Shown: positions 1-64,000 of the stretch, piece after piece
How the letters are laid out: each line of letters opens with the position of its first letter
How positions within the stretch are numbered: the stretch's first letter is position 1
From: Halichondria panicea
Taxonomy: Eukaryota; Porifera; Demospongiae; Suberitida; Halichondriidae
Assembly (NCBI RefSeq): GCF_963675165.1
Contig: NC_087377.1
Coordinates: 15,186,198-15,250,197 of the forward strand
Length of the DNA stretch: 64,000 nucleotides
Direction: 5' to 3'
Program-made: the position numbers and the translations under genes
Notes under the pieces: model-generated
Seen by the model: only the letters and a program-made list of their open reading frames with translations
Database searches by the model: none
Told to the model about the DNA's origin: nothing

Positions 1-1
1 T

Positions 2-396
2 GAATTTCGCCTCGTGGACATGTTTACAAGTGTCACTGATCCAGCCCATAAATCTGAAGTCATTCGTTTATTTAAGGGTGATGGCAATCTTCGCATTGTT
101 GTAGCTACTATGGAATTTGGTATGGGTGTTGATTGTCCCAACATTCGGTAAATCATTCATGTTGGCCTGTCAGACGATATCAGTAGCTATGTACAAGAGA
201 CTGGTAGAGCAGGTCGAGATGGTAAACCATCACGTGTAACCCTTTTGAAGGCAAGAATTTACCATCAAGTTGATAATGAGATTAAAGAATATGCTTCAAA
301 CTTCAACACTACAGATTGTAGAAGGGATAGTCTTTTCCGAAATATTGACAATTACAAACATGTTGATCTCGGTTTCAATTGCTTGTGCTTGTTCTA
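2..396 (+). pseudogene. RecQ-like helicase, C-terminal fragment (broken)
   Basis: This reads as the C-terminal half of the helicase encoded by the full elements at 3999-5489 and 30077-31760. It covers the stretch from EFRLVDMFTSV through the helicase motifs GMGVD and QETGRAGRDG-like (here VQETGRAGRDG). It carries an in-frame TAA at about 149-151 where the other copies have a glutamine codon. The C-terminal cysteine cluster is lost to a frame change near 370-395. The gene begins before the window. It is a dead copy. Confidence 0.8.
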
Positions 397-475
397 AGTC
401 ATGTTTATGTGGACAGTGTGACCTAAGACTTAGTTACTTCTTTCAGCTAATTACAAATTTTATTTTCATTATTAC

Positions 476-721
476 CTGTGCTTCAAGAAAGCTGCTATAT
501 CTACCGAAACATTTCCTGCACATTTTGGGCAATCTGTTTTTATCACTGCCATTTACAATACTGTTAATGTCGACATCAGCACACATCTGTTCTTCCTCAT
601 TCTCCAGTAGCATTGTCCACAGGTCCAACACTTCCTTTCCAGCTGGACCATCAAGAGCTCTCCTGTTACCAGGCCTTGATAGCTCATCCCCACATCCAAA
701 ACATTGTAGCACTTGGGCCAT
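476..721 (-). pseudogene. First exon of a DUF6589-type putative transposase (orphan fragment)
   Basis: Starts at an ATG at 721 and encodes an N-terminal zinc-binding module: CFGCG near the start and CRKC about 60 residues later. The first exons at 8606-8986 and 34857-35285 show the same pattern. A splice-donor-like GTAATA follows 476. None of the downstream exons is present before the helicase fragment, so the gene cannot make the full protein. Assignment rests on similarity to the two fuller copies in this window. Confidence 0.75.
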
Positions 722-947
722 TCTTGCTCAGTACTTTATTTATTTAGTAGCAAAGTCATGTTGTTCAGTGCCAGCCAGTGTGGTGCAGTGCGGTGCATAT
801 TGCGTTTAACACCCACTTAAAATGATTATATTCATGATGCTCCAAGCAGTATTACATAACACACAAGTACAAATCCTATATAAGCATGTCCCCCGACCTC
901 CCGTCAGGGACGGTCGGGCTCCGCCCAACTAGTATATCTATAGGGTC

Positions 948-1130
948 CGCAACTCAATGTCAACTAATTCAAGTTTTTAGTGGTGGCATAGATAGTCCTA
1001 AATGGTAGCAATACCATTGCACTTACTAATCTCTCAGATCGTTTGCCTTTCTCCAATGTTTTGTTTTGGGCTGAGGTCAAAGGTCGAGATTGCACTAAAT
1101 GGAATTACTGTAAATTCAAAACAATCTGAG
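948..1130. repeat. Dispersed repeat; inverted copy at about 17.75-17.96 kb
   Basis: This segment is present in reverse complement at about 17753-17960, immediately upstream of the first GT32 gene. The distant copy lacks the transposon end that abuts this copy at 931. No coding potential was recognised. Confidence 0.7.
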
Positions 1131-1138
1131 CATAGCCC

Positions 1139-2063
1139 TTTCCTTGCCATTCGTGAAATCTGGAACAGGAGCGTCTTTAGGTCGATCAATTAGTGTGGAT
1201 CCGGCCTCACCACGCCTCCAAGTCATTCTATTAGTCTAGATCCGGCTAGCAATTCTAGCTGGGACTCCCAGTTCTAGCTCCTTTTGTTTAGCGTGTCAGA
1301 GACTGGGAGAAGATGATTGGCACTCCCTGGCTCCTTTGGATGTACAGCTGTCCAGATCCCTAGAACATACCCTCCATTCTGACGAGTTATCAGTGCATAG
1401 GGTGCTTACTAGATTCTTGCCAGCCAGTACAGTTCAAGCTACACACAGCACCGCTCAACTATTCTCTACCCCATTATCTAGCTAAATCTGGTCCAACTAG
1501 ACAGCAGACACAGCTAGTTAATTCAGTAAAGCCAGGGGTAGCCCTACTTCTACGGTTGTTCAGTACCCACGGTAACAATTCCTCTGGGCTGGGCTAACTA
1601 GTTGAGCCACGCCTCCCAATTCTCAAGGCTAGGTACATGTCTCTGTCTAGCTGCTTCTTCAGCTTCTTGCTCAGTTTTGTGGCTTAGAGAAAGGCCAGCT
1701 ACTCAGGGGGAAGAGTCCAGATGAAAGTCTGGCAGCCAGGTGACGTCCAAACGGTCAGTTATTCTTTCCACCAACTTTTTAATCTAGTCTAGTCCTGCTT
1801 GCACTGCTACTACTACTGCTGCCTACTGCTGCTACTCTTCCTAGCTAGTCAAAGGTTTCTTTTTTTTTTTTTTTTTTTTTAACTGCATATGCACAAAGAG
1901 TACATCAAAGGACACAGATTTTTAGCCTACTTGACTGATAAGGCGGTTACCTAGACTACAGTTTGTTTGTCAGGGAGGAGCTCACATACAACTTCATCTA
2001 ATTCATCATAACGATTCCTTACCCATTGTTGTAATTTCTACAACAGATTGCCAAGGAAAGAGA
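1139..2063. repeat. 0.9-kb dispersed repeat X, copy 1
   Basis: A near-identical direct copy lies at 57718-58660. Both contain a T run of about 20-22 bases roughly 720 bp from the start, and both end at AAGAGATA. I found no convincing gene in it. The long T run could be a reverse-strand poly(A) trace of a retrotransposed sequence, but no coding region or flanking duplication was found to support this. Confidence 0.75.
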
Positions 2064-2069
2064 TAGACT

Positions 2070-3317
2070 GATAGTAAAGGAAAGGGATTGGAAACGCATT
2101 ACGTCATATGTCACCATCCTACTTACGGATTGTAGCCTCGATTTACAGGCCCTCCATTGCGGCGTAAATCGAAGCCACATGGTATAATTATGAGAGTATC
2201 TCAAGCTGGAGCCCTAAGCATGTCTAAGCTCATACTGTGGACAGTGTAGTTAAAGGATAAGGGCTTCATGATGGCATCCATATCAGTAAAAAAAGCTAGA
2301 TCTATTTTAGTTACATAATTATAAACACGACAACAATGTATTTATTATCTTACTAAACTCCCTTTGTGAGTCTTGACACTAATCATAAGTGTAATACTGT
2401 ACTCTAAGGGATGTCAATAAATTATATTATATAATGTTTAAAGTAAGTGGTTGCAAAACTACAGTGTATACACACAAGCAAAAATAAACATGTATATAAT
2501 TATGTATACTTAATGATGAGGTGACAGGTGAGGTTACTAAATGTCTTATGGATGACATTGTTGAATTCATGTCTTCCTAGATGCTTTTGTTTTGTTGAGA
2601 GAGAGTGGGATCTGGTAAACGGTTGAGGAGGACTTGCACCTTTTCTTACGAGCTTTTTGCTTCACATCCTAAAAAAAGACAATTAATTAATCACTTTAAA
2701 AAACATGATATAAAAGTTGCTGTAAATCATGAATAGATGCCCTGATCACTCCAAAATCAGTTGCATACTACATTCTAGCATGAGTACTACAATAATATAA
2801 AACAATACAGCTAATCTGCAAAAGTCTATTTGAGAAATAGCTTCCACAAAATTGTCACTATAGTACAACATTTTTTACTTAAAGCAGATTGTAACTCACT
2901 AATCCATGCAATATGAGGCTTATGCTACATATCATACTATAGCTCTATTATGTAAGAACAAGATTCTGTCATGTAACCAATCCATAATACCTTACATTGA
3001 GCAATAGAGCTTCTGTAAACAACTCACCCTAACTTTCAAGGTTTAAAAACACTTTTTGGGGTGCAATACACCATCCAAACTTTATGGGACCACTACCATT
3101 GGAAAGCTTATGTTTTTATGTACCCAAACAGCTTACTTGATTGGCTTGAACGCTGAAATAATGATCTTGAAGTCCAAAAATATAGCTCAAAAAACAACAA
3201 ATGACTTTTTGACTAACAATGAATAACATTAAAAATCGTAAGTAGGATGGTGACACACAAGCTCTGTTGAAAACATTGGTGCACGTGATGCGTTTCCAAT
3301 CCCTTTCCTTTACTATC
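2070..3317. mobile_element. Non-autonomous inverted-repeat element (GGGATTGGAAAC group)
   Basis: The left end GATAGTAAAGGAAAGGGATT is mirrored at the right end, and a second inverted block (GTCACCATCCTACTTACG) lies just inside each end. No transposase coding sequence is visible in the 1.25 kb between. No clear target duplication was found. The inner terminal motif is shared with the elements at 11027, 16629 and 25288. Confidence 0.65.
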
Positions 3318-3389
3318 TATGATCTGAGGCAATAATAATATTTATGGCGCAATATTAGTGCCAAAATTAGAGTATTATACGTATTTGTA

Positions 3390-3670
3390 TCTAGGGGGTA
3401 CTCTTTTTGTAAACTGGTATAGAAAATAAACATTCAGGGGTACACTTTTTAGTGTAGACTATCACTTGGGGGTACTCTTATCAGTTTAGGTACACAAATA
3501 ATTCTTTTGAGGGTACCTACTTCCATGACCTGAAGAGTACCCTCAAATATATTTTCCACACTGAACTAAAAAGAATACCCCAAAATAAAAAGAGTATACC
3601 CTCAAATAAAAAGAGTACACCACCCTCAAATAAAAAGAGTATCCCCAAATAAAAAGAGTACCCCCAAATA
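3390..3670. repeat. Short-unit repeat with inverted halves
   Basis: The left half repeats GGGGGTACTCTTTTT-like units. The right half repeats the complement, AAATAAAAAGAGTA plus a C run, about five times with a spacing near 20 bp. The two halves could pair as a long imperfect hairpin. No coding sequence. Confidence 0.6.
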
Positions 3671-3766
3671 ATTTCTACGGTTAAAGTACACGTACTTTAA
3701 CCTCTACTTAGAGGTGTGGCTTGTATTTCTATTTAGAGCGCCTCCTTAGAATTGTGAGTGCACCGG

Positions 3767-3794
3767 CCGTACCGCGTACCGGTACGCGGTACGG
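3767..3794. repeat. Perfect 28-bp palindrome at the edge of a transposon
   Basis: Two 14-bp arms meet between 3780 and 3781 around TACCGGTA. It ends three bases before the transposon terminus at 3798. Confidence 0.9.
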
Positions 3795-3998
3795 TAGTAG
3801 TTGGGCGGAGCCCGACCGTCCCTGACGGGAGGTCGGGTTGCAAGCCTATCTGGGATTTGTTCTAGCGCCACTATAGTGGCGCCCAATCAGATTGCAGATT
3901 CTAGACCATTACCACACCCAGTTAATTACTCTCTTAAGTGCAACACCACAATGCTGCAGTGCAACCGCAACGCAGTAATAGTAGACCAGAGCTAGTTG

Positions 3999-5489
3999 AT
4001 GATGGAGAGATCAGAGTTTATTAGGGAGTGTGTCATTGAGGCTTCCAAAGAGTTGGGCTACCCTGTCATAAAGCCTGAACAAGTTGATATAGTTCTGGCT
4101 TTTATTGAAGGTCGAGATGTGTTTGCTGTTCTTCCAACCGGCTTTGGAAAGAGCTTGTGTTATGCCTGCTTGCCAGTAGCCCTTGACAAGATCTTGAAGA
4201 AGGAAGTAGGGCATTCAATTGTGGTGGTTGTGACTCCTCTTTTAGCCATCATGAAAGACCAGGTAGATTCTAAATGGTGTAAGTTGTTGTTAATTGTAGT
4301 ACTTAAATAGATGTGTGCATGATGAAGGTTTCAAGATGATCTGCACATTATACATGCATGCAGGTAGCAACGTATTTGAGTAAAGGTCTCTCCAGTACCT
4401 ACATCTCTGGTGAAATTACTGACAGCAGAATTCAGTCTGGAGTTGAGCGGGGAGAGTACCAGTTGGTGTTTTTCACACCTGAGATGATAATTATTAATAA
4501 TAGGTGGAAAAGAGTCATACAAGCGGAGGTGTATGCAAATAGGCTCAAAGCATTCGTGATTGATGAGGCTCATTGTGTTAAGAAATGGTAAGGTTTATGG
4601 TACTTTACGTTCGTGTGCTGTGATTAACCCTTCATTCTGAATATTTAGGGGTGACACTTTCCGTCATGTACTGAAACGAATTGGTGAAGTACGCAGCCTA
4701 ATTCCACCAGCTGTACGTGTGATGGCTCTGACAGCGACTGCTACTCGAAGTGACCGTTTAGCAGTGAGTCGTGCAATAGGGTTAAGGAACCCATACGTTC
4801 TCATGAGGTGCCCAACTAAACCAAATCTGATCTATTCAGTGGGATCATTTAAGAGTGTGGAAGAAACGTTCAGAGCATTGGCTGACAAACTCAAGGTACA
4901 AAGTTCTAAATTTCCAAAGACCATCATCTATGGACAGTCATTTGGAATGTGTGCAGACATATACATTTTTCTGAAGTATCATCTAGGATCAGCGTTTACC
5001 ATTCCAGAAGATGCACCTGATATCCCAGAATTCCGTTTGGTTGACATGTTTACCAGTGTGACGGACTCCAATCACAAGTCGCAAATTTTACGTTTATTTA
5101 AAATTGATGGAAATCTGAGGATTGTTGTTGCAACTGTAGCCTTTGGGATGGGTGTTGATTGTCCCGATGTCAGGCAAATTGTTCATGTGGGGCTATGTGA
5201 TGATATTAGTAGCTATTTGCAAGAGACTGGACGGGCTGGAAGGGATGGTAAAACATCAATGGCCACCCTGTTGAAGTCGAGAACATACCACCCTGTTGAT
5301 GATGAAATTAAGACGTATGTGTCCAACATGACTCTGTGTAGACGAGATGCCCTTTTTGGAAATATGGATAACTATAGTAGTCCCATTAGTATTGTCTTTA
5401 AGTGCATGTGCTGTGATATATGTGCACATTCTTGTGTTTGTGGTTATTGTAAAGCAAATCTTCATTCATTTCTGTTATTCAACAACTAA
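3999..5489 (+). CDS. RecQ-like superfamily II DNA helicase of a transposon
   Basis: Three exons (3999-4262, 4364-4587, 4649-5489) with GT/AG borders and matching phases give an intact 442-residue protein. Motifs in order: a Q-motif-like PEQ at residues 26-28; Walker A TGFGKS at 47-52; DEAH at 155-158; ALTATAT at 189-195; GMGVD near 329-333; QETGRAGRDG (motif VI) at 354-363; and a cysteine cluster at about 415-430. It lacks the long C-terminal extension of cellular RecQ proteins. The protein should unwind DNA with ATP, and by context it probably serves transposition. The start is the first ATG after a TTG; a second ATG follows at once. The paralogue at 30077-31760 has the same exon plan. Confidence 0.9.
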
Positions 5490-5572
5490 TCAATTAATGT
5501 TGATCAACAAAATAATGAATTGAAGCATGAGGCCAATAAAATAATAAGTTTTGAGTAAAGTCCAAGGTTCAA

Positions 5573-8500
5573 TCAAACGGAGGTAGGCAATTTACTCATA
5601 AGCCAGTCAACGATTGTTTTCTTCTCTTTGCCATTCAAAACATCCTTTGGATGGGGAAATTTACGATGCTTTCTTCCCTTGCGTATTATAACAAATGATT
5701 GACTTTCTACAAGTTCATTGACTACCACATGGATGTCCTTCTGTGAATTAGGCTTTCTTTGTCTGCTGGATGTAGTAGTAACATGGTTGACAGAGTCAAA
5801 GTTGTCAAGCATTGGAGAAAGTATCCCAATTGCTCTGCCAATTCGTTTAATCGCTTTTATTGATCGATTGGAGCCCTGAAAACGAATAGCGTCTTTAGCT
5901 ATCTTATTTAGGTGCTCCATGTGTAGGTCTACAGGAATGTTCTTCCCAGGTCGGCCAGTGGTATTCACAAAACGACTCCACATAAGCTGTGTTGACAATC
6001 TAGGAGAAAGTGTGTACTTGTGTTGTAAAAGGAGGTTTGCTGCCTCGCAAGCGTAGTTCCTGTTCCCAGAAGCCGAAAATATGGGTATCATGTACTTCCA
6101 GCACCTCAACACACGCTCACCATCACCTTCCCTAATAGCATCTTTGAACTCCATGTAGAAGCATCCAAGACGCAATAGCTGCACTGAGTACTCACACACT
6201 TGATCATCACCTGTTAACATTCTCACACTCGTGTTGTAGCTGAAATGCACGAATTTGTCATAGACCTTTTCACAGAGCTTTATCAAGCACTCGCGTCTCT
6301 CACTGTCAGACAGAGTCCAAATATCCGTCGGAAGGAAGGACTCAACAGGGGTGTCATTTGCAGACTTTAGTTGAAAGGTAGCAAGAGCGGCAACAACAAC
6401 AAGACTGTCAGTCACTATCTCAATGAAGTCTTCACAGGCATTGACATCTTTTTTGGGACTCTTCACCACATTTGTGCGATTCAGCTTGTTGCGGATCTGG
6501 TAGAGTGTACCATGGTCTCCTGATGAATTGTAAGAGTAGAAAAACTTCTAGATAACCTGTATCGAAAAAGGTGAATATTTACAAACCCTATACATAAATA
6601 TTAGCACCTTACATTCAACAATATCATTTTTGTGTGCCAATCAGTTGCAACAGGGAGGACTAATCCAACCAGTTGGCCGGAAGGAGGCACTTCATTCACT
6701 TTGGCCTTCTGTGCTCCTCTCGCCCTAGCCGCAGTCTTTTGGTCCCCTGCAAACTGTAAGAGATAAGCTCGAGCAGTCACCACTGGCACAGTCCTGGCTA
6801 TAGTTGGAATATAGAAGTCCTTGACCATCTCCACCATAGGAACATATTGCTGTAAATCAGACATTATGTCAATCATGTGCTCGGTTTTGTTTTCGTCTTT
6901 AGGTAGAATTCCGAGAGGGTGCTAATGAATGTGTGAAAATTGTAGTTAAGATTAAAAAACCTGTTTAAGCACAATAAAATGTCTTACTAACCACTTTTGA
7001 CTTTGTTGACATCTCGTCATAGAATTGATGCTTGATGTGCCAATCTACAACACCATCAAAAGCTAGATTGAAGAATCCCATGTTTTCATAGAGGATTCTG
7101 GACATGAGAATACACATGTTGTTACGAAGAGCGAGATCATCGTCAGATGTTGGTAATAAGGAAACAGCAACTTGTTCAGAATTTTGCTGTAGAGTCGGAA
7201 TAACTTGGTCACTGAGATTCATGAAGTCAATTCGGTCACCGACAGCATAGGAGTGGAAGTAGTGAATATCATCCGGCTTACTGGTACCAACTCTCATATA
7301 CCGCTGTTTTATTCCTTTGTCCACATTATCACCAACCAAATGGTACATTGTTGGATGATCTATATGCAAAAACACAAAGTAAAAAGTATACATAATGCAT
7401 GCATGTGCACCTTGCTGCTTAGTGTGTTTATTGGATGTGACGCCTGCCATATTTCCAGTTTATGGTGCGTTAGAAGTTGAGCCCTGGTGAAGAGGTCCAG
7501 AAGTAGGAAGGTTACTTGGAGTATCTTCTTCATCACTGCTGTCAAAATTACTCACATCACTTGAAGAGGAGTTGCTCCTGAGATCATCATCACCTTTGTC
7601 TTCTGACCCAGAGGTGATGGGTGAGTAATTCTTCCACGATGAGTCAGAATCTAAGTCCGTGTCCGAATCATCACTGGTGGATGCTGTGGGCCGATCAATA
7701 TCGTCATTCTCACAAGTGATCTAGGGGGCTCTCTGAATTTGCTGTATAATATTTTTTTAAAAAGAATTAATAATTACAAATTTCTTACAATTTCATTGCC
7801 ACTGTCCAGTGTGGATACAAGGCGATCTCTCCATTCCTTAACCTGAGCATCAAACCCTTCGCCAACTTTGTCTAGCATTCGAATCACAGAAGAGTGTGAT
7901 ACAGTCACATTTAACCTCTGTAGTCGCTAATAGACCTATACAGTATACAACCGTTCGCAAACAAAGTAATCTCAGTCTGTATATCGGTAATTATAATTAT
8001 ACTATAGCCTCATTCCCAGGCAGATTTGAAATTAAGTGAAAATGGCAATCTATAGCGTTCTTTTAGACAACTTGGCGTGGGAACGTTTTAATCACCTGCT
8101 TTGAGCTGTGACCAGCATACAGAACCAGGGCATTGCTTCGTTGGACCAAATTCATCTTTGGATTGCGATGGTTGATAAGGATGGCTGCACACATCCCAAT
8201 GACAGCATCAGTGTTGGAACGGCGGACTCTGGTGTTAGTGGCTAAATCCAGGAGTTGTCTCAACACAGGGGCAAACTTAGAGAGCTCGTTCAGTAGCATT
8301 TCCCAGCTGAATTGTCTAAGGTCATCAGGATTCTGGCTCTGCAAGATAGAGTTAGCACTCTCTGATGACATACATTTCACTTTTTTGGCCAATTCTATCC
8401 CGACCATCTTCAATAAGTATTTTCTGGTGGTTGGGTCTTTTAAGGCCTCCATAGCAACTTTTTTTCTGCTTTTACGAGCAATAGCTTTTCCTATGTGTTT

Positions 8501-8986
8501 TCGGCTAGGAGTGAGCAGGAATGTTTTTGGAGTTTTGTAACACACTTTAATCTGTAAAAATAACTAGACTTAATGACTTATAAAATGAATATTAATGGCA
8601 CCCACCGCAACTTCAGGGGACTGGGTGCTAGATCCTGATGGCTGAGCCCTAGTTGTTTGCCAAGACAGTGAACTATCAAGCTTACGTTTCTTTGGCAGTG
8701 GGAGTTGTAGTTCCAAAACATCAGCGGCCTTTCTAATGTTTTCTTGGAGTTTGTCATGAAGTTTGGTGTACCTATTGTAAGAATAGAAGCAATTCTTGCA
8801 CATCTTGGGCACTCTTTGGCTGTCTCCACCATTGAGGATGCTGTCGACATCTGCAACAGCCTGCTGGTCTTCATTTTCTAAGAACGCTTTCCATACTGCT
8901 GCAACGTTTTCAGAGCTTGAGGTGTTCACATTCCGGCTGTCCTTCAGTTTATCAGCTATGTCACTGCCACATCCAAGGCAATACAT
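5573..8986 (-). pseudogene. DUF6589-type putative transposase, seven exons, with in-frame stops
   Basis: Approximate exons on minus: 8986-8606, 8551-8096, about 7917-7789, 7741-about 7480, 7359-6992, 6921-6613, 6555-5573. Exon 1 has a CxxC...CxxC zinc module (CLGC, CKNC). Exon 4 is acidic and serine-rich. Exon 5 carries GDNVDKGIKQRYMR. Exon 7 carries HGTLYQIRNKLNR, EGDGERVLRCWKYM and LHMEHLNKIA, which I associate with the DUF6589 family of animal and fungal repeat proteins. Compared with the copy at 31848-35285, three codons read TAG: near the start of exon 3, early in exon 4 (where the other copy has Trp) and at the third codon of exon 7 (also Trp). A downstream splice acceptor could skip the first. 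The gene is probably inactive, although the helicase beside it is intact. Its role as the DNA-cutting transposase is inferred from context. Confidence 0.75.
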
Positions 8987-9217
8987 TACTCAGAGTGGTG
9001 TAGATCATCTATCCCTACTAGCTTGTCTTCAGTTTTCTAAGAGCAATCTCTAATTCACATGTGCACTCATTCAGCGGGTGTTGCGTGGTTAAGGTAGTTT
9101 AACACCCACTTGAAAATTAATGATATTCATACTTGTTACAAAAACACACATAGAACAAATCTCAGATAGGCTTGCAACCCGACCTCCCGTCAGGGACGGT
9201 CGGGCTCCGCCCAACTA

Positions 9218-11026
9218 CTGTTCGCCTGCAACAGTGACGGCTTGCGAGTCTACAGCCTGCCTGGCTACAACAAAGGACTACAATTAGCCCCACCCACTTT
9301 CATGGAAGCATCGTGAACTTTCACTAATAATTATGACCTTTAATGACATTCCAGGCCAAATTGCATTACAATGTCATGAACGTGTACATGCAGCTAGTGC
9401 TGATCACTTATAATAATATAACATCACAATATAAATGACAGAAAACATTAATTGATTAGGATCATATGATAATTATGCAAACAGTTTTTGGTCATCATGA
9501 TCATCATCTCTATATAGTAGGTCTTTACTTGGCCCGGATCCGGACTGTCTTTGCTCAACACTGTAAAGGGAGGCAATGACATAAGTGAAGAGGGGGCTGA
9601 GGACTTCAGAGCCTATGGGTTATTTACGTACATAATACTATAGGGATAACTTATCAAGCTGCACTCTTTAGATAGCCGTACTCTTTTCCATTGAAAAAAA
9701 CTAGGTAGATACATACATTGAATCATGCATGAAACTGTTATATAACATGCATTGTCCTATAGCTCTATAATTATTATTATGTTGGTAATTGCATATATGA
9801 ATTACCCTATAGCAATTTGAAATTTTGAGATTGCAATCTTGCATGCACCTCGTCTTGAAGGTTTTTTTGCATTGTACCTGGAACAGCAAGAAAAACAACA
9901 ATTATAGTTTGCTTGGAATTTATGGTAAATTCAACATACCCTCAATTGATGACATGATCTGGCTTTAATTAATCTGTAAAAAAAATTGTTACAATGTCAC
10001 GTAGCTAGACCAGCAAACAGATAGTCAACCTAATTCTACTTGATTATACAGCAAATTGCCTACCAATATATTCTCTTATACGCCTACTATCTACGAAGAA
10101 TTCTGGTAGCTAACTATAAGACGTTAGTAGGTTCAAATACATTATAGCAAATTGTTTGCCCTATCAAATGCAATTTACCACCACTCAAAAAAATTGTTGG
10201 TTCACGTAGCTAGATGGTCATGCGAACAAAAGATTTCGCTTAAATTTGGTACAGGTAATAGGTATAGACTTAGTACTTACTGCATACCTGTTAAGAAGTG
10301 TGTAACTACTATAGTTCAGTAAATACAGCTGTCTTATCAAAACTATAAATATGATAGCCCAGATAGGCATGAGATTTACAACTCTATAAGATGCAAAATT
10401 TGGCACAATGCTTCACCTCTTTAGTTGCAGACAGATGAAGATTCGATAACCAAAGGAGTATTACCATAGATATAAGAAGGAGAGGGATGGGAAACGCTAC
10501 GTAAAAAATAGCATTGACGATCCGCGTTTCGGTCAATGTTTTCTTCTTTATTTCCTCCAACCCATGCTTTTAGCTAGGCTATAAACTAGCTACTGAGCTC
10601 CATGTATTAGCAATGGCTAGTGGAACAGTCACAACAAGGTAGCAGCAATAGTTAGTGAGACCCTCCAAGCAGTAAAAAGCAGCTTGGACAGGCAAATTCT
10701 TGAGAGGAGCTCTGTCTGTACCGTTGAGTATTCCAGTACAGTCACAGACATGATAGAGAATTATGGAAATGTAGCAAAGTTCTGTCGTAAATTACTGTGC
10801 CGATACGATGAACCAACTATCAATGAATATACAAAGAGACATTTACCTACATTCAATCATTGATGTAACTTTCTAAATGGGTACACAAAAAGTCTGCTTT
10901 TAATTAAAAACCAGCTTCCTAAGACATTACTTACCAACCTAAGGCTAAAGCCAAGTGGCTTTGATTTTACTTGCATACAATGCCCAGCTACTTAAGAAAG
11001 AGGGAATCATTAATATTTTTGGGCTG
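9218..11026. other. Non-coding interval with one dispersed repeat
   Basis: No gene recognised. About 9573-9830 matches the segments near 23.93-24.15 kb and 42.20-42.41 kb, which in those places follow a degraded GT32 gene start. Near 10463-10500 there is an isolated terminus of the GGGATTGGAAAC type (here GGGATGGGAAAC) with no partner end seen. Confidence 0.5.
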
Positions 11027-11342
11027 CCCATAGATTGAAAAGGAAGGGGATTAAATTGGAAACGAAAATTTGTGTGTGAAACACTCCGCGTTATAGGGCG
11101 TGGCTAAAACAACAAAGGAGATTATTTTATAATCAGCATGCTTCTTACCTGTCTTGGCTGCCATACAATGTGCTGTACATAGAAATGGTGAAATTGATCA
11201 CTTTTAATGTAAAAAGTAAAGAGAATATAGCTCTAAAAGGTCGACTAAGCAACGCAACCACTATCACTAATTAAAAGAAGGAATAGCCCTTACTATGAAG
11301 TGATGGGCGTGGCCCGCCTCCAAAAGGGATACGGGTAGCAGC

Positions 11343-11556
11343 CAGAGGAGGCTGGAACCACTTGACCTTAGCTAATTAAGGTCACTAATTGGATTTATCC
11401 AAACTTCTCTTGCAGACTACATTGTATTTCAAGCCTAGTTTTTAGTGTTTATCAGTTTAATTAAAAACTAGGCTTGAAGTAGTCTGTAAGAGAAGTTTGG
11501 ATAAATCCAATTAGTGACCTTAATTAGCTAAGGTCAAGTGGTTCCAGCCTCCTCTG
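11343..11556. mobile_element. Foldback element with 9-bp target duplication, copy 1
   Basis: Starts CAGAGGAGGCTGG and ends in its complement. The two arms of about 100 bp are nearly perfect inverted copies, so the whole element can fold into one hairpin. It is flanked by GGTAGCAGC (11334-11342) and GGTTGCAGC (11557-11565), a 9-bp duplication with one mismatch. The second copy is at 26789-27219. Confidence 0.85.
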
Positions 11557-11566
11557 GGTTGCAGCC

Positions 11567-11591
11567 TAGCCTCGATCCCAGGCCGAGGCTA
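11567..11591. mobile_element. 25-bp relic of a TAG-ended element
   Basis: Begins TAGCCTCGATC and ends CGAGGCTA, the two tips of the element at 11609-12695 fused together. It is flanked by GGTTGCAGCC at 11557-11566 and again at 11592-11601. It looks like an extreme internal deletion or an excision footprint that kept the target duplication. Confidence 0.6.
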
Positions 11592-11608
11592 GGTTGCAGC
11601 CCTATCTA

Positions 11609-12695
11609 TAGCCTCAATCTCAGACCGAGTTTTCGCTTTTATAACGGTTAGGCGAACAACTGGGCCTGGTACTAGTTGTCTGCGCATGCGTCAATCGTTT
11701 GTCAGATTCTGACTAATGGATATTCTCGTTCACTTTCGTGACATTTATATTCGTGTACTATCCTGTACTAGAAGTCAGTTCCCGTTTTATCATTATTGGA
11801 ATCGATTGGAATGGCTCTTAGCTGAAGCTTCTCTCTTCTCTGAAGCTTATTCTGAAGACTGAACAACAAGGGAAAGGTATAAAGCTTTGTCAAGCTTGTT
11901 AAGGTCAGATATTTTTGTGTGGGCCCTATGGCCGGCTATGCTATCAAGTCTTGTTCATGTTTGGCAAGAATGTAGGTAGACTATAGTTTCATCATTAATA
12001 TGGTGGATCAAGTGAAGAGTGTGAGCTAGAGAACTTGGTGCTGCCATCATCAGCTCGTCGACAATGACACTATAACCGAGAAATTTAATATGTATAGATC
12101 TACACGTATTTAAAATGTCTACTTCTCTGTACAGGAGCAATGGCTAATATCCAGCTATCCCAACAGTGCTCCTCTTGGCTATACTAACGGACGAGACTGG
12201 ACAGTTTGAGGTAAGGGTTTAACCGTCTTTGGTTTCTTTTAATATTGTCCTATACTCACAGACACAGGACTGGAGTATGACCTGCTCATTCGAGCGTTGC
12301 TGGGTAGCTCAGAGACATCAAGAGAATCTACGTTTTCTCAGGCAATGAGTTACGAGTTGGGGCCTAGAATCAGAGAAGTCCAGCAGCCTGCTAAATCTTT
12401 TTGAAACGTAATTTGAAGGCATTCAATCATCCTGAAGTTGCCCTGGGTCACTGTAATTGTGCTGCAGCACAACTGGCAACTCCCCAGGCCTTTGTGAAGC
12501 AGCTCCCTATGTGCATCTTTTGTGTACTAACTCTGTGCATTTTCTGTGTACAAATTTCTATTATTGATTTATTAAATATTTTTGCCGACCACAAATATAC
12601 AATGAAAATTTGACGCATGCGCAGACAACTAGTACCAGGCCCAGTTGTTGGCCTAACCGTTATAAAAGCGAAAACTCGGCCTGGGATCGAGGCTA
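11609..12695. mobile_element. Non-autonomous TAG-ended element, 9-bp duplication
   Basis: Begins TAGCCTCAATCTCAG and ends CTGGGATCGAGGCTA. The inverted repeats run for about 100 bp, including AACTGGGCCTGGTACTAG and CTGCGCATGCGTCA. It is flanked on both sides by CCCTATCTA (11600-11608 and 12696-12704). No open frame with recognisable homology. It sits inside the helicase-transposon remnant. Confidence 0.85.
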
Positions 12696-12857
12696 CCCTA
12701 TCTAGCATTCGTTCTGCTGCGCGTACTAACTATGAATATCATTAATATTAGCCGCGCCTATAACCACAAAGCTCTGCAGAGGGGAGGGGCTGGGAAGCCA
12801 ACAAAAATGCATTACGTAAGGGTTATACAATCTGATTGGTGCATATGCATTCCTGAA

Positions 12858-15800
12858 TTTTTTTTTTTTTTCATGTAAAGGTTAGAGGGTACAAAGCTAG
12901 ACAAAATAAAATGAAAAATAATGACAAAAATAATTACAATGTGGATGCTGAGTTCAGTTGATTTGCAGTTCTGACATAGCCAGGTCCATAGGGGGCGGTG
13001 TCTTCATGGCTTGACCAATGCTTGAACGGGCACCACGAATGCACTGGATTGCTGATCTTAGTAAAGAAAAATTTAGGCGGCAGCGTAGCCAGGACAGGGT
13101 GGAGGAGTAGGGTTGATCCCATTTCATTGCAAGTAGGGAGGCAAGTCTTTTGTAAAAAACAGTCGCTTCAACTGCAAGACCTCCGGTGGCAGAGAGAACG
13201 AGTGGGGTGAATGAGGCATTCTCAATTTCTCTTATCCTTTGCTCGTAGGCACGTTTTTGTATTAATTCATGTTTGCGGTAGCAGGCTGTAAGGTTGGAGT
13301 GAGAATTGGAGGGGGCAAAAGGGTTGAATACTCTGACATCTAGATATGTTTTTTGGAAGCGTCCTCCCCAGAACCCATTTGCAGCGACGTCCAGTCTTGC
13401 ACCTGGCTGAGAGTTAGATGTAGCACCTCTGAGCGCTTCTCCAGTGATAGGTTGCAGCTCTGGTTCAATACTGACGTTGCTGCACACCTCAGTTAGGAGG
13501 TTAGCAGTCACGTCCCTGATTTCATTATGCCTTAGTGAGGGGAAGCCACCCTTAGGGCAGGAGAGGACGTGTTCAACAGAGAACTTGGCTCCACAACAAC
13601 ACGATAGCGGGGTGCGGATGGGTTGCCAGTTGTACCTAAGACCTAGAGCATCATGGAATGCACCCTTGTGTAGCGCAAAGCTGTATTCTTCTATGGGCAG
13701 CGAGGTGAGCCAAGAAGAGGCCCCTTTCTCTTGGGCAAGGGTCATAGAGCGCTTTTGCGAGTGTGTTAGGGATTCACTCACTGACAGGTGTTCCGATAAC
13801 TGTTTGGAGTGTTCTCTTCTCTGAGTGTGCACCTCCAATTTTGCCTTCAGCTGGTGGTCTATTATCTCTGCTGAGTAGTGAGGGTCTTGCCGTAGAATTG
13901 CCTCGGTCAGGGGCGCGGTTATTTTGGTGGAGGAGAGAAACTCAGAGTCAGTGGAGACGGTGGGGTTGGCCAATGCGATACCACCAAGTCTGGCAGGCAG
14001 AGCCAGGAGGTTACGCTCGATGTCGTTTGGGGGTGGTCTGCCTGTGAGTGCAAGGATCAATTTGGTTCTTATATAACTGCTTCCAGAGGGCTTAGGCAAT
14101 GGCCTAGATTCGGCATTGTACGAGTGAGATATGACCATTTGCTGCTCATTTCGTGGGTAAACGCAGCATGAGCAGCGTGTGGTTGGCTTTGGGCAATGGT
14201 TGACAGGAGCTCGAGTTCGTCAGCCCAGCCCTGAACCTTATTAGCAACAAATGACTGCATATAGTCTTTAGTACCGAGGGCTGCTCCAAGGTAGGGTCTG
14301 CCTTCTGAGGTGACTTTCACTGCTGTGCCTGCGAAAGCTATTGTTGCAGAATCAAGACAATTCACCTTTGAGAGAAGCCAGGTTTTGCTCGGGTTGGGGA
14401 AGTAGCCAAATTTGGGGCCTATGATATTAATTTGATCCCACCAGAGACGTAGACTGTTGATTGTCCCAGACCCTGAAGCATCATCTGCATACCAGACTTG
14501 ATTGATGTCGTTTACATTTTCTTTTAATTTGTTGATCAAGGGAATCGTTGCCAGGGCGTACATGGGCATCGCCAATGGGTCTCCTTGAGTGGTTCCTTCC
14601 TGACTGATGAGAGTGTCCCCATCAACGAACAACTCAGACGGAGCCCTGTAGGTGTTAATGAGGACTGTTGCGAGGGAGGGGCAGAGTCTCCAGATGTTAT
14701 GTAGAGCAGTTTGCCGGTTGAGAGAATTGAAAGCATTGCTGGCGTCTACTATAGTAAGACGGCTTCAGTGTCGTCTTTATTGAAGAGGGTGCGAGCAGCG
14801 TGGACAGCTGCCTCTGTGCCAGAGATTTTACCGGCACAGAGCTGTACTGAGCCAGCGACCTCTTGAATGTCTTGCCTAGTGACTCGCAGGATGGCCTTGG
14901 CAATGATACGCCTAGCAGTATCTCCGATTCCAATGGGACGAACACCCGGATTTTTGTCGAAGGCGATGAGACGACAAGCCAATAGAGGGGCTGTGCTGGC
15001 TGGGTCGATCAGTTCAGTGCAGATGCGTTTTGCCGTCTGAGCGAGTGAGTGGCAGAGGTCCGCAGAAGCAGACTTAAAGGAGGTGCATAGACGTCTCCAG
15101 CCTAGTGCATCTATGCCAGATGGACCAGCAGCGCCACTGGTATTCAAGGCGGCAGATCTAATTATAGTGGCATCTAGTGATTCGAAAAATACAGGATGAA
15201 CATCTTGGGGGTCATCCTTAATGATTACATCGGGGTAAGCTGGTTGGCCTGGAGGGTGTTTATCAATGAAGATCTCCTTCACCTTTTTCTGACCATTTGG
15301 AGTTGTGACAATTTCATCCAGCTGGAGAGTTCCTCCTTTACCCTGCTCAGATAGTAGACGAAGAGCTGCTTTTGTTTTGCCTTGGAGCATCAGGTTAGCA
15401 AAGGAACGAGGGAGTTGCTCTTTCTTGAGTGGTGGTGTGATGCGGATACGGTGTTGTATTGTTCTTCCTTCTCTCAGTAGTTCATTTAGGTCTCCCTCTC
15501 GCCAGGTGTCCAAGCGCCTAGTGAGGCAAGAGGTATGATCTTTTTGTTTTGATTTACGAAAAGGCTTCTGTAGAAGGAGGATGGGCATGAGTGTAGCTGC
15601 TTTTAAAGCAATTGTCTCTAGGGCTGAATTTGAAGCAAAGGCATTAAAGAGCCTCGCGAGCTCGGAGACAAAGGACTTTCCAGCATTTCCATGGGGGACT
15701 TTGAAAAGGTTCGTCCTCCAATGTACTGCTTCAGTGAATGCAGCATTGAGAGAGTTGATAAAGGTCAGACAGTCATATTCCCCCCAAGTAAACACGGGGT

Positions 15801-16104
15801 CTGCAGGGGGGATAAATTGAGGGAGTACCGTTTCCGCAAGATTGCATCCCCGGGCCTGGGCAGGGGAGTGTGAAGGAGATCCTGGGAGGCTTAGTGGGAG
15901 GTTGGCTGATTGAGACGGAGTAATGTTTGGCACAATGAGAGGTTGCACAGGCATGTCATTCGGAGCTGTCGGTAAGGGCACGACATGAGCGGGATTAGCA
16001 CAGTTTCCCAGTCGCTGTGGAAGACAGTTTTGACATGGTTGGCCTCTCTTGACACACACACAGTTCAGACAGCGTCCCGTATGGTTGCATTTACAGCACG
16101 TCAT
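12858..16104 (-). mobile_element. LINE (non-LTR retrotransposon) with restriction-like endonuclease
   Basis: Read on minus, it starts near 16104, runs through a zinc-finger, reverse transcriptase and C-terminal endonuclease region, then about 80 bp of 3' UTR and a 14-base poly(A) (T run at 12858-12871). There is no LTR. A 40-bp sequence just 5' of it is present twice (16118-16159 and 16170-16210) and may be a 5'-UTR repeat or flank duplication. The layout fits early-branching LINEs (R2/NeSL/HERO-like). I cannot fix the clade by eye. Confidence 0.8.
12954..16104 (-). pseudogene. LINE polyprotein: zinc finger, reverse transcriptase, PD-(D/E)XK-type endonuclease; two frameshifts
   Basis: Three overlapping frames carry one protein of roughly 1,050 residues. 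16104-14749 opens with a cysteine-rich finger (CCKC, CLNC, CQNC) and the start of the reverse transcriptase. 14750-14069 continues with the motif A region VDASNAFNSLNR, EGTTQGDP and the catalytic YADDA. 14138-12954 carries a CCCG...H....C finger (CCCGAKFSVEHVLSCPKGG region) and RLDVAANGFW with DVRVFNP, which resembles the restriction-like endonuclease of early LINEs. Frame breaks lie near 14755 and near 14100-14140, so this copy is dead. It would have nicked target DNA and copied its RNA there. Confidence 0.8.
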
Positions 16105-16117
16105 TCGAGTGTTTGAC

Positions 16118-16210
16118 TTCGAAAAGCTCCTTGGTGAGTAGGCTTGATTAGTCAGTTTAATAGATCAGTTCGAAAAGCTCCTTGGTGAGTAGGCTTGATT
16201 AGTCAGTTTG
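16118..16210. repeat. Two tandem copies of a 40-bp sequence
   Basis: The stretch beginning TTCGAAAAGCTCCTTGG occurs twice with a period of about 51 bp, directly upstream of the LINE start. It may be part of the LINE 5' UTR. Confidence 0.7.
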
Positions 16211-16628
16211 AAGGACTATACTGCAAACGTTTATGAACAGTAAAGCTTATCCATGGCATGAAACCATTCTATATAGCACTTAGATACATAATAACCAAGT
16301 CAAGCAATGTCTTTTGCTGTTTAGGTTTCGCAGCAGGGAAAGAGAAAAGTTGACATGGAGTAATTCAAGCTATACTCAAAAACAGAGTAAAGACAGCGGA
16401 CTTAGACAAGTTAGAGCTTGTCAGTGGTGTAAACTTACTTATCTAGAGTAACCTCCCAGCCTCTGAGTGATCGCTAGTGCATAGGAGCAGAGCTAGAAAC
16501 AGTTGAAATACAACCAGAGTACGGTCAAAACAAAAATAATCGCGAGTGCGAAATCATAACGCGGAGTGTTTCAACCATTTATTTACACAGGGAGGCCTGG
16601 TCGTTTCCAATCCCCTTCCTATGGTTTG

Positions 16629-17679
16629 CCCATAGATTGAAAAGGAAGGGGATTGGAAACGAAAATGTTTGCGTGAAACACTCCGCGTTATAGGGTGTGG
16701 CTAAAACTACAAAGGATTATTTTTATAGTCAGCATGCTCATTACCTGTCTTGACTGCTGCTCTACAATGTGCTGTACATAGAAACAGTGAAATTGATCAC
16801 TTTTAATGTTGATTTTCTAAAAAGTAAAGAGAATCTAGCTCTAAAAAGTCGACTAAGCCACGCAGCCACTATCACTAAACAAACTTCACTCTCAAGCAAA
16901 ACAATCAAGAAACAAATCAAGGAATTCCTGTGGCTGCAATTTCGGCTAAATTTTGACTCTGATAATCCCTGCTCGTTCACTTCAAATGTCCCTGCAACAA
17001 GTGCCCAGTTTAACTGAACTATAACTATGTATTATGTGTTAGTATAGCTAATTATGGTAACCTGTCTCTACAGGCTTGCCATCGGCATATAATGCTGAAA
17101 AATCATATTGAATTGAATAAATGCTATAAAAGAAGGAATAGCCCTTACTATAAAGTCGTGGGAGGTCAAGGCCCGTGGTGTGTCTAAAAGTATACTGAAA
17201 GTATACTAAAGCAGTTCAAGTTGAAGGACTATACTGCAAACGTTTATGAACAGTACAGCTTATCCATAGCATGAAGCCATTCTATGTAGCACTTAGATAC
17301 ATAATAACCATAGATAAACGAGTTCGTTTATCTATGATAATAACCAAGTCAAGCAATGTACTTTGCTGTTTTGACTTCACAGCATGCAGGGAAAGAGAAA
17401 AGTTGACATAGAATAATTCAAGCTAAACTCAACAAAAATTGGAAGCAGAGTAAAGACAACGGACTCAGAGCTTGTCAGTGGTATAAACTTACTTCTCTAG
17501 AGTACCTCCCAGCCCCTGAGTGATCGCTAGTGGATAGGAGAGCTAGAAACAGTTAAAATACAACACAAAATGATCAACCACGAAAATATTTGCGAGCGCG
17601 AAATATAACACGGAGTGTTTCAACCTTTTACACAGGGGGGCCTGGTCGTTTCCTATCCCCTTCCTTTTCAATCTATGGG
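16629..17679. mobile_element. MITE-like element, copy B (uninterrupted)
   Basis: Starts CCCATAGATTGAAAAGGAAG and ends with its complement. Subterminal blocks GAAACACTCCGCGTTAT and their inverted partners are also present. It is 1.05 kb, has no transposase, and lies four bases from the end of copy A. It contains the short inverted pair ATAGATAAACGAG/CTCGTTTATCTAT-like near 17310-17335. Confidence 0.75.
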
Positions 17680-17752
17680 GTTAATCCCCTCCCTCCTCTC
17701 GGTGCTGATATAACACATAATTTGTCTCAGATTGTTTACTGAATTAATTTTG

Positions 17753-17960
17753 AATTTACAGTAATTCCATTTAGTGCAGTCTCGACCTTTGTCTTTGACC
17801 TCAGCCCAAAACAAAACATTAGAGAAAGGCAAACGATCTGATCTGAGAGATTAGTAAGTGCAAGGGTATTGCTACCATTTAGGACTGACTAGACTATCTA
17901 TGCCACCACTAAAAACTTGAATTAGTTGACATTGAGTTGCGGACCCTATAGATCTACTAT
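17753..17960. repeat. Inverted copy of 948-1130 upstream of the first GT32 gene
   Basis: Reverse complement of the sequence beside the transposon end at 931. It carries the uninterrupted target version GTAGATCTA where the other copy has the element followed by GTATATCTA. Confidence 0.7.
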
Positions 17961-17991
17961 ATAACTGTTTCAATAGTGCCAACATTTTAGC

Positions 17992-19053
17992 ATGACAAAG
18001 TGTTCACAGAAGACACAGCTGGTGGCTATTGGTAGTGTACTGTCAACTGTACTCTGGACTTTGTTTCTGGTACAGAAGATGTGTAGCGACAACACGGCGT
18101 TCCTCCCTAGGCCTATATCTGCAAATCCAGTTACAGAGAAGGAAAATCTGCCAAACTGTACAAGCTGTATGCAACTGAGGGAGGAAGATCCCTACCCGAC
18201 TAGTGGAGAATCCCTCAGTGGAAAGAATTTTTGTGAAGCATTCACAGGAACAAACCGTACAGACTGTGTTTATCTTCATCCAGAGATATTTCACTATGTC
18301 CTATTTACAAACAATCCGAAAGACAGCGTATTGGGTTTTCGAGAGTTTTTGTCAATATATTCAGTGGATAAGTTTTATAAGCCAGAGAAGATTGTCATAC
18401 ACTGTAGCCAATCGATCACTGGCAAGTATTGGGAGATTGTGCAGAAGTTGACTACTCCTATTGAGATGAGACTGACGTATCGAATAACTACTGTTGGCAA
18501 GAAACAGAAACCAGCATTTATTTCCCATGAAGCAGACTATCTAAAAATCAAATCTGGCTTCAGAGACGGGGGCATTTATTCTGATTTTGATGTTGTCATC
18601 CTCAATGGTTCAAAATTGCGTGAAATGCAACGACAATCAGAGATAGTGATTGGGAGAAACAACCCAGAGTGTACCGAAACTTGTGCCGGATTTTTTTCAA
18701 GTGTCCCCGGCTCACCATTTATGGGGAAATGGTTGGACAGTTACGAGAATAACTACAGGCCTGGATGGACATACAATGCAGGACATGTGCCAGCTCAAAT
18801 ACTACACCATTGCCCAGAATGTCATCGTGACATAACTGTTGATTATGACATGAGTAATTGGATTGACGCTAGGGATAAAAACTGGTTGAAGGAAGGAGGG
18901 CTTGAGTGGAGGCAAAAAGCAGTGGCTCACTATATGAACACGGGGTTTATGAAACCATTAAAACCACCTAAAGAATTACTTAGTATGTCGACTCCATTCT
19001 CAGAGATGGTGAAGTTTGTACTAGGGGACGCAATCAACGATTTTATTATCTAA
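17992..19053 (+). CDS. GT32-like glycosyltransferase, copy 1 (353 aa)
   Basis: Intronless, with its ATG preceded by a leader (TATATAACTGTTTCAATAGT) shared by all three copies. Residues about 10-27 form a single hydrophobic signal anchor, so this should be a type II membrane protein of the Golgi with its catalytic part in the lumen. The catalytic core has HEADYLKIKSGFRDGG followed by IYSDFDV, with the metal- and sugar-nucleotide-binding DXD at residues 198-200; this is the pattern of the GT32 / DXD sugar-binding family. Cysteines in the stem (CTSC) and after the core (CPEC) may form disulfides. It probably transfers a hexose to a glycan or lipid; the acceptor cannot be told. It is the most divergent of the three copies. 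Confidence 0.85.
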   Translation: MTKCSQKTQLVAIGSVLSTVLWTLFLVQKMCSDNTAFLPRPISANPVTEKENLPNCTSCMQLREEDPYPTSGESLSGKNFCEAFTGTNRTDCVYLHPEIFHYVLFTNNPKDSVLGFREFLSIYSVDKFYKPEKIVIHCSQSITGKYWEIVQKLTTPIEMRLTYRITTVGKKQKPAFISHEADYLKIKSGFRDGGIYSDFDVVILNGSKLREMQRQSEIVIGRNNPECTETCAGFFSSVPGSPFMGKWLDSYENNYRPGWTYNAGHVPAQILHHCPECHRDITVDYDMSNWIDARDKNWLKEGGLEWRQKAVAHYMNTGFMKPLKPPKELLSMSTPFSEMVKFVLGDAINDFII

Positions 19054-19892
19054 CTTATAACAGGTATAATTTTCGTTGCTCAGCTGATTCGAGGCTATGC
19101 CCCATACCCCATTACAATTGCCCAATACCAAGCTATATATAATTTATTATTGTATACTCTATATAGCCAGCAATTGAACTGTGTGCATACAAAATAAAAT
19201 GTTTTTACGACAATACTTGACAATACTTTTAGTATACTATATAGTCTCGCACCAGCCCCAGTTTTTCGACTTAACATTCCAATAGAAAACATTCGGGGCT
19301 GGTATGACTAAATAATACCTGGCAACTGAATAGATTGATTTTTGTTAATCACGTATAGTCAATTATGTCATCTTTTTGTAATAGAATTGCTGTTTTATAG
19401 ACAATGATTTATAAATTATTTATAAAAAGAGTGTTATTTAAGCCAGATTAGGCTAGCGCTTATAGCCAGAATATTGCTGAATCAGCACTTTACAACCTCA
19501 CAATGCAGGGTCACCTGATTCTGGGAATTGCTCCACTCTGTATTGCACTCTATCTATAGATTGTACTTAGCTTGTGTCAGTTAGCTCTAGCTGTGTAGTT
19601 TGGCAAAAACGGCGATCGGTACGTTCTGACGAAAATCGAAAAATTCGGTATATAGTTTTTTCAAGTTATCACTGCTCAGACTGGAAGCGACTTGGCCTAT
19701 CCAAGTTTTCGCTGGATAATAGGCCCATGCATGGCCATCTGTTAGTGTGTGTAATTAGTTTGAATCAGTCTTGTTTTGTTTGTGCGTTACACGCCCTTTT
19801 ACCTGACGCACTTTGATGTCTGACGGAGTTCGGCGACTTACTCTATCCATGCATATATATATACCACCATAATTATATAGGCTTGCGGTGAT
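19054..19892. other. 3' flank of GT32 copy 1 and non-coding interval
   Basis: The first 400 bp are shared with the 3' flanks of the other two GT32 genes (23.0-23.25 and 29.23-29.5 kb). The rest holds no recognised gene. Confidence 0.6.
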
Positions 19893-20192
19893 ATGACAAA
19901 CTACTTCAAAGATAAAATCGTTGAGCCTCGTCTTGTGATATTCGAATTTGATGGCGAAATCGTACAACAATTTGTTTGTGCTGAAAACGAAGAGATATTG
20001 GAAATACCGAGCACTTCATTGATCAATGGCATGGCGTACCTTATGGCCACCTACTACGTGTATATGATGTGGGTTACCCCATGCAAGCCGTATCAACCGT
20101 TGCTATACTTTATCCAAGATTTTATCATGGATAGAGCTGACGGCAAGAAGAGGCCAACTAGATACTCGGCATTTGCTGCCCGTATGAATTAA
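19893..20192 (+). CDS. Uncharacterised 99-aa reading frame, possible terminal exon
   Basis: Encodes an acidic N-terminal half, a hydrophobic stretch (LMATYYVYMMWV) and a basic tail (KKRPTRYSAFAARMN). The end resembles C-termini of uncharacterised multi-copy invertebrate proteins, but I cannot name a family. No exon upstream was identified. It could be a short independent gene, a terminal exon or a chance frame. Confidence 0.3.
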   Translation: MTNYFKDKIVEPRLVIFEFDGEIVQQFVCAENEEILEIPSTSLINGMAYLMATYYVYMMWVTPCKPYQPLLYFIQDFIMDRADGKKRPTRYSAFAARMN

Positions 20193-20540
20193 GTAAGACA
20201 TTGTATTGCATACATGAAGTGTATTGCATGGTATGGACAGAACTGATTTACGAACAAGGCATAAAAACGTTATCTATACATGCAGTATATATAATTATTG
20301 TGTATAATTATGTCCATGCTTTGTGATACATTGTTTATATACCTTAATATAGTTATTTATTCCTTTGGTATAATTAGAATTTTAGTGTCATTGTAACGAA
20401 AGTTTTAAACTGAGTGCAATATAGGTGTGTATACCAATAATCGTATAAGATCTATAAATAGAACTATATCAAATATGGAATACATGCATGAGTCTGAATG
20501 CGCATATAATTATAGTCCAGAATGTCCAATACTATAAATA

Positions 20541-20764
20541 CCGTATAGCGCGAAATTTTCGAGGCACTTATATTTCGTGGATTGGCCTCTAAAAGCCATT
20601 TCGTTGCACAATGTTCGCGGAATGACTGCTAACCGGAAGCCACACCTTAAATCTTTGCACGTTATAGCAGGTAATTTAACAATTTTCGTGGACTTATTTT
20701 CGTGTAGAATTCTAACCCACGAAATCCGCGAAAATTAAGCCCCTCGAAAATTTCGCGCTATACG
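20541..20764. mobile_element. MITE, CCGTATAGCGCGAAA family
   Basis: The ends CCGTATAGCGCGAAATTTTC and its complement enclose 224 bp. TA flanks both sides. The same end motif recurs in the MITEs inside the TRPA-like gene. Confidence 0.75.
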
Positions 20765-20864
20765 ATAATTAGACTTTTTTGTTGCCGGGGCTCTTCAGTG
20801 GACTGCCTGGCTAAAATGACGTGTGTATTTAATTATTTTCCTCTCATGCATGTACAGCGGTTGC

Positions 20865-21347
20865 TATAGTCTCATGGATCAGCTCCCTCCTGAGAAGGGG
20901 TCTGAGCACTCTTGTCTTGAGGTCATTTCACAGTGGAATGTGCCATACCAATGGAATGTAATCAATTCCTGACCTTACGCCTCTGCGTATTTGTTAATTG
21001 TACAAAGCGTCAAGCGCAGGTATCTCTCTATTTCTGAAAAAGGTGCTTCAATCTATTACATGTATGTCTTTTGCCTGTGGTGCTAACTCTCTGTGCCCAA
21101 GGACCCCTGCTTGGCTTGCTTATGCTTCGTAGCAGCGTCTATGTATGATGCGTTTACCATGCGTAATGCATGCGTTAATGATTATCCAAATGCGTTGAGC
21201 AACGTGCAGTTTTTTATATTGCCTCCTATAATATCACCTGACTAGAATAAGTCAATCTGATTGAGCCGCTGGAATTCCAGCGTGTGCAACAAAACTACAT
21301 CAAGAGTGCTCAGACCCCTTCTCAGGAGGAGGCTGATCCATGAGACT
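20865..21347. mobile_element. Non-autonomous TAG-ended element, imperfect 9-bp duplication
   Basis: The inverted ends read TAGTCTCATGGATCAGC and its complement, with GAGAAGGGGTCTGAGCACTC just inside. Flanks AGCGGTTGC (20856-20864) and AGCCGTTGC (21348-21356) differ at one base. The left end has two additional bases (TA) before TAG. No coding sequence. Confidence 0.7.
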
Positions 21348-21945
21348 AAGCCGTTGCATGGCAACATTATATAACACATTTACGAATACAGAATTTAGCA
21401 CACATGTGTATAGTGTGCTATATTAAGGGACAATCGAATAACACACTACCACGTGCTGAAACAACACGTTTGTTTTTACAGTGTAGGAGTGACAATAACA
21501 CACTTCATTAGCTTCATTCTAGGTACTTGCATTAGAGTGTATGTTTCCTGAGGCCTAGCTAATGGTACAAGCTCCAATGTGTTTGGCTAGATAGCAATAA
21601 AGATAAAACTGCTTGAAAATGTTTGTATCCAGTTGGTTCAAAGTTGGGAAACACATGCACACTTTGATATCGTGATTATGTCATGGTCCAGAGTAGCAAT
21701 TCTGTAGCTCATTAAATAGCTCAATAAATTTATACATAAATTATATACACCTGTGCAAGGTATGCGAGCCATGCCATTATGTAGGTAGGAGTGACTTTGT
21801 TGCAAATCACTAACACATCCAATAAGGGTATAAGATTTCTTGAGCCCATGCATCAAAGTAAACAAAGACCAAGAAGCCAACCGTAAAAGCTATTACTATA
21901 AAAGCTATTGGTATATAACTGTTTCAATAGTGCCAACATTTTAGC

Positions 21946-22995
21946 ATGAGAAAGTATTCACAGTCTACACAGCTGGTGGCTATTGGCAGTGTACTGTTCA
22001 CTGTACTCTGGACTTTGTTTCTGGTGCAGAAGTTGTATAGCGACAACACGGCGTTGCCTGCGCCTATATCTGCAAATCCAGTTACAGAGAAGGAAAATCT
22101 GCCAAACTGTATGCAACTGAGGGAGGAAAATCCCTACCCGACTAGTGGAGAACCTCTCAGTGGAAAGAATTTTTGTGAAGCATTCACAGGAACAAACCGT
22201 ACAGACTGTGTTTATCTTCATCCAGAGATATTTCACTATGTCCTATTTACAAACAATCCGAAAGACAGCATATTGGGTTTTCGAGAGTTTTTGTCAATAT
22301 ATTCAGTGGATAAGTTTTATAAGCCAGAGAAGATTGTCATACACTGTAGCCAATCGATCACTGGCAAGTATTGGGAGATTGTGCAGAAGTTGACTACTCC
22401 TATTGAGATGAGACTGACGGATCGAATAACCACTGTTGGCAAGAAACAGAAACCAGCATTTATTTCCCATGAAGCAGACTATCTAAAAATCAAATCTGGC
22501 TTTAGAGACGGCGGCATTTATTCTGATTTTGATGTTGTCATCCTCAATGGTTCAAAATTGCGTGAAATGCAACGACAATCAGAGATAGTGATTGGCAGAG
22601 ACAACCAAGAGTGTAGCAGAACTTGTGCCGGATTTTTTTCAAGTGTTCCCGGCTCACCATTTATGGGGAAATGGTTGGACAGTTACGAGAATAACTACAG
22701 TCCTGGATGGATATACAATGCAGGACATGTGCCAGCTCGAATGCTACACCATTGCCCAGAATGTCATCGTGACATAACTGTTGATTATCACATAAGTAAT
22801 TGGAATGACGCTAGGGATAAAAACTGGTTGAAGGAAGGAGGGCTTGAGTGGAGGCAAAAAGCAGTGGCTCACTATATGAACACGGGGTTTATGAAACCAT
22901 TAAAACCACCTAAAGAATTACTTAGTATGTCGACTCCATTCTCAGAGATGGTGAAGTTTGTACTAGGCGACACAATCAACGATTTTATCATATAA
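21946..22995 (+). CDS. GT32-like glycosyltransferase, copy 2 (349 aa)
   Basis: Intronless and nearly identical to copy 3 (28175-29224), with which it shares both flanks. An N-terminal signal anchor spans residues about 10-27. The core carries HEADYLKIKSGF, GGIYSDFD (DXD near residues 194-196) and a CPEC motif. It lacks four codons in the stem present in copy 1. The same ATG and leader are used as in the other copies. Predicted to be a Golgi type II sugar transferase with unknown acceptor. Confidence 0.85.
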   Translation: MRKYSQSTQLVAIGSVLFTVLWTLFLVQKLYSDNTALPAPISANPVTEKENLPNCMQLREENPYPTSGEPLSGKNFCEAFTGTNRTDCVYLHPEIFHYVLFTNNPKDSILGFREFLSIYSVDKFYKPEKIVIHCSQSITGKYWEIVQKLTTPIEMRLTDRITTVGKKQKPAFISHEADYLKIKSGFRDGGIYSDFDVVILNGSKLREMQRQSEIVIGRDNQECSRTCAGFFSSVPGSPFMGKWLDSYENNYSPGWIYNAGHVPARMLHHCPECHRDITVDYHISNWNDARDKNWLKEGGLEWRQKAVAHYMNTGFMKPLKPPKELLSMSTPFSEMVKFVLGDTINDFII

Positions 22996-23367
22996 CTTAT
23001 AACAGGTATATTATTTATTCTAGCCAGCAATTGAACTGTGTGCATTCAACATAAACATTTTTTACGACAATACTTGACAATACTTTTAGTATACTAGTCT
23101 CGCACCAGCCCCAGTTTTTCGACTTAACGTTCCAATAGAAAACATTCGGGGCTGGTATGACTAAATAGCTAATACCTGGCAACTGAATAGATTGATTTTT
23201 GTTAATCACGTATAGTCAATTATGTAATAGAATTGCTGTTTTATAGACAATGATTTATGAAAAGAGTGCATGCACTGATATACAAATTAGTTTGTGCTCT
23301 TTGTTTCAATTAATACATACGTTATTTAAGCCAGATGTTTAAGCCAACCAAATTTTACGCTCGTCTA

Positions 23368-23496
23368 CACTGTAAAAAAAAGAAGTGCGGTGAGCACACT
23401 AAAACCGTCGCATATAGCACACTTTTCAAAAAAGCGTGCTATATGCGACGGTTTTAGTGTGTCCACCGCACTTTTTTTCAATCATTTTGTACAGTG
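23368..23496. mobile_element. Hairpin MITE, mariner-like (TA target)
   Basis: Begins CACTGTAAAAAA, ends TGTACAGTG and is flanked by TA. The arms (for example CCGTCGCATATAGCACAC) pair almost perfectly. The corresponding place in the duplicated unit at 41.78 kb lacks the insertion. Confidence 0.8.
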
Positions 23497-23739
23497 TATG
23501 TCTGCTTCTACCTGGATCAGTTGCCTGTGAGGGTGAGCAGTACTTAATACTATCACACTCAGCTAGCAGCAGTTGAAATTGAAATAAGGGGAAAGGTCGT
23601 CAGAACAACTAGAAGCAAGCGCATTATGTGCATGCATGCATGCATGACTTTTGTACAGACATGTTTTGCAACACTGCATGCTATAAATGGCTAATGCCCT
23701 CTTACCATGTAAGAATCATAGGTACCATAACTGTTCCAA

Positions 23740-23935
23740 TAGTGCTAACATTTTTTGCAAACGTGCAGCTAGTATGGAAAGTATTCACAGACACATGCAG
23801 CTGGTGACTATATTATATTGGCAGTGCTGCATGCATGGTCCACTGTACTCTGGACTTTGTTTCTGGTGCTGAAGTTTTACTTGTATATCGACAACATGGC
23901 GTTCCTCCCTAGGCCTATATCTGCAGAAGAGGGGG
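23740..23935 (+). pseudogene. GT32 start fragment, degraded
   Basis: Matches the leader and first 40 or so codons of the GT32 genes (CACTGTACTCTGGACTTTGT, then GACAACA and GCCTATATCTGC) but with several insertions that break the frame. It ends at AGAGGGGG, where an unrelated repeat begins. Confidence 0.75.
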
Positions 23936-24714
23936 TGCATGAGGTCTTCAGAGCCTATGGGATTTTCTAGGCTATATTTAAGTACATAATATACTACAGG
24001 GATAATTAACTTATCAAGCTGCACTCTTTAGATATAGCCGTACTCTTTTCCATTGAAAAAAACTAGACATTTCTATGTAGATACATACATTGAATCATGC
24101 ATGAAACTGTTATATAACATGCATTGTCCTATAGCTCTATAATTCCTATAGCAATTTGAAAACATTAATTGGCAAGGAAAATAACAATACATTTCGGGAA
24201 TTAGTACGTGCATGTGAATGATACTGCATTCTTCAGCTCTATTAATTTTATTTTCTGTGTTCTGAAGTATAGTTATTAATACTAGCTGATTGAAGCTCTG
24301 CATGTGTAAGTGTGAATAACGTGACTCGATCCCTGCATGTTGCATGCATGAGCTGCATGATATATGCGTTATAGTGCACACAGAACTCCTATACCTCGTG
24401 CATGGCATGCATGCGCTATATACTTCATGCACTTGTGTTAGTATAGCCTATATAGATAAAAGAATGAGAAATTGTATTAGCTAGTTGCCAAAGCTACTGA
24501 CATGTACATCCAATGACCATCCAGGCATTGAATTCTGGTATCTAGATCACTATTCTATAACACTCATGCATAGTTGCAAAGAAGAATTATATCTCGGTAG
24601 CTAGCTAATCAGTAAATAAATATAGATATACTCTTGTAGAGGTCTACCACATGCACTAATAAATGATAGCTAGCTCCTGGAAGGTATGTGAGGTTTGTCA
24701 CTCAATACAAGTAG

Positions 24715-25138
24715 GAGCTAGTGACAATAACACACTTCATTGGCTTCATTCTATAGGTACTTGCATTAGAGTGTATGTTTCCTGAGGCCTAGCTAATGGT
24801 ACAAGCTCGAATGTGCATGTTTGACTAGATAGCAATAAAGATGAAACTGCTTGAAAATGTTTGTATCCAGTTGGTTCAAAGTGGGGAAACACACACACAC
24901 ACACAGACACGGAACAAGATTGGTTGGCTTTGATGCTTTATGGTTTGATAATATTAGTACGGTTCGAATGAGGTGCATGCACACTTTGATATCGTGATTA
25001 TGTCATGGTCCAGAGTAGCAATTCTGTAGCTCATTAAATAGCTCATTAAATTCATACATACACCTGTGCAAGGTATGCGAGCCATGCCATTATGTAGGTA
25101 GGAGTGACTTTGTTGCAAATCACTAACACATCCAATAA
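24715..25138. repeat. Start of tandem unit 3 of the GT32 locus
   Basis: Matches 21490-21850. The match stops near 25138 and resumes at about 27335, so 25.14-27.33 kb is inserted sequence. Confidence 0.7.
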
Positions 25139-26273
25139 GGGTTGTAACCGAGCACTTCTGCTTTAAAATCAGCTCTCTTCGATAGCCTACTTCAATTAAA
25201 ATCGGCTTTAACATTAGTTTTCTCTTCGGTAGCCTACTTTAAAATCGGCTCTCTAACTCTTACTCAGTAACACAATCTCATCATAGATAGTAGAGGAGAC
25301 AGGGATTGGAAACAGGGATTTCACGCGCCCATGCGTGCGTGTCGCACCGGAAATAGACAGGAAGTTAATTTAATTGGGGCCAATAAGAGTGAACAGATAG
25401 CTAGCTAGCTAGCTGTCTCTGGCCCATATAGTAGCTACTAGCTACTACATACATAGATCTGAACTAGTTTCTGTACATCAGAATGAGACTTTTCTCTGTT
25501 GTATTGAAGAATTACACATCCTAAGACCTTAACAAACCTTCAAAGAACAAGACATGCACTCACAAAAAAACTATAGTACTAGGCACAGCTCATGATCATA
25601 ATTATATAGACTGCATACTTATTTCTTAACATTATGATACACACAATCACAAAGGATGCATGGAGAAATGATGATGTTTACAAACACAAAACATAATTTT
25701 TGTAAGTCTGACGAGGTTAAGGTAGTGGTGTATTTCCATCATCAGGTCATGCACTACACAGCGATTGCACGATCAATCGTAATCAATAACAGTATCCCTT
25801 CCCTCTGTCATTGGCATGCCAAACTTTTCCAAAGGGTCTTGGCAGATCCTCTATGTTCTGAGTACCCTGGGAAAGCAATTTACGGGTAAGTTTGAATTTA
25901 CAGGTTAGCAAGGAAAAACTTTTCTCAAGGCACATCGGGATCATTAGGCAATATGTAGACCTAAACAATAGTGATGTACAATGTATTGTTAACCAGCAAC
26001 TCCCCCGCAAACAAATGTACTTACGAATTCTTCTTTTCACACTTTTATGTTAATATTCAACATAATTGTCAACTTAGCTATGCCTAAGGCATATTTCAAT
26101 GCTTCCTCTACACTGTGATCACTCTCAAACAACCATGGCTACTTCCTAGCTCAAGATATCCCCCCACAAAGTTTCATACCTTCAAATTCCCAGCTAAATA
26201 CATGTAAAATAGTGCTACATGGACCTCTGAAGATCAAATAAATTAGGTAAATGATGTAAACCATACATTTACT

Positions 26274-26626
26274 TAGTCGGGCGCCGCCGCCCTCTACCGT
26301 TGCCCGGAAGGAGGTCGGGAATCAAGCCTATCCACAGTTTTGCTCTGTTGTTGGAAATCCAACAATTCCACCAGCTCCAATCAGATTGCAGTATCTCAAG
26401 GGGATTGATCACACCCACTCAACTGTACCACGTGTGAATTTTGCACACGTTGGATTGACTGAGAGGCGAGGCCAACACCCACTTTAATAAACGATATTCA
26501 TCGCTATTGGTTAGCACCCACATAGAATGAATGATATTCATGATACTATTGCGTAACAGGCCAGAACAAAACTGTGGATAGGCTTGATTCCCGACCTCCT
26601 TCAAGGAGGGCGGCGGCGCTCAACTA
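26274..26626. mobile_element. Non-autonomous TAG-ended element with exact 9-bp duplication
   Basis: Begins TAGTCGGGCGCCGCCGCC and ends GGCGGCGCTCAACTA, flanked on both sides by ACATTTACT (26265-26273 and 26627-26635). Its inner terminal sequence (GAGGTCGGGAATCAAGCCTA) strongly resembles the termini of the helicase element at 3798-9217, so it is a likely dependent of that family. Confidence 0.9.
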
Positions 26627-26788
26627 ACATTTACTATGGATAATGTACATACAGACTAGCTCTGCTAGTGCTTACTGCAGTTTTCTTCAGTTTCCTCTCT
26701 GTCTTTCCAGCTGGCTCGCAATCAATCGCAATCAATACTTGCGGAATGCAACACGTATGGTGTCAGAATTCTCTAGGGCAATACATTG

Positions 26789-27219
26789 CAGAGGAGGCTG
26801 GAACCACTTGACCTTAGCTAATTAAGGTCAATAATTGGATTTATCCAAACTTCTCTTGCAGACTACTTCAAACCTAGTTTTTAGTGTCTATCAGTTTAAA
26901 ACGTTATTTTTCAGGGGGGGTCAAATTTTATTTTCGCCAACTTTGCTCAGAAGCAGAGATACAATCAAAAGTCTTGCTCTTGTACTAGCCTCGATGTCAT
27001 GAGCGGCTTGTTTTCGAGGTCACTGTGTAGCTGGCTTTGAGACTTGTATCTCTGCTTCTGAGCAAAATTGGCGAAAATAAAATTTGACCCCCCCTGAAAA
27101 ATAACGTTTTAAACTGATAGACACTAAAAACTAGGCTTGAAGTAGTCTGCAAGAAAAGTTTGGATAAATCCGATTAGTGACCTTAATTAGCTAAGGTCAA
27201 GTGGTTCCAGCCTCCTCTG
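26789..27219. mobile_element. Foldback element with exact 9-bp target duplication, copy 2
   Basis: Same CAGAGGAGGCTGG ends as 11343-11556 but with about 200-bp arms meeting at 26.98-27.02 kb. It is flanked by AATACATTG at 26780-26788 and 27220-27228. No coding sequence. Confidence 0.9.
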
Positions 27220-27357
27220 AATACATTGGTCACCTGAGATGTTTCCAATCCCTCCCCCCTCTACTACATTCCTCTCTCCCACGAGGTCAGGTGACTGACC
27301 TCCCACACAAAAATCATACTAATGACAAAAATGGTTTCTTGAGCCCATGCATCAAAG

Positions 27358-28078
27358 TAGACTGGAAACCACGCCTCTTTCTTTAGGGAAAGAGACTGGC
27401 CAGGTGACTATCAACAACTCGTCTTCATTGCGTACTGAATTTTGCGGAAGTGGTTCAAGGAAAAGGGTGTGGTCACCAGTGTTGCGGTTTAGTATACTTT
27501 GGCTAGATCTACTGTACTCGAACTCTAGCAAGCTAGCTAGCTAGCTCAGCCATCTATCAAACTTAATTTCAATCACAAGTCAACTGCTGCAAAACTATGT
27601 CCAAGTCTGGAGCTAGCTGTCACCTGGATGTACCTAGTTCTTGTCCTGTCTGTGGCAATGATACCGCTGTAATAGAAACTCAAATGTTGCTGGCAATAGG
27701 GCAAAGCAAAGGGACTTTCCATAAACCAGTTGGCAGAGAGACAAATATATCTCTGCATCTCTGCTACTTCTGTCTGTTATTTTTGCAGTGGCCTTGTAGC
27801 CAGCCAGGTTATAGCAACTTTAGAATTGCTTCATTGGAGAAGTACTGATAGACAACTTATATCCAAACAGCTAGCTAAGTAGACATAAAATTGATACTGC
27901 AACTGTACAGCTATACTCACATAAAATCAATTATAATAAAATTTATGCAATATTGTGGTTTAGATATCTCCCACGCATTCATGCACACACTACATTCCAA
28001 GCATTCCTTTGGGACGAGTCGTTGATAGTTACCTGGCCAGTCTCTTTCCCTAAAGAAAGGGGCGTGGTTTCCAGTCTA
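27358..28078. mobile_element. Non-autonomous TAG-ended element, 9-bp duplication, empty site known
   Basis: Begins TAGACTGGAAACCACGCC and ends in the complement, with inverted repeats of about 55 bp. Both flanks read GCATCAAAG (27349-27357 and 28079-28087). The paralogous unit near 21.85 kb has the same surroundings with a single GCATCAAAG and no element. An 83-codon frame inside (27597-27848) has CPVCG and CYFC but no recognised family. Confidence 0.92.
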
Positions 28079-28174
28079 GCATCAAAGTAAACAAAGACCA
28101 AGAAGCCAACCGTAAAAGCTATTACTATAAAAGCTATTGGTATATAACTGTTTCAATAGTGCCAACATTTTAGC

Positions 28175-29224
28175 ATGAGAAAGTATTCACAGTCTACACA
28201 GCTGGTGGCTATTGGCAGTGTACTGTTCACTGTACTCTGGACTTTGTTTCTGGTGCAGAAGTTGTATAGCGACAACACGGCGTTGCCTGCGCCTATATCT
28301 GCAAATCCAGTTACAGAGAAGGAAAATCTTCCAAACTGTATGCAACTGAGGGAGGAAAATCCCTACCCGACTAGTGGAGAACCTCTCAGTGGAAAGAATT
28401 TTTGTGAAGCATTCACAGGAACAAACCGTACAGACTGTGTTTATCTTCATCCAGAGATATTTCACTATGTCCTATTTACAAACAATCCGAAAGACAGCAT
28501 ATTGGGTTTTCGAGAGTTTTTGTCAATATATTCAGTGGATAAGTTTTATAAGCCAGAGAAGATTGTCATACACTGTAGCCAATCGATCACTGGCAAGTAT
28601 TGGGAGATTGTGCAGAAGTTGACTACTCCTATTGAGATGAGACTGACGGATCGAATAACCACTGTTGGCAAGAAACAGAAACCAGCATTTATTTCCCATG
28701 AAGCAGACTATCTAAAAATCAAATCTGGCTTCAGAGACGGGGGCATTTATTCTGATTTTGATGTTGTCATCCTCAATGGTTCAAAATTGCGTGAAATGCA
28801 ACGACAATCAGAGATAGTGATTGGCAGAGACAACCAAGAGTGTAGCAGAACTTGTGCCGGATTTTTTTCAAGTGTTCCCGGCTCACCATTTATGGGGAAA
28901 TGGTTGGACAGTTACGAGAATAACTACAGTCCTGGATGGATATACAATGCAGGAGATGTGCCAGCTCGAATGCTACACCATTGCCCAGAATGTCATCGTG
29001 ACATAACTGTTGATTATCGTATAAGTAATTGGAATGACGCTAGGGATAAAAACTGGTTGAAGGAAGGAGGGCTTGAGTGGAGGCAAAAAGCAGTGGCTCA
29101 CTATATGAACACGGGGTTTATGAAACCATTAAAACCACCTAAAGAATTACTTAGTATGTCGACTCCATTCTCAGAGATGGTGAAGTTTGTACTAGGCGAC
29201 ACAATCAACGATTTTATCATATAA
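28175..29224 (+). CDS. GT32-like glycosyltransferase, copy 3 (349 aa)
   Basis: Intronless and almost the same as copy 2; I see only a few amino-acid differences, such as NAGD for NAGH and DYRISN for DYHISN. Signal anchor at residues about 10-27, DXD within GGIYSDFDV, CPEC near residue 260. The upstream 95 bp, including the shared leader, also matches copy 2. The TAG-ended element at 27358-28078 ends about 100 bp before the start codon and a BEL/Pao element begins 300 bp after the stop, so regulation could differ from copy 2. Confidence 0.85.
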   Translation: MRKYSQSTQLVAIGSVLFTVLWTLFLVQKLYSDNTALPAPISANPVTEKENLPNCMQLREENPYPTSGEPLSGKNFCEAFTGTNRTDCVYLHPEIFHYVLFTNNPKDSILGFREFLSIYSVDKFYKPEKIVIHCSQSITGKYWEIVQKLTTPIEMRLTDRITTVGKKQKPAFISHEADYLKIKSGFRDGGIYSDFDVVILNGSKLREMQRQSEIVIGRDNQECSRTCAGFFSSVPGSPFMGKWLDSYENNYSPGWIYNAGDVPARMLHHCPECHRDITVDYRISNWNDARDKNWLKEGGLEWRQKAVAHYMNTGFMKPLKPPKELLSMSTPFSEMVKFVLGDTINDFII

Positions 29225-29526
29225 CTTATAACAGGTATATTATTTATTCTAGCCAGCAATTGAACTGTGTGCATTCAACATAAACATTTTTTACGACAAT
29301 ACTTGACAATACTTTTAGTATACTAGTCTCGCACCAGCCCCAGTTTTTCGACTTAACGTTCCAATAGAAAACATTCGGGGCTGGTATGACTAAATAATAC
29401 CTGGCAACTGAATAGATTGATTTTTGTTAATCATGTATATAGTCAATTATGTCATCTTTTTGTAATAGAATTGCTGTTTTATATAGACAATGATTTATGA
29501 AAAGAGTGCATGCATAATACAAATTA

Positions 29527-29867
29527 TGTTGATGTGTACAAGCTAGGTGTTTAATTACTTAATGTTATGCAATATTTACTAGGTTCATAGTTTAATGAGT
29601 TTGTGGTAAATGTGTTGTTTTGTTCAATTTTCTTTGTTGTGCGCAGGGCCCCTTGCTCTGGCCCTGCCCCCTTGTTTTTGTATTTGCCATCACCCACTAT
29701 CTTCCTCAGTTGTTGTTATTTGTCTAAACTCACTAAGAATTGTTGCAAAGGGTCAAGTCAACTTGTACTCTAGGATAAGTAGGAGCCTGTCTCCCAACAA
29801 TAGCTAACTCTCAAACTAAACTAGCCTGTCTAGTTCTTAGTTTATAGATACAAGAAAGAGCTCAACA
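29527..29867 (+). repeat. 5' LTR of the BEL/Pao element
   Basis: Direct repeat of 41375-41716 with TG...CA ends. Confidence 0.92.
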
Positions 29868-30076
29868 TTAAATGGTCCTTCGAACTAGATGGGCGTGCCC
29901 GTCCCCGGCCATAAAAATGGGGGGACGGGTTTCAGCCCTATCTAGCATTCGTTCTGCTGCAGAAAATCATGCAGCACCAATCAGATTGCAGAGTGATCGC
30001 GTAATGCATATTGTGGCTTCCCAGCTAAACCTGGCTTCTCAGCTGACATATCAAGTTGAATTGAATAAAGTAAACT

Positions 30077-31760
30077 ATGAGTATTTTGACTGAAAGCATC
30101 TGCTCAGCTGCCAGAGAGTTGGGCTATCCAAGTGTGAAACCTGAACAGATGGATGTTGTGCGTGCTTTTATGGGAAAGAAAGACGTATTTGCTGTACTTC
30201 CAACAGGATTTGGGAAAAGTCTGTGCTATGCTTGTTTGCCATTCACCTTTGATAAAATCCTTCAAAAGGAGAAAGGATATTCACTGGTGATAGTAGTGAC
30301 TCCTCTGCTAGCTATTATGAAAGATCAGGTAGGCTGGTTTAGGGTTTATCATGATTAAAAAGGCATGCCATGCATGTATTAAACTATACTCTCACAAGTG
30401 AAGATAACACGTGACCCTTTTCACTCTTGCAATTGCATGTTCGTGTTCACAGAAACATTCAAGTATGCCTGAAGCCCTGAACATGATAACATTCACATCA
30501 CTGCATGTGTCGTACATAATTATAGCGAATAATTATAACTCACACAGACTGACAAGCAAAATTAGTAACTATGTTGATTCCAATGCAGGTGGCATTTTTT
30601 TCTTCCAAGGGATTGTCCTCGGCACTAGTTTCAGGAGAAAATGTGGACATTGAAGTACAAGATGGTGTGTGCAGAGGTGCGTATCAGTTAATTTTCTTTA
30701 CGCCAGAGATGATCATTGGAAACCGAAAGTGGAGAAAATTGCTGGAAGGCGATGTTTATGCTAATCGTTTGAAGGCCTTTGTGATTGATGAGGCACATTG
30801 TGTGAAGAAATGGTAAGCCACATAACAAATGCACTTGTATATATTATACTCGTAATTATAATCTTAAGTAGGTAAATAATGATATAATTATTGTTTTATA
30901 GGGGTGAGACTTTTAGGCCTGTCATGGATAGAATTGGTGAAGTGAGAAGCCTATTACCAATAGGTGTGAATGTAATGGCTGTTACAGCGACAGCCACAAA
31001 AACCATTCGTTACTCTGTCAGCAAGACAATCGGGCTAAAGTCACCCTATGTAATCACAAGATCTCCTTCTAAAAAGAATCTCTTTTACTGTGTTGGAGTG
31101 TTTAATGGAGTTGAAGAAACGTTTCGTCCATTAGCTCGGAAGTTGAAAAATGTGCGTGTTGCCTTCCCAAAAACAATCATTTACGGTCAGTCGTTCAGTA
31201 TGTGTGCAGATATATACATTTTTCTTCGGAGAGAGTTAGGCACCAATTTCACAGAGCCTGTTTATGCTCCTGATGTACCCTCTTTCCGCATGGTAGACAT
31301 GTTTACTAGCGTTACAGGTGCTGGCCACAAAACAGAAATTATACAGTTATTTAAGAAAAAAAGCAGCCTGAGAATTGTTATTGCCACAATTGCCTTTGGT
31401 ATGGGGGTAGATTGCGCTGATGTGAGGCAAATAGTTCATGTTGGCCTGCCGGATGACAATAGTTCTTACATTCAAGAAACTGGTCGGGCTGGCAGAGATG
31501 GACATCTGTCATCAGTCACACTACTTCAAGCAACCACTCACCACCCTGTTGATACGGACATTAAAGAATATGCCTCAAACTGTGATAAATGCCGACGCGA
31601 TTTCCTATTCACAGATATGGATAATTACGTTCACAACGATATGGGTAGTAAGTGTGTTTGTTGTGACATTTGTGCCAAGCTATGCTTTTGTGGTAACTGT
31701 GAAACCAATATGATACATTTTACTAAGCTTACTAGATCTACTACTATTTATTTTGATTAA
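30077..31760 (+). CDS. RecQ-like superfamily II DNA helicase of a transposon
   Basis: Three exons (30077-30328, 30589-30812, 30902-31760) give an intact 444-residue protein. The second exon has exactly the same length (224 bp) as in the paralogue at 3999-5489. Motifs: KPEQ, Walker A TGFGKSLCY, FVIDEAHCVKKW, VTATAT, GMGVDCADVRQIVHVG and QETGRAGRDG, then a C-terminal cysteine cluster (CVCCDIC, CFCGNC). ATP-driven DNA unwinding is expected from the motifs; a role in transposition is inferred from its place between the terminal repeats. Confidence 0.9.
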
Positions 31761-31847
31761 TTGCGCGTGCAATCGTACTTTTTTTATAATGCTTGATGAT
31801 TGGGAAAAGTCGTATTACGCTTTCTTTGAACTGTAAAAAAAATCAAA

Positions 31848-34800
31848 CTAAAATTTATCAGGCAATTTGGTTAAAATCCAGGTCATTAGTTCATCTTTAG
31901 TTTTGGAATGTAGCACATTCCTAACACGTGGGAACGTTAGGTGCTTTCGGTTATCTTCTACTATAAACCCACGAGACTTCACAAGTTCCTCGGCTACAAC
32001 TTCGATATCTGTTTGTGTATTAGGTTTTGCTTGTCTACTACTTGAATGTGTAATACTGTTATCTTCATCGAACTGATCAAGCAGTGGTGATATTGTGCCG
32101 ATTGCCCTCCCAGTTCTTTGAATTGCCTTAGCTGTTCTATTAACACCTTGAGCTCGTATGCATGTCTTGGCAATTTTATTTAGATGTTCCATGTGTAAAT
32201 CACCCGCAATATTCATCCCTGGTTTACCATTCATGTTTACGAACCGACTCCATATTAGCTGTGCTGAAAGCCTTGGTGACAATGTGTACAGGTGTTGAAG
32301 AAGTAAATTCACCGACTCACAACAATAATTCTTAGATCCAGAACCGTAAAATACTGGCATAAGATATTTCCAGCAACGCAGGACGCGTTCACCATCTCCT
32401 TCTCTGATAGCGTCGGAAAACTCTAGGTAGAAACACCCAAGTCGTAGAAGCTCTGTAGAGTAGCTGAAAATGCCATCTCGTTTAGAACTCGCTTTTAAGT
32501 CACAATTCAAACCATTGTAACTGAAGCATACACATTTATCATATATAAGCTCACACAACTGCATTAAGCATTTCTTTCTCTCCTCATGTGACTTAAACCA
32601 CACATCTTTAGCATTCGGTAGTATGTCATCAGTAGGAGTGTCATCTTTTGACTTCAATCTCAATACAGCATAAGAAGATGCAACAATGTGGCCGGCAGTG
32701 ACAATTTCAATGAAATCCTCACAGGCATTCACGTCATTCTTTGGTGATTTCACCACATGTATTCTATTCAACTTGTTCCGTATTTGGTACATAGTTCCAT
32801 GTTCAGAAGCTGACCTTTCCGAGTAGAAGTACTTCCAAATTATCTATACAGATAGTATTAATTTTCGTTTAAAATAGGTGTTATGTTACACAATTAATGA
32901 TGATTTAAATTCAACATGTATGCGTGTATATGACACAAGTTACCTTGAGGAAAGCAACTTTAGTATGCCAGTCTTCTGCCATGGGAACCAGACCCACAAA
33001 TCTAGCTGAGGGTGAGGGTGAATTAACTTTGGCCTTCTGCGCCCCTCGAGCTCTTGCTGCAGTCAGTTGGTCTCTCCACTGAAGAGTATAGGGCGACCCA
33101 ACGCATTTGATACTTTGACTGTCTTGTCAATACATGGCATATACCGATCACAGCTGATCTCTTTAATGGGTACATACTGATGGAAATGCTCCATTATAGC
33201 TACCATGTCTTCCCCCTTGTTTTCATTCTTGGCCAAAATCCCTAGAGGAACCTGTTGTAAGCACATGCAGTATTAATCAAACTGAATAGATATGGGCTAA
33301 CATTATATTTACTTACCACATCAGATTTTTTTGACATTTGGTCATAAAAATCATGTTTTATATGGCGATCGACGACTCCATCGAAAGAAGCTTTGAAGAA
33401 CGTAACATTATCACAAAGCACACGAGACATAAGTGTGCATATGTTTCTGCGTATTGCCAAGTCGTCCTCAACAGATGGCAATAAAGACGCAGCAATTCTA
33501 TCAGGACAGATTTGTGAAGTCGGGATGACTTGTTCACTGAGATTCGAGAAGTCGATTCTGTCAGAGACAGCATACGCATGAAACCAGTGAAGAGAATCCG
33601 GTTTTTTCACACCCACTCGCATGTACCTTTGCTTGACTCCCTTGTCAATATTGTCACCACAAATACGGAATATTGTAGCACCACCTGCATAACGTTTATA
33701 ACTTGCTTGACGTTAGCACAATAATAATTATAAGTAATTATGTACGTTACAAGCAAAATTACATATTATATGCACACCTCTGCTTCCACATTCACTATGT
33801 ATGCTTGAATCACTACTTTCTTCTTCTGTTGATCGGGAGCAGGTACCTAAATGACCACTGTCATTAAGGTCTTCATCACCAGTATCGTCTGCACTATCAT
33901 GATCTTCAGAAGGTTGATCCTCTTCATCAGATGTCATTGGGGAAAATTGTTTCCACGAGTCATCACTGTCAGTCGAACAGTCATCAGAGTCTGCTGCACC
34001 ATCTTCTGTCGATTTTGACCAAGGAGCTTGTTGTGTAGTCTATAAATGCAAGTGAAGTAGCATAATTATTTAATACTGCATGCACAGAATTATGTCTATA
34101 CAAACATTTTTTTCGCTTACTAATTCATCCTCGTCAGTGATAGTGGCAAGAAGAGAGTCTCTCCACTCCTTCACCCTGGCATCATAACCCAGCCCTACCT
34201 TTGCCAACACTCGAATCATCGATACGTGAGACACAGTTAGGTTGAGGGGGTTCAAGCGTTGATACACCTATATACCGATACCAGATCTATAATTATTATA
34301 CATTATATAGTTTTAACGAAACTCACCTGTTTTGAACTATGACCAGCGTACAAGATCAGTGAATTAATTTTCTGAACGATATTCATCCTAGGGTTTCTAT
34401 GTTTGAGAATGATTGCTGCGCACATACCGATCACTGCCTTGGTATTAGAACGAGGTGCTCGAGTTTTGGTAGCAGAAACTAGAACACTGGACATCAAGGG
34501 AGCAAACTGTGTGAGCTCAGTAAGCAGAGAATTCCAGGAGAAACATTTCAGGTCATTGGCGTTTGTGCTCTGAAGGATTGAGTTAACCTTGTCGGATGCC
34601 ATACACTTCACTTCTTTGAAGATTTCTTGTCCGACAAGCTTCAATATGTATTTCTTGACAGACTTATCTTTCATGGCCTCGACAGCAATGGATTTTTTAC
34701 TTCTACGAGCTATCGCTTTTGTTAAGTGCTTTCGATTAGGAGTGAGGGGATAGCTCTTCTTTGCGTTCTTGTAAGAGACATGAACCTAAATTTGAGGATT

Positions 34801-35285
34801 ATACAATTATAATACACACCATGCAACATTTCAATACATAATGATTATTAACTTACAACAACGTCTGGAGACTCACTGCTCGCAGTCTGAGATGTTTTAC
34901 TGCTATGGCCAGCATAATTGCTAAAAGACCTGCCTAGACGAGGTTTCTTTGCTAAAGGTGGGGCTAATGTTGTTGATGAAGGAAAAACACCCGGCATTGC
35001 ATCAATTGCCTTCTTCATATTATTTTGTATGGTGTCGTGTAGCTTTGAATATCTTTCGTAGGTGGATTGGCATTTCCTACATAATTTACCAGCTCTTTCT
35101 TGGATACCATCACCACTCAGTATGCAGTCAAGGTCAACATCAGGCTCATTTTCATCCACAACAAAGGCTTTCCAAACTTGAGCCACATGAGCATTATTTT
35201 CACTAGTGAGAGATCTTCTCTCTGTGGGAGTACTAGTCAGATCAGTTCCACAACCAAAGCAGTATATGGAGATGGGGTGAGCCAT
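31848..35285 (-). pseudogene. DUF6589-type putative transposase, seven exons, one frameshift
   Basis: Exons on minus: 35285-34857, 34785-34327, 34267-34121, 34039-33778, 33684-33317, 33251-32944, 32843-31848, with consistent splice phases. Exon 1 opens with a CFGCG...CRKC zinc module. Exon 4 is a Ser/Asp/Glu-rich linker. Exon 5 has GDNIDKGVKQRYMR and FHAYAVSDRIDF. Exon 7 has HGTMYQIRNKLNR, EGDGERVLRCWKYL and LHMEHLNKIA. Exon 6 is 308 bp where the copy 2 exon is 309 bp; the frame is lost near 33090, before a conserved AARARGAQKAKVN stretch. Apart from this the gene reads open. The start is the ATG before AHPISIYCFGC; an upstream TTG in frame is unlikely. Confidence 0.8.
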
Positions 35286-35499
35286 TATTAACGTAGAACA
35301 GCACAATAATTAGTGGAGACAGAATCAGAACTGAAGCCATGTGGACTCTAATTAACACCTGAGCTCTGTGGTCAGGAGCGCGCCAATATTAACAATATTC
35401 ATAGTTAGTACGCGGTCAGCAGAATGAATGCTAGATAGGGCTGAAACCCGTCCCCCCATTTTTATGGCCGGGGACGGGCACGCCCATCTACCTTCGAAC

Positions 35500-35804
35500 C
35501 GGATATACGACTCCGAACTCATTGGCATCCACGGCTCTCTCTTGTAGCCCTCTCTCACTCATACAGTCCACACTCGATCGTACGTCTGCACAAGAGTGCA
35601 CGAACTCTGTACAAAGGTGCACGACCCATCGTATTGCACGACCTGCACAACGGTGCACAACTCGACGGCTGCACAAGAGTGCATGTAAGTCTGCACAAAG
35701 GTGCAAAAATTGTTGCCCTGCACAAAGGTGCAAAATTGTTGCCCTGCACAAAGGTGCACGAACGAAACCAAAACATTTAGTATACTTCATTCTTATCTCT
35801 TATA
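35500..35804 (+). repeat. BEL/Pao leader with iterated TGCAC motifs
   Basis: The leader contains about eight irregularly spaced copies of TGCACAA(A/G)(G/A)GTGCA between 35587 and 35760, the last three within a unit of about 27 bp. Each copy is a partial palindrome. No coding function is claimed. Confidence 0.7.
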
Positions 35805-38800
35805 ATGTCTGAGCTCACTACTCTCAAAAGAAGGAGAGGCTCAGTAAAGGCCAGCATCACAAGGTTGACTTCCAAGCTAACAGAGCTCGAAGGCATGGAC
35901 TTTGATCAATCTGTCTCAAGCCAAGCGCAACAGTTACTTAAGAGATTGGAATCACTTGATACTAGCTTCAAGACGCATAACATGGCAATTCTTGACGCTA
36001 TAGAAGAAAGCCAAGTCGAAGCTGAACAAGAGACACTTGATAAACATGACGATGATGTCATGAATATCTCACTCAGACTACAAGCCCTAACTACTCTTAA
36101 CACTGACACTGACACTGTCGAGGCTAGACCTCTCCCTGATCGTACTCTCATTGGTCGCCGTCTGGCGCAGTTGCAAGCGAGACTCTTGTCAGTCACAGAA
36201 GAAGCAAATACACTCTCTGGAGATCCTGCAGAAGTTCACTTAGCCCACACCTACCAAGAAATACTTGCAGACCTCAAGGCAGAACTCGCAGACATCAGGA
36301 AGGAAGCAGTAGTCATTGCCGCCGATTCATCTGATGATCTCAGCACGGCTGTTTGTAATCAAGACAAGGACATTTTCAATCTATCAGTAAAGATCAAAAA
36401 AATCCTTTACAATCCTGGATACACTTTGGAATCGCTCACCACCACGACACCTGAACCGCATGGAGTTAGACTCCCAAGAATTGACATTGCTTCGTTCGAC
36501 GGCGACCTGCTCAATTGGCAAACTTTCTGGGAGCAGTTTAACATTTCTGTCCACAGTCGCAAAAATGTTGCTAATGCGGAAAAGTTGGCTTATCTCCGAC
36601 ACTCTCTGAAGGACGGCCAAGCCAAATCAGTGATTGAAGGACTCTCTCAATCTGGTGATCAATACGCGGAGGCTATTGAATCTCTCAAGGCACGATACGA
36701 CAGGCCACGCTTAATTCACCAAGCTCATGCTCGGAAAATCTACGAAGCTCCAAACCTAAAGGATGGCAGTGTCAAAGAGATCAGACGCCTGCATGACTCT
36801 GTACAACAGCACTTGCGTGCTCTCAAGGCAATGGGTGAAGAACCTTCTGGAGCATTTATAACTTCTATACTGGAACTGAAACTGGACCAAGCCACGATGT
36901 TTGAATGGCAAAGGGCCAGTCAGGACTCTACCAGTGTTCCACACTATCAAAAACTACTTGAGTTTCTCGATCTTAGAGCACAAGCCTCAGAGACGTGTTC
37001 GCTTACTCAAGAAAGGCGTAGCGGACGATTTGAGCACAAGAAACCCTACACCAATCCTCACAAGATTTCAGCTCACACTGGAAACGTTTTTGAATCAGCC
37101 GGAAACTGCGTCACTTGTAAAGTCGAGAAGCACCCACTGTATGCCTGCCCGAAGTTCAAGAGCTTACCCCACGACAAGATGTTGTCAACTGTTCGCTCTA
37201 ACAATCTATGCCTAAACTGTTTTAGGCCCGGACACATGGCCAGGAATTGCCCAAGTCTCCATCGTTGTAAACAATGCCAAAAACCCCATCATACCTTATT
37301 ACACATTGAAACCAAGGTATCTGGTCAAACTCCTTCTGAAACTCCAGAAACTCCAGAAAACGAACACTCATGCACTGCCAGCATCGTTTCGACCAATGCG
37401 CAGACAGGTACAAGTTCAAGGACTCTCATGATGACCTGTCAAGTACTAATTCATGCCCCCGATGGCTCTCAAATCAAGGCTCGTGGTCTACTCGATTCAG
37501 GTTCAACAACCTCGTTTGTATCTCAACGATTGGTACAGTCACTTGGGCTACCAAAGTCGTCAAAGAATCTTCAAATCACTGGAATAGCTGGAATCTCTCA
37601 CAACTCACCGTTGCATTCAATTTCCACATTCCACGTCTCGCCAACGTTTTCACCCGATGAAAGAATACCAGTCACTGCGGTTGTTGTCCCGAGGGTCACT
37701 TGTGATATGCCTGCACAGCCTGTGGGTTTCAATTCAAAATGGAATCATTTATCTGGCCTAGAGCTCTCTGACTCGGAATTTGGATGTCCTGGAAGGATTG
37801 ACATTTTGTTTGGCGTCGATGTCTGTGCATATTCACTATTGCAAGGCCGGCGGCAGGGACCAGCTGACTCGCCAGTAGCATTCGAGACCATCTTCGGCTG
37901 GGTGCTTGCTGGCAAAACGGACAAGCTACAAGTCCTCCACAGTCAAGTATCAACCCATCACGTCACTGTCACTTCTGGAGATGACATTTTGAGACAATTC
38001 TGGGAAATCGAAGAGAGCCCCAAGGCTGCATCCAATCTATCCCCTCAGGAGCGTACAGTCATACGTCATTTTGATGAGACTCACACTTTAAATAAAGATG
38101 GTAGATTTGTTGTGCCTCTCCCCAAGAACCTTGACTCCAAACCCCTTGGAGAATCCAGAATGCAAGCTGTGCGAAGATTCCTCTCTCTTGAACGATCCCT
38201 CCGTGCCAAGAACCAATTCAAAGAGTTTGCCACAGTCATGGAGGAATACATGAAATTAGGACACGCTGAAGTGGTACCAGACACAGACAGTCGAAAATCA
38301 AGCAATTGTGTGTTCTATCTACCAATGCATGCTGTGCACAAAGAACATAGCACCACTACAAAGATTAGGGCCGTTTTTGATGCATCCGCCAAATCTAGTA
38401 CTGGAGTCTCCCTAAATGATACATTGTTAGTTGGACCAACTGTACATCCACCGTTGATTGATGTATTACTACAATTTCGCTTCCATAGAATTGCTCTCAC
38501 GGCCGATGTGAGCAAAATGTACAGAGCGGTCGAGCTAACACAATCTGATCGTGACCTCCACCGATTTGTATGGCGAAGCACACCCACCGACAATTTGACA
38601 GACTACAGAATGACAAGAGTCACGTTTGGTGTGTCTGCTTCATCCTTTGCTGCCAACATGTCCGTTAAGCAGAACGCTCTCAACCATGCTACAGAATACC
38701 CCCAGGCCGCAAGAATTGTTGAAACGTCTTTCTATGTAGACGACTGCCTCTCGGGAGCTGACTCTGCTGAGGAAGCAATTATTCTTCAGCGGCAACTACA

Positions 38801-41319
38801 CAATCTGTTTACCAAGGGAGGATATCTTCTCAGAAAGTGGGACTCGAATGATGCAACGGTATTGGACAGTATATCTTCTGAGCTCAGGGATAGTCAATCA
38901 TCACACTTGCTTCCCACTGACGACGAGTACAAGAAGACCCTTGGTATCGAGTGGAATGCAAGTAAAGATCACTTTCGACTAACTGTGGCCGATCAACCTC
39001 CAATTGAGACTCTAACCAAACAGGGTATAGCCTCTGATGTTGCTAAGACATATGACGTGCTCGGGTGGTTTTCTCCTGCTACCATCAAGATGAAGATCTT
39101 ACTCCAGAAGTTGTGGGAAGAAGGACTCGAATGGGATGATCCAGTTCCTTCAAGTATCAAGGATGTATGGTGCAAGTGGAGATCTGAACTACCTGAACTT
39201 TCCCACAAGTATATCCCTCGCTGCTACTTTGACGTAGCCTCTCACATCTCATCGATCCAACTTCACGGGTTCTCCGATGCCTCAGAATCCGCATATTCTG
39301 CTGTTGTGTACCTGCGTCTAACGAACACATCAAATTCCAATCAAATCTCACTAGTCATGTCTAAAACCAAAGTGGCACCAATCAAGCGTCTGTCGATTCC
39401 ACGGCTTGAATTGTGTGGTGCACACTTACTCTCTCAATTGCTGAGTCATGTGAAGAAGGTATTTGACATTCCCCTTTCCAGCATACATGCCTGGACAGAT
39501 AGCACGGTGGTACTAAATTGGCTGGATGGAAGCCCAAAGCGTTTCAAAACATACGTGGGAAACCGAATCTCTGCAATTCTTGACCTGATTCCGCCAGACA
39601 AGTGGAGACATGTGAGTGGACTAGAGAATCCAGTCGACTGTGCCTCTAGAGGTCTCTATCCCACTGAGTTACTAGACTACGAGCTCTGGTGGAATGGTCC
39701 TGACTGGTTGAAGAAATCTTCCACCGAATGGCCTAAGAAAAATATGATCAAGCCCAATACCCCAGCTGACGAAGAAAAGGAGATTTCATTGCTGGTAGTG
39801 GCAGAGTCTGACCACTTGCCAGTAATCCCTTTGGAACGATTCTCGAATTTTAACCACTTCAAACGTGTCACTTGCTGGATCAATCGTCTTGTGTACAATT
39901 CCAAAAGGAAAAGGAAAGACAGGATCCTGTCTAGCTGTTTGACCACCCTTGAACTCCAGCAAGCGGAGAATTACTGGTACAAATTCGTTCAATTGATTCA
40001 CTTCAAATCCGAGATTGAAAACCTGAGCAGCAACCATCCACTGCACAACTCAAGCTCACTCATCTCTCGAAACCCATTCCTTGATGATAACAAGTTGCTT
40101 CGAGTCGGAGGCAGACAGCAACTATCTCAATCGTCTTATGAATCCAAGCACCCTCTGATTCTGCATGGAAGTCACAAGCTGACACGTGTGATCATATTCA
40201 CAGAGCATATTCGATTGTTGCACGCTGGTCCAACACTGCTTGCCAGCTCTCTGAACAGACGGTATCATATAATTGGTGGATACAAGGTCATTCGCTCTGT
40301 CACAAGGAAATGTGTCACTTGTCGAAAGTATTCAGCCAAGCCCCTACCACAGATGTTGGGACAGCTGCCACCGGAAAGAATCACTCCTGGATCTGTTTTC
40401 GACAAAGTAGGCATCGACTATGCCGGTCCAGTGCTGATCAAGTATGGTTATGTCCGGAAACCAACTATCGTAAAGGCATACATTTGTGTTTTTGTATCGC
40501 TATCGGTAAAGGCAGTTCACTTGGAATTGGTGACCGATCTGACAACGGACGCGTTCATCGCTTGCCTAAGAAGGTTCATCGCTAGACGTGGTCTACCTAC
40601 ACTCATTTGGAGCGACAATGGCACCAACTTTGTTGGCGCATCTAGGCAGCTATCAGATGTATACAAATTCCTTGAAACGCAAGCGAATCACCAAACCATC
40701 AGTGGTCATCTTGCTAGTCAAAATATAGAATGGCGGTATGAAACGTGCTCCACACTTTGGAGGTTTATGGGAAGCTGCAGTAAAGAGTGTCAAGACCCAC
40801 CTGCGCAAGATCTTAGGCGAAGTCAAGATGACGTATGAGGAAATGTCCACAGTCCTGTGCCAGATTGAATCTACCCTCAATAGTCGACCGCTGACACCCC
40901 TGCACAACGATGATGATGGCATTGAGGCTCTCACCCCGGGACACTTCCTCATCAATAGACCACTCAAGGCACTACCTGATGTCTCATCTATAGCTCCTCG
41001 TCCACTCTCACTCTTGAAGCGATGGCAATGTTGTCAATCATTGGTACAGCATTTTTGGAAGAGATTCTCGACAGAATACCTTTCTCATATAGGAAAGTTC
41101 TACAAATGGCAACACCCAACAAGAAACATTCGCATTGGTGACCTTGTGGTCATTAAAGAAGATGCTCCCATACGCAATCGATGGCCATTGGCTAAAGTAT
41201 TGAACGTTCATCCAGGCAAGGATGGTTTAGTGCGAGTGGCTCAGATCAAGACGGCCGATGGAACCTACACTCGTCCCATTACCAAGCTCGCGGTAATACT
41301 ACCGATTGACGAACAATAA
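35805..41319 (+). pseudogene. BEL/Pao gag-pol region
   Basis: Domain order along the region: a coiled-coil-like N-terminus, a gag-type block (FDGDLLNWQTFWEQF), a CCHC knuckle (CLNCFRPGHMARNC), an aspartic protease (LLDSGSTTSFVS), reverse transcriptase (YVDDCLSGAD), an RNase H-type region, integrase with its zinc-binding HxxH/CxxC part and a DYAGP core, and a C-terminal domain (HFLINRPLKALPD). This order is typical of BEL/Pao. The region looks nearly whole, with about one break, and is treated as a fossil. Confidence 0.88.
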
Positions 41320-41374
41320 GTAATTGTTGAACAATGGCAATGTACCTAAGACCATCCGGTCTTGGCCGGCGGTA

Positions 41375-41716
41375 TGTTGATGTGTACAAGCTAGGTGTTT
41401 AATTACTTAATGTTATGCAATATTTACTAGGTTCATAGTTTAATGAGTTTGTGGTAAATGTGTTGTTTTGTTCAATTTTCTTTGTTGTGCGCAGGGCCCC
41501 TTGCTCTGGCCCTGCCCCCTTGTTTTTGTATTTGCCATCACCCACTATCTTCCTCAGTTGTTGTTGTTATTTGTCTAAACTCACTAAGAATTGTTGCAAA
41601 GGGTCAAGTCAACTTGTACTCTAGGATAAGTAGGAGCCTGTCTCCCAACAATAGCTAACTCTCAAACTAAACTAGCCTGTCTAGTTCTTAGTCTAGATAC
41701 AAGAAAGAGCTCAACA
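41375..41716 (+). repeat. 3' LTR of the BEL/Pao element
   Basis: Direct repeat of 29527-29867, followed by the AATTA target duplication. Confidence 0.92.
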
Positions 41717-42720
41717 AATTAGTTTGTGCTCTTTGTTTCAATTAATACATACGTTATTTAAGCCAGATGTTTAAGCCAACCAAATTTTACGTGTCTATGA
41801 CGTGTCTGCTTCTACCTGGATCAGTTGCCTGTGAGGGTGAGCAGTACTTAATACTATCACACTCAGCTATAGCAGCAGTAATAAGGGGAAGGGAAAGGTC
41901 GTCAGAACAACTAGAAGCAAGCGCATTTTGTGCATGCGCATGACTTTTGTACAGACGTGTTTTGCAACACTGCATGCTATAAATGGCTAATGCCCTCTTG
42001 CCATGTAAGAATCATAGGTACCATAACTGTTCCAATAGTGCTAACATTTTTTGCAAACGTGCAGTATAGAAAGTATTCACATGCAGACATCCACAGCTGG
42101 TGACTATTATATTGGCAGTGCTGTCCACTGTACTCTGGACTTTGTTTCTGATGCTGACGTTTTACTTGTATATCGACAACATGGCGTTCCCAATATCTGC
42201 AGAAGAGGGGGTGAGGATTTCAGAGCCTATGGGATTTTCTAAGTACATAATACTATAGGGATAACTTATCAAGCTTCACTCTTTAGATATAGCCGTACTC
42301 TTTTCCATTGAAAAAAACTAGAAATTTCTAGGTAGATACATACATTGAATCATGCATGAAACTGTTATATAACATGCATTGTCCTATAGCTCTATAATTC
42401 CTATAGCAATTTGAAAACATTGGCAAGGAAAATAACAATACATTTCGGGAATTAGTATACGTGCATGTGAATGATACTGCATTCTTCAGCTCTATTATAT
42501 GCCTCGTGCATGGCATGCATGCGCTATATATACTTCACTTGTGTTAGTATAGCCTATAAAAGAATGAGAAATTGTATTAGCTAGTTGCCAAAGCTACTGC
42601 ATGTACATCCAATGACCATCCAAGCATTGACTTCTGGTATCTAGATCACTATTCTATAATACTCATGCACAGTTGCAAAGAAGAATTATATCTCGGTAGC
42701 TATAGCTATATATACACTCT
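41717..42720. repeat. Remainder of GT32 tandem unit 3
   Basis: Matches 23290-24600 of unit 2 but lacks the hairpin MITE at 23368-23496 and part of the later sequence. It contains the degraded GT32 start at 42030-42200 and the dispersed repeat also seen at 9573-9830. Confidence 0.7.
42030..42200 (+). pseudogene. GT32 start fragment, degraded
   Basis: Parallels the fragment at 23740-23935 and shows CCACTGTACTCTGGACTTTG and GACAACATGGCGTTCC. No full gene follows. Confidence 0.7.
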
Positions 42721-42734
42721 AAAAACAGCGGTGT

Positions 42735-43055
42735 GCAATGCACACCAAATATCTGGCACACTACACAATTTGGTGTGACGTGCACACCTTTGGTAGGGTG
42801 TGCCAACTTTTTGGTGTGCTACACACACCAACGTCGAATTAGGTGTGTGATTTTGGTGTGGTAATTAAAAAATGGTGTGACTTTGGTGTGCTAAAAAAAT
42901 GGTGTGTGGGGATACACACCAACTGACAAAATGTGTGTCAATTTGGTGTGCTGGATTCACACCACTTAAATGGTGTGTGAAATATCGGTGTGCCCCACTG
43001 AAATGGTGTGTCGAATATTGGTGTGTGCCCCACCAGTGAAAATGGTGTGTCCCAG
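42735..43055. repeat. TGGTGTG-rich cryptic repeat
   Basis: About twenty TGGTGTG or complementary CACACCA motifs at irregular spacing in 320 bp. No common unit length. Reading frames across it are products of the repeat. Confidence 0.7.
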
Positions 43056-43319
43056 CTGTACCATAATTGCAATGTGCATTTATCCATGTTTTTGGCGAGT
43101 ACGAGAGTGTCAAATTTTCTGTCATTTATCATTTTCGGTCATACACACATTTTGCAATAAATACTGTTTTGTATAAGTTTAAGCATACATAATAGAGTTG
43201 TTATAATTATCTACATCCGAGTTCACCAACATCCATTTCACGTTAGTTTCCAGAACCACCGCATGTAGGGACATAGGATGATAAACATTTGTTGTTACAA
43301 CCCAACGTATAGCTATATA

Positions 43320-43790
43320 AGTACATAACACACACACACACCCAGCGACGAAGTCGACCGACCAAGGCCAGTGTAACTGACAACGGGGGACACAGACACA
43401 GACACAGACACACGGCCAGACAACAGGGTACACACTAGCTACAGACACACATAAACTTATCTTGCATAGTCAGTGTCTTGAATTCGACGATCGAGCACCT
43501 GAAGATATGTACAATTATATACAGTACATTTGTATACCTGTACACACATTGTACGTGCTGATACACATACATTTTTAATACACACATCTGGTACCCCAGT
43601 GACGAAGTCGACCGACCAAGGCCAGTGTAACTGACAACAGGGGTACACAGACACACCCCAGCGACGAAGTCGAGCGGCCTAGGCCAGTGTAACTGACAAC
43701 GGGGGACACAAACACGGACATACAGACACACACACATCACAGCCAGACAACAGGGTACACACTACAGACAGACAGACACACATAAACTAT
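43320..43790. repeat. CA-rich region with three copies of a roughly 57-bp unit
   Basis: The unit starting near CCAGCGACGAAGTCGA and running through GGCCAGTGTAACTGACAAC occurs at about 43342, 43596 and 43659. A flanking block (GCCAGACAACAGGGTACACA) occurs at about 43425 and 43742. The region is embedded in (CA)n-like sequence. Confidence 0.7.
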
Positions 43791-43894
43791 ATTCTGTATT
43801 GGAGTTTAGATGTACATAAACATTAAGCCATTGATTCTCAACTCAACCTCCTATTACTGTTGTGCTGGCTTGACTCCACTGCTCAGAATAGACT

Positions 43895-44040
43895 TCTCTA
43901 GGGGGGCCCTATAATCACTAAGGGGGGCGTATACCGCTAGTGCAATGGGGCCCCCCCCTTACACCCCAAATCGCTAGCGTTTTAGGGCCGGGGGCCCCAA
44001 AATAAGGGGGGGGCCTTATATCGCTTCTACACCGGTAATT
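43895..44040. repeat. G-run/C-run cluster
   Basis: Six or more runs of six to eight G or C lie within 145 bp, with partial inverted pairing around CGCTAG. It could form quadruplex or hairpin structure. Confidence 0.5.
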
Positions 44041-45500
44041 GCCCGCACAAGGTCCGCCCAAGGTGTATTACCCATGAATATCATTATGATGCTATAAAAC
44101 GCTGACTCAGCTAGACAAGTTGCACATTAGAACTTGACCAGGGTGTTCTTTCAGATAACGAACGGCTGGTCTCAAGGCTAAGAGTGAGCAGAGAGCTGCA
44201 AGGCTCTGCTGACTTGCAGCCATTAATTTTAGACTTGAACTTTTGGCATCGATCGTTTTTAACAACAATCATGCATGGTTAGTCATTACCCACTATTCGG
44301 TTGATTGCATGCAGCAAAATTAAAGATGTCCCATGATAATTATAACCAATGTGTGTATAATAGCTAGCTATTAGTAGTTTTATGTTATGTAGCTTTGGCA
44401 CCTCCACCGAGGCATCAGCACCCGCTTTCATTTATACATATACGATTGACAGCTTGCCCCAATATGGCATGGCTGGTCTTTGTTCTTTAGTGCTGTCTCT
44501 TGCACCTCCACACGGCCCCCACACCCACACAGCACTATCTATAACTCCCACACAATACTAATTAACCACCCCCCACACTGACAGCACTATCTATAACTCC
44601 CACGTCACACAACACTAACTAACCCACCCCGCCCCCCACGCACACACAGGAGTCGTACTGTTACGCGAGGTGTTAACAGAGGGGCTAGAGTGGACCTCAT
44701 GGGAGCCATGGAGAAACAAGTCAGTAGGTGTGAGGACCAATCGAACCGATACTCAAAACATTCTTCAAAGAACAAAAACTATAATCATCAGAATTTGTCC
44801 CCACCATTAATTTTACTGTTGTACGTGTTAATTGGTTCTTCTACAATAATAGAAATTGTAATAGTACTCAGTATACTCTAATGCTGTACATGTATAGTCT
44901 GAGTGAAAGTGCACATGGATCAAAATCTGCAACGTATAATAAAAGTACTTTATACGTCTACTAAAAAAGTCAGATGATCATAACTAATTAACCAACCAAG
45001 TTCAATATTACGTATACACGTACAGATTGACTAAGTCTTGATAATTATAGTCTAATTTAATCTATACAACGATAATCATACAAAAACAAATTTTAAAACT
45101 TCTGTTTGATGTGTTTGTGCAGTGTATATAAAATCTTTACTTGCTGTCACACTTCGGTCTTCATACACTAAGGTCTAGATCAGGCAGTAGCTGCAAAAAA
45201 CAACTCAATTTGAATTTTTACTCCCAAGCAGGGCATATTCACAGTGACTGTAAAAGCCATTTAAAAAATCATTATCCTCGAGACAGAACCGCAAATTAGT
45301 CATTAGATTTGAGGTAGGGACCGCTTTTTAGCCGCGGCTATTTTCTGAAATGCGGCCACCTCGCAATTCCGGCCAAGCTGCACTGTCCTAAAAGTGGCTG
45401 GATTAATGAAAGTCTATACTGTGTACTGTAAATTAATTGCGATTTGCCTCGTATATAATTATACGGTAAATGTCAATACGATACGGTAAGTTGTCGAAGC
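44041..45500. other. Non-coding interval
   Basis: A TATAAAA box-like site lies at about 44095. A C-rich stretch near 44480-44650 repeats CAGCACTATCTATAACTCCC. No gene could be supported. Confidence 0.4.
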
Positions 45501-45507
45501 ACGTTAA

Positions 45508-45688
45508 GTAAGGTGACATATTTTCGCGGGTATTAATTTGTGTGTACTCGCAGATAATTGGAAAATGCAATGAATCTCATTAAAACCACTTGTGAGTAAT
45601 TAGAAACGCACAATTTGATAATATCAGCAAAATGAGCTAAACAGCGAAATCGCAGACGAATCTACCTGTGAAAATATGTCACCTTAAA
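45508..45688. mobile_element. MITE with AAGGTGACATATTTTCG ends
   Basis: The inverted ends AAGGTGACATATTTTCGC and GTGAAAATATGTCACCTT enclose about 180 bp of non-coding sequence. Target duplication unclear. Confidence 0.6.
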
Positions 45689-45748
45689 GTATTATTGTTT
45701 TACGAATGTAGCCATTAGCTATTTCAGTGAGTATTGCTAACCTAAACA

Positions 45749-46425
45749 CAGGGTGTCATACGAGGGGGGGGAAGGGGGATACCCCCCCAGCTCCAATTCC
45801 CCCCCCCTTTTTTTGCATTCAGGTACTAGTTGTATGACTGAGTGTCCATAGCTGGCAATTTGTTATAGTTGTGACACATGCACGAGTGCCACATGGGATA
45901 TATTGGCTCAGTAGTGACTTAGGCCCGAGGGCCGCAGGCCTCGAGGGCAAAGGCACTACTGAGCCAATATGTCCAATGTGCGCACGAGTGAGCTGTGTAA
46001 CAACTGATTTGTTGCATTCCTTGTGCATTCCTTTCCGTGTTCACATCACTCGTTTTATAGGACAACTAGTTTCAACTACTTGTGGTGGCTGTGGAATGCA
46101 CCCAGACGCATGAAAAACGTTTTTTGCCTAGTACCACTGAATCTGTTGACAGTGTTATACTATAAAAGGGACCGTTTCAGGTTACTGGGTGGAGGGTGGG
46201 CTTTAGGTAACTTCAGCCATACTATGCCAGTATCTAGATAGTGGCACAGTTCGAGGCTTGACCTGTGCCATATGGCAGATATTGGCACAGTGTTTCCTTT
46301 GATCTGCCCACTCAAAATGCAACAATACATACTATAACAGGGTATTGAAATAACAGATGACCTTTTTTTTAGCAAAATGTTCTCTTATTTCCCCCTTCTA
46401 CTTCAAAATCCTGTATGACACCCTG
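45749..46425. mobile_element. hAT-like MITE, CAGGGTGTCATAC ends, copy 1
   Basis: The inverted ends CAGGGTGTCATAC and GTATGACACCCTG enclose 677 bp. It holds a palindromic block (GGCTCAGTAGTG ... CACTACTGAGCC, about 45900-45970). Terminal parts match copy 2 at 46845-47048. Confidence 0.7.
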
Positions 46426-46525
46426 CTAAATAAACCAGCGAAAATATCGTGCATATATATATAACCAATACGGCAACCAATTAATGTAGCCAATTTTACT
46501 GTGACAATCTTTTACGCATACTAAC

Positions 46526-49500
46526 CTGAAGCAGGCAAGCCTTGATGCCCTTCATGTCTTTCTCCAGCTCCAGTACTCTCTCAAGCACCTCTGTCTGTTG
46601 AGATATTTAATTACACGAAGCAAACACGTGTCATAAAATAATTCTAAATAATAATTATCAGAAATTTGTGGTTTGTTGAAATATGAATACGATGACCCCA
46701 TATGCACTAAAACAGTAAAGTGGATGATTACATGCAACGTTAGGGTTTGCAACTAATTATTCGGATAGCTACAGTATACAGGAATTCAAAACAAACATAT
46801 TGACTATCTAAATTTCTCTGTACACATGCGTGCACTATAGCTATCAGGGTGTCATACAGGGGGGAAGGGGGAATATCCCCTAGCTCCAATTTCCCCACCC
46901 TTTTTTGCATTCCGATACTAGTTGTGTATGACTGAGTGTCCATAGCTGGCAATATTACATACTATAACAGGGTATTGATGATCTTTTTTTTAGCAAAATG
47001 TTCTACTTATTTCCGCCCTCTACTACAAAATCAAAATATGACACCCTGGCTATAATATACACAACTATCCCATGAAGAGATATCACACCTTTGGAGGATC
47101 AATAACCCTGACGATGACATCAGTGCGGTCGTAGCGACAGCCACCCCAGAGCTCGAAGTAGAAATCATTAAGCAAGGGCCACTTCTTTTCTTCATTTGGA
47201 GTCACTTTTTGGTAGCGAATTATTCGTTTGTCCAAAACCTTAACCAATCGTTTCGGCAAGAATCTCTTAATATTGAAGTAGAGTTCCTCGATAGCTAACA
47301 CCTGGTCAACCTAGCGAGAGAAGACATGTATATACAAATGGTTAAGTGAGTGTGTGTGTGTGGGGTGGGTGGAGTGAGTGTGTGTGGAGGGGGTGGGAGT
47401 GAGTGTGATATAGCATGCAAATGGATAGCATAACGGCTGCAAATAAGAAGTGATATCAATTAGACATTATAATTCTACCATAATTATGGAGCCATGCAGT
47501 GGATATTTTTTGTTGACAGCTAAACTACGTGTGCATGTATATAATTATTATATCAGCTAACTTGAAGGGCGAGGTTTTGCAATTGAGCTTCTCCTCTGAT
47601 TTTCTCAGTATCGTTAACGGCCAAACTTGTCTATAAGAGAGTGTATATAGCGATTAAATATTATTACAGCTGATGGATAAACAATCGTGTTCATTGAAAG
47701 TGACATAAATTCAGGAAATGAAGTTGAGAATTGGTTTTGGGTCAATGTATTGCATGCCATGCACAATTGAAAGTTCATTTTCTACGTACAAGGGCCCGGT
47801 TAATTAAGTGAGCAGCTATTATTAGATTAGCAGCTCAGTGGCGGATCCAGGAAAAACGAAAGGGGGGTTCCAAACTATGAGCGCGCAGTGCGAGTAAGGA
47901 AATGCACGAAATTTTTTGGGGGATTATGCCCACTTCCGGTCACTCGTGACTAGGGAAAATCCCATACTCAGCCAGGGGAAGTCCCCCGACTTGTGTAGAG
48001 CTAGCTAGCTAGCTGCCACGAACAGTCAACTAGCTAGCCTATAGGCAAACCTGAACACTCCTTTGGCAGTTGATGCATCAAAACAACAGGTACAATCATT
48101 GAATCAAATTACAATGGCTATAAAAACTAATAAATGGCTAGCTGGTAGTTGTAGTATTAAAGCCACAATAGCTAGACTGAAAGGGGGGATCCGTGGCACC
48201 CTGGGATCTCCCCCTGGATCCACCACTGCAGCTTAAACAAACTCCAAGCTGAATTCAATGTATTATTATGTATATTAATAACAAAGTACCAGCATGTTGA
48301 CGAGAATGACAGGCATGAATACAATGAACAGGAACCAGATGATATAGGATAAGGGAGGGTACTGAATCTGCTGTTTCCCATCGCTGTCTCCAGATGGGTC
48401 CAATCGAAAGATGGAGTTGAAGCCCACGTCTCCAGTTGACATTGTCATAGTTTTCAGTAGCGATATGGCAGGATCAGCAAATGGTGAACGCTGCATGTAT
48501 ACCGTATAATATAGCGGATTATTTACGTATATTCTACAGCAATAATTATAGGTTCAACGTTACTATCTTGAGCTGTATTACGAATATTTAAAATATAAAT
48601 TGGGCTGTTAATACGAAAAATAATGTGCACCAACGAAAATTATATATACCCGCTACGGTGTTAAGTAATGCGTAAGATAGATAGATATGGTAGTTTTTAA
48701 CGAAAAATGCACTTACCATAATATTCAAATCAAAAAAGATCAAATAGAATGTTAATTTACAATTTTGTTGCTACGCATTCTTCTGGTTGATAAAGCAACC
48801 GCATGTTGCGCATGCGCAGATTCAACTTGCATTTTGGTTGCCAAGCAATAAATGCATTATCCTATGGATACTGATGATTATCACTCGTCCGTGCCTAGTA
48901 ACTGTCACTCGTGCCTTGCAGGCACTCGTGCAGTTACTGGCACAGACTCGTGATAATCTTCAGTATCCATAGGATAATATCATATTATTATTGCTTTTTA
49001 ATAAGTGCTGACATCAGCGTTTTACATTCAAATTGCACAGGAAGCGACTCATCACCGACTGTGCAGATATTTTTCCATATTGCAAGATGTTTTTACTCAC
49101 CGTTCTAATGGTTTTCTCTTTTGCATTAACATTCTATTTGATCTTTTTTGATTTGAATATTATGGTAAGTGCATTTTTAATTGTCTCGTTAAAAACTACC
49201 GTGCATGTGTATCTATTTGTCTTACGTATTACCAAGAGTTCATTAGGAAGAGTACGCAACTCCAATAGACTGTACAATAGGCTGTACACAAAAAGCATTC
49301 CTCCAGACCTACGTCACAGATACTGGCTGTTGTAACCGCAATTAGTAACTACGTTATTCATTGCATTTCTTACTGGCAGTTAACATTAATAGAATAATTA
49401 TTATACGGAGGGAAAGACATCTTACAATCTTCACTCTTTGGGTTGGGCACAATCAGTGCAAAAGTTGTCAGGAGTACCAGAAACGAGACGAAAACGAAGA

Positions 49501-52500
49501 GGTTTGTTATGTAGAGCACGAAACCATACTTCTTCCACTTGTGATGAACGAGAGAACCCACGACAGGATGATTGAGCAAATTCATTCGGTTGTAGTTCAC
49601 CTGCAGAATGAGTATTATCTAAAAATACCCCACGTGCATGGGGTCATAGCAACTGCATGGGTGGGGTTTACAGTAAAATTCGAAGGAGCTTCACCCTCGT
49701 CCTCGGAGGTTTTCCTGTCATAAATTCTGATGTATGGACAATAAAATTATGTAGGTGAGCCACCAATACCAAATTTCATATATTATTGTAACAAAAATTT
49801 TGTATTTGCATTTTAAATTGGGGTAAATACAACGAGCCGGAAAGACACGTGAACAATTACTTAGTTAGATATTCATATATTATTGTAACAAAAATTTTGT
49901 ATTTGTAATCATACAGCGAATCGGAGAGACACGTGAACAATTTCTTATAATTATAGTTTGCATCGGCACAAATATGCAGACAGACCCACCATTATTTGTA
50001 AAGGATGGTTTGCCTTGGTAAATATATTGGGCCCCCAGCGATGAGTAGCGGGCTGGTCTGCTGTGATCTCAGCAAAACTGGTACCATATGTTTTCTTCTT
50101 TGAACCGTCACTTTTCTGCTCCTTCACTTTTTGATTTTCCGCTGTACCCTGACAGTTAGCACTTTCCTGCTTCCCAGTGTCTCCACTGCATGCACTTTTC
50201 TGCTCTTTTTCATTTTCCGCTGTACCCTGACGGTTAGCACTTTCCTGCTTCCCAGTGTCTCCACTGCATGCAAAAATTACAATGACTTCCATAGAATTTG
50301 TTATATAGTTTGTGAATGCACATGCACACGCCTCATAGCTAGAGCTATATACAATCAGTATGTATAATAATTATTTTAATGGAGAAAGTTCAATTTATTA
50401 TGTATATACCCATTGTAATCTTCGATAAATTCGTAGTTGAACAGCATTTCATAGTCTTTGCCATCACGAATTTTGTTCTTTTCAACCGTGCAACGATTCA
50501 GTACAATCTCAGCAACGTCTGCGTGTGCACGTGCGCGCGCGCGTGTGTGCATGTGTGTGTGTGTATGCATGTATGTGTGGGGGGGAGGGGTCAAGTGAAT
50601 CATAACGTAAAGTTGTGTCTTGGTTGTCTGAACACCTTAATATAATAATTATATTCAGCTTCATCAGCCTTAATGACACATTAAGTAATTCTGGTACAAA
50701 TTACATACATATAGCAGCGAAATAACACATTGGCCTATTAGGCCATGCAAAGTCAATTTGTAGTTTCTCAAGTCCTTGCACTTGAAATTCGCCAGCTTTC
50801 CAAATATCACGTGACCTCAAATAAAAGGATGAATTTGAATAGTCATGAATATAATTATGGTACAAAAATTAAATTTGCACTCTGCTTATTGAGGAAGTTA
50901 TAGGGATATGTTTTCAATCATTATCTCAATCTGCTTGCTATTGATAAACTATAAATTGACTTTGTGTGGCTTTATAACAAAAAAATGTGGATTAAGTCAA
51001 TTTCAGCAGTGAAATAACACACCTATAGGCACGCTTAACTTAATTTTCAACATTGATTGGACTGACAATCAATTTATGATAGTCAATAATTTGATTTACT
51101 GTCATGTGAATGTCATATATAGGTGAGATACCAACAGCGAACCCTCCAATGAGGAAGGTGAAGTACAAACACATCAAGGAAATACTAATGTTGATGAGGA
51201 TTTGGTTCTGTTTATCAGCGAGTAGCTTCCATATTGTTGGTGTGTTCTGAGCTACTGCGCATGTGCATCTCAATGAATATCCTTAAACTATTTTCACTGT
51301 GACTATAATTAATTTTTATTGTTCAAAAAATTTTTCCGTAGCCACACCCACCAATAATTTGAGTAGGCTGCAAAATCAGCAAACGATGTCCAGAACTATT
51401 ACAAGTGTATACTATAATTATAATACATCAGTGGAAACAACAAGGTATAATTGTACGTAGCAAGCTATACTGTTAGGCTAAGCTGCAGCATTTAGCTGTT
51501 TTTGATAATCAGTAATGCTTTCAACCACATGGACACTTGCTATGAATTTGCACGAATCTTTTATCCGGATAATTAAGATTTCGGATCATCGGGGTTCGGA
51601 TAATCGAGGCTAAACCGTATCTTATATATAATACCTGGCATTTTTGCAATCAACTCTCGGAAAGCTGTTGTTTCCTTCTCATGTCGTTTGTACGTGCCTC
51701 GCAAGGCGAGAGGCCATTGGTCAGTCTCAATGACAGCCTTGGCAAGCTTCCTGCACAAATAACGTAAATTAAAAGTGTTTAGTCTACACAGTTGGTACAT
51801 AATACAACATATGGTTCTCAACTTATATATACATGAATATAATTATACGTCCATGCATGTATATAACACGTCTTCAAAAACAGTATAGACATAATTATTA
51901 CATCAACTCACTCGTATCCACCTCCGATAATGGCGGCAAAGGCTTGGTAACTGATTTCAGCTCCCTGTTCCAGTAGATACAATGCTAGCTCAACTTGGCC
52001 GTAGTAAGCAGCCTTATGGAAAGGAGTTTTCTGAATTAGAAGAGAGATTGTGAATTGTAACTCAAGAGTGTACGAATTAATGGAAGATCTCGATCGGGCT
52101 CAAATTATTGTATACATAAAATTAAGCATGGGAGCCTAGGTGCATGCAGACATAATCAATACATCAGGATCGCCATAAGTATTATTGATTTAATATTGCA
52201 TATAATTATTTATGCCTACCGTATAGCAGGTAATTTTCGTGAGCTAAAAAATTCTGATTTTCGTGAGTAAAAATTTCGTTTAGCTTCATTGCCTGCACTG
52301 CATTCATATGTTCCAGTAAGCCACGCCTACGTTAAAATTTCGTGGAAGTCAGCTTGCTCACAAAAATAAAGAATTATTTACCTCACGAAAATTACCCGCT
52401 AATATACGGTATATACATGCATTTAGATTGAACTTACAGAAGTATTTCCGTTTTTTGGATTTACACTAGCTCCATGTTTAATAAGCAGCTTTGCAATGTC

Positions 52501-54227
52501 CACTGATCCATGGATAGCTACTAGATGAAGTGGTGTAAAGTCAGAGACATCTCTATAATGAGACAGAACATATCAAAATAATATACCGTATATAGCGGGT
52601 AATTTTCGTGGGGCAAAATATTCGTGGTTTTCGTGGTTGGAGGTCTGACCACAAATATTTTACCCACGAATGAAGCGACCTTGCCTACCTTTACCTGTGC
52701 AGTGCAAGCAGCAACCACGAAAAAACATTACCCACAAAATGTCTCAATATTACTGAATCACAAATATTTTGTACCCCGAAAATTATCCGCTATACATGTC
52801 CGTGATTGTGTATAGTAATTATATATACATGTACCTATGCAAATGTACACAAGCATGCATAATTATACATCAACAAGCGGTTCACTGCAATCATAATAAT
52901 TATATACACAAATGTACATGCATGCATAAATAAATTTATGTACCTTTGATTTAGAAAATCAGGTGGATGCTTCTCAGTAGGTGGATGCTTCTTAGCAATG
53001 TCCAAAACGAAACAAACTATATCTAGATCTCCACTCTCAACGGCATCATGAAGAACTGTTTGCTTAGAAGCACCCTTTTTATAGATGCATTGTGGATTTC
53101 CATTAATTTGTCCTTCCAAATCACTATGTAAATTTTTGAGGAGAAAATATTACATGGTACATACATGTACGTATTATACACATTATCTATATAATTTTAT
53201 ATACCCTACAAAGTTACAGTATAGACTGCATAATTATATATACATGCATGCATGCATTTTAAGATGTTGGGGAATGGCCTCTATATAACTAGTGTTCAAG
53301 CTGGCGCTGTGCTAATGCCTCTCACCATGATTTGCTTTCGCTCAAAAGTATAGAAGAGGAATTAAGTATAGAAGAGGAAGTATAGAAGAGGAAAAAGTGT
53401 ATAAAATAATCTGTCTAAAACTGACTTGCATCTATTCAATTGTATAATTATGGTATCATTGTTGTGTTTTGTGGCTGCTTATACCAGGACCTCAAGGATC
53501 TAGGAAGCAACAAAGAAGAAAATTTTGTTTTCAATTAATTATAAGCGGAAGTGCATAATTTTACCATAAAGTTAGCTTATCTATATAAAGTCACTGAGAA
53601 GAAAAGACTTATTACATGCATCTATTGTTGTATTATGTAATACCAGGACCTCAAGAAAGAAGAAAATTGATTCTTCCAGGATCTGTACTTCAGTGTATAA
53701 TTATAATATCTAAGAAGAAAAGACTTGTGTACATGCATATTGTTATCTATATTGTTATATAGTAGTGTTTTGTGGCTTACCAGGCCCTCAAGAAAAATAT
53801 GATTCTGCCAGGAGGATCTGGATCTGGATCTTGGATATCACACATGGGGAATGAGCGCGCATGCGCATTACATCCACAGCAATAATTAAAGGGTGCCGTG
53901 TCCAAAGATATCAATTTCACAAATGGCTACTGCTAGCTATAGCTGTTTTAACAGGTATTTTCTGAGTCTTGTAGCTAACAAAAAGCTAGCGCTTTAGTGC
54001 AAGGCTAACTCATACGTTGAATAGAAAGTTTGTGCGGACAGATGATGCTATGAAAGATTCTGAAAAGACTGCAACAGCCTTCAATGTGAGTCAAACTAGC
54101 CATAACTCGAGAAAAAAGCTTTAGTTTGCTAATCCACGAATCAAAATCCATTGAGAGAACGTGGCTAGAAGCCTATAGAAGCTGTTAGTTTTTGTCGCAT
54201 TGCAACCGTTGAGCAGTTACAGCTGGA

Positions 54228-54258
<31 letters not shown>

Positions 54259-55329
54259 CAGCTTTACCGTATCCCTCGTGCGGCTACGCCTCGAGGCATA
54301 ATTATACCGTACTCTACCGAAATTACTCACCCATGCACCCTCACTTTTTAGTGACAGTTCCTGCATGTGCCTCGAAAATACGCCCACCAGGAAGTGATCG
54401 ATGCATTTTGTCAGTGAGCAGTTGTCAAGAAAAGTTTGAGCACGCAGTTTCTTGTGCATGTAAGCTGGTTAGTCTGAATAATAGCTATATAGATTACCAT
54501 ATATATATATATATATCGGGTAAGTTTCGTGGGGAAAATATTTGTTATTTTCATGGGTAAGCTGACCTCCACGAAATTTTAACGTAGGCGTGACTTACCG
54601 GAACGTAAGAATGCAGTGCAGGCAACAAGACTAAATGAAGTTTTTACTCACGAAAACCACCGTTTTCGAGTTGAACGAATTTCTTACCCCACGAAAATTA
54701 CCCACTATACGATATAGCTATATTTCCAATAATCATTCCAATTTGCAAGTACGTATAAGAGACAAAGGACAATCTTCTCTGAATCTCTGTTGAAGACTCT
54801 GACAGTGGAACAAAGAATCTTTATTCTATAGCTACTTTACCATGCATTATCGTTTGTTGTATATTGTTCATTGTATTCCAAGAACTGGCAAGCCTCAGAT
54901 GCATGCGAGACAGAAAAGACTCAGATGGGCAAGAGCAATTTCTTCCACCATAGAAACACATACCGTACATATGGCATGAAATTTTTGAGGGGCCTAATAT
55001 CACTGTTTTCGAGGGTTAGCTATCCTCAGTGCATGGGCGTAATTTTGAGGCAAACTTGCACTTGGGTGGGCTTAATTTCGAGACAAAACTACCGTTTTAG
55101 AAATTAAGCCCATCACACCTGAAGCTGCTTTGTAGCATGAAATTAGGGTGGGCATAGTCTTGGTAGAATACGGTATAGTAATTATTATGTCTTATACTAA
55201 TTATAGAGAATGTAGGGTCAGTAAAAACTAACGCAAGGGTGTTGGATTGAGCAGCAATGTGTGCAGGAGTGTCGATGCATTCTTCATCTGACTTCACTTT
55301 AACCGCTTGATCATCATCGTCTTCATTCT
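46526..55329 (-). CDS. TRPA-like ankyrin-repeat cation channel (partial, rearranged)
   Basis: Exons on minus with GT/AG borders and matching phases: 55329-55233, 53123-52944, 52552-52438, 52030-51912, 51750-51635, 50518-50410, 50263-49990, 49600-49426, then 48490-48290, 47630-47562, 47310-47089, 46594-46526. The first five encode ankyrin repeats (TPAHIAAQSN, VLHDAVESGDLDIV, TPLHLVAIHGSVDIAKLL, TPFHKAAYYGQVELAL). Next comes the TRPA-type linker MPDVAEIVLNRC...FNYEFIED. The HPLQIM/NYNRMNLLNHPVV junction and S1 follow, then a pore/S6 exon (ISLLKTMTMSTGD, FMPVILVNML), a TSLAVNDTEKI TRP-box-like exon, a C-terminal domain and a coiled coil. S2-S4 exons were not found, and S5 is present as an inverted copy (49041-49164, plus) and a 40-bp stub (48717-48756, minus). 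Both gene ends are missing. It would be a plasma-membrane cation channel if intact; it may be a pseudogene. Confidence 0.75.
46845..47048. mobile_element. hAT-like MITE, CAGGGTGTCATAC ends, copy 2
   Basis: 204 bp between CAGGGTGTCATAC and ATGACACCCTG, flanked by GCTAT on both sides (46840-46844 and 47049-47053). The 5-bp duplication would suit the hAT5 group. It lies in an intron of the TRPA-like gene. Confidence 0.75.
47836..48228. mobile_element. hAT-like MITE with CAGTGGCGGATCCAGG ends
   Basis: The ends CAGTGGCGGATCCAGG and CCTGGATCCACCACTG enclose 393 bp and are flanked by CAGCT on both sides. It lies in an intron of the TRPA-like gene. Confidence 0.8.
48757..48990. repeat. Dispersed palindromic repeat, copy 1 (second copy 56325-56556)
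   Basis: Begins TTTTGTTGCTACGCATTC. It contains a hairpin whose arms read TTATCCTATGGATACTGA-like on both sides around repeated CACTCGTGC motifs. The copy at 56.3 kb is almost identical. It abuts the broken S5 exon stub. Confidence 0.75.
49041..49164 (+). pseudogene. Inverted copy of the TRPA-like S5 exon
   Basis: Flanked by an acceptor (TTGCACAG) and a donor (GTAAGTGC), this 124-bp exon encodes a hydrophobic S5-like helix (FLLTVLMVFSFALTFYLIFF). It ends in phase with the pore exon 48290-48490, but on the opposite strand. The minus strand keeps only the last 40 bp of the same exon at 48717-48756 plus its donor. A further fragment of this exon start occurs at 55602-55688. Confidence 0.75.
51045..51273 (-). 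pseudogene. Isolated transmembrane exon, adhesion-GPCR-like
   Basis: In an intron of the TRPA-like gene, a minus-strand frame reads ADKQNQILINISISLMCLYF and continues TFLIGGFAVG, which resembles the second helix of adhesion-type GPCRs. Splice phases link the flanking TRPA exons (51635 and 50518) directly, so this piece does not belong to the channel. It may be an orphan exon or a gene fragment; the family call is tentative. Confidence 0.4.
52219..52409. mobile_element. MITE, CCGTATAGC/GGTAATTTTCG family
   Basis: The inverted ends CCGTATAGCAGGTAATTTTC and a near complement lie in a TRPA-like intron. Confidence 0.7.
52586..52795. mobile_element. MITE, same family as 52219-52409
   Basis: The ends CCGTATATAGCGGGTAATTT and AATTATCCGCTATAC lie in the next TRPA-like intron. 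Confidence 0.65.
53440..53830. repeat. Three diverged copies of a TACCAGGACCTCAAG-type unit
   Basis: Copies start near 53482, 53640 and 53775, with AAGAAGAAAA and CAGGATCTG nearby in each. Non-coding, upstream of the ankyrin exon at 53123. Confidence 0.55.
53995..54310. repeat. Dispersed repeat, copy 1 (second copy 57410-57690)
   Basis: Begins TTTAGTGCAAGGCTAA and ends CTCGAGGCATAATTATA; the two copies differ by small changes and by a (CA)n tract at about 54225-54258 present only here. Confidence 0.7.
54515..54712. mobile_element. MITE, GGGTAA-TTTCGTGGGG family
   Basis: The inverted ends TCGGGTAAGTTTCGTGGGG and CCCCACGAAAATTACCCACT, with internal GTAGGCGTGACTTACCGG, match the 52.2-kb MITE. 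Confidence 0.65.
54963..55172. mobile_element. MITE, CCGTA...TACGG ends, related family
   Basis: The ends ACCGTACATATGGCATGAAA and TAGAATACGGT, with inner GGGCTTAATTTCGAG motifs, resemble the element at 20541-20764. Confidence 0.5.
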
Positions 55330-55599
55330 CTGTGTAAAGTATGACATGCAATCTTAGTCGTATAATTATGGCAATATACAAGGCAAGAATAAAAATTATG
55401 GATGACTGACTACAACCGTGAGAACAGCAATACTCAATTATCCCATAGGTGCATGCCAACCTCCAAAGACCGTAATAATAAGTATATATGAATAATTTAA
55501 GCATAGAAAGTATAGTATCTAGAATTATAGAGGAATCTAATTAACTGAGAAGAAAAGACTTGTGTACATGCATGCATCTATAAATTATTGTGTATAATT

Positions 55600-57717
55600 A
55601 TTTATTGCTTTTTAATAAGTGCTGACATCAGCGTTTTACATTCAAATTGCACAGGAAGCGACTCATCACCGACTGTGCAGATATTTTTCCATATTGCACA
55701 CCCGGAAGTATTATTGCACACTTGTTATTGCACACTAGGAAGTGATTCTTATTTGGAATAAAACGTTTTCAGCAGTGAGAGAACAAGAAAAACATAGTTT
55801 ACACACTTATAATTATGCATTGCAATGTTTATCAGTCTCTTTTCTTGTTTTCTGATGCTCTGTATCACTTCTGTGCTATTTTTGCAGTGAAGCTGAGGGT
55901 CAGGAGGTTGTCAGTGTTCATATTTAACGCATCAAACAGGCATCAGTGTTGGAAGTGGGTGCTTTGAGCGGAGTATTGCACATGTAGAAGTGTACTGCAC
56001 CACCATATAAGCCTGTTCAGGCTTGTATAAAGTCGTTTTGGCTTCAAAAACGGTTGTCACACTTTTCTTCAGTTATAGCGGTGCATGTTTCCTCTTCTGA
56101 TACACTGGAGCATGATAGAAAGCAAGCACATGCTGTTTATCCTTCAGAACTATCCATTTTCAAAACGGGTTGCTGGTTGTCAACGTTTTTCTTGTCTTTT
56201 TTCTTGTCTGTTCTCTACAAAATCTTTAAGTAGCCTTCTGCAAGCTCTCTTGGTGTTCTAGAGTCTTATTTCTTTGTCTTTCTAGCTGTTTTCTTTCTCT
56301 TAAACTTGTCTTCAACTGGGAGAAATCAATTTTGTTGCTACGCATTCTTCTGGTTGATAAAGCAACCGCATGTTGCGCATGCGCAGATTCAACTTGCATT
56401 TTGGTTGCCAAGCAATAAATGCATTATCCCATGGATACTGATGATTATCACTCGTCCGTGCCTAGTAACTGTCACTCGTGCCTTGCAGGCACTCGTGCAG
56501 TTACTGGCACAGACTCGTGATAATCTTCAGTATCCATAGGATAATATCATATTATATCCCGTTGCTATGTTGTTGCCAAGTGCAATATGAAGCATATTGC
56601 ACTGCTGAAAAGTCATATTGCACTGACCACAAAACGCCCCTCTGGCATTTAAATTAAAATTAAATTAATACGCATGAGAAATAACAAGTATCAAAGTATG
56701 TCCAGCCGCCATGCAGGAATGAATGTTCAGCACTGCTGGAGTTTCTTCTTGCAACCATGCAGGTTTTAGAATTGTCCAAGATTCATTTTGTGGAAGATTC
56801 TGTGTTCCTAGATCGACTTAGTCCTCGACATCGTGATGCATGTCAATTCTGCTTCACCGTAGCACTAGAAGTGGCTCTTTTTACTGGGGGCATGAGCTGT
56901 TTTGCAGCAGTGTAGAAGCGAGCTTTCTTGGCTTGGTTATGAGGCCGAGCGTAGCCACTGAGTAGTGGGGTGGAGCAGTAAGTGGGGCGGGGCTGTTTTG
57001 CAGCACCAGAAGTGGGGTGGGGCTCTTTTGCAGATTTCAGCGTTGGAACTCCAACAATTTTGTGTCAAGCCATTCGTCGGTCATGCCAATCTTATACGCT
57101 GCAGATACTGGCGTCTAGAAGAGAGAAGAGATGGAGCTGTGTCTAGAGTTGTCTCTGTCTTTTTTTGTGCAGTTTATATTGTGTTACTAGGACAGTGTTA
57201 TGTTGCTATGCCCTCGGGATATAAACTAGTTATAACACGTGCACTCGGGCTGCATGGCATATATTGCACTCAGCCCTCGGGGCTGGCGCCCTCGTGCTTC
57301 AGTGCAATATATTCCATACATCCCTTGTGCCTGTGTTATAACTATAACATAATTATGGCATCATTGTTACAGTATAGTGTAACCGGCCCTCAAGAAAAAT
57401 AAGTAAATTTAGTGCAAGGCTAATTATAAGTTGAATAGAAACTTTGTGCGAACAGATGATATGCTACAAAAGATTCTGAAGAGACTGCAACAGCCTTAAT
57501 TTACTGTAAGTAAAATTGGAGAACAAAGCTTTAGTTTGCAAATCGACGAATAAAAATCCAAGAGAACGTAACTAGAAGCCTATAATGAAGCTGTTAGTTT
57601 TCCGTTGCATTACACACAGATTGACAGACACACGTACCGGCCCATGCACAGTACCGTATCCCTCGTGCAGCTACACCTCGAGGCATAATTATAGGAATAG
57701 TCCTATTCGTTTAACCC
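55600..57717. other. Repeat-filled interval without a supported gene
   Basis: Contains the S5-exon fragment (55602-55688), short TATTGCACAC repeats, the second copy of the palindromic repeat (56325-56556), a GTGGGGTGGGGCTCTTTTGC-type pair near 56970-57030, a palindromic block near 57215-57345 and the second copy of the 53995 repeat (57410-57690). No gene recognised. Confidence 0.5.
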
Positions 57718-58660
57718 TTTCCTTGCCATTCGTGAAATCTGGAACAGGAGCGTCTTTAGGTCGATCAATTAGTGTGGATCCGGCCTCACCACGCCTCCAA
57801 GTCATTCTATTAGTCTAGATCCGGCTAGCAATTCTAGCTGGGACTCCCAGTTCTAGCTCCTTTTGTTTAGCGTGTCAGAGACTGGGAGAAGATGATTGGC
57901 ACTCCCTGGCTCCTTTGGATGTACAGCTGTCCAGATCCCTAGAACATACCCTCCATTCTGACGAGTTATCAGTGCATAGGGTGCTTACTAGATTCTTGCC
58001 AGCCAGTACAGTTCAAGCTACACACAGCACCGCTCAACTATTCTCTACCCCATTATCTAGCTAAATCTGGTCCAACTAGACAGCAGACACAGCTAGTTAA
58101 TTCAGTAAAGCCAGGGGTAGCCCTACTTCTACGGTTGTTCAGTACCCACGGTAACAATTCCTCTGGGCTGGGCTAACTAGTTGAGCCACGCCTCCCAATT
58201 CTCAAGGCTAGGTACATGTCTCTGTCTAGCTGCTTCTTCAGCTTCTTGCTCAGTTTTGTGGCTTAGAGAAAGGCCAGCTACTCAGGGGGAAGAGTCCAGA
58301 TGAAAGTCTGGCAGCCAGGTGACGTCCAAACGGTCAGTTATTCTTTCCACCAACTTTTTAATCTAGTCTAGTCCTGCTTGCACTGCTACTACTACTGCTG
58401 CCTACTGCTGCTACTCTTCCTAGCTAGTCAAAGGTTTCTTTTTTTTTTTTTTTTTTTTTTTTATAACTACATATGCACAAAGAGACATCAAAGCTTACAT
58501 CAAAGGACACAGATTTTTAGCCTACTTGACTGATAAGGCGGTTACCTAGACTACAGTTTGTTTGTCAGGGAGGAGCTCACATACAACTTCATCTAATTCA
58601 TCATAACGATTCCTTACCCATTGTTGTAATTTCTACAACAGATTGCCAAGGAAAGAGATA
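57718..58660. repeat. 0.9-kb dispersed repeat X, copy 2
   Basis: Direct, nearly identical copy of 1139-2063. It ends at GAGATA where the piggyBac tandem unit begins. Confidence 0.75.
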
Positions 58661-58823
58661 ATTACAACAGAATTTACAACAGAGTGGGTTAGGGCCTCTC
58701 ATATACAACTGAATTCTTTATCACAATTTTATTAATCATTGAAATAATACCCCTTTCCTCCCCTCTCCAAGGCCAATTTAGACCAGGAGAGTACCATCTA
58801 ACAAAAATCAGTCACACAGCACA

Positions 58824-61800
58824 TTAGCTAGCACATGTGTGTCCGATAACAGAGTGTCCTTTGCATATTCTTATGCGACAGTGGGGACATGCCATTGCAG
58901 TGTGTTGCTGCTCTCTGCTAGGGATCTTCTCCCGAACACACACTTGACAGCGCCCACGAGACACTCCGACACTATTTGCACTCACACGTGCGCCCTGTGA
59001 TGGGGGGAAAACGATATTTAGACTGGCCAGACCTGAGGCACTGCTACGAGTACGTGGCACACCCAATAGACTATGAATTAGTTCCAATCGAAACCCTTTC
59101 AAAGGCATGGCCTTTGAACCCACCCTGACACAGTTGTGCCTGTATAGAATGTATGCATTATTCACACTAACGTCAAGGAATTGAAAGAAAATCCTGAACC
59201 AATACCGCCGACACTTTCTATCGTACCCATAGGTTTTCCTCATACGCCCTGTATTGTCAACTCCTCCCATGTACATGTTATATGCAGGGAGACAGGGGGG
59301 GACACTCTGAGAGCGTAGGGTACCGTCTTTGTGCATTCGCATTACAGTGTGGGGCATATGGTCAGGGAACACATTTGTTGCAAAGGACACAACTCTACGG
59401 TCGTTAAACATAGAGTAAGAAATATCACCAACAGTCATGGACGTATAGTCACCTTTGTCGAGTACCACATCCTTAAGACTTGCTGGGAAACCAGCAGCAT
59501 TCTTCAAAATTGTGCCGACAGTAAACACATTTTGCTTAGCCAACTCTTCTATCAATGGACCGGACGTGTAAAAGTTGTCCATGTACACAACATGCTGATG
59601 ACCATAAAAAGGAGTGAGTAAACGATGGACTACATTTTTCACAAGCCCTTTCACAGCTATCTTTTTCCCAGAGGAATCGGTGAGCTTACCACTGTATACA
59701 TCAAACACACAGAGATACCCACAGCATGAACATGAGCAGCACCATACCTTGAACCCCAGTTTAACAGGCTTCTTGGGCATATGAATTTTCCCGCTTTTAC
59801 GACCCTTGTACTTTATCATCATCTCATCAACGGAAAGCTCCTGACTGGGATTATACCTCATGAAGTAGTTGGCTTTAAGAGTCTCTAAAACAGTTTTTAG
59901 CTTGCTAGTTACCTTACGTGCATCAGTGATGGACGTATTGTCCTCACAGTGCAGATACCGCCATAAACTTTGGAACCTTTTGAGCGACATTACATTGCTC
60001 ACACATTGTACACCTAAAAGGGGATCCTTGGACCAGTAGTCCGTAATTTCAGGGAGCCTATGAATGCCCATCTCTAGTACAATCCCCAAAAACACCCACA
60101 ATTCGGCACTGTTTGTAGCTGACCAACCCTTAGCACCACACTGCCTAGCGTACAGGTTGGTCTGTTCGGCTATGTACTCACACAAACTATCGGGCCAAAG
60201 TAACTTAACAAAATCTAGGCATGGAGTTACAGACGGATCAAGTTGATCGACAGGACCGACCACACCGCCAAAGACGGGGTATCTTCCTGTGGACTTAGCT
60301 TTTTGGAGTCCATTGTCCCTCGCCAGCTTCCTCCGTTTGGGAGTCGGAGCCATGCCATCGACCATTTCGTCATCATCCTCCACTGCAGCATCTGCACGGA
60401 AACAAAGCATGAATATCATTAGAGTACCACAAGAGTGCTCGCCAGTGCAGGTGGGGGACAGGCTATGAATGTCATTATGTGGGCGTACCACACGCTAGTG
60501 GTGCTATGAATATCATTAACTACTGGGGGGGGTTAGGGCGCATAGGTACAGTACAGCAGAGGAAAAGGCTCGTCCACATCAAAGGCTCGTGGGAGGAGCC
60601 CAACAAACCACAACAACCATGAATGTCATTAGTGGGCGTACCACACGCTAGTGGTGCTATGAATATCATTAACTACTGGGGGGGGGGGGGGGGGTTAGGG
60701 CGCATAGGTACAGTACAGCAGAGGAAAAGGCTCGTCCCCATCAAAGGCTCGTGGGAGGATCCCAACAAACCACAACAACCATGAATGTCATTACGTGGGC
60801 GTACCGCACGCTAGTGGTGCTATGAATATCATTAACTACTGGGGGGGGGGGGGGTTAGGGCACATAGGTACAGTACAGCAGAGGAAAAGGCTCGTCCCCA
60901 TCAAAGGCTCGTGGGAGGATCCCAACAAACCACAACAACCATGAATGTCATTATGTGGGCGTACCGCACGCTAGTGGTGCTATGAATATCATTAACTACT
61001 GGGGGGGGGGTTTAGGGCACATAGGTACAGTACAGCAGAGGAAAAGGCTCGTCCACATCAAAGGCTCGTGGGAGGAGCCCAACAAACCACAACAACCATG
61101 AATGTCATTACGTGGGCGTACCGCACGCTAGTGGTGCTATGAATATCATTAACTACTGGGGGGGGGGGTTAGGGCACATAGGTACAGTACAGCAGAGGAA
61201 AAGGCTCGTCCCCATCAAAGGCTCGTGGGAGGAGCCCAACAAACCACAACAACCATGAATGTCATTATGTGGGCGTACCGCACGCTAGTGGTGCTATGAA
61301 TATCATTAACTACTGGGGGGGGGGGGGGGTTAGGGCACATAGGTACAGTACAGCAGAGGAAAAGGCTCGTCCACATCAAAGGCTCGTGGGAGGAGCCCAA
61401 CAAACCACAACAACCATGAATGTCATTACGTGGGTGTACCACACGCTAGTGGTGCTATGAATATCATTAACAACTGGGGGGTGGGGTTAGGGCACATAGG
61501 TACAGTACAGCAGAGGAAAAGGCTCGTCCCCATCAAAGGCTCGTGGGAGGAGCCCAACAAACCACAACAACCATGAATGTCATTATGTGGGCGTACCACA
61601 CGCTAGTGGTGCTATGAATATCATTAACTACTGGGGGGGGGTTAGGGCACATAGGTACAGTACAGCAGAGGAAAAGGCTCGTCCCCATCAAAGGCTCGTG
61701 GGAGGAGCCCAACAAACCACAACAACCATGAATGTCATTACGTGGGCGTACCACACGCTAGTGGTGCTATGAATATCATTAACTACTGAGGGGGAGGGGG

Positions 61801-62889
61801 TTAGGGCACATAGGTACAGTACAGCAGAGGAAAAGGCTCGTCCCCATCAAAGGCTCGTGGGAGGAGCCCAACAAACCACAACAACCATGAATGTCATTAC
61901 GTGGGTGTACCACACGCTAGTGGTGCTATGAATATCATTAACTACTGGGGGGGGGGGGGGTTAGGGCACATAGGTACAGTACAGCAGAGGAAAAGGCTCG
62001 TGGGAGGAGCCCAACAAACCACAACAACCATGAATGTCATTACGTGGGCGTACCGCACGAGTGTGGTGCTATGAATATAATTAACTACTGGGGGGGGGGT
62101 TAGGGCACACAGGTACAGTACAGCAGAGGAAAAGGCTCGTGGAAAAGGCTCGTCCACATCAAAGGCTCGTGGGAGGAGCCCAACAAACCACAACAACCAT
62201 GAATGTCATTACGTGGGCGTACCACACGCTAGTGGTGCTATGAATATCATTAACTACTGGGGGGGGGGGGGGTTAGGGCACATAGGTACAGTACAGCAGA
62301 GGAAAAGGCTCGTCCACATCAAAGGCTCGTGGGAGGAGCCCAACAAACCACAACAACCATGAATGTCATTATGTGGGCGTACCGCACGCTAGTGGTGCTA
62401 TGAATATAATTAACTACTGGGGGGGGTTAGGGCACATAGGTACAGTACAGCAGAGGAAAAGGCTCGTCCACATCAAAGGCTCGTGGGAGGAGCCCAACAA
62501 ACCACAACAACCATGAATATCAATATGTGGGCGTAATGCACGCGTGTGGTGCTATGAATATCATTAACAACTGGGGGTTAGGGTACAGTACAGTACTGCA
62601 GTCAAGGCGACGCCAAAAAGAGGCTCACACAATGTAGGAGGAGCCACAAAAGGCATGCACATGACGCCTCCGCCAAAAAGAGGCCACATATCGTTAGGGC
62701 ATCACAATGCTGCCTCCCCAACCACTATTTAATGGTGCAATGACACAAACCTGAATCACTCTCCAGATCTGTCTCAAAATCGTCATCACTGGGCTCGTCA
62801 TGGTCATAACAGACTTCCTGGTCCTCCTCAAGCTCTCTGACAGTGTGCTCAAGCTCGCTGACAGTGTCAAGGAGTCCAATCAGCTCCAT
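58824..62889 (-). CDS. piggyBac-type transposase, two exons (568 aa)
   Basis: Exon 1 is 62889-62751 and exon 2 is 60391-58824. The donor GTTTGTG and acceptor CCGTGCAG join in phase across a GAT codon. The N-terminus is acidic and helical. The DDE core has SVDEMM (Asp about 235), VYMDNFY (Asp about 318) and MGGVDN (Asp about 425), close to the spacing of known piggyBac enzymes. The C-terminus is a cysteine-rich finger (CQVC, CPHC, CKGHS). The 2.36-kb intron is almost entirely the minisatellite. No TTAA-flanked terminal repeats were found, so it could be a host-retained gene or an element with undetected ends. A frame running upstream of exon 2 (from 60491) is intron read-through. Confidence 0.85.
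60461..62580. repeat. Minisatellite, 14 units of about 157 bp
   Basis: Each unit has GTACC(A/G)CACGCTAGTGG, ATGAATATCATTAACTACTG, a G run of 6-16, TTAGGGCACATAGGTACAG and an AAAGGCTCGT block. Units differ mainly in G-run length. It fills the intron of the piggyBac-type gene. Confidence 0.95.
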
Positions 62890-63077
62890 TTGGATTCAAA
62901 AGTTTTGAAAAATAATTACAACAGAATTTACAACAGAGTGGGTTAGGGCCTCTCATATACAACTGAATTCTTTATCACAATTTTATTAATCATTGAAATA
63001 ATACCCCTTTCCTCCCCTCTCCAAGGCCAATTTAGACCAGGAGAGTACCATCTAACAAAAATCAGTCACACAGCACA

Positions 63078-64000
63078 TTAGCTAGCACATGTGTGTCCGA
63101 TAACAGAGTGTCCTTTGCATATTCTTATGCGACAGTGGGGACATGCCATTGCAGTGTGTTGCTGCTCTCTGCTAGGGATCTTCTCCCGAACACACACTTG
63201 ACAGCGCCCACGAGACACTCCGACACTATTTGCACTCACACGTGCGCCCTGTGATGGGGGGAAAACGATATTTAGACTGGCCAGACCTGAGGCACTGCTA
63301 CGAGTACGTGGCACACCCAATAGACTATGAATTAGTTCCAATCGAAACCCTTTCAAAGGCATGGCCTTTGAACCCACCCTGACACAGTTGTGCCTGTATA
63401 GAATGTATGCATTATTCACACTAACGTCAAGGAATTGAAAGAAAATCCTGAACCAATACCGCCGACACTTTCTATCGTACCCATAGGTTTTCCTCATACG
63501 CCCTGTATTGTCAACTCCTCCCATGTACATGTTATATGCAGGGAGACAGGGGGGGACACTCTGAGAGCGTAGGGTACCGTCTTTGTGCATTCGCATTACA
63601 GTGTGGGGCATATGGTCAGGGAACACATTTGTTGCAAAGGACACAACTCTACGGTCGTTAAACATAGAGTAAGAAATATCACCAACAGTCATGGACGTAT
63701 AGTCACCTTTGTCGAGTACCACATCCTTAAGACTTGCTGGGAAACCAGCAGCATTCTTCAAAATTGTGCCGACAGTAAACACATTTTGCTTAGCCAACTC
63801 TTCTATCAATGGACCGGACGTGTAAAAGTTGTCCATGTACACAACATGCTGATGACCATAAAAAGGAGTGAGTAAACGATGGACTACATTTTTCACAAGC
63901 CCTTTCACAGCTATCTTTTTCCCAGAGGAATCGGTGAGCTTACCACTGTATACATCAAACACACAGAGATACCCACAGCATGAACATGAGCAGCACCATA
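63078..64000 (-). CDS. piggyBac-type transposase, tandem copy 2 (partial at window edge)
   Basis: Exon 2 of a second copy, identical as far as I can tell to 58824-59746, includes the second and third catalytic Asp motifs (VYMDNFY, MGGVDN) and the cysteine-rich tail. The upstream part, with the first Asp, lies beyond the window. Its 3' flank (62915-63077) ends only 25 bp from the first codon of copy 1. Confidence 0.85.
   Translation of the reverse strand, partial: WCCSCSCCGYLCVFDVYSGKLTDSSGKKIAVKGLVKNVVHRLLTPFYGHQHVVYMDNFYTSGPLIEELAKQNVFTVGTILKNAAGFPASLKDVVLDKGDYTSMTVGDISYSMFNDRRVVSFATNVFPDHMPHTVMRMHKDGTLRSQSVPPCLPAYNMYMGGVDNTGRMRKTYGYDRKCRRYWFRIFFQFLDVSVNNAYILYRHNCVRVGSKAMPLKGFRLELIHSLLGVPRTRSSASGLASLNIVFPPSQGARVSANSVGVSRGRCQVCVREKIPSREQQHTAMACPHCRIRICKGHSVIGHTCAS

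Follow-up and report, generated by a model that had tools for sequence, protein, structure and literature searches.

Within the 64-kb window, the whole stretch of DNA that was analysed, positions 29886 to 35490 are occupied by a two-gene element, hereafter copy A, in which a RecQ-like helicase gene and a putative transposase gene with a DUF6589 domain lie on opposite strands. Its features are as follows.

29877 to 29885: left TSD, CCTTCGAAC
29886 to 35490: copy A, 5605 bp, delimited by its TIRs, the exact 9-bp TSD and the joined flanks
29886 to 29959, plus strand: left TIR, 74 bp
29978 to 29990, plus strand: left subterminal motif CAATCAGATTGCA, also at 3884 in copy B and 26378 in M26274 (see below)
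30077 to 31760, plus strand: RecQ-like helicase gene, three inferred exons (about 30077 to 30328, 30589 to 30812 and 30902 to 31760)
31848 to 35286, minus strand: putative transposase gene, about seven inferred exons, with a CxxC...CxxC N-terminus, an acidic stretch and DUF6589
35417 to 35490, minus strand: right TIR, 74 bp
35491 to 35499: right TSD, CCTTCGAAC

Genes and insertion site of copy A

The three inferred helicase exons have GT-AG junctions in copy A and in a second long copy, copy B. Against Pfam, the spliced helicase of copy B matched DEAD (5.4e-22) and Helicase_C (3.7e-13), and the last helicase exon of copy A matched Helicase_C (1.5e-11). ResIII also matched the helicase (1.2e-8); in the pieces of copies A and B that were scanned, all other Pfam matches outside DEAD, Helicase_C and DUF6589 fell below the curated cut-offs, and no nuclease domain was among them. 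The last helicase exon of copy B matched 81 distinct PDB sequences at 1e-3. The top match, 1oyw (6.9e-20), is annotated as an ATP-dependent DNA helicase and is presumably RecQ of E. coli, and the other chains among the best 60 of the 81 included 4tmu (a RecQ), WRN, RECQ4, BLM and RECQ5. These Pfam and PDB matches confirm the RecQ-like helicase that an earlier note had proposed here. They also agree, together with the CxxC...CxxC motif, with its plan of a helicase and a zinc-finger/DUF6589-type protein encoded on opposite strands.

The putative transposase runs from the CxxC...CxxC N-terminus, present in all three copies of the element found in the window, through a middle region and the acidic stretch to DUF6589. 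The DUF6589 profile of Pfam matched spliced exons 5 to 7 of copy B at 6e-59 and the last exons alone at 1.2e-35 (copy A) and 8.3e-40 (copy B). The gene is broken in both, by a frameshift in the sixth exon of copy A and by in-frame stops in copy B. Pfam classes DUF6589 as a family of unknown function, and our searches of an open-access library turned up no biological paper that uses DUF6589 or PF20231. A PDB search with the last exon of the copy B gene gave no match at E values up to 1, and AlphaFold models of single exons, built from two-row alignments, reached mean pLDDT values of only 36.0 and 40.5, too low to be usable. No relative of the DUF6589 last exon of copy A was confirmed in collections of genome contigs, viral contigs and phages, nor any relative of two-row alignments of the DUF6589 last exon, exon 5 and the helicase last exon; because these collections hold viruses and prokaryotes, the searches say little about eukaryotes.

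To compare copies A and B, we used six exon comparisons, two from the helicase and four from the putative transposase. Amino-acid identity was 60-70% in five of the six and 41% in transposase exon 1. In all six, pN was lower than pS (0.19-0.36 versus 0.66-0.84), and dN/dS was 0.11, 0.15 and 0.19 in three comparisons; the remaining three have saturated synonymous sites. It thus appears that both genes were maintained.

The TIRs of copy A are 99% complementary, and the exact duplication reported earlier at both sides of the element was found again, at 9 bp. The left flank of copy A (29525-29867) is 98.3% identical to 41373-41716, a second repeat lying 5.9 kb downstream of the right end of copy A. 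Since Peptidase_A17, DUF1759 and DUF5641 ORFs lie between them, the two repeats are LTRs belonging to a BEL/Pao element. Joined through a single 9-mer, the flanks of copy A read ...CAACATTAAATGGTCCTTCGAACCGGATATACG, in which a TGG-initial stretch directly 3' of the LTR sits at the expected position of the primer-binding site of a BEL/Pao retrotransposon. We take this stretch to resemble the 3' end of tRNA-Tyr; a tRNA scan of the 64-kb window found none. Copy A splits the apparent BEL/Pao primer-binding site, and joining the flanks restores it. Copy A therefore inserted there, and CCTTCGAAC is very likely a true duplication.

Related copies and shared termini

Two further copies, a relic and four short elements bear on the group to which copy A belongs.

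1 to 931: copy C, its start cut by the window edge, with the helicase end and transposase exon 1
3798 to 9217: copy B, with the same two genes as copy A, no TSD seen
11301 to 12774: relic of a related element with ill-defined outer limits, recognised by blastn and TIR comparison
11609 to 12695: M11609, TAG...CTA ends, exact 9-bp TSD CCCTATCTA, nested in the relic
20865 to 21348: M20865, TATAG...CTA ends, duplication identical at 8 of 9 bp, core of the motif (11 bp) near the right end
26274 to 26626: M26274, non-autonomous derivative, 353 bp, exact 9-bp TSD ACATTTACT, TIR related to that of copy A, left motif shared with it
27358 to 28078: M27358, TAG...CTA ends, exact 9-bp TSD GCATCAAAG

The earlier note had let copies B and C share the plan of copy A. 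This holds for copy B, whose flanks are identical at only one of nine positions, and in part for copy C, in which tblastn found no more than transposase exon 1 and the end of the helicase, the latter with an in-frame stop. The TIRs of copies A, B and C all start with TAG(A/T)TGGGCG, and those of M26274 with TAGTCGGGCG and TAGTTGAGCG; near 11301 the first bases of the relic are altered. An inner TIR block around CCTATCT is common to copy A, copy B, M26274 and the relic, and reads CTTATAT in copy C. Two elements, M11609 and one with CAG ends, break up the relic. The stretch of the relic at 12696-12774 shows 85% similarity to the inner part of the right end of copy A, and joining the flanks of M11609 restores a sequence that resembles the inner TIR of copy A. 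An element with other ends, at 11343-11556, has 8 of 9 bp duplicated.

The motif CAATCAGATTGCA occurs three times in the 64 kb: 86 bp inside the left end of copy B, 92 bp inside that of copy A and 104 bp inside that of M26274. Its 11-bp core has five exact occurrences, adding to these three a copy at 12828, next to the relic, and another in M20865, 85 bp inside the right end, at a depth matching that in A, B and M26274. In 100 base-shuffled windows the core occurred 0.04 times on average and at most once. Its count and matching depth mark it as a candidate protein-binding site.

The four short elements had been lumped with copy A for their TAG ends and 9-bp duplications. By its TIR and motif, M26274 reads as a clear derivative of the copy A group. 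M20865 probably belongs to the group as well, because it carries the core at matching depth, although its TIR has no blastn match to the group. The grouping found no support for M11609 and M27358: neither has blastn similarity to the copy A group, the core is absent from both at up to two mismatches, and they have only TAG ends and duplication length in common with copy A.

TAG ends with exact 9-bp duplications are present at 11609, 26274 and 27358, as claimed; the single mismatch given for 20865 is obtained (8 of 9) if the element starts with TATAG, whereas counting from the TAG at 20867 only one of nine positions is identical. For M27358, a paralogous locus at 21836-21858 and beyond lacks the element and carries a single GCATCAAAG, and so represents an empty site. 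The 14 bases preceding the 9-mer are the same at the two loci, and from the 9-mer onwards the loci are 99.75% identical across 400 bases; to the left of those 14 bases they differ.

We then collected all pairs of TAG...CTA ends with 16-bp TIRs (up to three mismatches) that lie 60-9000 bp apart (n = 60). Exact flank duplications of lengths 2 to 12 numbered 11, 1, 1, 0, 0, 0, 0, 4, 0, 0 and 0. The four at 9 bp are 11609-12695, 26274-26626, 27358-28078 and 29886-35490, and the remaining 56 pairs are identical at no more than seven of the nine flank positions. When the right flanks were shuffled among the 60 pairs, which are not independent because some nest or share ends, none of 10,000 trials reached four (mean 0.105, maximum 2). 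Given this and the peak at length 9, chance was rejected as the source of the 9-bp duplications. With any termini allowed, the exact duplications of lengths 5 to 12 numbered 8, 9, 5, 3, 6, 0, 0 and 0, a less sharp peak in counts that include some inner parts of the same elements. The six cases at length 9 are the four TAG...CTA elements, a CAG...CTG element at 26789-27219 and 45889-45981. Since elements with other termini have 9-bp duplications too, a length of 9 bp is not sufficient to define the group.

Classification and comparison with known elements

Kojima is said to have described AcademH in 2020 (Mob DNA 11:15) as a lineage of Academ in animals and fungi. In all likelihood, copies A, B and C, M26274 and probably M20865 belong to this lineage of DNA transposons, an assignment that rests on TSD length and the helicase, AcademH being known here by its description in citing papers. 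In PMC10045372 (2023), AcademH is stated to make TSDs of 9 or 10 bp and AcademX of 3 or 4 bp, and this difference is tied to the helicase of AcademH versus the nuclease of AcademX. The Academ duplications of 3-4 bp given in the earlier note thus apply to AcademX and not to AcademH, and its suggestion that an Academ branch makes more widely staggered cuts agrees with AcademH as described there. The lineage and its 9-10 bp duplication are already in print and not new. Here, a single window suffices to read the longer duplication of helicase-bearing Academ elements, and it also supplies an empty site for the autonomous copy.

The note's other option was a distinct superfamily; it would be an undescribed one whose DUF6589 transposase came to be paired with a RecQ helicase independently of Academ. 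The standing of DUF6589 in Pfam and the lack of biological papers using the name or PF20231 in the open-access library searched speak for it. However, a new superfamily is not needed, because PMC10045372 already describes the combination of a helicase with TSDs of 9 or 10 bp for AcademH. We regard this option as very improbable.

Even less probable is a Mutator-like element that captured the helicase and the DUF6589 gene. TSDs of 9 bp are typical of MULEs, and M11609 and M27358 could be MULEs. Against this reading, no MULE transposase domain was among the Pfam matches in the pieces of copies A and B scanned, and both genes are present in two long copies and look constrained in both; this evidence applies to copies A and B and not to the unlinked short elements. 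A KolobokH-like element would be suggested by the pairing of transposase and RecQ helicase in Kolobok lineages, among them one rhodophyte family whose RecQ is encoded on the complementary strand. It is ruled out for practical purposes by the 4-bp TTAA TSD of Kolobok, unrelated to the 9-bp CCTTCGAAC, and KolobokH has been reported from fungi only.

Within the AcademH assignment, we infer that the DUF6589 protein is homologous to Academ transposases, and DUF6589 is probably the core of the AcademH transposase. It is conceivable, though rather doubtful, that DUF6589 supplies the catalytic DDE core and, at the same time, that the opposite-strand RecQ helicase sets the 9-bp stagger. Candidate catalytic residues lie in a conserved GDNxDKG block in the fifth exon, an RDQ/GDQ block in the sixth and a DLHMEHLNK block in the last. 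In the mechanism that we propose under the AcademH assignment, the DUF6589 protein would be the DDE-type transposase, which binds the ends at subterminal sites through its N-terminal zinc domain, excises the element and joins it to target strands with a 9-bp stagger, and gap filling by host repair would yield the 9-bp duplication. The helicase would assist, perhaps by opening the duplex at the target or at the donor junction, and this assistance may explain a stagger exceeding the 3-4 bp known from nuclease-bearing AcademX. For M26274, mobilisation would be in trans. The DUF6589 assignment is the only part with some novelty: if it holds, a Pfam family so far without a known function would gain a role, and helicase control of cut spacing would become testable.

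The Academ/Kolobok comparison further draws on PMC10799480, PMC12730594, PMC12210899, PMC10294476, PMC9587614 and PMC8290104. As described there, KolobokH resembles copy A in pairing a transposase with a RecQ helicase, and differs in its 4-bp TTAA TSD and its fungal range. The length of copy A is similar to the mean of 5565 bp given for a set of 100 curated consensuses from bivalves that covers the Academ superfamily as a whole, which lends weak support to Academ. AcademX belongs to the same superfamily by name, but has a nuclease and a TSD of 3 or 4 bp, whereas copy A has a helicase and 9 bp. AcademH encodes a helicase, as do copies A and B (DEAD and Helicase_C; RecQ-family PDB chains), and its TSD of 9 or 10 bp compares with exactly 9 bp in copy A and M26274 and none in copy B. 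In the two features compared, helicase and TSD length, copy A does not differ from AcademH.

Nine-base-pair duplications at other termini

Two palindrome-like elements with CAG...CTG ends are flanked by duplications of the same length as those of the TAG-ended elements (copy A, the two-gene transposon assigned to AcademH, and short elements such as M11609):
26789-27219, 9-bp duplication AATACATTG, exact
11343-11556, 9-bp duplication GGTAGCAGC/GGTTGCAGC, 8/9 matching
The 9-bp duplication is therefore not exclusive to the TAG-ended elements. Separately, a short inverted-repeat pair with other termini (45889-45981) is flanked by an exact 9-bp duplication, GCACGAGTG.

A 25-bp TAG...CTA palindrome at 11567-11591, built from terminal inverted repeat sequence of the type found in M11609 (11609-12695), carries a 10-bp direct repeat, GGTTGCAGCC, on both sides. 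It looks like an extreme internal deletion.

A BEL/Pao retroelement, reverse-transcriptase-like ORFs and repeated ORFs

Copy A splits the apparent primer-binding site of one retroelement:
29525-41716, BEL/Pao retrotransposon, long terminal repeats 98.3% identical
Reverse-transcriptase-like ORFs were also seen on the minus strand at 12954-16164, where the RVT_1 match (E 0.00043) falls below the Pfam cut-off.

Three ORFs of approximately 355 codons (17977-19053, 21931-22995, and 28160-29224) are similar to one another. A Pfam search of ORF 21931-22995 at 1e-3 gave no match; by eye it resembles a glycosyltransferase. The block at 21850-23292 shares 97.9% identity with that at 28079-29530.

DDE_Tnp_1_7 transposase copies

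A transposase is present twice:
58824-60494 and 63078-63998, DDE_Tnp_1_7 match, 8.8e-69 (Pfam)
The second copy is 99.8% identical to the first (58651-59746 versus 62907-64000), and the two are separated by a repeat array (approximately 60465-62601) whose units are each some 160 bp long. The transposase is of the piggyBac type.
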